A DNA stretch of 64,000 nucleotides from Ulva prolifera. Taxonomy: Eukaryota; Chlorophyta; Ulvophyceae; Ulvales; Ulvaceae. The notes below the pieces were generated by a model. The model was not told the DNA's origin and searched no databases. It worked only from the letters and a program-made list of their open reading frames with translations. Positions 1-64,000 of this stretch are shown here, piece by piece. The position numbers and the translations under genes were made by a program. Numbering within the stretch: position 1 is the stretch's first letter; each line of letters starts with the position of its first letter. The DNA is taken from assembly GCA_023078555.1 (NCBI GenBank), contig CM041198.1:1-64000 (forward strand), in the 5' to 3' direction.

Positions 1-1300
1 CCATGCGGTGAAATTCTGTATGTCATCCATGCGTTGTTGTTTCAGTTCCATATGTATGTATGTATGTATGCATGATTACAGAGCCGTATCCATTTGGACA
101 TTGACAACTCCGAAATCCGGGACCGAAAGAGGCATCCAAGCAACATGCTGCCGCAAACTCTGACTTGCGCCACAGAATGCAACAACACGAGCCAATTCAC
201 CGAGAGGGGACGGGCGATTTGCAACACCCGACACCCCAGCATCACCACCAACACCATCAACACCGACAATAAGCACAACCGCTACATCAGACCACGAAAC
301 ACCAGAGGCACTGTCATAAGGACCTGGCCGTGCGAGCAACTGCCGCACCAAAACCGCAACGGCGGAGACATGCCGATCACGATGTGCCACTGGGACAGGT
401 GGCAGAACTGCCCCGATGGGTGCACGTGCGATGTAGGATGTGAAGACATCAGCAGCACGTGAATATTCCAAATGCTTTTCACTACGGTGCCTACACAAGA
501 AAGGAGACAGACCCGAACGAGCAGACAGTAGCACACGCACAAGACCGGGCTCAACGGAGTCCATAAACGGGGCTAGTGACCCTAGTTCGTGTGTGCCAAA
601 GCTACCTCGAATCGCACTTGCAATCAATACATGTATGAACTGCGACTGACATGACGCACAGTTAAGTGTCAATCATATCACATGATTGTCACATCCCAGC
701 CATGTTTGATTCATGGCAATTTCTTAACCGTTTGGATTGGTACTGATCCGTGATCACCATACATCGGGTTATCAGGTCAGAACCTGCATCCATCACAATT
801 GGTGAGAGACACGCGCGAACACATTTCTGAAGTTTTCTTGTGCAGGTGGACTGAGACTGAGGAAAGCTAACACAAGAGTAAATCTACATTGTGCCTCAAG
901 TTCCAGTTGTACCAGAGTCGTATGCAAAACCATCCGAACTGGTGGGACGAATGATAAATACTTGTAGGCGTGTAAGGTTGATTTACATGGTGGAGAGATG
1001 CAATATTGGGATTGTTCATCCTCAAAACATGCCATCGAGCTTCGCAACCAACATTTTGACATGCCTACCCGATGATACAATCCGCATCCTGCGGCAAATG
1101 AATTGGCATTAAGTGACTGGCATCAAGCAGTAGTATCTCGAGGCAGTCGCGCGTATCGTGTCGAGCCTGTTGCTCCAATCTGGGGCGTGCCAAGGTATAG
1201 ACATGCTCGGCGCCATCACACCGTGACGCCATCTGCCATGAAGTGCTGCTGTGCATTCACATTTGCACACTGCGGATCAATAATGTGCAGAACTTTAGCT
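1..1300. other. No gene recognised
   Basis: Only short overlapping ORFs without recognisable motifs. It holds one copy of a dispersed short repeat (about 76-118), listed separately. The stretch from about 1225 has weak similarity to the following satellite (the words for catctgccatgaagtg), so the array edge is degenerate. Confidence 0.6.
76..118 (+). repeat. Dispersed short repeat, copy 1
   Basis: Shares the words GAGCCGTATCC, TTGGACATTGACAACTCCGA with copies at 2945-2995, 7727-7790 and 26911-26970. This copy lacks the AT-rich imperfect palindrome (agtaaatctaaatttact) that precedes the word in two others. It is probably the end of a mobile element or a SINE-like unit; which one cannot be told from four copies. 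Confidence 0.6.
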
Positions 1301-1304
1301 TGAA

Positions 1305-2690
1305 TGGAGTAGCACTGCACCAATTCTCAGCTTGATCAGAGCAGGTTGGGTATGGATGTCTAGGCAATGTGCCCACAATGTGCATTGCTGCGTGCCAGCA
1401 CGGATACCAGCATCTGCCACGAAGTGATTATATAAATTCAGATGCAAACCAGGATACGATATGTGAGTGCATATACTGGAGTTGCACTGCACCGATTCTC
1501 AGCTTGATCAGAGCAGGCGGGGTATGGATGTCTAGGCAATGTGCCCACAATGAGTATTGCTGCGTGCCAGCACGGATACCAGCATCTGCCATGAAGTGAT
1601 TATATAAATTCAGATGCAAACCAGGATACAATCTGTGAGTGCATATACTGGAGCAGCACTGCACCAATTCTCAGCTTGATCAGAGCAGGCGGGGTATGGA
1701 TGTCTAGGCAATGTGCCCACAATGAGTATTGCTGCGTGCCAGCACGGATACCAGCATCTGCCATCAAGTGATTATATAAATTCAGATGCAAACCAGGATA
1801 CGATATGTGAGTGCATATACTGGAGTTGCACTGCACCGATTCTCAGCTTGATCAGAGCAGGCGGGGTATGGATGTCTAGGCAATGTGCCCACAATGAGTA
1901 TTGCTGCGTGCCAGCACGGATACCAGCATCTGCCATGAAGTGATTATATAAATTCAGATGCAAACCAGGATACAATCTGTGAGTGCATATACTGGAGTTG
2001 CACTGCACCAATTCTCAGCTTGATCAGAGCAGGCGGGGTATGGATGTCTAGGCAATGTGCCCACAATGAGTATTGCTGCGTGCCAGCACGGATACCAGCA
2101 TCTGCCATGAAGTGATTATATAAATTCAGATGCAAACCAGGATACGATATGTGAGTGCATATACTGGAGTTGCACTGCACCGATTCTCAGCTTGATCCGA
2201 GCAGGCTGGGTATGGATGTCTAGGCAATGTGCCCACAATGAGTATTGCTGCGTGCCAGCACGGATACCAGCATCTGCCATGAACTGATTATATAAATTCA
2301 GATGCAAACCAGGATACAATATGTGAGTTCATATACTGGAGCAGCACTGCACCGATTCTCAGCTTGATCAGAGCAGGCTGGGTATGGATGTCTAGGCAAT
2401 GTGCCCACAATGAGTATTGCTGCGTGCTAGCACGGATACCAGCATCTGCCATGAAGTGATTATATAAATTCAGATGCACACCAGGATACAATCTGTGAGT
2501 GCATATACCGGAGTTGCACTGCACCGATTCTCAGCTTGATCCGAGCAGGCTGGGTATGGATGTCTAGGCAATGTGCACACAATGAGTATTGCTGCGTGCC
2601 AGCGCGGATACCAGCATCTGCCATGAAGTGATTATATAAATTCAGATGCAAACCAGGATACAATCTGTGACTACATACAATGGAGCAATG
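1305..2690 (+). repeat. 172-bp tandem satellite, about 8 units
   Basis: About eight head-to-tail units with a period of exactly 172 bp: the word gattatataaattcagatgc recurs at this spacing from about 1426 to 2627. Units are roughly 95 percent alike. Each carries a TATATAA box-like word, which by itself is not evidence of transcription. The unit has no visible similarity to the other 172-bp satellite at 48-56 kb. The length is close to one nucleosome repeat, as in many centromeric and heterochromatic satellites (known in general; not shown here). The 78-79 aa ORFs on the minus strand are by-products of the period. Confidence 0.95.
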
Positions 2691-4919
2691 CTGCACCCAA
2701 TGGCAGCTTAATCGAAGTAGGACTTGGCATGGTATTCCTTTGTACTGTTTGTTTCACGTCTGATCATGCATCCAATAAATGCCCTGCTTAACAGGCAATC
2801 AAGGCTCCTGTGACTTCTGCATCCTGCGAGAGCCTAGATCCTCCGTGCATGTATAAGTTAAGGTGGCAGCTCGCCCTGTACATGTATTATGTCTATCGTG
2901 CTTGGTTGCTCGTTGTACGGAGCTGTGTGTTGGCCGAGGTGTAAAGTAAGTAAATCTAAATTTACTGAGCCGAATCCTATTGGACTTTGAGGTGTGTTAT
3001 CGTGTGTTTCCACGGCCAACGCAGTAATCCTTACACAAAGATGGCGACGCCGTGCACTGTGAATGAAAGTGGAAGCATCCACGAGAAATTATGCCACTGC
3101 AATGAGCTGCACACACCGCTTGGGCAGGTACAGTAGGAGGTCATCTAGCACCGCTGCAACATATCATCACGATCCCATTTTCATGCTGTAGGAGGCATAT
3201 TGTAAATTTGGCATCGAGACAGTGAGGCTATAGCTCATGTGGAATGACATTCACTGCGATCACGCCACGCACACCAAACCGTTTGTACCTTTCCCCGAGC
3301 AAAGCGGTTTTGACATAACCTTACATAGGAGCTACTGTAAAGTACCTGTAGAAAGCTTGGATGCAGCCAGCGACGTGCAGTCACCGCAATTATTCGTAAG
3401 ATGCACGGACGGGAGGCCCGTCTTCAAACAATAGAAACTCATACTGTACGCCACACAGACACCGTACGCGAGCGCATAGAACATACGATACAGTTGACAC
3501 GATCACATCACGCATGCACTTAGCAATGTCTGAAAGCGGCGCATAGTCCAATGCTTCGAACTTGTGCACTGTTGCCTGCAACGCTGCATGATTGCCTGTT
3601 CCAACCTTGCGCAAATATCAGAAGATATTTCCACTGAACTGTTGAAGTATCTACGATGGTCTGGAGGCAGCACCGGTTCTGCGTTCTGTCGGTTGTCCAA
3701 ACCACCAGCTCGGGCGGGCCTCATGCATGTTGCCGTGGCGTCGAATGTCCCCATGCAACAGTAGCCTGGGCGAGGCGCGATCACCGCCCGCTAGCTTTGT
3801 TGCCAGTAAAGGTTGTGAAACACGCGTTGATACTTCATTGCTTGACCCACCATCTTGAGCGATGAGGTGCTGGCGAATGCGGTAGGCACCACATGTTCCC
3901 GCGGCGTACTGAAACGTTCGCTGCAACTGTTTGACAGAAGTGGGCGCTTCGCAGACACGAATACTTGTCCTGATGGCATTGATTGTAATGGTTACCGCTT
4001 ACGGCATTTAGTCTGTGATTCCATCCCGTTTAGGCCGACGTGCTTTTGTTAGCTTCTCACAATCACAAGAAAGTCCGACCGCTGCCCAGCCAGCGGGCAG
4101 TCTAAGATCTCCAAATTATGTTCATGGTATGGTTTCTTCTAGCTGAAGTGCAGTGTGGTGGGCCTTTTGGCCGTTTACAGGTGTCTGATACAGGGGCTGT
4201 CGTTTTGACGACGCTCAACACTGGTCCGTGTGACATGACGCCTCTGCGGCATTGCACGTTAAATGCTGAAATTTGTTATCCTTACATCAGCTGCTGATTG
4301 CTCCGTCGCAGCAGTGGCGCTTGGTCGCCAGAAGCACGTTGCCGTACGACATAGTTGCCATTCAGTGCAATTTCCCAAGCCTCTCTCCTTCCAACGCAAC
4401 CACTTAGACAAGCATGCAGTGTAGCAGATCAAATGATATGGTGCTTGTCTGGAACAGCTCCATGGCCACACAGGTGTACGGAGTAGCAAGGTCGATGCAC
4501 TGTTGTTGGCATGTCATCGTTGTTGACGCTCGTGAAAAACCCACGTCCGCATATGAAGGACATGTGGTAGGTATTCGCTGTACAGTGTATCGAGTGAAAG
4601 CAGTTGCGGTGCACTGGCGCCGATTTGCGTTGTTGACAACGCGATGGTTCGCAGGTCGACGACATGATCAACGGTAAACTACGTTGGCAAAGCGCACACA
4701 CCACAGTAATTGTGTTTCAAGTCTCTGATGGATCGGGATGGTGCGATACTCAGCCATGTCCATGTCGTCGCCGTGTGCGTGTGCTGAATGGTCTTTGCCG
4801 CTTGCCATACATTAGATGCTTGATGTTCGATTTCTTTTTCGCAGCTCCAGAATTGCGTCTCCGTGGATGCAGCTGCGATTTTCAACACTGTATTGGGGCC
4901 TCGTGGCGAAAGGCATGCG
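2690..4919. other. No gene recognised
   Basis: Short ORFs only, none with a recognisable domain, and no consistent frame across neighbouring ORFs. Dispersed repeat copy 2 lies at 2945-2995. No further structure seen. Confidence 0.5.
2945..2995 (+). repeat. Dispersed short repeat, copy 2
   Basis: Begins with agtaaatctaaatttact, an imperfect palindrome, then GAGCCGAATCCTATTGGACT. Nearly the same as the copy at 7727-7790, up to the word GGAC, after which it diverges. Confidence 0.7.
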
Positions 4920-5200
4920 CTGCCTTCGATGTTGCGACAGGGCTGTTACGAGTTCCGCGGGCGCCGCGGCACTAGTGGCACCTTGCAGCGGCGGTGCCCT
5001 GTTGCCACAAGAGTGCCACGAGTTCCGCGGGCCCCGCGGTACTAGCGGCACCTTGTAGCGGCGGTGCCCTGTCGCCACAGGTGCGCCACGAGTTCCGCGG
5101 GCCCCGCGGTACTAGCGGCACCTTGTAGCGGCGGTGCCCTGTCGCCACAGGTGCGCCACGGGTTTCGCGGGCCCCGCGGTACTGTCGTCACATGGCTACA
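4920..5200 (+). repeat. 70-bp GC-rich minisatellite, 4 units
   Basis: The word agttccgcgg (last unit ggtttcgcgg) recurs at 4951, 5021, 5091 and 5161, a period of exactly 70 bp. The two middle units are almost identical. Each unit holds the palindromic GC block gcgggccccgcggtac and a ggcaccttgtagcggcggtgcc block that can itself pair (GGCACC with GGTGCC). ORFs repeating GPRG-like residues in both strands arise from the period and are not evidence for a protein. Confidence 0.93.
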
Positions 5201-6040
5201 GGGATCCCCGAACGATTGGACGTGCAGACCAACGTACGCCGTGATCACGCCATGCCTCCTAACAAGACACATCATGTTGCAGGATCAACAGGCACGCTGT
5301 ATGTTTCTGCGAGACAATATGATGGATGTCCATCGGTTGAACAAGGTCACGTAAGCAGACCCGCCTAGCTACGCTGTACCTATGCTTGGCCCCTACTGTG
5401 TCATGGCGTGCCTTCTATTGATTTGTAGTGCAGTACTTAGTCTTGGAATATTGCAGATCGGGTGCTCTTCTCATGAAGCAAGGTAAGATACACACAACTG
5501 CACGAGCTGCATTTATCTCTAAGATATCCCACGTTGTACTGAACAAGAGCCACAGTCGCTTTATACATAACTCACTGATAACTGCACAGACGCCACTCAC
5601 TTGAAGTTGACTTTGTGAAGTTGCATGCGGACATAGCTTGTGTCTGGGTCGTACCAGCCGCTTGCATGGCCGGCGACTGCAGGCAGCCCAGTCAATGTTC
5701 TGCGATTAACATCAGTTGAACAAGAAACTGCTGTCACTGTGCGGAGGCGTACTCACGTGCCGTGAGCAGCGCTACGCAGAGGTCGTTCGTTTGCCATGCG
5801 CCTTCAGATTCGCCACGAGTGGCCATTCTGGTGGGCATGGCAAACGCACGACTTCTGTGTAGCTCTGCTGGCCACGAGATTGCGTCACGGCGGCGGCGCA
5901 GATCAAACTCTTCTGTCTCGTTGACACAATGAAACAGCGTGCGAGATGCACCGCGGGGAATAGCGTCTTTGACGGTACACACAGCCCACCTACCAAAGCA
6001 GAGTATCGCCGATCCCCCGACCCGGGCTCATAAACACGCG
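5200..6040. other. No gene recognised
   Basis: Only short ORFs without motifs. A self-similar pair of words occurs near 5790-5850 (gtttgccatgcg and ggcatggcaaacgcacg, inverted). Nothing else seen. Confidence 0.45.
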
Positions 6041-6159
6041 GTGCCCGCGCATAAAGATGCCTCGAATGGGTAAGGGGATAAGTGCGGATTTATGCGCGGG
6101 CTTATGTGGCGGTCATGTCATAATTATGGCTCCAATATGCGCGACCACCCAGTGCGACG
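6040..6159 (-). mobile_element. Terminus of a TIR transposon
   Basis: Positions 6136-6159 are the exact reverse complement of 62955-62978, a 24-bp terminal inverted repeat that starts CGTCGCACTGGGTGGTCGCG when read inward. Inside it the word GCGCATAA/TTATGCGC recurs (about 6046, 6085, 6137), as do inverted copies at the other terminus, a layout typical of transposase-binding subterminal repeats. The element extends from here to the left, toward the window start. It interrupts a retroelement ORF between codons for EDR and KRDR; only TT can be a target duplication. Confidence 0.75.
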
Positions 6160-6850
6160 TTCCTGTCCTCCGCCCGCTCCGCCGTCGCACCCGTCTCCCG
6201 CGCCGCAGCGGCCACGTATGAGGCCGCCGGCGCATGCGTGACCACGACGTCCACGGCCGCCATCTCCAGGCGCGGCATGACCACGACGACGTCCCCGCGG
6301 CGATTCAGCTCAACACCCGCGCCCCTCGCGAGGGCACGGTAGAGCGGCTCCAGGGCAGACTGCAGTCCGGCGTAAGAGGCGACCAGGCGCAAGGCACGAG
6401 CCAGGTTATCATGGCGCATCTGGGTCTCCTTTGCCACCTTCTTGCAGACCATGGCGTGGTCTGGTTTGGCGGCAACACCTGCACTGCATTTGCACGGAGG
6501 GGGGGGGGGGCGTCCGTCGGGACGCGGAATCGCAGGCAGTGCCACACCGCCAGGACAAACATGTCGTCGCCCATGGTGAGAACGCCGCCGGGCAGAGCGG
6601 AGAGGAAGGCGCCTGCAGGCCCCCCCGAAGCGCTCCTGAGCCACGCCGCTTCCCGCCTGCCGGCCGGCGTGTCGAGGTCGATGTCCTGTAGCACGAGTGA
6701 GGCCGCATGGTCCGCGACCGCGCGCCCCACCTCGCGCTGGGCCGCTAGCAGCTTGCCCGAGACGAACTCGTCCGGCAGGTCACGGGCATCCGCCTCCCAC
6801 CCCAGCAGCTCATGCAGCTCGTCGAATAAGCCCTGCCAGCGCTGCAACAG
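6160..6850 (-). pseudogene. Retroelement ORF C-terminal region, N-side half, frameshifted
   Basis: Read on the minus strand, two frames together give one continuous domain. The first frame (from about 6850 down to 6510) encodes QRWQGLFDELHELLGWEADA, then AAWLRSASGGPAGAFLSALP and LTMGDDMFVLAVWHCLRFRVP. The frame changes at the poly-C run at 6498-6508 (poly-G on the plus strand). The second frame continues with a CxC...DHAMVCK zinc-like motif, RHDNLARALRL, a VDVVVTHAPAASYVAAAARE segment and ERAEDR, where the TIR element cuts in. I recognise this as the C-terminal region of an algal retroelement polyprotein, probably of non-LTR type; the family name is inference. The missing rest matches the ORF at 62652-62954. 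The frameshift in a homopolymer could be a sequencing error. Confidence 0.7.
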
Positions 6851-7010
<160 letters not shown>

Positions 7011-8424
7011 AGGAAGTTGGATGCGATTGTTTTGTTGCGTTTGTTTATCACCGTTCTGTAGCATCAAACAAAAAATTTGTCGTCCGGGCTGGGGCGGAGC
7101 GCGCAAGGGAGCCTGGCAAGCGCGAAGTCGCGGCTGCCACCGACGCCCCTGCACAGAACGACATTACACGGCGAATTCCTACACGGGCAAGCAGTGGCGG
7201 CTGAGCCCAGCGGTCGTCTCAGCGACTGGACATGCATGAGTACATGCTGGATGTCATCTGCATGCTGTGCTTGCCCCCGGCCAAGCTTTTGCCGTAAATC
7301 ACATGGGGGGATGTGGCTGGTCTGCACAGCGTGCTCAGCACGCACAGCATGACAGTCGTGGGCTTCGCGCCTGACATCGCTACACCCTGGATGAACTGGC
7401 GGCGCTTTGTGCATACCAGCATGTTGCTTCGCTTGTGCGCTGTGTGTGCCTGAAGACACGCTGCAGCTGGGGGGCTGCGGCGTGGTCGGTGAGACTTGAC
7501 ATCGCTGAAGAAGCTATGTGCGGCGGGCCGCCTATTGTTGTTTTTCCTAAAAAGCAAAACGTCAATTTGAGGTTAGCCAACGGTGTTGTATGGGGCCCAT
7601 CGATGCCTTTCTTTTCTGCCTACACTGTGGCATGGTCAGCTGTAGAAACATCCAGACAGTGCTAAATTGCAAGCAGTTTATGTTAGAGGCAGACAATGTG
7701 CAGCGCGGGTTTTAATCTAGTAAAGTAAAGTAAATCTAAATTTACTGAGCCGTATCCTATTGGACATTGACAACTCCGAGTTAACGGGACCACATATCTA
7801 GTAAGCAGGCGAGACCTGTTGTGTATGATGTGTGTCTGTTATCAGGCGCTGCTTCTGTGTCGCTGCGTCGTGCTCTGGATCTTGTAGCCAGGCATTGCGC
7901 ACAGACTCTCTCCGAAATCCGCACCACACATCATAGAATGGACAAGCTCAAAACGTTCGCAAACTGATCAAGAAGTGATTTGATCAAGAAGTAGTACTCT
8001 GCGACTTTGTGGTCTAGTTTACAATATCATTCCCAGGGCTAAGCATGTTGGACAGCTACCTCACTCGCAAACAGAGCTTTTCCCATCATCTTGAAGGCAC
8101 TCATGAGTGCCAGTCATGAGTGCCCATTGCGGGCAACGCAACAAAGTCAGCGGCGGCTCGTGGTCCGTATGAGCGAACAACAGCCGTCAGCACATGCACG
8201 TGCATATTGCGGCCTTGCAGCCGCACGGCACAGGCAACGCTCTCAATCTGTGTGTGAATGAATCTGGCTTCTAGAGCGGCCTAGCATGGTGCTGCCATTG
8301 CCTCTCCCAGGCCGTGCATGAGCTATCCCCCTTTTGAGCCGAGCTTGAAGGACATCCACACACATGTACAGGTAACTGGGAGATTGCTACAGCGTACGAG
8401 CATAGATGGGTAGCATCAGGGAGG
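7011..8424. other. No gene recognised
   Basis: GC-rich to about 7250, then ordinary. No motif found in any short ORF. Holds dispersed repeat copy 3 (7727-7790) and a short direct repeat tgatcaagaagt (about 7967 and 7982). Confidence 0.45.
7727..7790 (+). repeat. Dispersed short repeat, copy 3
   Basis: The most complete copy: aagtaaagtaaatctaaatt..., then GAGCCGTATCCTATTGGACA and TTGACAACTCCGAGTTAACG. Shares its 5' part with copy 2 and its 3' part with copy 1. Confidence 0.75.
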
Positions 8425-8810
8425 CTACCGTGTGACCGATTGCGGCTCAAAGAGCTTCCGCCACTGCCCTACCACCTCCCGGGCCGTCGGCCGCTGCTCC
8501 GGCTGCCGCTGCAGGCATTGCAGAATTGCCCGCTTTAGCACCCGCAGCTGCGCCAGCTTGGCAGCCTGCCCCGGAGCGCCTTCCTCCCATGGCAGCGGCT
8601 CCCGACCGAACAGCTGCGCCAGTATCCCAGCTTTTGTATACACAAAGCGCGGAAAAACGGGCGCGCCGGTAAGGAGCTCGAACGCCATGACTCCAAGCGC
8701 CCACATGTCCGTGGCGGGGTCGGCGACAGTTGTGTGCACACCATACTCTGCCGCCTGCGCCACCTCCGGGGGGGCGTATGACGGGCTGAAAGCGAGCGGC
8801 GCTGTTAAAC
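8425..8810 (-). CDS. Kinase A, C-lobe exon
   Basis: Encodes SPSYAPPEV (activation-segment end, APE-like motif), then DMWALGVMAFELLTGAPVFP (the conserved Asp and Gly of kinase subdomain IX) and QPEQRPTAREVV (the invariant Arg of subdomain XI), ending in a stop at 8425. The acceptor is CTGCAG followed by GTTTAAC on the minus strand. The phase (2 nt needed) fits the 1 nt left by the catalytic-loop exon. Confidence 0.85.
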
Positions 8811-11800
8811 CTGCAGATGGTCTTGGGTGATATGCAGTCCTTTATGGCTATGAATGCTGCGTGATGTGCGTGGCGGAGCATGGGCGGCTCGACCTTGAGC
8901 GCCCTCGCGCTCCCTGCCCAAAACGTGTGACAATATTTTGGGCTTCTTGTATACGTACTGCAGTCTAGACTAGTAGTACTGCAGTGTTGAAAAAGTGAAC
9001 AAGCTTGATCAAGTGAACAAGCTTAAGAACATCACGATACGTGCACATTATTGCTAACTAAATGTTCCTTGCGTTTCCGTAGACGTGCCAGTCTATGGAT
9101 TATGTTTTACAGGAAGAGCAGGGGGTAGTTTTGGCGCCGCGTCGCACCAATGCGGGCGGCGCAGCCAAAGTCCATGAGTGTCCAGGAGTGCTGCCCGGGC
9201 AGGCGCAGCACGTTGCCGGGCTTGAGGTCGCGGTGCACCCACCCGCTGCCGTGCAGCTGCGCCAGCCGCTCCGCGATCAGGCACAGCGCCTGCATGCATG
9301 CTGGGCCCGGCCTCAGACATGGCCACAGGTGCAAATGAATGGCACATCACACAGCACACAGCATGGCACGGCAAACAGCATGCCACAGCGCAGGTGGCGC
9401 CTCAGCACACAGCACAGCACAGATTATGACTCAGCACTCAGCACAGGACAGCATTGGGAAACAGCATGGCACAGCACATTAAAAGGCACATCACAATCAG
9501 GGGATATGGATGATGCGCACGTCGAGGATGGTGCTGAAGGCGGGCCGCGTCTTGGCCTTCCACTCCTGCAGGCTCTCCCCCTTCTCCAGAACCATGCATG
9601 GCGGCCATGGGTACCCGCTCCCATTCCGCTCCGCTGCGTCGGCGTTGGCCACCTGTAGCCGCACAGCCGGCATCATGCTGCGCAGAACGTTGACGCGGTA
9701 CAGCTCGCACTCGGTCTCAAAAGCTGTGCGCGAGAGGAAGAACTTCACGGCGACGGCCTCCTCGGTTCGCACCCGCCGCATGAACTGCACGACCCCCTGG
9801 CCGCCCTCCCGCCGCTCCGTGCACGGCAGCACCACAAACTGCCCCAGGAAGAGCTCCCCCCGGAGCCGCATGTGGTCCAGCTCTGTCACCAGCCGGGCCT
9901 TCTGCTGCATACTCGTTGTCTCCGCCGCAGCCGCCGCCGTGTTGTATGCATCTGTCCTGGCAGCCACGGAGGTCGTCAACCCGCAGGACTGCGTGTGCAC
10001 GCCCGCCGGTGCCTCAGACGCAATGGCCGGTGTGGCTGTGGCGTGCTTTTCCATGATTCCATCAGCTCTCACGTGCCGTGCTTGGCTCTTTTCGCTTCTT
10101 GCCCCCCCACCACCTATCGGCTCCTCTTGCAGCGCCTCCTGTGAACCCGCTTGGTGGCTCCTGGATCGGCGGTATCTCACAAAGACACCAACCACAGCAA
10201 GCGCCACAACGACCGATGCCGCCCCGGCAACTCCGCCGCCGACCGCTGCCCAGTTTGTGTCGCCCTGATCCGAGTCTGCAGCACTTGCTTCCGCCACGAC
10301 CTCGTCCTCTGAGAAGCACTGGATCAACTGCAGGTCGCCAATAGTGTCATAGCCGAGATCTTCGATGGCTTGCTGGGTGTAGAGGATGTTGCACTGCCGC
10401 TTCGTGCAGCACCACATGTGGTATATGTCCGGGATGTACCCCTGACACGACTTGAGCACCAGTATGCTGCACAGAACTGCTTTAGTTGGCTGGGCTCACG
10501 TGTCTAGTGGTGCCACGCTTTCTTGCAGGAAGGCGTAGGTTTCAATGCATGGTGACGTGTTACTAATGATTCGCGGACTACGTTGATTTTGATTTGTTTA
10601 CAGCGGGGCTCAGCTATACGCATACTCATGGCAGTGTGTTGAACTCCTTGCCAATGCCTGTGAAATGGCGCCAGTTGGCCACAGAATCGCATTGGCCTGT
10701 TCCTGCAGCCGGGTCATGCGCTTGAGCAGCGGGACTGACGAGCAGCATGCTGGCGGGAGCGCAGGACGGCTTGAGCAAAGACAGGTAAAGCTGTAGGTAT
10801 GGGTCATGCACCATCGCGGTCAAGCTTGAGTGTGTGCCTGCTGCTTGACATGTCACGGTGCGGCTGCTCCACATGCGCATCACCTCGAGCTTGCAGCCTA
10901 CAGGAGGCCAGCGTGGTTCCCAGCAGTGGGGCACAGCGGACATCATGCATGAGTTCGCAAGAGGGGGGGGGGGGGGGGGGGTTATTTTCTCCATTGGCGC
11001 AGCGGTCGAACCCTGGGCCCTGAGAGGGCGCACCTGTTGGTGAAGCAGAATCGTGCACGCCAGTCGAGATCAAAGAAATCCATGAAACCACTCCCGTAGA
11101 TTTCCTCGTACGTCACATTGGGCAGCAGCAGCGTCATGTTGGAGAAGCTGAGGGTCACGCCCGGAGGCACTTCCCACAGGCACACAATGCACGTAAGTTT
11201 ATGTATGGTGCAGTGCAGCTTCTGCTTCATGCATGATATCATGAGGATACACAGCTAGTGTAGGCGCGGCCTCTCGGCGGCGTTTCCTGGAGAACGCAAT
11301 GCGCGATCTCTCGACGACGCTCTGCCGTGCAGTGGCGCCCCAGGTGCGCGCCGCAGCTCCGCTGACGGCACGTCACGCGGGCAAAGCAGTTTTGGCGGGA
11401 CTCACAGTCCCGTCTGATGACCTCTCGCCGCTTACAGGCCATCCGGCCTGAACGGTGGGGTGCCGCTCGGGCGCCCCGTCCGCTTGACGCCACCGACCTG
11501 TGGCCTCTGACTCCGGCTAGGCCGGGTCCGATGAGTGTGCGGGGTGCCTTCGTTGGCATGTGCAGGGACTGCGGAGCCGGCTTGGGCGGTGCATTGTCCT
11601 GGGTGCGGTGCGGCGTGGGCCGGCGGGGCTGCGCGGCGGTGTGCCGGGCTGGCGTGGTGTGCTGTGGCTCGGTGGGGTGGGGGTGGGTCTTGGGGCTAGG
11701 GCGGCCCCCGGCAATCGGGCGGCCATGATGGGCTGCCTCAGGCAGCGGTGTGTTGGGTTTGGCCCTGTCGTGCGGCGGCGGGCGTTGTGGTGTTGGTGGT

Positions 11801-13532
11801 TGTGATGTTGTGTGTTGGCCGTGGGGTCTGTGCGTCCGTGTGTTACAAGGACAAAGGCAGCAAGGCGGGCCGCACCGCGAATGAAGCAAACAGACGAAGC
11901 AAACACACAGACACGCACGCACGCGACACCCACCACGCCCAGGAAACCCACCACCGGCGCATCAAAAGACACAGATCCGCAGACCGCCAAGCACACACCC
12001 ACACACCCACAAACCCAAACCCACACACGCACGCACTCGCTCTCTCGCGGGCCGGGCGCCGTCCGAGGCTCGGACGCGCTGGTAGGCGGCGTGTGCTGCC
12101 GCGGCCGTGTGCCCCGGCCCCCGAACACGGCGCGCCTCGGGCGTGCTCCGTTCCGGGTGGGTCCGCGGATGGGGGCGCCCCCGTGTGTGTTGTTCCGGCG
12201 CCCGGGGCTGGCCTGATCGGGGCGTTGGGGCGGGGGTCCTGGGGGCCCCCGGCGGCTTCCGTGTGGGGCCGGCGCCGGCCAGGCCGCTGCGTGGGGCTGC
12301 TGCTGCCGCGCGGGCGGCGGGGTCGTGTAGCGTGTTGGCGTGTGGGTGTGTGTGTTGGGGGTCGGGTCTGGGCCGCGTGCGGGTGCGTGGGTGCGTGGGT
12401 CGGGTGTCAGTGAGTGGTTCGTGTGGTAGTGTGTGGGAGCGTGGGGGTGTGTGTGTGCTCGTTGTGCCTTGGCGTTGGCTGTGGCTCTCCTGCTGCGTGC
12501 GCATTGCGTTTCTTATGCTCTCCCTTTTGGTCCTGGCGGTGCTACCTGCCCCTCCAGCTTTTTCCTTTGTAACACACGCACGCACAGGTGTGTGGGTGTG
12601 TGGGTGTGTGCTTGGCGGTCTGCAGATCTGTGTCTTTTGATGCGCCGGTGGTGGGTTTCCTGGGCGTGGTGGGTGTCGCGTGCGTGCATGTCTGTGTGTT
12701 TGCTTCGTCTGTTTGCTTCATTCGCGGTGCGGCCCGCCTTGCTGCCTTTGTCCTTGTAACACAGCTAGTGTAGCCCATGATCGGCCGGATGCACTTCAAG
12801 CAGGTACAGGGAAACCCATTGTAGTAGAGTGAACGGAGCCAGATAACCACAACAGCTGAGGCACAAGTAGACAATTAACATAGTGTGGGTGCTTCCGAGT
12901 GGGCGATTGCACGGCAGTTGCAATGCAAGACTCTCTCGCGCCGCAGCTTCCACATCAGTACAGATCACCTCTAAAAGGGGCACGTGTGAAAACCCCAGTG
13001 CAGTTGTACATATGAACGTTCCAGGCCGTATACTTTCTGTGAAGCGCGCATATCCTCAAGGTGGAGCTGGCCAGACCCATACGTACGCGTACGCATTAAG
13101 AGCATTGTGCTGGCGGGTAGCGATGCTGATCCGCAAAGCCCAGATTGTCACAGATACTGATATTTGAGTGGCAACAGACACAACTACTTGTGATCGTACC
13201 AATTCCCTCGAGATGACCTCTACGAGGTCCTGGACCGCGGCCGGCCCCAGGAAGTGCGTCCCGTACAGCGCCACTTCGCTGCTGGTGCTCGAGACGTTGA
13301 CTGTGCCCCCCAGCTGAACCTCCGGGACGTAAAATTCGACTTCTGCAGTGATACTTTCCGGAAGATAAGAAAAGTCAGCGACCCGAACGCCAGTTGCTTC
13401 GTCCGACGCTGCTTCCTGCAGCACACGTCGCAGGGACGTCCGGTGGACGGTTCCAAATGCAACGACTTGCACGTTTGCATAAAGCCGGAAACACCAAAAG
13501 GATACAAGGAGACATAGCCGGGCTTTCGCCAT
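8425..13532 (-). CDS. Receptor-like protein kinase, copy A (possibly damaged)
   Basis: A spliced minus-strand gene for a single-pass receptor-like kinase. In order: exon 1 with signal peptide (13200-13532), a second conserved block (about 12790-12970, boundaries unresolved), an ectodomain exon remnant (11034-11165), a juxtamembrane-membrane-kinase N-lobe exon (9521-10466), a catalytic-loop exon (9148-9289) and a C-lobe exon (8425-8810). The last three exons join with canonical GT-AG sites and matching phases (0, then 1), which strongly supports them. Compared with copies B and C, the ectodomain exon has lost its first half and acceptor, and a 1.5-kb insertion sits upstream at 11264-12758. So A may be a pseudogene or may make a shortened receptor. 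Ligand and substrate are unknown. Copies B and C lie in the same orientation downstream in the window. Confidence 0.7.
9148..9289 (-). CDS. Kinase A, catalytic-loop exon
   Basis: Encodes ALCLIAERLAQLHGSGWVHR, then DLKPGNVL and DFGCAA: the HRDLKPxN catalytic loop and the DFG metal-binding motif, both intact, so an active kinase is expected. Preceded by TGCATGCAG acceptor; donor is ATTG|GTGCGA. The following intron (9147-8811) contains direct repeats aagtgaacaagctt. Confidence 0.88.
9521..10466 (-). CDS. Kinase A, juxtamembrane, membrane helix and N-lobe exon
   Basis: One open frame. First a short extracellular block with paired cysteines (YHMWCCTKRQCNILYTQQ), then an acidic stretch, then one membrane helix (WAAVGGGVAGAASVVVALAV) followed by the stop-transfer run RYRRSR. 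After an Ala-rich linker comes the kinase N-lobe: GQGVV glycine-rich element, VAVKFF with the ATP-binding Lys, the Glu of helix C in FETECELY, and the hinge MVLEKGESLQEW. Donor is CTCGAC|GTGCGC, phase 0. The following intron (9290-9520) is rich in cacagca repeats, as is that of copy B. Confidence 0.85.
10480..11033 (-). other. Kinase A intron region with poly-G
   Basis: Between the ectodomain and membrane exons. It is partly conserved in copy C (41600-42212), and one block (about 10640-10830) stays open in both, with PYLQL and LLKPSCAP residues; it may be an unresolved exon. Contains a run of about 18 G (10964-10980) shortly after the donor, also present at the same place in B (short) and C (39 G). 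Confidence 0.4.
11034..11165 (-). pseudogene. Kinase A, ectodomain exon remnant
   Basis: Encodes VPPGVTLSFSNMTLLLPNVT, then YEEIYGSGFMDFFDLDW and RFCFTNR, ending at donor AACAG|GTGCGC. Copies B (25063-25403) and C (42213-42520) have a longer exon beginning about 190-200 nt further upstream. In A the sequence jumps after ggcacttccc to the intron sequence found at about 42735 in C, so the 5' part of the exon and its acceptor are deleted. Two N-x-S/T sequons (SFSNMT, LPNVT) suggest glycosylation. Confidence 0.7.
11264..12758 (+). mobile_element. Insertion with 15-bp target duplication in kinase A intron
   Basis: ACACAGCTAGTGTAG stands on both sides (11249-11263 and 12759-12773). Copy C has the unoccupied site (acacagctagctagccc at about 42804). 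A 15-bp duplication and a 3' end near ctttgtaaca fit a target-primed (non-LTR) retroelement. The left 575 bp is GC-rich and over 95 percent identical to 25709-26283 in copy B. The right part is built around a long inverted repeat, listed separately. No reverse transcriptase is visible. ORFs across the GC-rich part show no synonymous bias between A and B and are probably not coding. Confidence 0.7.
11839..12763. repeat. Long inverted repeat, copy A (arms about 173 bp)
   Basis: Arms 11839-12010 and 12591-12763 pair with only 2-3 mismatches around a 580-bp GC-rich spacer. Each arm runs from TGTGTTACAAGGAC to the CACACCCACAC run. The spacer holds another element end (cctttgtaacaca at 12564-12576). 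Confidence 0.9.
13200..13532 (-). CDS. Kinase A, signal-peptide exon 1
   Basis: Starts at ATG 13532 with MAKARLCLLVSFWCFRLYAN, a clear signal peptide (positive n-region, hydrophobic core). The mature part contains VRVADFSYLPE, VPEVQLGGTVNVS and ALYGTHFLGP. The donor is GAATTG|GTACGA. Copy C has the same exon (62037-62322 plus 43285-43339), about 75-80 percent identical, which supports the start codon. Similarity continues about 200 bp upstream of both ATGs (to about 13735 and 62520), which may be promoter. Confidence 0.8.
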
Positions 13533-13739
13533 GGGTGTCTGGCCAGTGAACTGCTGTCACCCATGCGAAACTCGGGGCTGCATCAAGCTCAGGATCTCGG
13601 GCTCTTGATTGGCTCAAGCAGTTATTATTACATGCACACAGTCGCAGATGCGGATGGGTTTCCAGCTCTCAAGAGAGCAGCGACTCAAGTGGAGTCTTGA
13701 CATCGACGTTGCGCATGCACGCTTGAACTGATTGGTTTC

Positions 13740-16185
13740 CCTGCGCATGCGTCGAAGCTTGTCTTCCCCACGCGCACAAGCGCGGAAGAGCTTCAGATGC
13801 ATCTGGACCAGGCACGGGTATCTAAGATACGTAGCCCACGGCAGCCGATGAACAATAAGTGTGTCACGGTAAATCGCGCAGTTTGCAGGTCGGGTCGCTC
13901 TGCGATTGTGTGTCTCGCCAGAACTCTGCGATTATGCGGTCTTGAGTAACCGGTCCTCAAGTCTCGAGTCGAGACTCTCGACTGTCTCATGGCTCACGTC
14001 GTCAGCACCGCGCCATTCATCATGCATGGAGCCTATGCAGCCAGACTGGTGCCACCACCGGATTGGCGCGCTACTTGCCCCCGACAGTGCTAATAGGTTC
14101 GATGGCGTGAAGTTTTAGCACCAGTGAGGTTTTAGCGTCAACAACCTTGCTAACGATGCTGCGTGCACGCTGAGAGCTGCAGTCATGCCGCTCGATTGTT
14201 ACGGCCGTAACGCTGCGCGCCGGAGGCAGCACGCATCTGCAACTGTGAGAACTCAATGTAGATACAATCTCTATCTGTATAGTAGCGTGAAGAAGTTGGG
14301 ATTGCAGCGGTTCTGTAGCCTTGGCGATGGAGGTATCGCCAAGGCACGTCTGTCTATAGCAAGCCCGACCGTTGCCACAGCCCTGCCGAATCTATCAAGC
14401 AGATACACTGTCAACGTTATTATCAATTTGCGGGAGCATGCTGAATGGGTAAATGCATTGCGTTGCGAGTGCTGTCTGTCATCTCCCGATGCCAGGGCAC
14501 ATACGGTCACGCATAACGCGACGCTATTTGCTTCAATGTGAGCCACTTGGTGTGATTTTACTGCCGTGCTGTAGCGAGCTTCGGTATTGTTGTGAGGATT
14601 TCACTGCGTTAACAATGCTGCAGAGTGCGCCTGACGCTGCAAAGCTCACGCGGTCTCAATCACGCATTCTTTACAAAGCTCTAGCATTATATGATGATAG
14701 AGTGTCCAGTTGCGAACGCAGAGACGGTCATCTGCTCAGAGGTGGAGTCGTCGGCGACAACAGGTTGGTGACCACAGCCGGCGCAGTTGCAAACGCCCCG
14801 GAAACAGACGTTCCGCTCGTTTCAGCCTTCGCCATGTAGCTTTGACGCAAGCAAGTAATAGCTTTTGTCATGTTCGTTCAAAAAGTGTTCAAAGCTCCAG
14901 TCGGCAGTGACAGTCACACAAGCGACGGATCGAAACCTGAGGACCGGATTAAAATGACCGATTATGCAGATATGCTGACAGCGCGGGCCAGCTCCCATGA
15001 GTCAACGAACGGCTGATTATACACCGTGCGCCGCAGGCGGTTGTTCTTTCTTCAGCACTTCTTGGAGAGTTCCTCTTGTGCACACGGCTGTGAAAACGCA
15101 AGTCGCTTCCTGTACGTACGCGTATACGCGAAGCTGGTCGCAGGTCTAGATGTGCACAGCGATACGGTCTCGACCTCGCGGCAGGCATCCATGTCGCCGA
15201 AAGACTCGATAAATCTAACAGCATAAAGAGGTATGCCACCTACATATTATCGTTGCGAGGTGATCGTGCTCCTAGAAGCAATGGCAGCGCTGCGGTGTAC
15301 GAACCTCGCTGCGGGGAGACAAATGCAACGGAGAGCACATAATCCCCACAGCTTGCCTCGGGTTTTCTGCCAAACTCGTTGTGTTCACATCCAGGTTTGG
15401 CATGACTCAGCAGAGTGAGGCCGAGCGAGCCCGCCATGCCAGCCCCCAATTCCAACAGCTTGCTGGCTTGCCTGGCACTTGTAGGAGTAGCACATGTAAA
15501 TTATGTGGCAGGTGGGATCCATGTGTGGTGCTGTCCACCTCCAAATATGCCCCAAAACTGACTTTTTCAATTCTCAGTGCAAGGATGTTTGCGGCAGGCC
15601 ACTGTGATACCCCAGAGTGCATTACCACTGATGTTGTGTTGTGAAAATTCGCAGCCTCAAGGCCAAACAACCATACATGCAGCTCGACCAGAATCCGCCC
15701 GATCAGCACTTCAAATATACCTCAAGTGATCTCCTGTTCGAATCTGAGCCTCAATCCTTGCACACCAGCTCCAACAGCTATTCTGCGTGTGCTATCGAGC
15801 CCGACTATGCGTGTGCTTCACCATTTTCTGTGCTGAAAGTTGCTGTGCACTCAGTCTCACAAATCGAATGCATTCACCGGCAGCTTTTTTGCGTGCTTCG
15901 CGAATCTGCATTCCAGTTGTCAACACCGATCTCGTGGAGTGCATGGCGTGGCGGTGTGGTGAGTGGTGTCCCGTGACGCACGCCCCATGCGAGATTCCAA
16001 CACCCTGAGTTTGGGTGAAAACCGGTGAAGGAGTGCCGGCCAGTGTAATATCTAACATCGCACGCACCCTCACTGCCCCCATTCCATGTTCTAACGGTCA
16101 ATATGGGTCCTATTTGTTACTTAATTTGCCTTTTGAGCGTGGCTCTCGCATTCTCTGATCTCGCTTGGCACCGCCCGGTGTCACT
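13740..16185. other. No gene recognised
   Basis: Short ORFs only. Block 15190-15460 resembles 21230-21440 in the same orientation (shared words gcgctgcggtgtac and cctcgcggcaggcat/ctcgcggcaggcat), read on the minus strand as YTAAL.LLL and DxxACRE. It may be a degenerate exon of an unknown gene family; nothing else seen. Confidence 0.4.
15190..15460 (-). pseudogene. Degenerate exon-like block, paralogous to 21230-21440
   Basis: Minus-strand frames give SYTAALPLLLGARSPR and, separately, FGDMDACREVET, where the second copy has YTAALRLLLPELARLSYN and FGDPNACRELVD in one continuous frame. The function is unknown. Frame breaks and loss of the middle part point to a relic. Confidence 0.4.
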
Positions 16186-16189
16186 ATTC

Positions 16190-16682
16190 GCGATGGACGG
16201 TATGCGGACGCTAAAGTGCACGCCACTGCACGAGGTAATAGTTAAAACTCTTAAAATCTAGATGGGGCCATTCATTTTCCTGTTGCAGGTGCCGCCAATG
16301 AGGCCGAGGCCGAACGCCCCCGCTTCAGGTTGTGCGAGATGCAGCACATGCTAGGGGTAGTCATGTTCGCTCGGGGCATGAGAGAAGAAGACATTGTTCC
16401 AGCAATCATGATTGGCGAGCTTCCCAAAAATCGTGGGCGGGTGCAGGCATACGAGAATTTTGAGATGTTGCATGAACAGCTGCTCGAGCAGTTGAAGGAA
16501 CGAAAAAGCACCTTCAAGGCCAACCAGAATAAATTCGAACTCGAGAATTTCTTGTTGTTGCGCTCCAAGAAACGCCGTCGCTCTGAGAAGATGGCTCCTG
16601 CTGGGGACAATCAGTACCAACCTGAGAAGCTCAGTGAGCGGAAAAGAGACAATCTGGTGAGGAATGCACGCGAGTACGTTGC
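16190..16682 (+). pseudogene. Truncated gene of unknown function, basic and coiled-coil-like
   Basis: An open exon begins after an intron-like stretch ending ttttcctgttgcag (16288). It encodes an acidic start (ANEAEAERPRFR), then LPKNRGRVQAYENFEMLHEQ, LLEQLKERKSTFKANQ and the basic LLLRSKKRRRSEKM, with a charged heptad-like pattern. A possible first exon ends MD at GGACG|GTATGC (about 16200), in the right phase. The exon is cut at about 16683, where a 5'-truncated copia begins in a different gene context. I do not recognise the family. Confidence 0.5.
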
Positions 16683-17266
16683 ACCGGCACATGTCTAGTA
16701 GTCTGAAGGAACATTGGTCTGCCGTGCAACATGTTCTGAGATACCTGCAGTCCACAAAGAAATTAGGAATAAAATTTGTAGGCTCTGAGGGACACGGGTG
16801 TTTGTTAGAGGCTTATTCAGATGCAGATTTTGCGAATTCTGCCGATCTGAAAAGCGTGTCTGGTATGGTTATTCGGGTGCATGGGAACTGTGTTCTCTGG
16901 CGTTCGAAGAAGCAGAGTATAGTGGCTGGGGATACAGCAGAGGCTGAACTCATTGCGATGAGTGCAACAGCCAACGAGTTAATGTGGGTGAAGCAGTTGC
17001 TTCTCGATTTGAAACTCGTCCCACACAAGCCGACTCTGTGGGGCGACAATAAGAGTGCCATTATCTTGGCTGTGAATGCTGTGTCCACTGACAGATCCAA
17101 GCACATTCGTGTGGGGCACTTGCGAGTGCGGGAATATGTCCAGATGGATGAACTTAAGGTAGCATGGGTAGGCACTGTTGATCAGTTAGCGGATGTGTTT
17201 ACTAAAGTGCTGCCCGGACCTGCTTTGCTAGAGGTTCGTAATAAACTCCAACTAGTGGAGACGTAG
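16683..17266 (+). pseudogene. Copia RNase H, 5'-truncated fragment (family I)
   Basis: About 190 codons ending at a stop at 17266, about 93 percent identical in residues to the RNase H end of the complete element at 61080-61671. It includes the SDADFA, TEAEL-like (here TAEAELIAMS) and GDNKSA motifs and the HIRV region. One change at a conserved site is visible: KHIRVGHLRV for KHIRVRHLRV. Followed by its own 3' LTR. The left edge is abrupt within RNase H, so this is a truncation or a recombination product. Confidence 0.92.
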
Positions 17267-17283
17267 CAGGGTTTATGGGGGAG

Positions 17284-17630
17284 TGTCACAATGCATGAGC
17301 CTGCGGGCAGCAGTGTGGTGACAGGTGCACCCATGCACGAACGATCCGCGGATCCAGTGTAGGGATAAGCCGCCAGCCGAGATTGTCTCGATGTAGTGAG
17401 AGAGATCCCGCGAGGGTTTCCCACCGTAACCTTGTGTGTTCAGTGTGCATATAAGCATGTGCACACTGAGATCTGTAACCTTTCTCCTTACTGTTTCCCG
17501 GTACTAGCACTCTTCCTAAGCATCTCTCGGTTCTACCTCTGTGCGCAGAAGGTATGAGATGCTGGTTGTCCTGACCTGACCTGAATGAGGACTGCGCGTC
17601 CGCTCTGCACAAATGATAGCCTTTCTGACA
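17284..17630 (+). repeat. Copia family I 3' LTR (old copy)
   Basis: Starts TGTCACAATGCATG after the purine tract tatgggggag and ends TTTCTGACA. About 85 percent identical to the LTRs of the element at 43340-62036, so it is an older insertion. A copy of the flanking DNA without LTR exists at about 31490. Confidence 0.9.
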
Positions 17631-17757
17631 ATTGGCTCCTCTACTGTTTGCAAGACTGATCTAGCAGGAGCTATAGAGTTCCAGGCGGAGGTGCCTCGCT
17701 GGCAGGCCATACCAGGTGGTCAAATCTTTCGGTTGCCTGCAATCGTTTTGACATAAA
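17631..17757 (+). pseudogene. Conserved ORF tail in left arm
   Basis: Open frame with IGSS, AGAIEFQAEVPRWQA and PGGQIFRLPAIVLT then stop. The inverse copy on the minus strand at 31490-31357 keeps the same frame and stop, with seven or eight residue changes and no indel, so it may be the end of a real gene. The family is not recognised. Confidence 0.4.
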
Positions 17758-17939
17758 TGTGGGGAACGAGCCAATTGGTCACAATGCCACACACATACCA
17801 ATGTGGCATAAATGTATGGATGACTGCAAGCTTTGAATGTGAGCCCCACATTGACAGACACACCGTGGAGGCACACCTTCCACGCTAGACTCACTGTGTC
17901 AAAGCTACTTTCATGGTGAGTCACGAGATGCTGTCAATT

Positions 17940-18100
17940 GCTGATCCGCATTCATGCGCAGTGCTTTGATTTTCCGCATGCCAAACACTGAGGCCCGGGT
18001 CTCAACCCAATAGCAACACGGGCTGGCAACACACCCAGTGTCAAAGATACCGGAGAACGCTTGCCCGAAAACTGGTTTGTAGCTTTTGCAACGCAATTTT
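17940..18100 (-). pseudogene. CxxC-containing gene fragment in left arm, frameshifted
   Basis: In one frame it reads LGVLPARVAIGLRPGPQCLA and CGKSK; the right-arm copy (30800-30943, plus) has the same residues with few changes. One extra base near the upstream SYKPVF codons shifts the frame here. The CxxC pair and the conservation suggest a protein fragment, possibly of a transposon; the family is not recognised. Confidence 0.35.
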
Positions 18101-19489
18101 CTGTTTACGTTGTTTCACCTGATAAACCTGTGAACCTGCATAAATGTGTAGTGCTGAGTGGTGAACAGATGAAGCCTAGTGCAGTGGTTCAGCATACACC
18201 AGTGCTGACGCACCAGCAACATCAGTGCTAGAGGGGCACATCAGCTGAATAAATGTGGGCATCAGTGGCTTTCATATTGTGACTGGGACTGTATGGCTGT
18301 GGACGAGAACTGTGCACCAGAATTGTTGCACAGCCGGTCAAAATGCGGACGTACCAGCTACAGATAAGTAGCTGGTACGTCGTTCGTTATGATTTGTTAG
18401 CATTGCGATCGCATATACACAGCCACCTATCAGAGCTACCCAGGGCGTCCCACAAGCACGTCAACGCTATGTCAATCAGCCTGCCATGGCAATGCATTCG
18501 CAAACGTCCGAATCACGAGGGGAAGATGATTTGCCAGCCGATCAAGTATGCCAAACGCCCGTGCAAAAGCGAAGAAGCCATGATCTTCGCCAGACTCGCG
18601 GCCTGCTCTTGGAACAGGTCGATCAACAACGCGACTCGCGTGGAATGCATAACAGAAAACCTTACAGGTTCATACGAATGAAGTAAAAAGTTTCATACTT
18701 TCGATGTAAACTGTGAAAGCTTGTTGCAGAATATCTGCCCGCGTTGTGCCGTAGAGTTGCAGCTAACACTGCAACGTGCACTTGCTGCTGAGCAAGACGA
18801 GCTGGCATAGTCGAAGTCCTAAATCGATGAATCACACATTTCATGCTCGCACGAAGGGAGATCGGACCATGCAACGGCTGGCTGCAGGTGACGACGCAAC
18901 GAGCAATGTAACCCGAAGCTGCGTCTTTATATTTACTTGTCTCACTGCCGACATCAACTGACAAACTTTTCATTGAAACTTGATCGGGGACATATATCCC
19001 GGTCGTAGCTGGCAGCTAGTACCTGCCCGCATCTTTCACGCCACGATGTGGCAACAAGGGACATCTGGTCTACATTGCGCAAACAATGATGTGCACAGCT
19101 AAACAAAATCCAGACAGGTGGCCGCCACAATCTCTCACTGACGCTGCTGATGATGACAGAGGAAGTGCAATGGTTTGGCACGAAAGTCAGTGTGATGGCG
19201 ATGCGTGCGCAAATGGACTGCAGGATGCGCCAACAACCTGCAGTGCTGCGTGTATGACTCGTGCCGCACTCACAATTCACATAATAATGGTCGGAAAGCA
19301 GTGTGATCGAAACACATTTATTTCACGTGCACCTGCCATATTTGACCGCGCATCACACATGGTAAGCCCGAGCAGCGAGGGTTACAAGCCGTGATTTACC
19401 GCTCACGCCACACAACAGATTTGATTAGGAAGGCTAGGATTTTTCCGAGGCCGATTGTCTCGCTCATGCGCAAATCTGGCGACATCCAG

Positions 19490-19925
19490 GCACCATGCGC
19501 ACCCCGCGCTGCGCACCCTTCCATGACACTCACCCCTTCCGGTGAGCCAAGCCTCGTGTCACTTCCTCAGCAATGCAGGTAGAAGTACATCTAAGACATA
19601 TAGACCTCATCATATGCGCCAGAATACAGTTATGGCCAAGCATGCAGCTGCCCGTTGCGAAACAGTCATGCTGTCTAGGAGGCACACCCTCGGACTGCTC
19701 ACCCCCCACTGAGTGCTCACCTCTGCGGTGCGCCATGGCCACGTCAGGGAATGTAGAATATCACACATACCAGTGATGTGGACCGCCCAAAGGTATACGC
19801 AGACACTAAAACACTTAGACTGCATTTACTGCAACCTCAATGCTCTTTCAGAGCCTTTTTTGCCGAGGTACAGTCTCGCTCACCCACATTTGGCGCACCC
19901 CCGTTGGTGGCTCACCCTGGTGAGG
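19490..19925. repeat. GGTG(A/C)GC word clusters (left arm)
   Basis: GCTCACC, GCGCACC and their complements recur about nine times (for example 19541, 19697, 19715, 19878, 19893, 19910). Mirror copies lie at 28990-29400 in the right arm, and further clusters lie at 27415-27640 and 31963-37170. Confidence 0.7.
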
Positions 19926-19974
19926 CAATGTGGCCGTGATCACTGTGCTGCGGGGGGGATTCAGCGCTATAAGG

Positions 19975-20896
19975 CACGTTATGTACATTAATGTAGCACC
20001 CTTTGGGCTGTGGGGTGTGCGCGGGGTGTCGGGGCTGCGGAGGTGGCATTTGGGGCCGAGGTGCTGAGGTGGTAGGAGCGTGGCACTGAAGTTGATCAGA
20101 CAGCAGCAATAGCTGTTTTGCATGTTGTGAACGTGTGTATGCTCCGAGAGGGCTGTGGGAATAAACAGGTGATCTGTCACTTGTTGTATTAGCCTTTGCT
20201 CAATACATACACAACACCTGTGCATTCTCTGTTCAGACGCTGGACACGGTCGACATGCCAGCCCGTTTATTTCCGAGGACACACGGTATCCCACCTACAA
20301 CATCATTTGATATTTCTGCACGTAATGGGGTGCATTGCCAGCCCACAAGAGTCGATCACGAAGCACCGAAGTCGAGTAAAAGGACCCGTGATAAAGGGTC
20401 CAAAAAGCGTCACGGGCGCCTGTCACGGGTGAGTTTCTCTTGTAGTGCCAACGTTGCGAGACCATGTATGTCGACACGCGTATACCAGCATATCATGCAG
20501 ATCAGCAATGAGCGGGCTTTGCACGCAGGCATCTGGCACGTGTGCTGCTGTTGATCGTTTTCGAGAGCCGTACATCTGTTGTTTTATCAGGTACTCCGTC
20601 CGTGCCAAGTCTGCTCAGCAGCCGGTACGCCGGGACATGAACGGGCTGCAGCGCTGTCCTGCTGGGACAGCATGCTGAAGCATGCAGCAGAATAAATTGG
20701 TTACCTGTTGCGGGCTGTGTCGCTGCACGTCCGCATGCTACAGGTGTCGCGTAGAGCTGTCAAGGTCGGTGCCGGGACCATGCCGGAACGATTCCGAAAC
20801 AGTGGACCATGTACGCGGTCGACGCGGCGCCAGGGGGCGATCGCTACACAAAAAAAGCGTGGAATCGGTGGCGAGGGGGGCGGTCCCACACGTGGT

Positions 20897-20927
<31 letters not shown>

Positions 20928-20995
20928 GGGGAGGCTTTGGGCTGTGGGGTGTGCGCGGGGTGTCGGGGCTGCGGAGGTGCTACATTAATAACGTG
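19975..20995. mobile_element. Putative short TIR element with internal direct repeats
   Basis: ATTAATGTAGCACC (19987-20000) is the exact inverse of GGTGCTACATTAAT (20976-20989), and CACGTTAT borders both outer sides in inverse orientation. Just inside, a 45-bp segment is exactly repeated in direct orientation (20001-20045 and 20935-20979). The interior has no recognisable protein. The left edge overlaps a 28-bp match to copia reverse transcriptase (19959-19986), so the boundary is uncertain. Confidence 0.45.
20897..20925 (+). repeat. Poly-G tract
   Basis: About 29 consecutive G (with one flanking T). One of five long G runs in the window. Confidence 0.95.
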
Positions 20996-21049
20996 TATTA
21001 GGGAGTGACTCGGAGTGCTCTACAGCTGGATTTGTTCTTGGCGGGAGAA

Positions 21050-21180
21050 CCGACGGCTCGCTCTGTTCGCCGTCGGGATTTTGTCAAAGTTTCCGATTTC
21101 TGGCGGGAATACGATCGGTTTGCACCGCAAGACCCCACGCGTCGTCGGGAAAACCGACGGCTCGCTTCGCTGGCCGTCGG
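21050..21180. repeat. Two related GC hairpins
   Basis: CCGACGGC...GCCGTCGG pairs at 21050-21076 and again at 21154-21180, each with a 10-11 nt loop (ctcgct... words). The flanks ggcgggagaa and gtcgggaaaa are also alike. They may be subterminal repeats of an unknown element or regulatory hairpins; no coding sense. Confidence 0.6.
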
Positions 21181-21229
21181 TAATTCGCCCCTTTTTTCAT
21201 AATTTGTCGGGAAACCGATCGGCATGTAT

Positions 21230-21440
21230 CTCGAGATAGAGCCTTGCCTTGGACAATCTACAAGCTCGCGGCAGGCATTTGGGTCTCCGAAAACTTCCAT
21301 GGTACGACCAGCAGAAACGTGTGTAACATTGTAAGAAAGTCTGGCCAGTTCTGGTAGAAGCAACCGTAGCGCTGCGGTGTACACAGCATGCCGCCTGAAG
21401 GCAGATGGAACGATCCAACTGCGCGGGAATGCACATGCCT
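21230..21440 (-). pseudogene. Exon-like block, paralogous to 15190-15460
   Basis: On the minus strand an open frame reads YTAALRLLLPELARLSYN, then VTHVSAGRTMEVFGDPNACR. Its paralogue at 15190 is broken. Function unknown. Confidence 0.4.
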
Positions 21441-22467
21441 GATACTCCGACCGAGTGGAATCAATGCATCATGCCTTGAGCACATTATGAGTCAATGAAA
21501 AGTGAATTGTGTACATTGATAGCTACAAGACGACCAAATCACAGGCTTTCGCGTTGCAACGGTAGCTCGCAATGTCACATCAACAGACGACGTTTGCCCT
21601 TTGATACTCTTATCCCCGAAGTTCGTCATTTCCTCTCAGTATTAATGACAGCGCTGCTGTGCACTAGACATCGTAATTCCCACAGCCTGGATGTGCAGCA
21701 GGTCGTACATACCGTATTGAGTGGATGTGCACCCATCATCGATGATATCAGTAACAAGAAATCATCTGTCTAAGCCTTTATACTCTAAGGGATGCTGTGG
21801 ACCCAGTCGCAAGTGCTTCGCACGCTCGCGCATGCCATTGCACACAAACGGGAGGCCACCAGCACCATGATGTATGTGGCGTTGCCGCCCACTTGCCATC
21901 TGAAAATTGCGAAAGTGAACTCACTTGAAAGAGCTCTAGGTCCTGGAGGGGCTACTGTCCGCTACATGCACATCGGACCCCTGAGTCAATCAAGCTCTGT
22001 AAGCTACGCAAGTGCCCGTTGGTGGTCTGAAGAGTACGATTCAACCTCAAAAGAAGACAGCTGACGCTTCAGCAAGGCATGATGGGGTATCGCCTGGGAG
22101 CCGGGGAAACCATGTTTCTGCAGAGCCTGATCATAATTAACCGATGGCTGAGGACTCAGTGAGGAGGGATCACCTCGGCACCCCAACGCATCCGAAAGGT
22201 TTGCTTGCTCACCCTTACACCACCACCCCGTCGACAATTTGCAGACTCTTCATGCATCATGGGATCGGGCAGATTGAAGCGGTTGGGCTACTGGACAACA
22301 TGCATATGACGGCCTTCGAATCTCTCGTGCATGCAACAGCGATAGCCTAGGGTGCATGGCTCAAAGTGCGCCCACTCGGGATCTTGACGACATTACTCGT
22401 AGGGAAAATAGATTTATCCGGACTGGCTTGATGTCAAGAGGAGCTATCGGAGAGTTGACAGGGGGGG
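21441..22467. other. No gene recognised
   Basis: Short ORFs without motifs up to the end of kinase gene B. No repeats noticed except common short words. Confidence 0.45.
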
Positions 22468-22853
22468 TCACCGCCCGGCCGACCGCGGCTCAAAGAGCCT
22501 GCGCCACTGCCCTACCACCTCCTGTGCCGTCGGCCGCGCCTCCGGCCGCCGCTGCAGGCACTGCAGAATCGCCCCCTTCAGCACCCGCAGCTGTGCCAGC
22601 TTCTCCGCCTGCCCCGGCGCGCCCTCCTCCCACGGCAGCGGCTCGCGGCCGCAGAGCTGCTCCCAGATGGACCCCCTCGTACACGCGAACCGCGGGAAGA
22701 CGGGGGCGCCGGTGAGGAGCTCGAAGGCCATGATGCCGAGCGCCCACATGTCGGCGGCAGGGTCGGCGGTGACGGTGCGGTCCCCCCGCTCCGCCGCCTC
22801 CGCCACCTCCGGAGGAGCAAACGATGCGCTGAAGGACAGCTGTGCCAACTCGC
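22468..22853 (-). CDS. Kinase B, C-lobe exon
   Basis: Acceptor GTGGTGCAG|GCGAGT. Encodes FSASFAPPEVAEAAERG, DMWALGIMAFELLTGAPVFP and RPEARPTAQEVV, ending at the same residue pattern (KLFEP/RLFEP) as A. About 80 percent identical to A in residues. Confidence 0.85.
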
Positions 22854-23543
22854 CTGCACCACAGCACGCAGCACGGCGTTACTACAGGGCACCCTGGGGA
22901 CACGTAATGGCCATCACAGCAACCTCGCCCCTGCGATAAACTCGTGTGGGAATTTCGAGAGCCTTTGTCAGTCTCTAGGCTGTAACACTATAGCGACTCC
23001 ACAGATCCACTGGATGAGTCAGCAGCCCAAACACACACATCCATGGCTGCAGTGACTTCTTGCACTTGACTGGTTCAGCATTGCGTCACAGTGCAATGGT
23101 GCGCTGCGTGGGATCGGACTGCAGATCTAGAGCCGGGTCTATATGCATGCGGGCTTGAAGCGATAGCGATATGCATGACTGCAGAGCCGGGTCTATATGC
23201 CGCCTATATGCAGGGGTCCGCCTATATATATGCAGGTGGGGGATCGGAGCGCGCCGGTGCTGGCAGCGCAGCCAAAGTCAATGAGTGTCCAGGAGTGCTG
23301 CCCGGGCAGGCGCAGCACGTTGCCGGGCTTGAGGTCGCGGTGCACCCACCCGCTGCCATGCAGCTGCACCAGCCGCTCCGCGATCAGGCACAGCGCCTGC
23401 ATGCATGCCGGACCTGCCCAACGGCCGTACTCGCAGGTGCAAGTGAGTGTCACAGCACACAGCACAGGGCACAGCATGGCTCAGCGTGCTATGACTATGA
23501 CTCGACGTAGGACATCAAGCATTTTGGAAGCAGGGGGGCGCAC

Positions 23544-24485
23544 GTCGAGCGTGGTGCTGAAGGCGGGCTGAGTCTTGGCCTTCCACTCCTGCAGGCTCTC
23601 CCCCTTCTCCAGCACCATGCATGGGGGCCATGGGTAGCCGCGGCCGTTGCGCTCCGCCGCGTCGGCGTTGGCCACCTGAAGCCGCACCACCGGCATCATG
23701 CTGCGCAGCACGTCGACGCGGTACAGCTCGCACTCCGTGTCGAAGGCTGTGCGCGAGAGGAAGAACTTCACGGCGACGGCCTCTTCTGTTCTCATGCTGC
23801 GCATGAACTGCACAACACCCTGCCCCCCCTCCCGCCGCTCCGTCCACGGCAGCACTGCAAACTGCCCCAGGAACTCCTCCCTGCTGTTCCGCATGTGGTC
23901 CAGCTCCGCCACCAGCCGGGCCTTCTGCTGCACGGCTGTCGTCTCCGCCGCAGCCGCCGCCGTGTTGTACGCATCTGTCACGGCATTCATCGACGTCGTC
24001 ACACCGCACGTGCGCGTGCGTGGCCCTGCCAATGCAGACGCATAGAAAGACGTGGCCGTGGACCTCTGCTCAGCGCTTTCATTCAGACTCGCATTCTGCC
24101 CTTTGCTCTTCTCGGCGCCCCAGCAGCTATCGACTCCTCTTGCAGTACCTGCTGTGAGCCCCCTCGGTGGCTCTTAACTCGGCGGTATCTCACAAAGGCA
24201 CCAAGCGCAGCAAGAGCCACAAGTACTGACCCCGCAACGCCCGCAGCAATGCCGCCGCCGACCGCCGCCCAGTCTGTGTTGCCCTGCTCCGGATCCGCAG
24301 CGCTCGCGTTCACCGGGGGCGCTTCCTCTGAGAAGCACTGGATGAACTCCATGTTGTCAATCGTGTCGTTGCCGAGATCTTCGATGTCTTGCTGGGTGTA
24401 GAGGATGTTGCACTGCCGCTTCGTGCAGCACCACATGTGGTAGACGTTGGGATTATACCCACTGCACGACTTGAGCACCAGTATG
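23544..24485 (-). pseudogene. Kinase B, membrane and N-lobe exon with frameshift
   Basis: The 5' frame encodes VYHMWCCTKRQCNILYTQQD, a short acidic stretch and one membrane helix followed by RYRR. The 3' frame encodes the Ala-rich linker, GQGVV, VAVKFFLSRTAFDTECELY and MVLEKGESLQEW. The two frames meet at the GGGG run near 24118; reading one base over gives the residues expected from copy A. Confidence 0.75.
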
Positions 24486-25062
24486 CTGCACAGAACTGCT
24501 ATAGTTGGTTGTTCATGCACATCTTTTGTTGTCACAGCGTGTTGCAGCAGGGATGGGCGCATGCCACCTCATGCCAGCACATCTATGTGTTTGCTGATGC
24601 CAGTGGAATGTCGAACTGGCTGACGTCCACAAAATGATAATGTTTCTTAAGCTTGGTCATGCGCTTGGGCAGAAAATTGATGAGCAGCAGAACCAAGAGG
24701 AGTGCGAGACGGCTTCAGTCAGAGCTGACAAAGCTGTAAGAATGATTGACATGCTCCAGTACTACACTAGTGTTCCCCAGGGACTCCCCTTGTAGCTCCA
24801 CATTGGTCCACCTCCGAGCGTGCCACTGTGCGCGTGACACGGTGATTGGCGGGCAGGTGCAAACATGCTGGAATGTCTTGTCACAAGGGCAAAGGCACAT
24901 CGCAGAACAGGAGGTTTAAACGCATTCTTGGGATTGGGCGTAGCCCAGATTGACAGGGTGCATGTGGGGGGGGCTCAGGCTTGCGCTCTGCAGCTGTCTC
25001 ACCCATTGGCATAGCTTTGCATGACTGTTCACTGACAGTGTTCAGCCTCTGCGGAGGCGCAC

Positions 25063-25403
25063 CTGTTGGTGAAGCAGAATCGCGCAGACCTGCCGAGATC
25101 AAAGAAGCCCATAAAACCACTCTCGAAAATGCCATCATATGTGACGTTGGGCAGCAACAGCGTCATGTTGGAAAAGTTGAGTGTCACGCCGGGGGGGGGA
25201 CTCCCAACTGGCCGCCCTGAATACGGTTCCCGCGTGGAACGGCGCAAACACGGTGGGGATGCGCCGCGGCTGCTTCGTGCTGAGCGAGTCCAGCAACGAA
25301 TTGCCCCTAAGCGCCACCCCCGGGAACTCCACCATAGCAGTCACCAGAGCCTCGCTGGGTGGGACTATAGTCCCACCCAGCGAGGCTCTGGTGACTATAG
25401 AGG
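25063..25403 (-). pseudogene. Kinase B, ectodomain exon with palindrome and frameshift
   Basis: Begins after acceptor CATGCAG (25404-25410). Contains EFPGVALRGNSLLD, QPRRIPTVFAPFHAGTVF and, after a shift at the poly-G at 25192, PPPGVTLNFSNMTLLLPNVT and RFCFTNR at donor AACAG|GTGCGC. A 58-bp palindrome (25339-25396) has added about 30 bp near the 5' end relative to copy C, encoding ASLGGTIVPPSEALVT in frame. Confidence 0.7.
25339..25396. repeat. Perfect 58-bp palindrome in kinase B exon
   Basis: Two 29-nt arms without spacer, centred on ACTATAGT at 25364-25371. Copy C has only the first arm (with a few changes), so the second arm is a new inverted duplication. Confidence 0.95.
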
Positions 25404-25708
25404 CTGCATGACATGCTCCAACAGTATGCCATGCACAAGTGACCTGGAGACGCCATGACCATTTGCCGTTGCAGCTGCTATCTCGAGATAATATATTATT
25501 AATACCACAAATTAGTATGTTATCAGGAGGAAATATGGAACCTAACACCAAGCGGCCATCAGCACGTACAGAATTTCTGATGATGGTGATTTATTTGACA
25601 CCTAGCCACTCAGGAAGATACTAACGACACAATGCACGTAAGTTTATGTATGGTGCAGTGCAGCTTCTGCTTCATGCATGATATCATGAGGATACACAGC
25701 TAGTGTAG

Positions 25709-26661
25709 GCGCGGCCTCTCGGCGGCGTTTCTTGGAGAACGCAATGCGCGATCTCTCGACGACGCTCTGTCGTGCAGTGGCGCGCCAGGTGCGCGCCGCA
25801 GCTCCGCTGATGGCACGTCACGCGGGCAAGGCAGTTTTGGCGGGACTCACAGTCCCGTCTGATGACCTCTCGCCGCTTACAGGCCATCCGGCCTGAGCGG
25901 TGGGGTGCCCCTCGGGCGCCCCGTCCGCTTGACGCCACCGACCGATGGCCTCTGACTCCGGCTAGGCCGGGTCCGATGGGTGTGCGGGGTGCCTTCGTTG
26001 GCATGTGCAGGGACTGCGGAGCCGGCTTGGGCGCTGCATGGTCCTGGGTGCGGTGCGGCGTGGGCCGGCGGGGCTGCGCGGCGGTGTGCCGGGCTGGCGT
26101 GGTGTGCTGTGGCTCGGTGGGGTGGGGGTGGGTCTTGGGGCTAGGGCGGCCCCCGGCAATCGGGCGGCCATGATGGGCGGCCTCAGGCAGCGGTGTGTTG
26201 GGTTTTGCCCTGTCGTGCGGCGGCGGGCGTTGTGGTGTTGGTGGTTGTGATGTTGTGTGTTGGCTGTGGGGTCTGTGCGTGCGTGTGTTACAAAGTCAAC
26301 CGCAGCAAGGCGGCCGGCACCGCGACAGAAGCAAACAGACGAAGCAAACACACAGACACGCACGCACGCGACACCCACCACGCCCAGGAGACCCACCACC
26401 GGCGCATCAGAAGACACAGATCCGCAGACCGCCAAGCACACACCCACACACCCACACACCTGTGCGTGCGTGTGTGGGTTTGGGTTTTTGTGGGTGTGTG
26501 GGTGTGTGCTTGGCGGTCTGCGGATTTTTGTCTTTTGATGCGCCGGTGGTGGGTTTCCTGGGCGTGGTGGGTGTCGCGTGCGTGCGTGTCTGTGTGTTTG
26601 CTTCGTCTGTTTGCTTCTGTCGCGGTGCCGGCCGCCTTGCTGCGGTTGACTTTGTAACACA
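25709..26661 (+). mobile_element. Insertion in copy B, paralogue of 11264-12758
   Basis: Left junction identical to copy A (ACACAGCTAGTGTAG at 25694-25708, then gcgcggcctctcgg). About 575 bp of GC-rich sequence is shared with A; then comes a long inverted repeat with almost no spacer. The right junction lacks the 15-bp duplicate and continues into cgcattgactttgcaacg, so the right flank was replaced after duplication of the gene. Confidence 0.7.
26284..26661. repeat. Long inverted repeat, copy B (arms about 175 bp)
   Basis: Arms 26284-26458 and 26489-26661 with a 30-nt spacer and about four mismatches. In the outer 43 nt the two arms are identical to each other but differ at about 11 positions from both arms of copy A. 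Confidence 0.92.
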
Positions 26662-26910
26662 CGCATTGACTTTGCAACGTCACGATGCGCGTAAATTCAT
26701 GTACGGTCCGGTGGAGATGCCACTCCATGAATAATATCATGTGGATACACAGCCAGAGCATCCCACGTGCAGCCACCGGGACAGGTACAAGGGGGCAGGA
26801 TAGGCTGCAGGTGCACCCCCTCACGTGCACACCACCCAGTAGACCCCGCATGCGCAAACTCCCAAATACATATGTGTGGAAGTTGTATACCCATTCATAT
26901 ACCCATATGA

Positions 26911-26970
26911 AACGTAATGTAAATCTCAGTTTACGGAGCCTTGTCCTGAAGAGGACACTGAAAACTCCGA
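26911..26970 (+). repeat. Dispersed short repeat, copy 4
   Basis: Diverged copy: gtaaatctcagtttacggag, then CCTTGTCC, GGACACTGAAAACTCCGA. Changes in the two halves of the AT palindrome are partly compensated (cagtttac with gtaaatct). Confidence 0.6.
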
Positions 26971-27220
26971 ATCAACATGTGGGTATATATATATATGAAT
27001 GTACAGCCACATGCATGCACATGATTCTATCTAGACAAACCGCAAAGCTGTTCGAAATGATGATCAATCACTACAAGGTTGGTAAACAGGTGATGCTGTA
27101 CATTATCAGTGACCCATTGCTGGCTAAACAGTAGGCAAATAGTGTCCAGATGTGTATGAACTGTATGGCGATCGACGCAGGTGTGGCCGAGTGCTGTACA
27201 CATGTACAGGGCAGACGCCG

Positions 27221-27246
27221 GACTTGCACACCCGGGTGTGCAAGTC
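27221..27246. repeat. Perfect 26-bp palindrome
   Basis: GACTTGCACACCC followed directly by its reverse complement GGGTGTGCAAGTC. No gene in the surroundings. Confidence 0.97.
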
Positions 27247-27414
27247 AGTCGGGTGCGCCGATACGAGGTGAGCTGAAAGGCAAGTATCTGAGAATTGCGT
27301 TTTTGCTATGTTGTAGGCGTTTTGGTGCTCTGTGGTTGTCCTGCAGTGTCTTTGGATGGTGATGTGTCTCTCGTATGCTTATACCAATGAAAGTGGGAAA
27401 CATCTACTTGAGTT

Positions 27415-27645
27415 GGCTCACCCTTGGGTGAGCCATTGTCTGGGGTGAGCTAAGTATTGGTGTGCTGTGCATGCTAACTCAGCTAAAGAAGCCGCATAAT
27501 AGGTTCTCAGAAGCCGGGGTGCTATTTGTTTATATGATCGATACAATGTCGTGGTTGATTCGTTCTGTGCTGGTGGCTGGGTTGTGATGGGCATCCACGG
27601 GCGCACCCAGTGGGTGTGCTCCTTGTATCGGTGAGCCAACCATAG
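27415..27645. repeat. GGTG(A/C)GC word cluster
   Basis: GGCTCACCCTTGGGTGAGCC (27414-27433) is an inverted pair followed by GGGTGAGC; a second group lies at 27601-27642. Confidence 0.7.
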
Positions 27646-28302
27646 GTGAGACGGCGCCCTATCGCACATGTGCGAGGCCTTTGAATGCGGCAGGCACAAC
27701 AGCTACATCGCATATCAAAGAATATCACGAAGAAATGATGATATGTAATGATGAACATATGATCACCTGTGTGGCGAACGTCGTGGGACACCAAGCTGAA
27801 GCTCAAGCTTACACGTTTGTGTGTCTCACGACATAATGCGCCCTACTCAAATATTCTTGTTTCTAACAAACATCTCGCTCGCTGATTTGTGCTTGTTCTG
27901 TGTTATGTTGGCTGCATGTCTAGGGCGATCGGTTCTATTGATCACCTGCTTGCGTCATCCGTCATCACAAGCCATTACTACTCTCTTTGCGTGAACGCTT
28001 GACATGTTGGCGTGCTCTGGCGTGTGTTCCTACTTGCTTCAATTGGAAGCTTTGCATCGTGTCCGAGGACCTGCCGGCCGCGACAAGCAAGATGCATCGT
28101 GGCGCCAGGTGATCGTGGCATGCACAATGCCCGTGCAGATTGAAGACATCTCCGCACATGACAAAATTGCTTGAACTGATCAAATGCACACGATCGGGGG
28201 GAACCTTGTAATGCTTCCAGCTATACACTGTATACGATGAGGTCGCCCACGGTTGTGACCGTGGTGTGGTTTGTCTTGTGGTCTACGTGTGTCTTCGCGT
28301 TG

Positions 28303-28581
28303 ATGCCACCAAAAAGGACCGCAAGAGACGATTTCATCGAGCTCGGAGATGACAGATGGTTTTGTGACAAGTGTCGGAAGACACTCAACGACGAATCCAA
28401 TTTGTCGGCTCATCTGAAAACTCCTGTCCATGCGGAAAATGTCATTCGATTTGCTGGAGGAGGGCGCTACCACACACCTCCCCCAATACTTCCTGAGCCT
28501 ATAATTGATGATATTGCAGACATCGATGTCGGCCGTCCATCTCCACTATCGTCACCAGCCTGTGAAAGAACACAGCTGCTG
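28303..28581 (+). CDS. Putative zinc-finger protein, first exon
   Basis: From ATG 28303 (an in-frame ATG at 28237 would add a hydrophobic stretch): MPPKRTARDDFIELGDDRWF, then CDKC, a 12-residue loop and HLKTPVH, a C-x2-C-x12-H-x5-H finger of the matrin/U1 or transposase N-terminal sort. A Pro/Ile/Asp-rich tail follows. The frame runs on to a stop at 28581, but AGCTGCT|GTGAGTG at about 28580 is a good donor, so this may be exon 1 of a longer gene. Such fingers often begin DNA-transposon proteins; that is inference. No downstream exon recognised. Confidence 0.45.
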
Positions 28582-28745
28582 TGAGTGTCTCCCTCTAGAG
28601 TGCTCACAGATTCATGCAGCCTGTGTTTAACTCCAATAGACAAGATTACAGAGGTATACACTAAGTAGAAGTATACCTGTGAAAGAACACAGCTGCTGTG
28701 AGTGTATCTCCCTCTAGAGTACTCACTGATTCATGCAGCCTGCAT
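28559..28745 (+). repeat. Tandem duplication over the exon end
   Basis: The segment cctgtgaaagaacacagctg to cattcatgcagcctg (28559-28625) recurs at 28677-28742, about 117 bp on. A third partial copy of the inner part (cctgtgtttaactccaatag) is at 28839. It duplicates the putative splice donor. Confidence 0.85.
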
Positions 28746-30799
28746 TCAACATGATGAGTTATACCAACTCAGCAGACTATGTGTCCACAAGCACAAACCA
28801 ACCACATATCCATGCATGTCAGCTAGAGGACACCATACCTGTGTTTAACTCCAATAGACAAGATGTCCTACTGGAGTCAACACAAGGCTTATATGCAAAC
28901 AAGCACACAGACACAAAATGTCTACCTATGTGCAAAACAACAAACGCTCCCGCTTTCTGAGTCCCTTCCACAGTGACTACGGCCACATTGCCTCACCAGG
29001 GTGAGCCACTGACGGGGGTGCGCCAAATGTGGGTGAGCGAGACTGTATCTTGGCGAAAAAGGCTCTGAAAGAGCATTGAGGGGGCAGTCAATGCAGTCTA
29101 CGTGTTTTAGTGTCTGCGTATACCTTTGGGTGGTCCACATCACTGGTATCTGTGATGTTCTACATTCCGTGACGTGGCCATGGCGCACCGCAGAGGTGAG
29201 CACTCAGTTGGCGGTGAGCAGTCCGAGGGTGTGCCTTCTAGACAGCATGACTTTTTCGAAACGGGCAGCTGCATGCTTGGCCATAGCTGCATTTCGGCGC
29301 ATATGATGAGGTCTATATGTCCTAGATGTAGTGCTACCTGCATTGCTGAGGGAGTGAAACAAGGTTTGGCTCACCGGAAGGGGTGAGTGTCATGGAAGGG
29401 TGCGCAGCGCGGGGTGCGCATGGTGCCTGGATGTCGCCAAATTTGCGCATGCGCGAGACAATCGGCCTCGGACAAGATCCTAGGCCTTCCTAATCAAATC
29501 TATTGTGTGGCATGAGCGGTAAATTACGGCTTGCAACCCTCGCTGCTCGGGCGCACAATGTGTGAGGCGCGGTCAAGTATGGCAGCTGAAATAAATGCGT
29601 TTCGATCAAACTGATTTCGGAAATTTATTATGTGAATGGTGGTGCGGCATAAGTCATACACGCAGCACTGCGTGCTGCGCATCCTGCAGTCCATTTGCGC
29701 ACGCATCGCCATCACACTTACTTTCGTGCCAATCCAGTGCACGTCCTCTGTCATCATCAGCAGCGTCAGTGAGCGAATGTGGCGGCCACCTGTCTGGATT
29801 TTCTTTAGCGCTGTGCACAGCACTATTTGCGCAATGTAGACCAGATGTCCCTTGTTGCCACGTCGCGGCGTGAAAGATGCGGGCAGGTACTAGCTGCCAG
29901 CTACGTCCGGGATATATGTCCCCGATCAAGTGTCAATGCCAAGATTCATAGTTGATGTCGGCAGTGTGGACAAGTAAATATACCGTCACAGCATCGGGTT
30001 ACCTTGCTCGTTGCTTCGTCACCTGCAGCCGTTGCATGGCGCGATCTCCCTTCGTGCGAGCATGAAGTATGTGATTCATCAGTCTAGGACTTCGATTATG
30101 CCAGCTCGTCTTCCTCAGCAGCTGGTGCACGTTGCAGTGTTAGCTGCAACTCTGCGGCACTACGCGAGCAGATATTCTGCAACAAGCTTTCGCAGTTTAC
30201 ATCGCAAGTATGACACTTTTTATTTCATTCGTATGGACCTGTCAGGTTTTCTGTTGTGCATTCTACGCGAGTTGCGTTGTTGATCGACCTGTTCCAAGAG
30301 CAGGCCGCGAGTCCGGCGAAGATCACGACTTCTTCGCTTTTGCACGGGCGTTTATCATACCTGATCGGCTGGCAAAATCATCTTGCCCTCGTGATTCGGA
30401 CGTTTGCGAATGCATTGCCATGGCATACTGATTGACATAGCGTTGACGTGCTTGTGGGACGCCCTGGGTGGCTCTGACAGGTGGCTGTGTATACATGATC
30501 GCAATGCTGACAAAGCATAATGAGCGATACTTATCTGTAGCTGGTACGTCCGCATTGTGACCGGCTGTGCAACAATTCTGGTGCACAGTTCTCGTCCACA
30601 GCCATACAGTCGAAGTCACAACATGAACGCCACTGATGCCTACATTTATTCGGCTGATAAACTGAAACTGAAGTTGCTGGTGCGTTGTCGCTGGTGTACG
30701 CTCAACCGCTGCACTAGGCTTCATCTTTTCACCACTCAGCACTAAACGTTTGTGCAGGTGCACAGGTTTATCAGGTGAAACAACACCTAACAGAAACTT

Positions 30800-30943
30800 G
30801 CGTAGCAAAAGCTACAAACCAGTTTTGGGCAAGCGTTCTCCGGTGTCTGTGTCATTGGGTGTGTTGCCAGCCCGTGTTGCTATTGGGTTGCGACCCGGGC
30901 CTAAGTGTGTGGCATGCGGAAAATCAAAGCAGTGTGCATGAAT
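30800..30943 (+). pseudogene. CxxC-containing gene fragment in right arm
   Basis: Open frame SYKPVLGKRSPVSVSLG, then VLPARVAIGLRPGPKCVACG and KSKQCA, stop. Residues agree with the left-arm copy (minus strand, 18100-17950) apart from one indel there. Family not recognised. Confidence 0.4.
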
Positions 30944-31097
30944 GCAGATCAGCAATTGACAGCATCTCGTGACTCACCATGAAAACAGCTTTGACAGAGT
31001 CAGTCTAGCGTGGAAGGTGTGTCTGTCAATGTGGGGCTCACAGTCATAGCTTGCAGTCATCCATACATTTATGCCGTCATCCATACATTTATGCCGG

Positions 31098-31300
31098 ATG
31101 CTCTGCGCCGGTTGAGTGTGGCGTTGTGCAAGGGGGATGCTCTTGTGCTCCGTGCGGGGCTTCAATCTTTGGCTGGCATCACCGGCCGAGCTGTGGTACG
31201 TGCTCGTGCCCGGCCTAGTGCCATGACTGCGTGAGTGGATTTGCGTGTGTATTCCTGGCAACGGCTCGCTTCCCGGCCTCTGTCCTTTGTACCTACATTT
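31098..31300 (+). mobile_element. 5'-truncated retroelement 3' end with target duplication
   Basis: Present only in the right arm. It is bordered by TACATTTATGCC on both sides (the left one doubled within a 20-bp tandem repeat). It encodes ALRRLSVALCKGDALVLRAG and LQSLAGITGRAV to a stop at 31234, the same C-terminal end as the ORF at 62652 (ALRVLSVSLQRGNADMY). A short 3' region ends cctttgtacc. The 5' truncation and 12-bp duplication indicate target-primed retrotransposition, which supports a non-LTR class for this family. Confidence 0.75.
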
Positions 31301-31962
31301 ATGCCACATTGGTATGTGTGTGGAATTGTGACCGATTGGCTCGTGTCCTCACATTTATGTCAACATGATTGCAGGCAACCGAAAGATTTTACCGCCCGGC
31401 ATAGCCAGCAAGCGAGGCACCTCCGCCTGGAACTTTATAGCTCCTGCCAGATCAGTCTCGCAAAGAGTAGAGGAGCCAATCTGCGTACATGACGGTATCT
31501 GGCAGGTGTTGTCCCATCCGCCTGGCCAGGGCCAGCATGACACCGGTGTAGCCAGACTGAGTTCCTTAGATGCGACCTTTTTTTTCTGTGGGCTCTCCGG
31601 CATGGGTACAGTGATACACAGATCGTGAACACCTCTGGTGTATGCAGGCAACTCGGATTGACAGAGCAGGATCCACACAGAACCCGGAGAGTAATGACCG
31701 TAGAGAGGAGCGACATCCGACATCCATGCTCATGGGACGTATTACCTGTCCAAGCACCACTGTCTTGTACAGCTGCTGCATGTGTGCATGTTGTGTAGTG
31801 TAGAGCCTGAGGCCCGTTCAGCAATGCTGTGATTGGGCACGCTGGCCCGTTGGGTGAGGTGAAGGTCACTGTAACGAGAATGTATGTCTACAAGTATGTT
31901 TCACTGAAATATACTACATATTGCACATGAAATGGCAATTGATCAGCCTAGTGTCCTGTTTT

Positions 31963-32081
31963 GCGCACCAATCAATGGCGCACCAGCGTTCAGATCGCGC
32001 ACCCACAGTGGTGCACCTGGAAGGTGAGCCACTAGGTGTGGCGGTGGCAATACTGTGGGGGTGCGCATTGCAGGGGTGAGC
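31963..32081. repeat. GGTG(A/C)GC word cluster
   Basis: In 120 bp: GCGCACC at 31963, 31979 and 31997, then GGTGAGCC at 32022, GGTGCGC at 32060 and GGTGAGC at 32075. Words point one way in the left half and the other way in the right half. Confidence 0.75.
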
Positions 32082-33124
32082 GACTGGCGCAACAGACCTT
32101 GCGGTGCAAATTCAGAGCTGCAACTTTCACTGCAGACAGAGGAACGTCGTACGCACTGTTTTTAGTCGGGCGACGACGCGTGTGCCCTGTGACACGGCAA
32201 TATACCACAACGTGGGGTACCCACGTCCTCCGCAGCGCGACATCGAAAGACGAAAACGAGGCTGCATGATCGCACATACGCAGCCTGGAGTAATACTAAT
32301 TGCAGAAACACGGGCACAACTCGTTATGCGTTACCATGCATCGGTCGCGACTACTGGCAGTGGATGCAACAGGACCCGGCAACCAGCGCTGCCTGGACAC
32401 GAGGACTCATAATAGCAAGAATACACGCAGATGATCACATTGTATTCTCCTGTGCTCCGCTGACGATGCGCCCGGAGTTCACAAAAGCTACCGTCTCCGA
32501 ATCCATGACGTTCACCCAACAGGGACCCTGCTACAAGTGCGACTACGATCACAAGAAAGATTGGTCATAGACCCTCCCAATGGAAACTTTTTTACGAATT
32601 GCCGTCGCAGCTCGCGACGGACGCAGGACCAACGTCCCACCGTGCATGTCCGCGCTGAGACAGGAAGCCAATAGCACGCACATTCAGCGATTTGCCGAAT
32701 GCTATCGGAGCCAAGCCTGTCAATAATGCAACACAAACTCATATAGTCGTCCAAGAAGCCGTTTGTTGACGTAATGCGCTGTAAACAACATGGAACAAAG
32801 GCTCGCGGTAAGGAGCACTATCAAACACCAGAGATAACTGTCAGCCAGAACACGCGCGCATGGAACGGCTCGTCGCATCTGAGCATCGGTGAGGAATTTT
32901 TACATACCTCGGGCTACTCAGAGCGGAGCTCCGTGGCCACCGTGGGACAAACTACAGATGTTTCGTCGTGATGCCTCACATGCATACGCACCCAGAACGT
33001 TGCCGAAACATGCCCGTTCTGCACCACAGCGACATCTATGAATTCAGCAGGAACTACACTACCTGCGAGGCCAATCCGCGCTCCATTTAGGGCTCGTTTC
33101 TTCAAATTCACATGTCCTCAGCCC

Positions 33125-33780
33125 TTTGCTCACCCTGGTTGCTCACCCCTTGGTGAGCCAACTTGCTGTAGCTCCTGTGTCATCTCAGGGATCGCGTCGA
33201 GCATGTGTACAGCGGCGCCACGCATAGCCTATGTGTTGCAACCATGCGTACATGTCACATATCAAGAGGTGGTTGCTTGATATGCTAGCTTCTAGCTCCC
33301 TCACACAGCAGTCGCCTATTGAGCCATGCTTATGATTCTCCTGAAAACTCCTGGTTTCACCACAGCCCCCCTCACAGGTCCTACGCCACACTTGCACACC
33401 CAGGTGCGCCACTGGACTGGGTGCGCGATCTTGGGGTGAGCCGAATTGTAAGTCCTTGGGAAATGCGAGATTTGATGATCTCAAGGTATCATTGTGCTCT
33501 AGAGTCAATTTAACATACGTTGGTGGGCTTGGAACCCCTGTGATAGCTAGGGGATGCATCTAATGGCCACCCATCACCTTTTCTGCCCACCTGGTGGGTG
33601 CTCCATGTCCAAAGGTGCGCCGACAGTGGGTGAGCTGGTCTAGCGAAGTCACTGCAACCGGGTCTGCGGCGGGCCTAATCGTGTTGGAATGCAAAATCAC
33701 AGTACCAGAGTTGCTGTACAGCTGTTGGAATGTGGAGCTGGGTTCCTGGAGCGTGGGTCACTACGAACAGCTCACCCAAA
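33125..33780. repeat. GGTG(A/C)GC word clusters
   Basis: Groups at 33127-33162 (GCTCACC twice, then GGTGAGCC), 33393-33445, 33590-33635 and 33768-33790. Confidence 0.7.
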
Positions 33781-35974
33781 GGGTGTGCCATGGTTCTGAG
33801 TGAGGTGTGCTTTGTGGGAACCTGGCCGATGAAAGGCCCATCGCCATGGGGATTCGTAGAGCATGGCATGTTATACCATCTCATCAAGTGGAGGAAGACT
33901 GTTCGGCTCAGTCTGCTGGTTGGATACTGTGTACTATGTGAAGGTTGTGGATGAGCCTGTTCAAGTCAACACTGAGGCGGGCTCAGCACCCGCTGCACAT
34001 GCCAATGTGAATTTAGTTGGCTTAAATCAGCTGGGATGTGTCCGTGAATGGTGAATGGAGATTGCACGTGGTGTCCATGCCGTGTGACTGAAGTACGAGC
34101 CAACTGCGCCATACACCAGATCAGATATCCGTGCATTCACATAAATCTGTCACCATTGAAGAGCATGCTGTAATCCGTGGTCGATTGTCCGCAAGGTCTG
34201 TCCTAGCAAAGGCCACACATGTACAGAGCCATCGACAGCCCGTTCAATGGTGTTGCAGGCGTGCAAAATTCCGTCATGTCATATCCAACGGTCTACACAA
34301 AGTGCAGCATCCTTGAATGCGGCGCATTGCAATGGCGCGCGATGGTGTTCATGCTTTCAGACGTCGCCGAGGTACGAACAACTGTAGATCAGTGCATCGT
34401 TGCCACTCCGCCACACATGGTTGAACATCAGAAGACCCGTGCAGCTGACAGCTATCCCACGTACGCCAGTGCAAGACATGTTATACTGGTGCAATTACAT
34501 GTCGAAGCGATTGCATGGACAGATAACGGCCAGGACACAGCATTCGCGTGTAGTACTTGCGGTAGCGTCGCCTGCAGGCAGCCGTCGCTACGAAACATGA
34601 TTACTTTCTGAAGTGGATATTTACCTTCGGCGCGTTAGGGAGGCTTGTGATGCTGCGTCGATCAGCTCTTGCATGTCGCCGTGTCAGTTGCAGCTCCCCG
34701 TTGCAGTATAACTAGGTGATCTGCATTCACCGATGGCGTAGATCGTTTCGCAAGTATGTATTACTTTATCCTCCATGGTCTAATATCTTTTATGTCTGTA
34801 CACTGTGCTGTCACGCAAATTTCACGAGCACTCGTTGTTGATCAAGCCCCTCGAGCAGGCCCCGAGCCCGGCGAAGACAAGGGCGAGCTTGTGTTCGCGT
34901 GAGTGACGTTGATTAGACTCTTTCTGTTCCATGGATTGTCTTGAAATGGTGCATACCTCGAAGCGTTTGCCTGATGTCAAGAGCTGTGCGTGCGTGCAGG
35001 TGCACTTGCTACACCTCTCCAACTTGAGACACAGATCCGATGTCGACAGTCAATGTGTATTTTTCAACTTCAATCAGAGACCTTTGTTGAGCAGAGGTTC
35101 GTTCTGAGACTGTCAAGCTAGCAATTGACTTTTCGTTGCAGCTTTAGCACAAACGGTCGGTCACATGATTCTGATACATTTGCTGTAAATGGTCACAACG
35201 CCTGGCTGTTGTAGCTGATGTCCTGACACGGATGGCTGCCAGCTCTGGACGTCTCAGGAATACTTGCTCATGTAGGTCTACAACCAGCACACAGATTGCA
35301 ACATACAGAGATTGAGGCATCGACAATCAGTACAGCCACAATGAGGACATGCAGCATATATCTGCTGACCGAACTGGCCTGATGGTCCAAATGGTTCGCT
35401 GCTGCCCCGATAGCTTGCTGATGTGTTCAGTCGATCGATAGACTCATTTCATACTAAGATGCTTTGAATATGAAAAAACTGATCGCATGCAGGATGGCAA
35501 TGGCCAAAGCTTTGGATACCTGACAAGACCGATGCAGTAAGCCTAGCATGGCAGGTGTGCATACACTGTCTTGCATCTCTGAATGCCACCTTGCACCTTC
35601 ATTATTTTCTTTCCGTGAATTTTTACCCCGTAGATGCCTTGGTCTGTACAACAAGGCGTCATATCATCTCTGGTATGCAGGAGCAGACTTGGCGAAGGAG
35701 CAAACCTCCACTCGATCAGGCCACGTTCAATTGTGCAGTGAGCAAGTATATACCAGCTAGTGTCGATTTGATGGTGAATGTTGAGTGTATTTTATGTATG
35801 GTAGTAAGCAATTTGAGCAAGACTGAGCAGTGCATGGTGGGAGCGACTTGAGGTGGTTCAAGGACCACCGTAGATTGGCGCCAGCGATGATAGGAATGTA
35901 CCAAACACGTATTACAATGCTGTACCTGATTATGAAGCATCTATTTGATGATTTGCGTGTTCAGGCAATTCAGC

Positions 35975-37170
35975 GCACCCAGCATGCTCACGCATACATG
36001 TGTCGCGCACTCGATGGCGCACTCTAGTGGGTGAGCCTTGGTTTCACAGGCGCGCAAACGCGAGTGGGTGCGCAGACGCAGAGTGCGCCAACTAGAAGAC
36101 GTGCGATATGGCACACAATCAAGGCTAATTGCCCGCTATCATATTGCATAAGTGATCCTGGGCAAAACTGTGTCCAGCGACATCGAATTGATGAATATCG
36201 ATCGGTGTGCAGTGGCCCGCGAATCGTAACGCACGGAGGCTTCCACATTGTCATCGTGCAACTGGTACTATGCACTTATCATATGAAAGAGTACTTGCAT
36301 TCAGCGAGATTGTGTTGAGCGGGGCGTTCGCGAGGGCTGCAACCTCACATTCATGCTTGCAGTGCGCTTTGCTTTACTGGCAACGCCACGTAACCAGAAG
36401 CTTTTGGCACACCATTTCGCGGCTGATATAGTCAGATCTCACCATCGTGAAAACACTGTGGACATGATCGTGGCTTTGCCACGGATGACAGCAGACAGCT
36501 TGGGCATTTTCGCAACAGCACGAACACACACGACACCTGGCATGTCCTGATTTGGCTGGAGTCGGCACTCGTATACATACCAAAGAGCTTTCTGTTATTC
36601 CTGACGTAGACTTCTCGCGCGCACGGAACCTATAGTGGATCTCTCCAACATACAGAGCATACGATGGCCGCGCATGTATCTGTCTCACTGCAAGCGAACC
36701 AGTCACAGGATGGCATGCAGCAGCAGACTAACATAACTAGAGTTCACCAATTGGCTTAAGCCATACACTTTAGCCTTTTCCGGCCTTGGATCTGGATTGT
36801 ACTATCAATTCGTGCTGCGTTGCCGCGGAGCCATGGCATCACGGAGCGGACACGAGAGAGCCGGATCATGGCAGACCGTGCCGCAAACCAGTCATGTGTA
36901 CAAACTAAGTAACTAAGAACATTATTGTACGGTCTGTGCACAATGCTATGTCTCCTGCGTGCCATGTCACCGTTCGCTGCGTCGCGTCCGAGCCACTATC
37001 ATGAAGCCACGGGAGGCCAAGTGCTCCAGCGATCACCTTCGGAATGCTTCCTTGATCCATTAAATGTACATATCTACTACTGTGGGCCTTCACGAGCCAA
37101 ATTGAAGCTGTTTCAGCACATTTAATATTTCAGTGCAGCTTGCGCACCCAACATGCTCACCCATGGGTGT
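35975..37170. repeat. GGTG(A/C)GC word clusters
   Basis: Groups at 35975-36090 (gcgcaccc, gtgggtgagcc, gagtgggtgcgc, gtgcgcc) and 37143-37170 (tgcgcaccc, gctcaccc, gggtgtgc). Confidence 0.65.
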
Positions 37171-37201
37171 GCATGCTGGTCGTCTGCCCTGTGCTGAATC
37201 A

Positions 37202-39465
37202 TTAGACTGATTCAATCTGAGAGATCAGCATTCCCAGCGCCTTTGCTCCAGCCTCCTGCTTCGGGCCTAGAAGCGCCTTGGTGAGGATGTCAGCCTTCAT
37301 TTCCTCTGTCTTGACAAACACTGCTTTAATGTCTCCTTGCATCACACGGTGGCGGACAAAATGAAACGCAACGTCTATGTGCTTTGTCCTACCAGCTGCT
37401 CCTAGAGTATGCTGCTTCATCAAAACAAGGGCGGACCGGTTGTCCCCATACAGCCGAATACGCTGCATCTGCCCACTCAGCTCAGCCATGAGCTTGCGAA
37501 CCCACAACACCTCCTTCACCGCTGCAGCTGCTGCCACATACTCAGCCTCACATGTTGAGCAAGCTACCACAGTCTGCAACTTGGATTTCCAGACCACTGG
37601 ACCACCATGCATGAGTACAACTGCACCTGAGGTGCTCTTTCTAGAGTCAGGTTCACCAGCGTAATCAGCATCTGTGTATGCCTCTACAGCGGGCATACCA
37701 CGCTGATACACAATGCCCCTATCAAGCGTACCAGCAATGTACCGCAGCACACGCTTGGCAGCTTTCCAATGCACATCAGTTGCAGTTGCCACAAAACGAC
37801 TCAGTACACCACATGCATATGCAAGATCAGGCCGAGAATTCACAGTCAGATACAGCAAGGACCCAACAAGCTCAGCGTATGGAGTCTCATCACCGAGAGG
37901 AGTGCCTTCATGTCGCCCCAGATGTGTGTTTGCCTCCAGCGGTGTGGTGACCGCTTTGCTGTCAGACATGCCGAAACGCTCCAGCACATCACGGGCATAC
38001 TTCGGCTGACCCAACCAGATCTGCCCTAGCTCACGGTCCCTCAGAAGCTGCAGACCCAGGAAGTAGGTGACCTTTCCGATGTCCTTGATCTCAAAGGCGC
38101 CGGCGATTGCCGCCAAGGCTGCCTGAACCATCTGCTTCCTGCCGATGATTATACCGTCGTCCACGTAGATCAGAATGTAGACTCGCCGCTGCCCTTCACC
38201 TTTGTTGAACATGCATGGGTCCGACTCCGATGCAGTGAATCCGAGACGGGTGAGCTCGCTTAGCAGCTTGGCGTGCCAGGCACGCGCAGCCTGCTTCAGC
38301 CCATACAGAGCTTTCCGCATGCAGTCTGTATGTGCGGCCGCCGAATGCCTCCGGCATCCGAACGTACACCTCGTCGGTCGGGTCAAGCTCCCCATTCAGG
38401 AAAGCTGTTGCCACATCAAACTGATGCAGCTCAAAATCATGCTCCGCAGCGTGTGCGAGCATGACTCGAAATGTCGCTTGCTGAGCAGTGGGAGCAAAAA
38501 CTTCTTCGAAGTCCATGCCCTTGCGCTGCAAGCACCCCAGCACCACCAGCCGGGTCTTGTACTTGTCAACTGCTCCAAACGCATCGCGCTTGATTTTGTA
38601 GACTGGTTTCATCGGCAGAACCCTCTTTCCCATTGGTACTTCAGTCACGAGGTCCAGAACCCCCTTCTCAATGATGGATGCCCACTCTGCCTCCATGGAT
38701 GCCTACGCCAGAGCTCCGCATCAGGTCGGCCAAGCGCCTCCGCAGTCGTCTTCGGTTCATCTGTCAGCCCGTCCGCAGCGTACGCATACGCATGGGGTTG
38801 AAATGCATCAGGTGCGCGCCGCTCCCGTCTGGGGTACCTGTGTGCTGGTATCTCATCTACGGGTGGCGCGCCCGCATCACCGTCATTGTCGAGGTCTTCA
38901 CCACCATCGGCGTTGCCGTCATCACCAGCATCACCACCGCCATCGTCGCCAGCATCTTCATTGCCGTCATCACCAGCATCGTCGTCGGAGTCTTCACCGT
39001 CCGAGTCCTCGGCGTCACTGGCAGCTTCCAGTGGTGGCATGTCCGCATACATATCTGGCTCTCCACGATCAGGAGTCATCAGGTCTTCATCGGACTCTGA
39101 GCCCACCGGCTCTGCATTCGCGGGCATCATCTCGCAGTTCATTTCATACACACGCCCACGCTTGCGTCCTGTGAGGATGATGCCTCCTTTAGCGTCCATG
39201 ATCTGACATCTGTCACCCTTCTGGGTGCACTCATGAGCTGTTTCAGTTGCCAGGAACCCTGATAGAAGGTTCACTGTCATGCTCGGTACCCATAGCACCG
39301 AACGCAGCAGCACCAGGCCCGCTGGGCCTCCATCCAGCCACACTTCTCCTTCTCCCATCACATCGTGGCACTCACCACCTCCCAGAACCACTCGCTTGGT
39401 GCTGCTAGGTCTCATGTCACGAATCACATTGCGATTGTGTACAATGTGGTGAGAAGTGTTATAAA
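37202..39465 (-). pseudogene. Copia element, family II, integrase deleted
   Basis: Minus strand. A protease-like piece (HNRNVIRDM...VVLGGG, LLSGFLATETAHECTQKGDR) runs straight into an acidic Asp/Glu/Gly linker and then into reverse transcriptase, without the integrase core. RT includes MEAEWASIIEKGVLD, FDVATAFLNGE, KALYGLKQAARAWH and the normal YVDD box (LIYVDDGIIIG). RNase H has DADYAG, CEAEYVAAAAAV, GDNRSA and TKHIDV. At least two frameshifts (about 38700 and 38330). It stops at 37202. No LTR of its own recognised. Confidence 0.88.
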
Positions 39466-39830
39466 CGAGAACCTATTATGTGTGCATTAGGAGGTTAGTA
39501 GTGCCTATACCTGGAGAGCCGTCAGGTCGTACGAAAGGTCACTACACAGATCAGGGAGAATACTGCACTGGATGCAAGACAGTGCAGGAACCTATGGAAG
39601 ATGTAAGAGAAAGGTTACTTCAGACTTGGACGCATACGACTATATGCGACCATTCGTGTATGTCTACCGTGGCCCAATGACAATGGCCCGGGGCAAGCCG
39701 CTCACGGAGCGCCCCAAGTATGCTCATGCATACTATCCTAACATAACACGGGTTGGGCCCTTGGCCACGATACCCATGCGCAGACTTGCGCGTCATGCAT
39801 TGCAGGTGTACCTAGACACTGATTTATGAC
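39461..39830 (-). repeat. Putative copia 3' LTR (minus strand)
   Basis: Directly after RNase H and the purine tract CTAGGGGAG, the sequence starts TGTCATAAATCAGTG, as in the family I LTR start. The inner end is probably at about 39461 (ATAACA on the minus strand), abutting the family II protease piece. No second copy is available to fix the length. Confidence 0.5.
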
Positions 39831-39836
39831 ACTCCC

Positions 39837-41228
39837 CTAGAAGGTCTTCTGATCTTGAATTAGATGCAGCTTCTCTCGAACGTCCTTCAATGCAGGTCCA
39901 GGCAAAACCTTAGTGAAGACATCAGCTAACTGGTCTTTGGTCCCTACCCATTGCACTTGGATCTCATCCGCCTCTGCAAATTCTCGGACCCGTAGGTGCC
40001 GCACTCGAATATGTTTGGACCTATCACTAGAGATTGGATTGTTTGCAAGGATATTCGCACTTTTATTATCTCCCCAAAGCACCGGTTTTTCTGGACGAAG
40101 ATGCAAGTCTAGCAACAATTGCTTGGCCCACATCAACTCGTTTGCTGCACTACTCATTGCTATCAATTCTGCCTCGGTCGTATCACCAGCTGTGATCGCC
40201 TGTCTCTTTGACCTCCAGAACACAGTATTGCCTTACACCCGTAGGAGTAGGCCACTTATGCTCTTCAAACTCTTGTCATTTGCAAAATCAGCATCAGTGT
40301 ATCCCTCAAGCAAACAGCTCTTCTCAGACGAGCCCTTAAACACCATACAAAGTCCCTTCGTGGACTGCAGGTATCTCAGAACATGCTGCACCGCTGACCA
40401 ATGCTCCTTTAAGCTACACCCCATATGCTTGGCCAAAGCATTACAGGCATAAGAAATATCAGGTCGCGTAACTACAGCCAGGTACTGGATTCCCCCTACA
40501 GCACTCATGAACTGAGCGTGCTCTGCCTGAGTGGCAACCTCAAGGTCAGGGTAGTCCTTCGCGCTCCTCAACTGTTGCCGTGGCACCAGTGGAGTCGGAC
40601 TGGGTCTGCAATCTGCCATGCTAAACTTTTCTAGCAGATTCACAATCTTCTGCTCTTGGGACAACGTGATCGTTCTCTTCTTCCTGTCACGCTTGATAGA
40701 GGCGCCTAATGCCCAAGACAAATCGCCTAAGTCCCTTCCGGTGAACACTTTGAGAATTCGGTCTATCAACTCCTTCAGGCCCGTGGACCGTCCGAAGATA
40801 AACAAATCATCAACCCATAGGAAGATGAAACATCTACCAGTTTTCCTAACATACAGTGCAGGATCTGAGTGTGAGCGAACAAAGCCCATCTCACCCAGTA
40901 GACGTGCAAGCGCCTCGTGCCATTCACGTGCTGCTTGCTTCAAGCCATACATGGTCTTAAGCAGTTTCCACACTCGACTGGTGCCATCGTTCAAAACCTG
41001 GGGTTGTTCTACATAAACAGTCTCATTCATGACCCCATTGAGAAAGGCACACTGGATGTCTACGTGTTTCATCTCTAAATCTTCCACTGCAGCTATTGAC
41101 AGAACAACACGAAGAGTGGCATAGCTCCCTACTGGTGCCCACGTCTAAAAGAAATCTACACCCTCCTCCTGGGTGAACCCTCTAGCAACATACCGCGCCT
41201 TGTAACGCTGGATCATTATCCCACCAGG
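39837..41228 (-). pseudogene. Copia element related to family I, 5'-truncated
   Basis: Minus strand. Begins abruptly in reverse transcriptase (IQRYKARYVARGFTQEEG) where kinase pseudogene C breaks off, and runs to the RNase H end (VLPGPALKDVREKLHLI). Two in-frame stops: one where family I has Glu in FFETW (about 41145), one after SGLLLRV (about 40230). The RT active box is WVDD, as in family I. Residue identity to family I is roughly 65 percent. Confidence 0.9.
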
Positions 41229-42112
41229 TATTGACGCCTCTTGCAGCGTGTCTTGCGTGCCTCCTTGGTGGCTTCTGGATCGGCAGTACCTCACAAAGGC
41301 GCCAAGCGTAGCGAAAGCCACAAGGAATGATGTAACAACGGCCGAAGCAACACCACCACCTGCTGCCCAGTCTGTGTCACCCTGCTTCGATTCTGCAGCA
41401 CTTGCTTCAACCGGGAGCGCGCCCGGTTAGACGCACTAGATTGGCTCCAGGTCAACGATGTTGCCATAGCCCATGTCTTCGATGGCTTGCTGGGTGTAGA
41501 GCAGGTTGCACTGCCGCTTCGAGCAACACCACATGTTGTAGATGTCCGGGTTGTACCCCGGACACGTCTTTAGCACCAATATGCTGCACAGAACTGCTTT
41601 ACTTGTTAGGGCTCACTTTTTAGGTGTCACAAGTTACACATACCGGGCCACTGTATGGCAAAGCAAACAAACAAATCAAGCCATCACTTTTTAGGTGGTG
41701 CCACTCCTTCTTGCAGGAGGGCCTATAGGTGTCAATGCATAGTGAGAATGCATGGGTAATGATTCGCGGACACAGTTGTATGCATATTCATGGCAGTGTG
41801 TTCAACTCCTTAAGGATTTCAGGAATTCCCACTGCCTGTGAAATCACGCCAGTCGGCCACAGAGTCGCAATGGCTGATTCTTGCAGCTGGGTCACGCTGG
41901 AGAAGCAGATGCAAAGAACTGAAGGGAGCGCAGGACGGCTTCAGCAAAGCCAGGTGAAGCTGTAGGTATGGGTCATGCACGATCGCGTTCAAGCTTGAGC
42001 GTATTCCTACTACACAAGTCATGTACAGCTGTTCCACATGCGCACCACATCGAGCTTGCAGGCTACAGGAGGCCAGGGTGGTGCACAGCACAAATCATGC
42101 ACGAGTTCCCAA

Positions 42113-42151
<39 letters not shown>
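42113..42151 (+). repeat. Poly-G tract in kinase C intron
   Basis: 39 consecutive G, placed about 60-100 nt behind the ectodomain donor, at the equivalent place of shorter runs in copies A and B. Confidence 0.97.
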
Positions 42152-42153
<2 letters not shown>

Positions 42154-42212
42154 AGGGGGGTCATGTACTCTATTGGCGCAGCGGTCGACGCTCGTCCGCC
42201 GAGAGGGCACAC

Positions 42213-42520
42213 CTGTTGGTGATGCAGAATCGTGCAGACCTGCCGAGATCAAAGAAGTCCATGAAGCCACTGTCGTAGATGCCCTCGTACGTCACGTTGG
42301 GCATCAGCAGCGTCATGTTCGAAAAATTGATGGTCGCGCCGGGAGGCACTTCCCGGCTGGCCACTCTGAAGATAGTTCCCGTGTGGAACGGCGCAAACAC
42401 GGTGGGGATACGCCGCGGCTGCGTCGTGGTGAGTGTGTCCAGCACCGACTTGCCCGAGAGCGTCACCCCCGGGAACTCGATTATAGGGGACACCCAAGCC
42501 TGGCTGGGTGGGACTAGAGC
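42213..42520 (-). pseudogene. Kinase C, ectodomain exon
   Basis: Acceptor GTCGTGCAG|GCTC and donor AACAG|GTGTGC. Open throughout: EFPGVTLSGKSVLDTL, QPRRIPTVFAPFHTGTIF, GATINFSNMTLLMPNVTYEG, GFMDFFDLGRSARFCITNR. No palindrome, unlike copy B. Confidence 0.75.
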
Positions 42521-43339
42521 CTGCACGACATGCTTCAATAGGTTGCCATGCACAAGTGGCCTGGAGACGCCATGACCATTTGCCGTTGCAGCTCTGCTAT
42601 CTCGAGATAGAACCGCGAACTAGTATGTTCTCAGGAGGAAATATGGAACCTAACACCAAGCAGCCATCAGCACGTACAGAATTTCTGATGATGATGATTT
42701 TTTTGACACCTAGCCACTAAGGAAAATACTAACCACACGATGCACGCGAATTTATGTATGGTCCAGTGCAGCTGCTGCTTCATGCATGATATCATGAGGA
42801 TACACAGCTAGCTAGCCCATGATCGGCCGGATGCACTTCAAGCAGGTACAAGGAAACCCATCGCAGTAGAGTGAACCGAGCCAGATAACCACAGCAGATG
42901 AGGCACAAGTAAACCATTAACATAGTGTGTGTACACATATAACATAGTGTGGGTGCTTCCGAGTGGACGATTGCACGGCAGTCGCAATGCAAGACTCTCT
43001 TGCGACGCAGCTTCCACATCAGTACAGATGACATCTAAAAGGTGCACGTGTGAAAATCCCAGTGCAGTCGTACATATGAAGGTTTCAGGCCGTATATTTT
43101 CTGTGAAGCGCGCATATCCTCGAGGTGGAGCTGGCCAGACCCATACGTAGGCAAGTACTACTTCAATGCCTAGTAGGCATTGAAAACATTGTGCTGGTAG
43201 TGGGTAGTGATGCTGATGCGCACAGCCTAGATTGTAATAGTTGCTAAGATCTGTGGCAACACACACTACTACTTGTGGACGTACCAGTGCCCTCGAGAAC
43301 ACCTCTGCGAGGTCCTGGACCTCGGCCGGTCCCAAGAAG

Positions 43340-43688
43340 TGTCACAATGCATGCGCCTGCGGGCAGCAGCGTGGTGACAGGTGCACCCATGCACGGATGA
43401 TCCGCGGATCATGTGTAGGGGTAAGCCGCCAGCGGGATTGTCCCGGAGTAGTGAGGGAGATCCTGCGAGGATCTCCCGCCGTAATCTTGACTATTCAGTG
43501 TGCATATATGGCTGTGCACACAGAGAGCTGTAACCTTTTTCTCACTGTTTCACGGTACTAGTCGTATCTTGTCTCCTCCTCAGCATCTCTCTGGTTCTAC
43601 CTCTGTGCGCAGCAGGTATGATATGCTGGTCTCCTGACATGTCGTAAAGACTGCGTATCTGACCTGACGAAGGATAGCCTTTCTGACA
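43340..43688 (+). repeat. Copia I 5' LTR
   Basis: 349 bp, TGTCACAATG...TTTCTGACA. Followed at once by TGGTATCGGTGATAG, similar to the usual primer-binding site for initiator tRNA-Met (TGGTATCAGAGC). Confidence 0.93.
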
Positions 43689-43703
43689 TGGTATCGGTGA
43701 TAG
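43689..43703 (+). promoter_or_regulatory. Primer-binding site of copia I
   Basis: TGGTATCGGTGATAG directly after the 5' LTR; the first seven bases match the common initiator tRNA-Met primer site. Confidence 0.65.
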
Positions 43704-43995
43704 TTTGCGCTATGTCTTTTGCGGTCTTGTTCAGGAAGCCGTCGGCCAAAGTCTGTGCGCAGACACGGCGGGCATTCCACTGTTCTGCCGGCGCTCAGAC
43801 CGCGGTCATAAGCGCAGGCATCATTAGGCGATCTCGTAGCACATTGTTATTAGATACAATTCGAGACGTTTGCTTTAATGATCAGCGCTGGGAAAAGCGA
43901 ATGCGTTCGTTTTATTTTCTCAACCTGTCGGCTTGCGAGCCATCCCATGGTTTAGTTTGCTGCGTGCAACAAACCACCGTCCGTCCTACTGCAGG

Positions 43996-44691
43996 ATGTC
44001 TAACTCTGATCGTTCCAACGCCAACTCTCTTCGCGAGGAGAGGCAGGACGAGGCTGATCAGCAGCCATTCGTCGACAGGGACGCTGAGCAACAGCTCCCT
44101 GACGAAGAACAGCCCGCGGGCATGTTACTTCGTGGCGGACGAGTTATCCGACCACGTCCCTCTTCCCAGACTGGGCAGAGCAGCCAGCAGGTGCCCTTTT
44201 CCTCTCATGTTGTGAACGATCATGGTCACACTGAGTCATTCATTACACTCGAGACGTTGACCGAAGCGCTGGGTGCATCTCGGGGACGTAACGAGCCTGA
44301 TTTGTCTAAAGGAAAATTGCCTGAATGGAATTTTAAGACCGAAAGCTTCGTTGCGTACGAGCAGAAAGTCTTTCTGTGGTTAGGACAGTTCGAGTTAGAT
44401 CATCTGTTGCAGCACGCACCGTCCGCGGACGAACAGCGTGTCCACGCTAGAGCAAGGACTCAAGTCCTTATGTCTTTGCCTGACGCGGATAGGACCACTG
44501 TCTATCGCATGTCACATCTGTGTGAGGCATGGGCCTATCTTACTGCAAAGTATAGGCCTAGCACTGAAGCCGAGATCCACAGACTGTGGAGTCGCTTCAA
44601 CTCTTTGTCACAGCGAAATAGAGACGTTGGGTCTTACTGTGGTGAAGTGATGAGTGTGTACACTCAATTGGAGGCACTAGGTCGTCTGTAC
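43996..44691 (+). pseudogene. Copia I gag, N-terminal part
   Basis: ATG 43996. An acidic, Gln-rich start is followed by the gag core: LPEWNFKTESFVAYEQKVFL, VLMSLPDADRTTVY, AWAYLTAKYRPSTEAEIHRL and VGSYCGEVMSVYTQLEALGR. Interrupted at 44691 by the 12.1-kb insert. The rest of gag resumes at about 56799 in a frame that does not restore exactly if only a 5-bp duplicate is removed, so the junction is uncertain by a few bases. Confidence 0.85.
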
Positions 44692-44695
44692 CTAC

Positions 44696-44935
44696 CCCCG
44701 CCCTTATTTTGCCCTTGGAAAGTGACATGTCGCCCTTACTGTTGCCCTTAGATTTCGCCCTTATTTGGGGTGGCACTTTTTGAAGCCCAATTAAGGGCGG
44801 CATGACTCTACACAAGGGCGGCACTAAGGGAGGCCCTTCTTTGCCATTGTATTAAGGGCGACTTGCCTTTATAGCTCTGTGCTAACGGATGGCTTTGTAA
44901 TGGCGGATCCGCTCTACCCGCAAGGGCGGGGAGCA
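44696..44935. repeat. AAGGGCG word cluster, left end of insert
   Basis: GCCCTT occurs at about 44700, 44712, 44733, 44745 and 44759 in one orientation, then AAGGGC at about 44793, 44814, 44862 and 44921 in the other, ending with ccgcaagggcggggagcatccgcc. Confidence 0.8.
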
Positions 44936-44960
44936 TCCGCCGAAAAAAAAAATGTGTGAT

Positions 44961-45027
44961 CACACCGCCGGCCGATGCCATGTGACTGCACGACAGGTAC
45001 GTCAACGGCATTGACCGGCGGTGTGTC
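44961..45027. repeat. Imperfect inverted repeat
   Basis: CACACCGCCGG at the left and CCGGCGGTGTG at the right are exact complements, with GATGCC/GGCAT also pairing inside; spacer about 30 nt. Possibly a boundary of an inner element. Confidence 0.6.
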
Positions 45028-47096
45028 GAATATGCGATATTGTGCAGCCACATAATGATGACACGGGGTGATGCTCAACTGTGACCATTGGTGTCCACCG
45101 GACACCAACGCACAGTTCACTGCTGCGAGCCAGTGCACCTAACGCACAGCCTCGTTCCCCGCGGCACGCTGCAGCATCCAGGGGCAACTGGCCTGTTCTG
45201 TCCGGCACAAAGCAAAAGATACAGAAACAGCTTGATCAGTGCGCTGCTCATGGGACGACGGCTGCTCATGGACTCGGTTCGGTTTCGATGCAGACGAGTA
45301 TCCTGCTCCGCTTGTGGTGCCTGAAAGGTTAGCCTGCATTTAGGCAACAAAGTCAGTGTGCATCTGTCAGATGTTTAACGCCTCGGAAAGGGTCTGCACG
45401 TGTGAAATTAGCGTACGTTGCAGGCGCTGCTAGGAATCAGTACACGGTATAGCACCCATAGACTGCTATTAGGAAGAAATCGTCGACCAATGATTTCACC
45501 ACGGAAGAACGTCGCATGGTCAGGCAAACCGTGTGTGATCGGCGAACATGTCGACATAAGGTCAGTGCAACAGGATCGAACGACAGCGGAAACGCATAAA
45601 GACGACGGCCCGTACCAGACGAGCCGAATAGTACGTTTCGTGCTTTGGTCAGTTTTCGTGAAGTTTCTAGTGTCGATGGAATCGGTGACCTGTGAAGCAT
45701 TGGCATTTCAATACTCGCAAACACCTTGACACTTCACCACAGCTAGTCTACACGAAACACTGTATACAATATTAAACTTAAGTATCCGGTACTGAGAGCG
45801 TGCGTGGTGAGTGTGCGTGTCCATTTTTGATGGAGACATGCAGCCGACGAGCTACATTGTTGCATGCTGACAACGACAGAGGCATGCCGGGAGATACAAG
45901 ATCAGCAGAAACATAGCATGTGCCATTCATAACGTGGTCACTCCGTCGGCTACGGGGCTATGATTGACGGCGATGATGTTTGACTTCCGACGAAACCATC
46001 AGCGTGAAACTTCATCCCACGATTGGCAGCTACTAAAAACATGGATCACAACCGATGCGCAGTTTGATATGAGTTGCTAGTAATCACAACTCAGGATGCT
46101 GAGAGACCGTGTGGAACTCGGGCAGTTCTTTAACATCGAAAGGTCATGTGCGCTTTTGCGCCGTAACATTGCACGGATCTGTGTCAATCTGTTACACGTA
46201 GGAATCATACCTTTCTCTGTTGTTTTCTGGCTGAAGATTGGCTGCCTAGGCAGCAGCCAAGCGGTCGTGTTGCTGCTGCTAACAAACGCGTAAGTTCGCA
46301 CGGACAACGAGCCCTACACCTACAGTGCGCCACATTGTACTTGCTTATCAACGAAGTGTAAACAAGTGACATGAGTACCGAAGCCGTATAGACATGGTCG
46401 CTGCGCATGAAACTTCGGGAACCGGCCCTGCAGAACGTATACCGCAGGCATAAGAATACTTGCCATCACTGCGCACATGCGATGACCACGATGTCAGTGT
46501 TGGTACATGTCAGCGCTGATAAGAGTTTCTTCTGCGCAGTACAAAGTTGTCTGCACGCTGCAGCGATGAGTAGCTGGGACAGAGCGGAGTATGCATGCGT
46601 ATGTGGCCACCAGGGCAGCCAACGTAACAACAGTGAGACACATGACAGACGGGCCTCGCAGCAGGCATTGAACCACATAGGTATCGTCCGGCAGCCCCAT
46701 CAGAGCGACACTGTTCATAAATGCTGAACAATCCGGTGTCATGATGTTGCAATGCAGATTCACAGGAACACATTGAGGCCTAGGATGTGGCCACAAAGTC
46801 TTCGTCACAACTATGCACTGCACATTAGCTTGACATCCATATTGGCCCTACCAAAGGCATGACATAGAGCAGTGAGCCGGTCTTGCATGCGATCAGGATT
46901 GGAGTCAACCAGTGCGTTGTGCATTAAAGATTGAGCTTTTTAGGCTTGAGGAGGTTTAATCAGTCCCATCATGACCAAGCACTGATGCAGATGGGCAGGG
47001 GTGCCCGCATACAGTGTTGCGGGCACAGATCTGAGGAGACTCCTCGAGGAGACTCCGTACACGCCAGACGCAACAACAATGCGCTGAGCGATTCTC
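45028..47096. other. No gene recognised
   Basis: Inside the 12.1-kb insert. ORFs up to 109 codons on either strand lack recognisable motifs. No repeats noticed except an 11-bp word (gaggagactcc, 47036-47055) repeated in tandem just before the satellite. Confidence 0.45.
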
Positions 47097-48130
47097 ACAG
47101 TGCTGGGCGATTCTGTGTTGGCATACCCTCTGGCTTCACACGAAGTGCAGAGGGCGTAGCACCGAACGTGCACACGTCGGGGGCAGCAGTGCTGTGGTGA
47201 CAGTGTCTTTGCTGGCATGCCCTCTGTCTTACCTCGCAGTGCAGAGGGCGTGGCACCGAACGTGCACACGTCGGGGGCAGCAGTGCTGTGGTGACAGTGT
47301 CTTTGCTGGCATGCCCTCTGTCTTACCTCGCAGTGCAGAGGGCGTGGCACCGAACGTGCACACGTCGGAGGCAGCAGTGCTGTGGTGACAGTGTCTTTGC
47401 TGGCATGCCCTCTGTCTTACCTCGCAGTGCAGAGGGCGTGGCACCGAACGTGCACACGTCGGGGGCAGCAGTGCTGTGGTGACAGTGTCTTTGCTGGCAT
47501 GCCCTCTGTCTTACCTCGCAGTGCAGAGGGCGTGGCACCGAACGTGCACACGTCGGGGGCAGCAGTGCTGTGGTGACAGTGTCTTTGCTGGCATGCCCTC
47601 TGTCTTACCTCGCAGTGCAGAGGGCGTGGCACCGAACGTGCACACGTCGGAGGCAGCAGTGCTGTGGTGACAGTGTCTTTGCTGGCATGCCCTCTGTCTT
47701 ACCTCGCAGTGCAGAGGGCGTGGCACCGAACGTGCACACGTCGGGGGCAGCAGTGCTGTGGTGACAGTGTCTTTGCTGGCATGCCCTCTGTCTTACCTCG
47801 CAGTGCAGAGGGCGTGGCACCGAACGTGCACACGTCGGGGGCAGCAGTGCTGTGGTGACAGTGTCTTTGCTGGCATGCCCTCTGTCTTACCTCGCAGTGC
47901 AGAGGGCGTGGCACCGAACGTGCACACGTCGGGGGCAGCAGTGCTGTGGTGACAGTGTCTTTGCTGGCATGCCCTCTGTCTTACCTCACAGTGCAGAGGG
48001 CGTGACACCGAACGTGCACACGTCGGGGGCAGCAGTGCTGTGGTGACAGTGTCTTTGCTGGCATGCCCTCTGTCTTACCTCGCAGTGCAGAGGGCGTGGC
48101 ACCGAACGTGCACACGTCGGGGGCAGCAGC
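47097..48130 (+). repeat. 94-bp satellite, 11 units
   Basis: The word gtgacagtgtctttgctggc recurs every 94 bp (47198, 47292 and so on). The first unit is diverged, the rest nearly identical. Each unit contains GCCCTCTG...CAGAGGGC, an 8-bp stem with a 15-nt loop, and CGTGCACACG. Variant units with gtcggagg stand three units apart (about 47368 and 47650). The 64- and 71-aa ORFs are by-products. Confidence 0.95.
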
Positions 48131-48137
48131 GCTGCAA

Positions 48138-48520
48138 CGAGGCTGGTTACTAGGTGGAAGCATCTGTGCTGGCCAGAATACCAGTGGCTGCATGTGATCA
48201 CATCACTGCCATCCACAGGAGGGCTATCTCAGCACACCGTCAGGCACGAGCACTGGCATCACCAGCCCAGCTGTATTCGTGGCCAGTTAGCGTGACAACC
48301 CCTTTGCAAAGACACTGGTGAATAGTTTGATGTATCTCTGCTGGCCAGAATAGCAGTGGCTGCATGTGATCACATCACTGACATCCACAGGAGGGCTATC
48401 TCAGCACACCGACAGGCATGAGCACTGGCACCACCAGCCCAGCTGTACTCGTGGCCAGTTAGCGTGACAACCCCTTTGCAAAGACACTGGTGAATAGTGT
48501 GATGTATCTCTGCTGGCCAT
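48138..48520 (+). repeat. 172-bp satellite II, left part
   Basis: A little more than two units; the word tgcatgtgatcacatcac at 48189 and 48361 is 172 bp apart. The array is broken at 48520 by a copia element and resumes at 53072. Confidence 0.93.
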
Positions 48521-48779
48521 TGTCGTGAGAAGTTGTTGTGTAGTCCAGTGCACTGTGTGCATGGCATGCATGTGCATGCATAGGTCTGATTAGGTCTGTG
48601 CAGAGGGTCATGGCAGTTGGGTATTTGATTGCATATAGGTAGACTGTAGCAGGTGAACACTATCGTGTTCACTGAGCTCCCGCTGTCATGACAGGTGTGA
48701 TATCCATTACCATCGTGATATCCTGACTGGTCACTCCCCACACTGTAATCGTGTTCACTGAGCTCCCGCTGTCATGACA
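48521..48779 (+). repeat. Copia III 5' LTR
   Basis: TGTCGTGAGAAG...TCATGACA, 259 bp, followed by GGTTATGGGCTT (primer-binding-like). Contains an internal direct repeat of about 34 bp (48662-48695 and 48748-48781). Confidence 0.88.
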
Positions 48780-48814
48780 GGTTATGGGCTTCTGACGACT
48801 CCACTGCGCCAGCA

Positions 48815-50359
48815 ATGAGCAACGTCAACCAATTCAAGCTCGGCATCGAGCTCACGGCTGCGAATGCCGTGAGCTGGTTCAAGCGGATGACGCTGCTGTT
48901 GCAGTTGTATGATGGCTGCTGGAAGGCAGTCACAGAAGACAGTGGGACGGACATGGTCAAAGCTAAGGCTCGACTCGCAATCTCAATGAATGTGGGTGAC
49001 GATCTACTCCACGTAGTAGATCCTGCCAAGTCTCCCAAGGAGATCTGGACTGCCTTGAATGCTCAGTTCGTAGGCGTGAGTGCGGCACGCAAGATGTCAC
49101 TTCAGAAATTGCAGACTTCCTTCAGAAAGGAGTCAACTGAATCCCTTGAGGAATTCATTGCACGCGCTAACGACCTCCGTGGTCAGTTGGCCACAGCAGC
49201 CATGCTTGAGGAAGAGGCATTTGTGCTTTTGTTCCTGGCTGCACTGAGTGAATCACAACTAGCGGCTTGGTCTCAGAGCCTGCTAGCTCACAAGCCGCTG
49301 ATGTCATATGCTGACATAATCGAGAACATGCGAGGCACGTTCGGTGCCGACATGCTCGCCAAGCGTGAAGCTGCTGCCGGACAGCAAGCTTACGCTGTCG
49401 CCGACACCAACGGCGCATGTGCGTACTGTCACAGAAATGGTCATAACATCCTGCAATGTTACAAGCTGCGCAACGATCAGCAGTCGCATGACAATGGCAA
49501 CCCCCCGCGCAGCAGTCGCGGCAATGCACGCGGCGGTGGCAGGCGCGGTGGCGGTGGCGGGCGCGGCGGAGGCCGTGGCCGCGGCGGACGCCCACAGGCG
49601 AATTACAGCAGCGCATTCTTCTGCGTCTCAGCGAACCAGGTGTCCGCTTCCAGCTCCAAATGGCTGTTCGATTCAGCTTGCACTGACCACATGGTCAATG
49701 ATGCGAGCCTGCTCCACAATGCGCAGCCATATGCATCGTCATGCACTGTCGCAAACAACCAGTCCGCAGCTATCACAGCAAAAGGCGAAGTGCGGCTTAC
49801 CAACCATCTGGGTGAGCTTGTCACTCTGCAAGACGTCCTTCTTGTGCCAAATTTGCAGCACAATTTGATATCTCTCGGCCGTGCTGACGCCGCGGGGATG
49901 ACATACAATGGCAAACATGGCGCACTCATGTTGCGCCACAAAGGTCACCAGCTGTTACGTGGCCAGCTGTCACAAAAGCTGTACGAAGTCGAATGCACTC
50001 CACAGCAGTGCACACAGGCTGCCGCGCCGCATGCGCCAGCAGCCGCGCAGACTGTTTCCAAAGCAGACGCCCGATTGTGGCATCGCCGGTTCGGACACAC
50101 CGGCATCACAACCCTTGCCAAAATGTCCAGAGGCCAGACCGTCGATGGCCTCCCGCCAGCAACAGACTTTGAGGCGCTTTCTCAATCCACAGCCGTGTGC
50201 AGCCCATGTGCACAGGGCAAAATGAAGCGCGAGAGCTTCCCAGCATCTCATGCACGCGAGCAAGTCAAGTTTGCAAAACTCCATGCAGACATCGCAGGCC
50301 CGTTCGACACCAGCGCGGGCGGGATGAACTACTTCTTGATAGTTGTCGATGACTGTTCA
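48815..50359 (+). pseudogene. Copia III gag-protease-integrase N-part
   Basis: ATG 48815. Gag with VNQFKLGIELTAANAVSWFK; zinc knuckle CAYCHRNGHNILQC; an Arg/Gly-rich stretch (RGGGRRGGGGGRGGG); protease WLFDSACTDHMVND, with DSA as in many copia elements; GAG-pre-integrase LWHRRFGHTGITTL and the HHCC zinc site CSPCAQGK; start of the integrase core LHADIAGPFDTSAGG and VVDDCS. The frame continues into inverted LTR sequence to a chance stop at 50503. Confidence 0.9.
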
Positions 50360-50503
50360 CCTGCTACAGTCTACCTATATGCAATCAAATACCCAACTGC
50401 CATGACCCTCTGCACAGACCTAATCAGACCTATGCATGCACATGCATGCCATGCACACAGTGCACTGGACTACACAACAACTTCTCACGACACGCCCCCT
50501 TAG
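50354..50503 (-). repeat. Copia III 3' LTR start and purine tract, inverted
   Basis: 139 bp (50492 down to 50354) equal the first 139 bp of the 5' LTR. Just upstream on the minus strand lies the purine tract CTAAGGGGGCG after the RNase H stop. Confidence 0.9.
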
Positions 50504-50504
50504 T

Positions 50505-52037
50505 CTAGGGCACAACACCGAGAGACTGACGGTGCTTTTCAAACAGCTGCTGTGGCAGTGGCTTGGTCAAAACATCGGCAGGATTGTCAGCAGTGGGAAC
50601 TGGGATGAACTTCATCTGCTGACGTGCTACCTTCTCCCTCACATGATGATAAATAATCTCGATATGCTTCGTCCGTGCAGCTGAGAGAGGATCTTCAATC
50701 AAATACTTCGCTGCACGATTGTCTAAACCTACAGAGACACATGATGGTGGCAAGCCCATCTGAGGAGCTAACCCACAAAAATACTGAACTTCTTTGGCTA
50801 TTTCCCCTGCTGCAACATACTCAGCTTCTGATGATGATCTGCTAACTGTTGGCTGTCTGGCTGACTTCCATGAAATGGAGCCCAAGCCACATTTGACAAT
50901 GAACCCTGTAGTCGATCTACGAGTTAAGGGACAACCGGACCAATCAGAGTCACAATACCCATATAATACACATTGAGGACCACCCAGACGCAAGCTGTAG
51001 GATGCGGTTCCCTTGAGATACAACAAAACATCCCTGATCCTAGCAAAACTGCTGCAAGTCGGCTGCTGTGTTGATCTGGCTAGATATGACACAGCGAAGG
51101 AGATGTCGGGCCTGGTATTGTTGGCAATGTGTAGTAGAGCACCGACGATTGACTTGTACTGTGAAATTGCAGCTGCATCAGTAACATCTGAACCTGCAGG
51201 ATCTTTGTAGACATTCACAATCATTGGAATTACAATTGGCCAGGCTTCTTGCAGTTGATGCTGCTCAATCAACTTCTCAATATGTCGTTGCTGCTTCAAG
51301 TAGATTGTTTTTGCTGGTCTGTTTCTGGTGATGGTCATCTGGAGAAAATACTGCGATTCGCCGGTGTCCTTTCCTGGGAATTTTGAGAGTAGTGCTTTCT
51401 TGATGAATTGAACGCTGTAGAGCTTCAATGCTGCAATCTGAATGTCATCAACATAGCAGAGCAGGAGGACAAAGCCTAACTCATCTATCCACAGCATAAA
51501 CACTGCTGCATCACTCTTGCATTGCACAAATCCGAGTGATATGATGAAGGCTGTCAGCGTCTCGTTCCAGACGCGGGGAGCTTGCTTGAGACCATACAAG
51601 CTTTTGCTCAGAATGCACACACGACCTGAATTGTCATCATAGCCAGCTGGCTGTCGCATGTAGATCTCCTCGGCAACCGTGCCTTGGATAAAAGCATTCT
51701 TGATGTCAATTGAATGACATTCCATGTCAAAGGAGGCCACTATTGACAGGAATAAGCGCACAGTGCTTGCACGCACCACTGGAGCAAAGACTGCATTGTA
51801 GTCGATACCCTCTTTCTGATAAAACCCTTTGATCACTAGTCTGGCTTTATATCTCTCAATGCTTCCATCTGCATTGAGCTTGCGCTTGAAGACCCATTTG
51901 CTTGGAATGGCCTTCTTCCCCTGTGGAAGCGCGGTCAGGTGCCACGCTCCCATCGCAATCAGAGCATCATACTCTGTATCAATTGCTGCTTGCCAGAATG
52001 GTGCTTCTGGACCTGTGAGTGCTTCCGCTATCGTCAA
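50505..52037 (-). pseudogene. Copia III reverse transcriptase and RNase H, inverted
   Basis: 510 codons, open. RT: MGAWHLTALPQGKKAIPSKW, FAPVVRASTVRLFLSIVA, DIKNAFIQGTVAEEIYMRQP, SLYGLKQAPRVWNETL and LLCYVDDIQIA (standard YVDD). RNase H: YGYCDSDWSGCPLTRRSTTG, SSSEAEYVAAGEIAKE, LDNRAAKYL, TKHIEI and NPADVLTKPLP. One frameshift at about 52060 separates it from integrase. Confidence 0.93.
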
Positions 52038-53003
52038 GGGCTCAGGGGGAAGCCCGACAACGGAAAATTTACGTATGAGCTTCTAGGTAGCCCATACATA
52101 AACTTGCCGTAAACATCTTTCGGCGACTCACGTATGCGCTCGCTGCGGCGCAATTCTGGCTGCTCTGCAGGCGGGGCTGCAGGCGGAGCTGCAGGCTGGG
52201 CTGCAGGCTGGGCAGACTCATCGAACAATGGATTGTTCGCCATGAGTGGATTGAGTTGCTGAGGTGGCAATGCTGGTGCTGCGGGTGCTGGTGCTGCTGG
52301 TTGAGCTGGAGCTGGTGGAGCTGGTGCTGCTTGTGCTGCTGGTGCAGCTGGTGCAGCTGGTGCAGCTGGTGCAGCTGGTGTTGCTGGTGCAGCTGGTGCA
52401 GCTGGTGCAGCTGGGGCAGCAGGATCTGCGAGGAGATCAGAGCATGCATCAATGTGCATGTCGCTGGCTGGTGATGCCGATTCATCAAACATCACATCAC
52501 GTGTAGTGATCACTTTGCCATTTGGGAGCAGCACGCGGAAAGCTTTGAAGTTGGGCTGAGCATACCCAATAAACTTGCCGACATTTGCCTTTGGAGGCAG
52601 GGAGCGCTTGTTGCGCGCTTGCTGTGGCAATTTGTACCAGCAGGTGCAGCCGAAGAGCCGGAGATTGCTGATGTCCGGCTTCGTGCCCTTCACAAGCTGC
52701 CAAGAGCTGGGGCCGCCATCGCTGCTTGAGATGTTTGAGATATACACTCCATGCATGAGTGCATCACCCCAGTAGCATTTCCTCAGACCTGAATCTGCAA
52801 GCAATGCATCACGAATCGGACTCACAGAGCCGATTCCCCGCTCTGCATGGCCATTCTCCGCAGGACTGTAGCCGGAAGTGAGCTGTCGCTCAATCCCTTT
52901 GCCTTTGAAGAATGCATGCATATCATGTGACAGGAACACAGAGTCCCGGTCAAACCTAATCGCTTTGACACGTGCATCATACATCTTCTCGACTCCTAGG
53001 ATG
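52038..53003 (-). pseudogene. Copia III integrase C-part and linker, inverted
   Basis: Integrase continues with VKAIRFDRDSVFLSHDMHAF, GIERQLTSGYSPAENGHAER (the catalytic Glu region) and the chromodomain-like linker FIGYAQPNFKAFRVLLPNGK. A repeated Pro-Ala-Ala linker is coded by a (gctggtgca)n-like repeat at 52290-52420. About 20 residues between the plus-strand part and this one seem lost at the breakpoint. Confidence 0.9.
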
Positions 53004-53071
53004 ATCGTGATATCCTGACTGGTCACTCCCCACACTGTAATCGTGTTCACTGAGCTCCCGCTGTCATGACA

Positions 53072-55897
53072 GCCATAATACCAGTGGCTGCATGTGATCA
53101 CATCACTGCCATCCACAGGAGGGCTATCTCAGCACACCGTCAGGCACGAGCACTGGCATCACCAGCCCAGCTGTATTCGTGGCCAGTTAGCGTGACAACC
53201 CCTTTGCAAAGACACTGGTGAATAGTTTGATGTATCTCTGCTGGCCATAATACCAATGGCTGCATGTGATCACATCACTGACATCCACAGGAGGGCTATC
53301 TCAGCACACCGTCAGGCACGAGCACTGGCATCACCAGCCCAGCTGTATTCGTGGCCAGTTAGCGTGACAACCCCTTTGCAAAGACACTGGTGAATAGTTT
53401 GATGTATCTCTGCTGGCCAGAATACCAGTGGCTGCATGTGATCACATCACTGCCATCCACAGGAGGGCTATCTCAGCACACCGTCAGGCACGAGCACTGG
53501 CATCACCAGCCCAGCTGTATTCGTGGCCAGTTAGCGTGACAACCCCTTTGCAAAGACACTGGTGAATAGTTTGATGTATCTCTGCTGGCCAGAATACCAG
53601 TGGCTGCATGTGATCACATCACTGACATCCACAGGAGGGCTATCTCAGCACACCGACAGGCATGAGCACTGGCACCACCAGCCCAGCTGTACTCGTGGCC
53701 AGTTAGCGTGACAACCCCTTTGCAAAGACACTGGTGAATAGTTTGATGTATCTCTGCTGGCCAGAATAGCAGTGGCTGCATGTGATCACATCACTGACAT
53801 CTACAGGAGGGCTATCTCAGCACACCGTCAGGCACGAGCACTGGCATCACCAGCCCAGCTGTAATCGTGGCGAAAACGTTTGACAACTCCTTTGCAAAGA
53901 CACTGGTGAATAGTTTGATGTATATCTGCTGGCCAGAGTGCCAGTGGCTGCATGTGATCACATCACTGCCATCCACAGGAGGGCTATCTCAGCACACCGT
54001 CAGGCACGAGCACTGGCATCACCAGCCCAGCTGTATTCGTGGCCAGTTAGCGTGACAACCCCTTTGCAAAGACACTGGTGAATAGTTTGATGTATCTCTG
54101 CTGGCCAGAATACCAGTGGCTGCATGTGATCACATCACTGACATCTACAGGAGGGCTATCTCAGCACACCGTCAGGCACGAGCACTGGCATCACCAGCCC
54201 AGCTGTATTCGTGGCCAGTTAGCGTGACAACCCCTTTGCAAAGACACTGGTGAATAGTTTGATGTATCTCTGCTGGCCATAATACCAGTGGCTGCATGTG
54301 ATCACATTACTGCCATCCACAGGAGGGCTATCTCAGCACACCGTCAGGCACCAGCACTGGCATCACCAGCCCAGCTGTATTCGTGGCCAGTTAGCGTGAC
54401 AACCCTTTGCAAAGACACTGGTGAATAGTTTGATGTATCTCTGCTGGCCATAATACCAATGGCTGCATGTGATCACATCACTGACATCCACAGGAGGGCT
54501 ATCTCAGCACACCGTCAGGCACGAGCACTGGCATCACCAGCCCAGCTGTATTCGTGGCCAGTTAGCGTGACAACCCCTTTGCAAAGACACTGGTGAATAG
54601 TTTGATGTATCTCTGCTGGCCAGAATACCAGTGGCTGCATGTGATCACATCACTGCCATCCACAGGAGGGCTATCTCAGCACACCGTCAGGCACGAGCAC
54701 TGGCATCACCAGCCCAGCTGTATTCGTGGCCAGTTAGCGTGACAACCCCTTTGCAAAGACACTGGTGAATAGTTTGATGTATCTCTGCTGGCCAGAATAC
54801 CAGTGGCTGCATGTGATCACATCACTGACATCCACAGGAGGGCTATCTCAGCACACCGACAGGCATGAGCACTGGCACCACCAGCCCAGCTGTACTCGTG
54901 GCCAGTTAGCGTGACAACCCCTTTGCAAAGACACTGGTGAATAGTTTGATGTATCTCTGCTGGCCAGAATAGCAGTGGCTGCATGTGATCACATCACTGA
55001 CATCTACAGGAGGGCTATCTCAGCACACCGTCAGGCACCAGCACTGGCATCACCAGCCCAGCTGTATTCGTGGCCAGTTAGCGTGACAACCCCTTTGCAA
55101 AGAGGCTGGTAAATAGTGTGAAGCATCTCTGCTGGCCAGAATACCAGCGGCTGCATGTGATCACATCACTGACATCCACAGGAGGGCTATCTCAGCACAC
55201 CGTCAGGCCCGAGCACTGGCATCACCAGCCCAGCTGTATGCGTGGCCAAAACTTGTGACAACCCCTTTGCAAAGACACTGGTGAATAGTTTGATGTATCT
55301 CTGCTGGCCATAATACCAGTGGCTGCATTTGATCACATTACTGCCATCCACAGGAGGGCTATCTCAGCACACCGTCAGGCACCTGCACTGGCATCACCAG
55401 CCCAGCTGTATTCGTGGCCAGTTAGCGTGACAACCCCTTTGCAAAGACACTGGTGAATAGTTTGATGTATATCTGCTGGCCAGAGTGCCAGTGGCTGCAT
55501 GTGATCACATCACTGCCATCCACAGGAGGGCTATCTCAGCACACCGACAGGCATGAGCACTGGCATCACCAGCCCAGCTGTATTCGTGGCCAGTTAGCGT
55601 GACAACCCCTTTGCAAAGACACTGGTGAATAGTTTGATGTATCTCTGCTGGCCAGAATAGCAGTGGCTGCATGTGATCACATCACTGACATCCACAGGAG
55701 GGCTATCTCAGCACACCGTCAGGCATGAGCACTGGCATCACCAGCCCAGCTGAACTCGTGGCCAGTTAGCGTGACAACCCCTTTGTAAAGAGGCTGGTAA
55801 ATAGTGTGAAGCATCTCTGCTGGCCATAATACCAGCGGCTGCATGTGATCACATCACTGACATCCACAGGAGGGCTATCTCAGCACACCGACAGGCA
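53072..55897 (+). repeat. 172-bp satellite II, right part, with higher-order repeat
   Basis: About 16 units at 172-bp spacing (tgcatgtgatcacat at 53089, 53261, 53433 and so on). Unit variants (gccatc/gacatc; gtcaggcacgag/gacaggcatgag; gtattcg/gtactcg) follow a larger period: 53221-53810 and 54423-55012 are identical for about 590 bp although neighbouring units differ, giving a seven-unit repeat of about 1203 bp. Confidence 0.93.
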
Positions 55898-56349
55898 CTT
55901 GCATCATCTGCACAGCCGTCCTCGTGTCCAGCCGGTGTTTCCATAACCACATGGCCAGGGAGACTGACCTCCAAAGCGGCCGCAGTGGCACTTTCGTTTA
56001 GTACGAAGAGCACAGGCATCACTTGCCGCAAGCAGTGTCGTAAGAAGTCTGCAACTGTCCGTAGCCGTAGACGCTCGCGCCTGTGGTTCATACAGTTTCC
56101 AAAGTCTCCATTGCAGATTGGTGAAGCATGATGTGCCCGAGCTTCCAAATGGCTATGTAGCAGCGATGGTTTGCCCTGCTCGTCCCTGAACACTGTTGCA
56201 GCCGTATATTGCCGATTTTCACATACATATACTTTGCGCTGTAGAATCAGATCGTGGCGCGATCTGTGCGTGTGGGGCCTGTTCATAGACCAGATGCTCC
56301 AGTAGCCCGGTTCGCGATGGCGCATGCTGAGCTCCGCTAGAGACAACAC
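55898..56349 (-). CDS. Hypothetical ORF fragment in the insert
   Basis: A 166-codon minus-strand frame whose last codons run into the satellite, so the real C-terminus is lost. It has normal composition: GYWSIWSMNRPHTHRSRHDL, ENRQYTAATVFRDEQGKPSL, RTVADFLRHCLRQVMPVLFV. No family recognised; it could be a remnant of the insert's own protein. Confidence 0.35.
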
Positions 56350-56793
56350 GTCATAAAACTTTGAGCAAATTGGTAAACATGTTCATAGTAGGTTTAATTT
56401 TGTATCACTGACGGATTAGCCTCTAGCGGTGACACGCAGCCGTCCTAAGCTCTGCCCAAGTGTGTGCGTAGGCTGATTGACCTACAGAAAGGCCGCGAGT
56501 CTCCAGAGCCCAAGTTAAGCCTGAATGTAACCAAATATATTCCCGTGAAAGGATATACACGCTTTGATCGCGCTGTTCGTGAGCATCGTAACAGCGCTGG
56601 CCGACCGAGTCATCCTCGAAGACAGGCACAGTGCAACTGCGTCCGTAGACCACAACGAACCGGATAAAGCATATCATGCGTCATTATCATATTGAACATG
56701 CTCATTCCGGTTGAAATCACATCAAAAGGCGACTGTTTCTGCTCCGACCTATCCGCCCTTGTCAGGCCCGCCCTTGTAACATGAGCCAGGACG
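56350..56793. other. Right end of the 12.1-kb insert
   Basis: No gene recognised. Two CGCCCTT words (about 56755 and 56769) close to the edge mirror the cluster at the left end. Confidence 0.5.
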
Positions 56794-56798
56794 TGTAC

Positions 56799-59700
56799 AG
56801 ACGGTGCCGATGTGGGCCAGCGATGGCTCCGATTAAAACTTTTAGAAGTGGGGGAGGAGTTCAATGCCGTGCGCGGCGAAGTCCAACACTCCTCCCCCCA
56901 TGTCATCATTGCACGTTTGACTGAGCATGCTGATTTGCTCAAGCAGCAGCGGCTGCAGGCTAGGTCTGGACCGCCCGCGGGCAAACCAGGCCAAGGCTGG
57001 CGCAATCAGCAGCGAGGCGACGGTCCTGCGGTCGCTGCGCTTGACGCTGGCAAGGCTCCTCGCGAGGAGACCAGGACCTGCTTCTTCTGCAAGAAGAAGG
57101 GACACTTGCGTGCGAACTGCCCCCAGCGCAAACAGGCCGCGGCCAAAGATGTTTGTGCTGTAGAACTGCCTGAAGAGTTCCCGGATCATGATGCATTAGC
57201 ACCGTGGAATTTTATCATTGATAGCGGTTCTGACATTCACATTGTGGGCAATCGCGATATGTTCACTGAGTATGGTCCGTGCCAGAGAACTGCCAATCCC
57301 GCTGGACCAGGCAAGATCCCCATTATGGGCAGGGGAACCATTCAGGTGAACCTGGGCACCTATGTGGATGAGCATGGGAATACGCATCCTCTGGATGTGG
57401 AAATCCCGGGTGTGTACTATGCGCCTGAGTGTCCATACAACATACTGAGTACTATGGGTCTTCGTCACGAGAAGATTTACTTAGATACGCGTAGGAGTGT
57501 GTTGTATGTCCCCGGTTTCGGAGATATGGCTACAGGTATTGAGGATGCGTCCAAACACCAGGAGCTGGATGAGGATAAGTGTCGTGTCTTTGCTTTCAAA
57601 ATGTGTTCCCTCAAGAAGCCTGTTCTTGAGGGTCATCCTGTTAACAGGGGAGTGGTATGGTCTGACCAGAGCAGTCCGACCTCTGTTGTGGAGGATCAAA
57701 AGCAGTGGTGTCATGTGGCCGCTGCGGCGATCGACCTAAAGCGCCCCAATGCTGGGGGAGCTGAGGTCCCACATGATGCTTACTTGCTGGAACCTGCATT
57801 CTTAGCTCATTTGTCGTTTCATCAGTCGACGTGGGTCTTAAAACGGATGCAGTCAAATAGTGATTTTTACGGTGACCTGAATTTGAAAGTTGACCCCGAG
57901 CCAATGGGGAATCGTTGTCACGGCTGCAGAATTGGCAAAGTGCCCGCGGGCAAAATCTCAGCCAATAATCGTGAGCTCTTAGGCCAGGCGAAATACCCTG
58001 GCGAGCAACTGCATGCTGATTTGGCTGGTCCCATCACTCCAGTTGGGATCGGCGGTGTGAAATATGTCTTGTTTGTGATGTGCGCCTTCACGCGTTACAC
58101 TTTCATTGTCGGTCTGCGTAAGAAGAGTGAGGCTGCGGCCATGATCTCTTACATCATTGAGCGCATTCGGGTGAATGTGGTGAAGCCAGGTGAACCGGGT
58201 GTGCGCATCCTTCACACCGACAAAGGGGGAGAGTTCATGGTCGAGGCCTTAAAGCTCTACCTCCAGCGTCGTGGCATTACTCACCGCACCACCCCCACAG
58301 CTGATCATCGCTGTAATGGCATGATCGAGCGGAGGATCGGTATTGCCTTCGAGGCAGTCCAGGCTGTACTGCTTGCGAGCGGTCTTCCTCTGTTCTTGTG
58401 GATTGAATGCCTTGCCAGTGTCATCCATGGTCACAATCTCACGCCGTGCTCGGCGCTGTACCATGACAAACTGGCAATAATGATGAAAGCTCAGAAAGCT
58501 CAGCGTGATGCCAATACAGCTGCGGATGTACAGCAGGCTGAGCGGGCTAATAAGCGCATGAAAAAGGCCGAACGTGATAAGTTGCGAGAGGAGGAGAAGC
58601 GCAAGTGGGAGTTGCTCACTATGACAGAACTGGACGAGTTTTTGACCAGGTCTTGTGACAGGGATATCATTCCCTATATGTCTTTTTTCAGAGACACCTC
58701 CGTTGAGGTGTTCCTGGATTTGGTGAAGCAGCAGCGTCCATGGGGGGTTGAGGTGTATGCGTATCCTAGGGATGATCACTTGCGGAAATTGTCCGCAAGG
58801 GGTATGGTCGCATACTGGGTTGGTGCTGGGCTGGGGCCCAGCATGCAGCGTGTGTACGCCCAGGACGTTCCTGGGGGTAGGGTTGTGGTGGTGCGGCAGA
58901 TCATGTGCACCACGGATCAGATGATCCGACACGTACGTAAGTACGATGCGTCCGCTGTTGTGGACAAGAGAGAACCTGCAGAGTTTGCGAACTCCCTACA
59001 GGTTGTCTTTGAGGGTGATGACGAGGGTGTCCGCGTGACTGACAGTGATGTCCCCTCGTTCGTCACTGACTCCACACATGATGGGGGAGTGCTGCGACGT
59101 CTGCGTGAATTCTCGCACGCCCCCCCAGGTCATGGTAGAGTCCCTGTCATGGACATGACGTTCAGACAGGACGCACTGCCTGATGAGGCAGTGTACTCTC
59201 CACGTTTCGGCGCAGGTTCCTCCGCTGAGGTGCTCCGGCGTGACCCTGCGCGGGAAACACCGGAGGTGGCCAGGCACACCATGCATCGCACGCGTGCGAT
59301 TGCTCGTGCAGCTGCCCACCCTGACGTTGAAGTTCCTCCTCGGGTCCCAGGCCAGGCGCGCCTATCTGGGGCCCCTCCAGCACGCACTGTCGAGTATGTG
59401 GTGACTCGCAATGCCCGGCTCCATGACCCTGGCATCAAAGCTGCATCTGTCCTGCCCATGCCTAGGCCTTCACTGTCGTCTGATGATTCCATGGACGACG
59501 ATGATGCCGACGACGGTCCTGGCATCTATGATGAGGACGATGCGGATGAGATGGAGGAGTACACCATCAGCGATGATGAACGGGCTGCGGCTCATCAGAA
59601 TCGCGAGGCTCAGCGGGTTCGATCAGGGAGTAATTCGGCTGCGGCCTCAGCATCTGGCGCGGGAGCAGTAGCTAAGCCCCTGCGAGGGGCTGAGGGGCTG

Positions 59701-61671
59701 AGACCTTCCTGGGAGGATGAGCCAGATGAAATTGAGATGGAGTCCGGATCCGAATTAGGGGGAGAGATCCAGGCTGCCCCCTCTGCCGCTGTCGGGGTTG
59801 ATTTGCCTGATGAGGTAAGAGCCATTCCAGCTGCTCTTCCCCGCATTAAAATCAATCCTCTTGTACGTAGACGCCTTGTTCCTTTGGCTGTGGATGTAGC
59901 TGCTGTGCATGAGCCCGCGGGCTCTGATCATGCTAGTAGTGAAACAGTAGTAGCTGACATCAAGTCTCCAGGCTGCAATCAGGACACATCAGCCGCGGCT
60001 GACTGTGGAGTGTCCGGTGCAGGCCTGAAGCATCAGCATGGGGAGTCTGGTGAGCAGCACAGTGCTCAGCGTCGTGGGTCGCGCAGAGCAGCTGCCGCCA
60101 GGAAGCAGAAGCCTTCCGACCCTGATCTGCCTTCTATGAAGGAAGGACTTGCGGGTCCAGACAGGGATGCTTGGCTGCGTGCCATGCAGGAGGAGGTGGA
60201 AGCACTGGGTGAGCACGGGACTTTTATGTTGTGCTATCTGCCTGCGGGTAAGAAAGCTATCTCGGGCAAGTGGGTGTTCAAGATCAAGCGCGGACCCGCT
60301 GGTGAGATTCAGCATTACAAGGCACGTTATGTAGCTCGTGGTTTTTCTCAGGTAGAAGGGATAGATTTCTTCGAGACTTGGTCCCCTGTCGGTAGTTACG
60401 CGACACTGCGTGTGTTGCTGTCCATTGCTGCTCAGGAGGATTTGGAGATTAGGCATATAGACATACAGTGTGCTTTTCTTAACGGTGACCTGGAGGAAGA
60501 GGTTTTCGTTGAACAGCCCCCGTACTTCACAGACGGGACAGCACGTGTATGGAAATTACATAAAACACTGTATGGCCTGAAGCAAGCCGCTTGCGAGTGG
60601 CATAAAGCTTTAGTAAAGGTCTTGGCTGAACTGGGATTTGTGTGCGCACAAAGTGATCCTGGACTGTATGTCAGAACAACTGGTCGATGTCTCATTTTTC
60701 TGTGGGTAGATGACTTATTCATTTTCAGTTGCTCCGCGGGGCTGCAGGAAATCATCAGTGTCATTCTCACGAAATTTGAAGGCAGAGATCTAGGTGACCT
60801 GTCTTGGGCACTTGGCACTGAGATCACGCGTGATCGAAAGGCCAAAACAATCACAATGACACAACGTAACAAAATCCAGAACTTGCTGGACAAGTACAGC
60901 ATGTCTGACTGTCGTAAATCTCCCACTCCATTAGTGCCGCGGCAACAGCTAAGGAGTGTGAAAGAGCATCCTGACCTGGAAAAAGCCAGTGCTGCTGAGC
61001 ATTCCAGGTTCATGAGTGCTGTAGGAAGCATCCAGTATATTGCAGGAGTGACACGACCTGACCTGAGCTATGTGGCACATGCCCTGGCCCGGCACATGTC
61101 TAGTAGTCTGAAGGAACATTGGTCTGCCGTGCAACATGTTCTGAGATACCTGCAGTCCACGAAAAATCTAGGAATAAAATTTGTAGGCTCTAAGGGACAT
61201 GGGTGTTTACTAGAGGCTTTTTCAGATGCGGATTTTGCGAATTCTGCGGATCTCAAGAGTGTATCTGGTATGATTGTTCGGGTGTATGGGAACTGTGTTC
61301 TCTGGCGTTCGAAAAAGCAGAGTATAGTGGCTGGGGATACAACAGAGGCTGAGCTCATTGCGATGAGCGCAACAGCCAACGAGCTCATGTGGATGAAGCA
61401 ATTGCTTCTCGATGTGAAGCTTGTCCCACATAAGCCGACTCTGTGGGGTGATAATAAGAGTGCCAATATTTTGGCAGTGAATGCTGTGTCCACTGACAGA
61501 TCCAAGCACATTCGTGTGCGGCACTTGCGAGTGCGGGAATATGTCCAGATGGATGAACTTAAGATAGCATGGGTTAGCACTGTTGATCAGTTAGCGGATG
61601 TGTTTACTAAAGTGCTGCCCGGACCTGCCTTGCAAGAAGTTCGTAATAAACTCCAGCTAGTGGAGACTTAG
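56799..61671 (+). CDS. Copia I gag-pol, remainder
   Basis: Open for about 1620 codons. End of gag, then zinc knuckle CFFCKKKGHLRANC (residues 90-103 of the frame from 56812), protease NFIIDSGSDIHIVG, HHCC zinc site (HQ...CHGCRIGK), integrase core with HADLAGP, HTDKGGEF and MIERRIG (D, D, E), a long Lys/Glu-rich helical insertion not usual in copia, an acidic linker, RT (IDFFETWSPVGSYATLRVLL, DIQCAFLNGDLEEEVF, KTLYGLKQAACEWH) and RNase H (FSDADFANSADLKS, TEAELIAMSATANE, GDNKSANIL, SKHIRVRH). The active-site box is WVDD (60703-60714) instead of YVDD. Stop TAG at 61669. No start of its own; the apparent GTG is inside gag. Confidence 0.93.
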
Positions 61672-61688
61672 CAGGGTTTATGGGGGAG

Positions 61689-62036
61689 TGTCACAATGCA
61701 TGCGCCTGCGGGCAGCAGCGTGGTGACAGGTGCACCCATGCACGGATGATCCGCGGATCATGTGTAGGGGTAAGCCGCCAGCGGGATTGTCCCGGAGTAG
61801 TGAGGGAGATCCTGCGAGGATCTCCCGCCGTAATCTTGACTATTCAGTGTGCATATATGGCTGTGCACACAGAGAGCTGTAACCTTTTTCTCACTGTTTC
61901 ACGGTACTAGTCGTATCTTGTCTCCTCCTCAGCTCTCTCTGGTTCTACCTCTGTGCGCAGCAGGTATGAGATGCTGGTCTCCTGACATGTCGTAAAGACT
62001 GCGTATCTGACGTGACGAAGGATAGCCTTTCTGACA
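61689..62036 (+). repeat. Copia I 3' LTR
   Basis: 348 bp; preceded by the purine tract tatgggggag. Compared with the 5' LTR: one base lost in agcatctctc, T to G in tatgatatgc, C to G in tgacctgacg. Confidence 0.93.
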
Positions 62037-62322
62037 AGAAGTGCGTCCCATACAGCGCCACTTCCCTGTTAGTGCTCGAGACGTTGACTGTGCCCCCCAG
62101 CTGGAACTCCGGGACGTAAACCTCGACTTCTGCAATGAGATTTTCCGGAAGATAAGAAAAGTAAGCGACTCGGACGCCAGTTGCAACTTGATCCGACGCT
62201 GCTTCTTGCTGCAAACGTCGCAGGGACGTCCGGTGGACGGTTCCGAATTCGACGACTTGCACGTTGGTATACTGACAGCAACACCAAAAGGTTACAAGGA
62301 GACATATCCCGGCTTTCGCCAT
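62037..62322 (-). pseudogene. Kinase C exon 1, 5' part
   Basis: ATG 62322: MAKAGICLLVTFWCC signal peptide, then VRVAYFSYLPENL, VPEFQLGGTVNVS and ALYGTHFL, broken by the copia and continued as GPAEVQDLAEVFSRAL at 43339-43285. Paralogue of 13200-13532. Confidence 0.88.
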
Positions 62323-62524
62323 GGGTGTCTGGCCAGTGAACTGCTGTCACCAATGCGAAACTCGGGGCTGCATCGAGCTCAGGATGTCAGGCTGCTCATT
62401 GCAATTCGCTCAAGCAGTAACATGTACACAGTCGCATATGCGGATGAACTTCCAGCTCTCGTGAGAGCAGCGACTCAAATGGAGCATGGACATCGACGTT
62501 GCGCATGGACGCTTGAACTCCCTG

Positions 62525-62954
62525 TTTTCCCGGCGTTTTACAAAAGAGTGAACGGGAGAAAACAAACACTGAAACCGAATTTCATCCGAATCAACCGCAA
62601 CATACACTCACACACACACGAACACTACAACCGCACTCACAACTCGAGTGATCAGTCCGGCAGGATCGCGTCCTCCAGGCCCGCATCATATCGCAACCCT
62701 TGCTCCCGAGAGATGACAAGCCCAGACTTCCGATACATATCCGCATTGCCGCGCTGCAATGACACCGACAACACCCGCAGCGCCCACTGGACAAACGCGC
62801 CTTTGGAGATGCGCCCACTGGCAGCGGCCACATCCCCCAACTGAGCGACGAACCTCACGGCAGCCTTGCCCATGAAGCCACACGATTCGACCGCAAACGG
62901 AACAAACCGGAACGCGGCATGGTCAGGCACGTCCCGCCGGAAGCGGTCCCGCTT
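62525..62954 (-). pseudogene. Retroelement ORF C-terminal region, C-side half
   Basis: Minus strand from 62954: KRDRFRRDVPDHAAFRFVPF, AVESCGFMGKAAVRFVAQLG, ISKGAFVQWALRVLSVSLQR and an end at a stop at 62652. A 3' region with gtgtgtgtgag repeats ends near ctcttttgtaaaac (about 62540), where kinase C upstream sequence begins. It completes the ORF at 6160-6850: joined through the empty TIR site the residues would be EDRKRDR in one frame. The element stands in the 5' flank of kinase pseudogene C. Confidence 0.75.
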
Positions 62955-63015
62955 CGTCGCACTGGGTGGTCGCGCATAAGTATGGGACCGGCCTTATGCG
63001 CGGAATTATGAGCGT
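62955..63015 (+). mobile_element. Other terminus of the TIR transposon
   Basis: 62955-62978 is the inverse of 6136-6159. Inside follow GCGCATAAGTATGGG and CCTTATGCGCGGAATTATG, subterminal words as at the 6-kb terminus. The element extends to the right, beyond the window. Confidence 0.75.
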
Positions 63016-64000
63016 GCGACACACCATGTATTTCTCGAAAAGGCTGGCAAGCACCGTCGCCATATGACTGCACAGCGCCGTAAACCAATCGTGCGCATCC
63101 TGGGCCGATGTAAATACTGTATTTCGGCACAGTTTTGACTTCCGCGACGCTTGGTCGTTGACTCCGGGAGCGATCGGGCAAGCGCAGCTACGTTAGTGCC
63201 TACGCGAACGAATGTACAGCTCCTACATCAGGCTTCCTTGAATCAGCGATAACGAGTACTTACAAAGGCACAGATCTGTAATTGCAGTTATGGCTGCGAC
63301 GAGAGGCTGTTCACATGGGCCTTCTGCGGGAGCTGTTCAGTGCTCAGGCCTTACATGTTCTCCAGAGGGCTGAAACTGCTCCAAAGAACGACAAAAAGGG
63401 CTTCATGTTGATCAGTTCGTGTTTTCCAAACAATCTGGACTTCGTCGATCTTGTTCCCGCTCGTTGACGGCAGGTCAAGTGTCCGGAAGGGCACCCGTCA
63501 GACCCGCGGCGCAATCATGATTTGACTACAATGATTCGCCTCGACTACAACTTGATACGGTATCAGTTTACGACATCAGCTTCTACAGGCGGCATGCATC
63601 GACCTGTCCTGACCTTTTCGCGTCTTTCGATGTGCAGTGTCGCCTGTGATCCGTGCTTGACAACAAGTGGCGCAGTCCCGATGGTCAGCTGGTTTCACAG
63701 TCCTGGCGTCCGGCCTTTGCGTGCCCGTCATGCCAAGATGTCACAAAGTGTTTCAGACTGATGCAAATCGAGATGGTCATAACGTTCAAGCGTATCATCG
63801 TCAGATCGTGTGCTGCATTTACCGGACACATGCAAATCGTATCCGCCTTCTCGCCAACAACTTCTGCCGATCCGCCTCAGAATGAACATCTCCTGCATCT
63901 CTGATACCGCTGTTTGGGGAGATGGTTCCGTTGGAATGCCTTGATGCATTGATTGTATGCTTTTGTGTCAACCCATCGTCACCACGAACGCACCCCATAC
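63016..64000. other. No gene recognised (inside TIR element)
   Basis: Open frames of 60-83 codons overlap at 63520-63900 but none shows a transposase motif. If the element codes for anything, it is spliced or outside the window. Confidence 0.4.

Follow-up and report, generated by a model that had tools for sequence, protein, structure and literature searches.

Among described systems close to the locus considered here are the nested LTR retrotransposons of plants: in one account (PMC6911290), an LTR element lies within another element and the order of events is taken from the nesting, as here. According to a second account (PMC7251063), approximately a quarter of nested plant LTR elements are more diverged between their LTRs than are their hosts. 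Of another sort is Tetris of Drosophila virilis, an apparently non-autonomous DNA transposon with internal tandem repeats, in which respect the middle element of the present nest is alike; the repeats of Tetris are in its inverted repeats and have, as reported (PMC4079207), seeded longer satellite-like arrays. What sets the present locus apart from the nested plant elements of the first account is that the middle level is a DNA transposon and that the innermost element is partly inverted.

The locus is within what is termed the window, i.e. the whole 64,000-nucleotide stretch of Ulva prolifera DNA that was analyzed, this being the first 64 kb of contig 3 of a genome that was searched over 88.9 Mb in 44 contigs. 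With 38 chlorophyll-binding matches, the genome is that of a photosynthetic eukaryote; a search for phycoerythrin alpha was empty, which carries little weight, since the control genomes gave no hit either. Three transposition events and one inversion are, with high confidence, the best account of the nest at 43340-62036. The nest is real and well supported, though its kind is ordinary and the pattern common. Its boundaries and duplications, unoccupied sites for the three insertions, the dispersed family to which the DNA transposon belongs and the inversion of the innermost element, copia III, have direct support. The original prediction was of a four-level nest in which a gene is split by one copia element, that element by a 12-kb insert, and the satellite of the insert by a further copia element. 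The nested insertion and its overall direction stand, but the satellite is not a level of its own, and for this reason, and because copia III is partly inverted, the count becomes three insertions and one inversion. The features are as follows.

41220-43339, minus strand: 3′ part of the gene C remnant, from blastn within the window, ending at the copia I target duplication
62037-62322, minus strand: 5′ part of gene C exon 1, from the start codon at 62322 to the copia I site, compared with paralogue A
43335-43339 (left) and 62037-62041 (right), no strand: copia I target duplication AGAAG, from sequence comparison
43340-62036, plus strand: copia I LTR retrotransposon, from its LTR pair, split by the 12.1-kb insert
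44683-56803, plus strand: TIR DNA transposon, 12,121 bp including copia III, aligned to other copies
47112-48134, plus strand: 94-bp tandem array of the transposon, with 10.9 units as against 2.9 in the nearest copy
48162-55898, plus strand: 172-bp tandem array of the transposon, split by copia III into 2.1 and 16.4 units
48516-48520 and 53072-53076: copia III duplication GCCAT, from sequence comparison
48521-53071, plus strand: copia III LTR retrotransposon, 5′ LTR at 48521-48779
50354-53003, minus strand: inverted segment of copia III, with the rest of the integrase, RT/RNaseH and the first 139 bp of the 3′ LTR

By blastn within the window, the 3′ part of gene C has homology to pieces of paralogue A that lie between 10106 and 13256. 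Its exon 1 frame is open as far as the copia I site (...ALYGTHF), the comparison sequence in paralogue A being ...ALYGTHFLGPAAVQDL, and resumes beyond it as LGPAEV...; with the two sides translated apart, the frame beyond copia I is LGPAEVQDLAEV and the corresponding one of paralogue A is ...ALYGTHFLGPAAVQDLVEV. With AGAAG on both flanks, and with paralogue A at 13248-13256 spanning the unoccupied site with one base different (AGGAAG), the splitting of exon 1 by copia I with duplication of AGAAG is borne out. The designation of gene C as a kinase pseudogene is fair by homology only, since paralogue A has a kinase match (Pkinase at ~8470-8790, E 7e-8, 32.6 bits against a cut-off of 31.7) and gene C has none. 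By blastn within the window, the Pkinase part of paralogue A has no counterpart in gene C. A kinase domain inside gene C was rejected, as search of all six frames of 41200-43340 and 62032-64000 gave no kinase match; one unrelated match, CR_prot_dom_plant (E 0.0064), was below cut-off. Homology of gene C stops at 41220, before the kinase part, and there adjoins a truncated copia fragment. The latter (RT/RNase H, 40233-41214, minus strand) occupies the position, immediately next to gene C, at which one would look for the kinase part. In and beside paralogues A and B, at 11182-12763 and 25627-26663, are related sequences that include inverted pieces and are mostly unmatched in gene C.

Copia I has a TG...CA LTR pair, at 43340-43688 and 61689-62036, within its 5-bp target duplication. 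The product of its ORF at 56812-61671 has a copia-type reverse transcriptase (RVT_2 at 1137-1375, E 8e-58) with integrase upstream (rve at 396-497, E 3e-7, its 31.1 bits being just below the cut-off of 32.6), and Pol_BBD (E 1.5e-8); in the gag piece at 43933-44748, Retrotran_gag_2 is below cut-off (E 0.0018). Realignment of the LTRs gave the same count as before, two substitutions and one 1-bp indel, over 350 gap-free columns that include two bases (‘AG’) ahead of the LTR on both sides. A copia I-like 3′ fragment with an LTR, 89% identical to the 3′ end of copia I, is also present at 16684-17631.

The site of the 12.1-kb insert in the gag region of copia I is unoccupied, on both flanks and with the same 3-bp overlap in all, in at least 11 other copia I copies. 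This count comes from two edge searches of the genome, in which the left flank up to 44682 is matched by at least 16 other copia I copies and the right flank from 56803 by at least 14, the 11 being in both sets, and not from a separate check of the unoccupied site at eight loci in one orientation, which found it in three of the eight. The copy numbers for copia I and for the insert are lower bounds because only the best 40 candidates of each search (of 327 and of 346) were scored. The splitting of gag is therefore upheld, though not with the duplication first proposed (see below): the target duplication is GT, at 44681-44682 and 56804-56805. The terminal inverted repeat is CGTCTGTAC/GTACAGACG, other copies starting CGTCTGTACC and ending GTACAGACG, and without copia III and one copy of its duplication the transposon is 7,565 bp. 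Ends were paired by hand where both matched at nearby places of one contig, with unpaired ends (L011/L061, L022, L023, L032, L033, L043, L050, L051, L062, L064 and L065) being left out. An exact 2-bp duplication is present in 19 of the 20 left-right pairs, the window included (chance of at least 19, ~2.5e-22), and a 3-bp one in none; the exception, L014/L063, has a 4-bp match instead. Inverted-repeat ends together with these duplications identify the insert as a dispersed TIR DNA transposon. The sequence duplicated is TA in four of the 20 pairs, and in others TT, AC, AG, GT, AA, AT, GA, GC or TC. Subterminal GCCCTT/AAGGGC occurs ten times in the first 300 bp and twice in the last 150 bp, with two occurrences in the other 11,671 bp. 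At C1:732.3-738.1 kb, two transposon copies (L064 and L042) abut at their right ends, as though one had inserted near the end of the other.

The 172-bp array is an internal component of the insert and not a satellite hosting another level of the nest. With a two-unit query, in a search that may miss common sequence, the unit was found at 32 genomic places (clustered by hand), 28 of which are in transposon copies, meaning copies with an end matched in the edge searches, two of them being the distal halves of copies that a large insert has divided; a free-standing satellite level was rejected on this count. The four places with no matched element end are at C4:0.437, C6:2.482, C3:4.767 and C9:1.259 Mb. 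The nearest copy, L080 at C7:2.37 Mb, is 6,814 bp with duplication TA and has no copia III; the window copy, discounting copia III, is 751 bp longer, one base short of eight 94-bp units. The two are 99.9% identical outside the 172-bp array: on the left, in a stretch that enters the first 94-bp units, 3 of 2,701 columns differ, and on the right 1 of 905 bases. To the right of copia III, 100 of 2,827 array positions differ when compared position by position, and nearest-neighbour units are out of order between the two copies, from which reshuffling of the array is deduced. The internal arrays thus change faster (3.5% collinear difference, reshuffling, and 3 versus 11 of the 94-bp units) than the flanking element (~0.1%). 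A second array of period 172 bp, at 1305-2685, was unmatched by the search with the first, and the shared period may be coincidence. Arrays ~70% similar to the 94-bp unit are at C7:2.456, C2:5.870, C1:2.794, C11:0.0825 and C7:3.740 Mb; several of these have copies 110 bp apart and are perhaps in related elements.

Copia III was predicted to split the satellite with duplication of GCCAT. Position and duplication hold, the latter being present on both sides, but ~2.65 kb of the element is inverted, which had been missed. On the plus strand are the gag (Retrotran_gag_2, E 1.5e-9), Pol_BBD and gag-pre-integrase domains; on the minus strand are the SH3-like and RT (RVT_2, E 2e-60) domains. The 3′ LTR is divided, its first 139 bp being on the minus strand and its last 68 bp back on the plus strand. 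LTR parts are identical at 139 of 139 and 69 of 69 bases, the 208 bp including one base just outside the LTR. With the copies at C2:186-191 kb and at C3:2.88 Mb as reference, the joints lack integrase (~63 bp) and LTR (~52 bp) sequence, with 4 bp of microhomology at one and ~1 bp at the other. Among the 40 matches listed, the window alone spans the inversion joint, and at least five other copies hold both halves on opposite strands, i.e. in the normal arrangement. Among the copies compared, this is the only one with the inversion, which took place when copia III inserted or afterwards. Autointegration as its cause was rejected because the joints have deletions and short microhomology and the internal one has no LTR terminus. 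The copia III flanks align to L080 with a 5-bp overlap, giving an unoccupied site that is less firm than the other two, as alignment within an array is register-dependent and the units are reshuffled. Copia III shares with copia I the features of Ty1/copia elements, RVT_2, Pol_BBD, integrase before reverse transcriptase, TG...CA LTRs and 5-bp duplications; its gag match is above cut-off. Neither element differs in kind from known Ty1/copia elements, although copia III has its internal inversion. The copia III primer-binding site at 48780-48797, GGTTATGGGC, presumably resembles the internal tRNA-iMet site used by Drosophila copia.

The mechanism that we infer is transposition. Copia I would have entered exon 1 of an already duplicated kinase-like gene in an integrase-mediated step with a 5-bp duplication. 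A non-autonomous TIR DNA transposon, bringing its own internal 94-bp and 172-bp arrays, would then have entered copia I in its gag region, duplicating 2 bp, presumably in a cut-and-paste reaction with transposase from the longer sister elements dealt with below, which would have acted as helpers. Copia III would have entered the 172-bp array with a 5-bp duplication, whether before or after the transposon reached copia I. Finally, or while copia III was inserting, 2.65 kb of it would have flipped and the joints would have lost ~63 and ~52 bp, in the manner of end joining or template switching. The DNA transposon can have entered only after copia I was in place here, unless both moved together, of which no sign was seen, and copia III must be younger than the transposon copy holding it.

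That every event can be ordered, the inner ones all being younger, was a further part of the original prediction, and dating by LTR divergence was run for both copia elements. The direction is likely rather than proven, since the transposon may carry a passenger and since divergences of 2/350 for copia I and 0/208 for copia III (p = 0.53) do not separate the insertions in order. Acquisition of copia III by the DNA transposon elsewhere, with carriage into copia I, so that copia III would be older than the 12-kb insertion, is possible though on balance doubtful, and would alter the order only, the parts of the nest being unchanged. Loaded transposon copies do exist, with large inserts in the 172-bp array at L085-L088 (C2:8.644-8.651 Mb and C1:9.288-9.311 Mb). 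The copy at C2:8.64 Mb has an LTR-type insert (direct repeats that align over 396 bp at 99.7% identity, with the 5-bp TGGCA duplicated) and that at C1:9.29-9.31 Mb a ~23-kb insert with CACTA-type ends (18-bp inverted repeat, ATA duplication), both being known from their ends alone with duplications read by eye. These copies, and LTR divergence that does not settle the order, favor such carriage, but no copia III match among those listed is within another transposon copy and the LTR parts of copia III are identical over the 208 bp compared. The order might also be upset, though this is highly improbable, if a copia I already holding the transposon had been retrotransposed as one long RNA, with the insert then being older than copia I at gene C. 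Joint movement of this type would reset LTR identity; it would, however, need an RNA of ~14 to 18 kb, and no other copia I-insert junction was found among the candidates scored (best 40 of 327 and best 40 of 346).

Assembly errors tend to arise in long tandem arrays and multicopy elements, yet creation of some of the joints by repeat misassembly is very unlikely given three sets of matching duplications (5, 2 and 5 bp), insertion joints consistent with other copies of the same elements, and inversion joints that have lost ~63 and ~52 bp and share only 4 and ~1 bp. The reading from which the analysis started, in which the 12.1-kb insert is bounded by a TGTAC duplication and the satellite is an independent level, can hardly be maintained. 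TGTAC does stand near both edges, at 44687-44691 and 56794-56798, but alignments with other copies of copia I and of the insert put the edges, 44683 and 56803, beyond it, so that TGTAC is within the terminal inverted repeat CGTCTGTAC and was rejected as a target duplication; the satellite as a level fails on the 28 of 32 array places that are within insert copies. Three insertions and one inversion remain the preferred account, and the nest is of use in that copia I copies provide the unoccupied sites that fix the ends and the duplication size of a transposon that is otherwise hard to delimit.

The unclassified DNA transposon is the less ordinary part of the nest and deserves a second look. 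A longer sister of ~9 kb (L079, C1:47500-56700) matches the window copy at both ends, over 123 bp on the left (97.6%) and 1,486 bp on the right (95.9%). L084 (C2:6758300-6764300) comes from inside a similar copy and has 99.5% identity with L079 across 5,427 columns. Both have a plus-strand gene, seemingly with introns, and a convergent minus-strand gene, and this long class is probably autonomous. Exons of both genes are conserved in comparison with a diverged relative at C3:4.83 Mb, with 35-50% amino-acid identity and pN lower than pS (0.37-0.48 versus 0.72-0.87), the relative having one stop in each of three of the four aligned pieces. Two further L084 frames, of 280 and 140 amino acids, have no counterpart in that relative. 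The minus-strand product has 33 genome matches, among which eleven form a set at 36-37% identity and three another at 33%; this gene has relatives in at least three further sequence groups, and those at 33-37% identity are amplified across the genome. When the plus-strand gene was sought in a second family, the ORFs of L089 had no relation to it visible by eye. Neither product has a Pfam match above cut-off or a PDB match better than E 0.33 (one search listed seven chains), and the strongest lead is DUF6381 on the last plus-strand exon (E 1.8e-4), its 21.6 bits being below the cut-off of 26.6. A search of viral contigs aimed at naming the transposase gave no match, and of ten matches in a pattern search of them none was confirmed. 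One of the two genes would be the transposase and, if this proves so, a new superfamily might be defined. That the 12-kb insert belongs, as a non-autonomous member, to an undescribed DNA-transposon superfamily, characterized by CGTCTGTAC termini, 2-bp duplications of variable sequence, two convergent genes with no Pfam or PDB match, several lineages in the alga and its own fast-changing 94-bp and 172-bp arrays, is a tentative proposal that we consider rather unlikely. No element recognizable as this transposon was met in the literature searched, and no claim is made that it is unpublished.

TA duplications, as of Tc1/mariner/pogo elements, are not the rule here, being present in four of the 20 pairs. 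EnSpm/CACTA DNA transposons have short inverted repeats, subterminal repeats and, in the long form, two genes; some of their non-plant members are said to have 2-bp duplications. A Transposase_21 (TNP2-type) match was sought in six frames of L079 and in five long ORFs of L084 with none found, the exons possibly being too short to score. CACTA or CACTG termini are absent, the ends being CGTCTGTAC (CGTCTG), and the 3-bp duplication of EnSpm/CACTA is present in none of the 20 pairs, with 2 bp in 19. The transposon differs from EnSpm/CACTA in its CGTCTG termini and in a duplication of 2 rather than 3 bp, with no known transposase domain seen in the frames searched; the same genome has an insert with CACTA-type ends (18-bp inverted repeat, ATA duplication). 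In layout the transposon is like EnSpm/CACTA, with short terminal inverted repeats, subterminal repeats (GCCCTT/AAGGGC) and two genes in the long form. With regard to Tetris (PMC4079207), the difference is one of location: the array here is internal, with 28 of the 32 places found for it in copies of the element.
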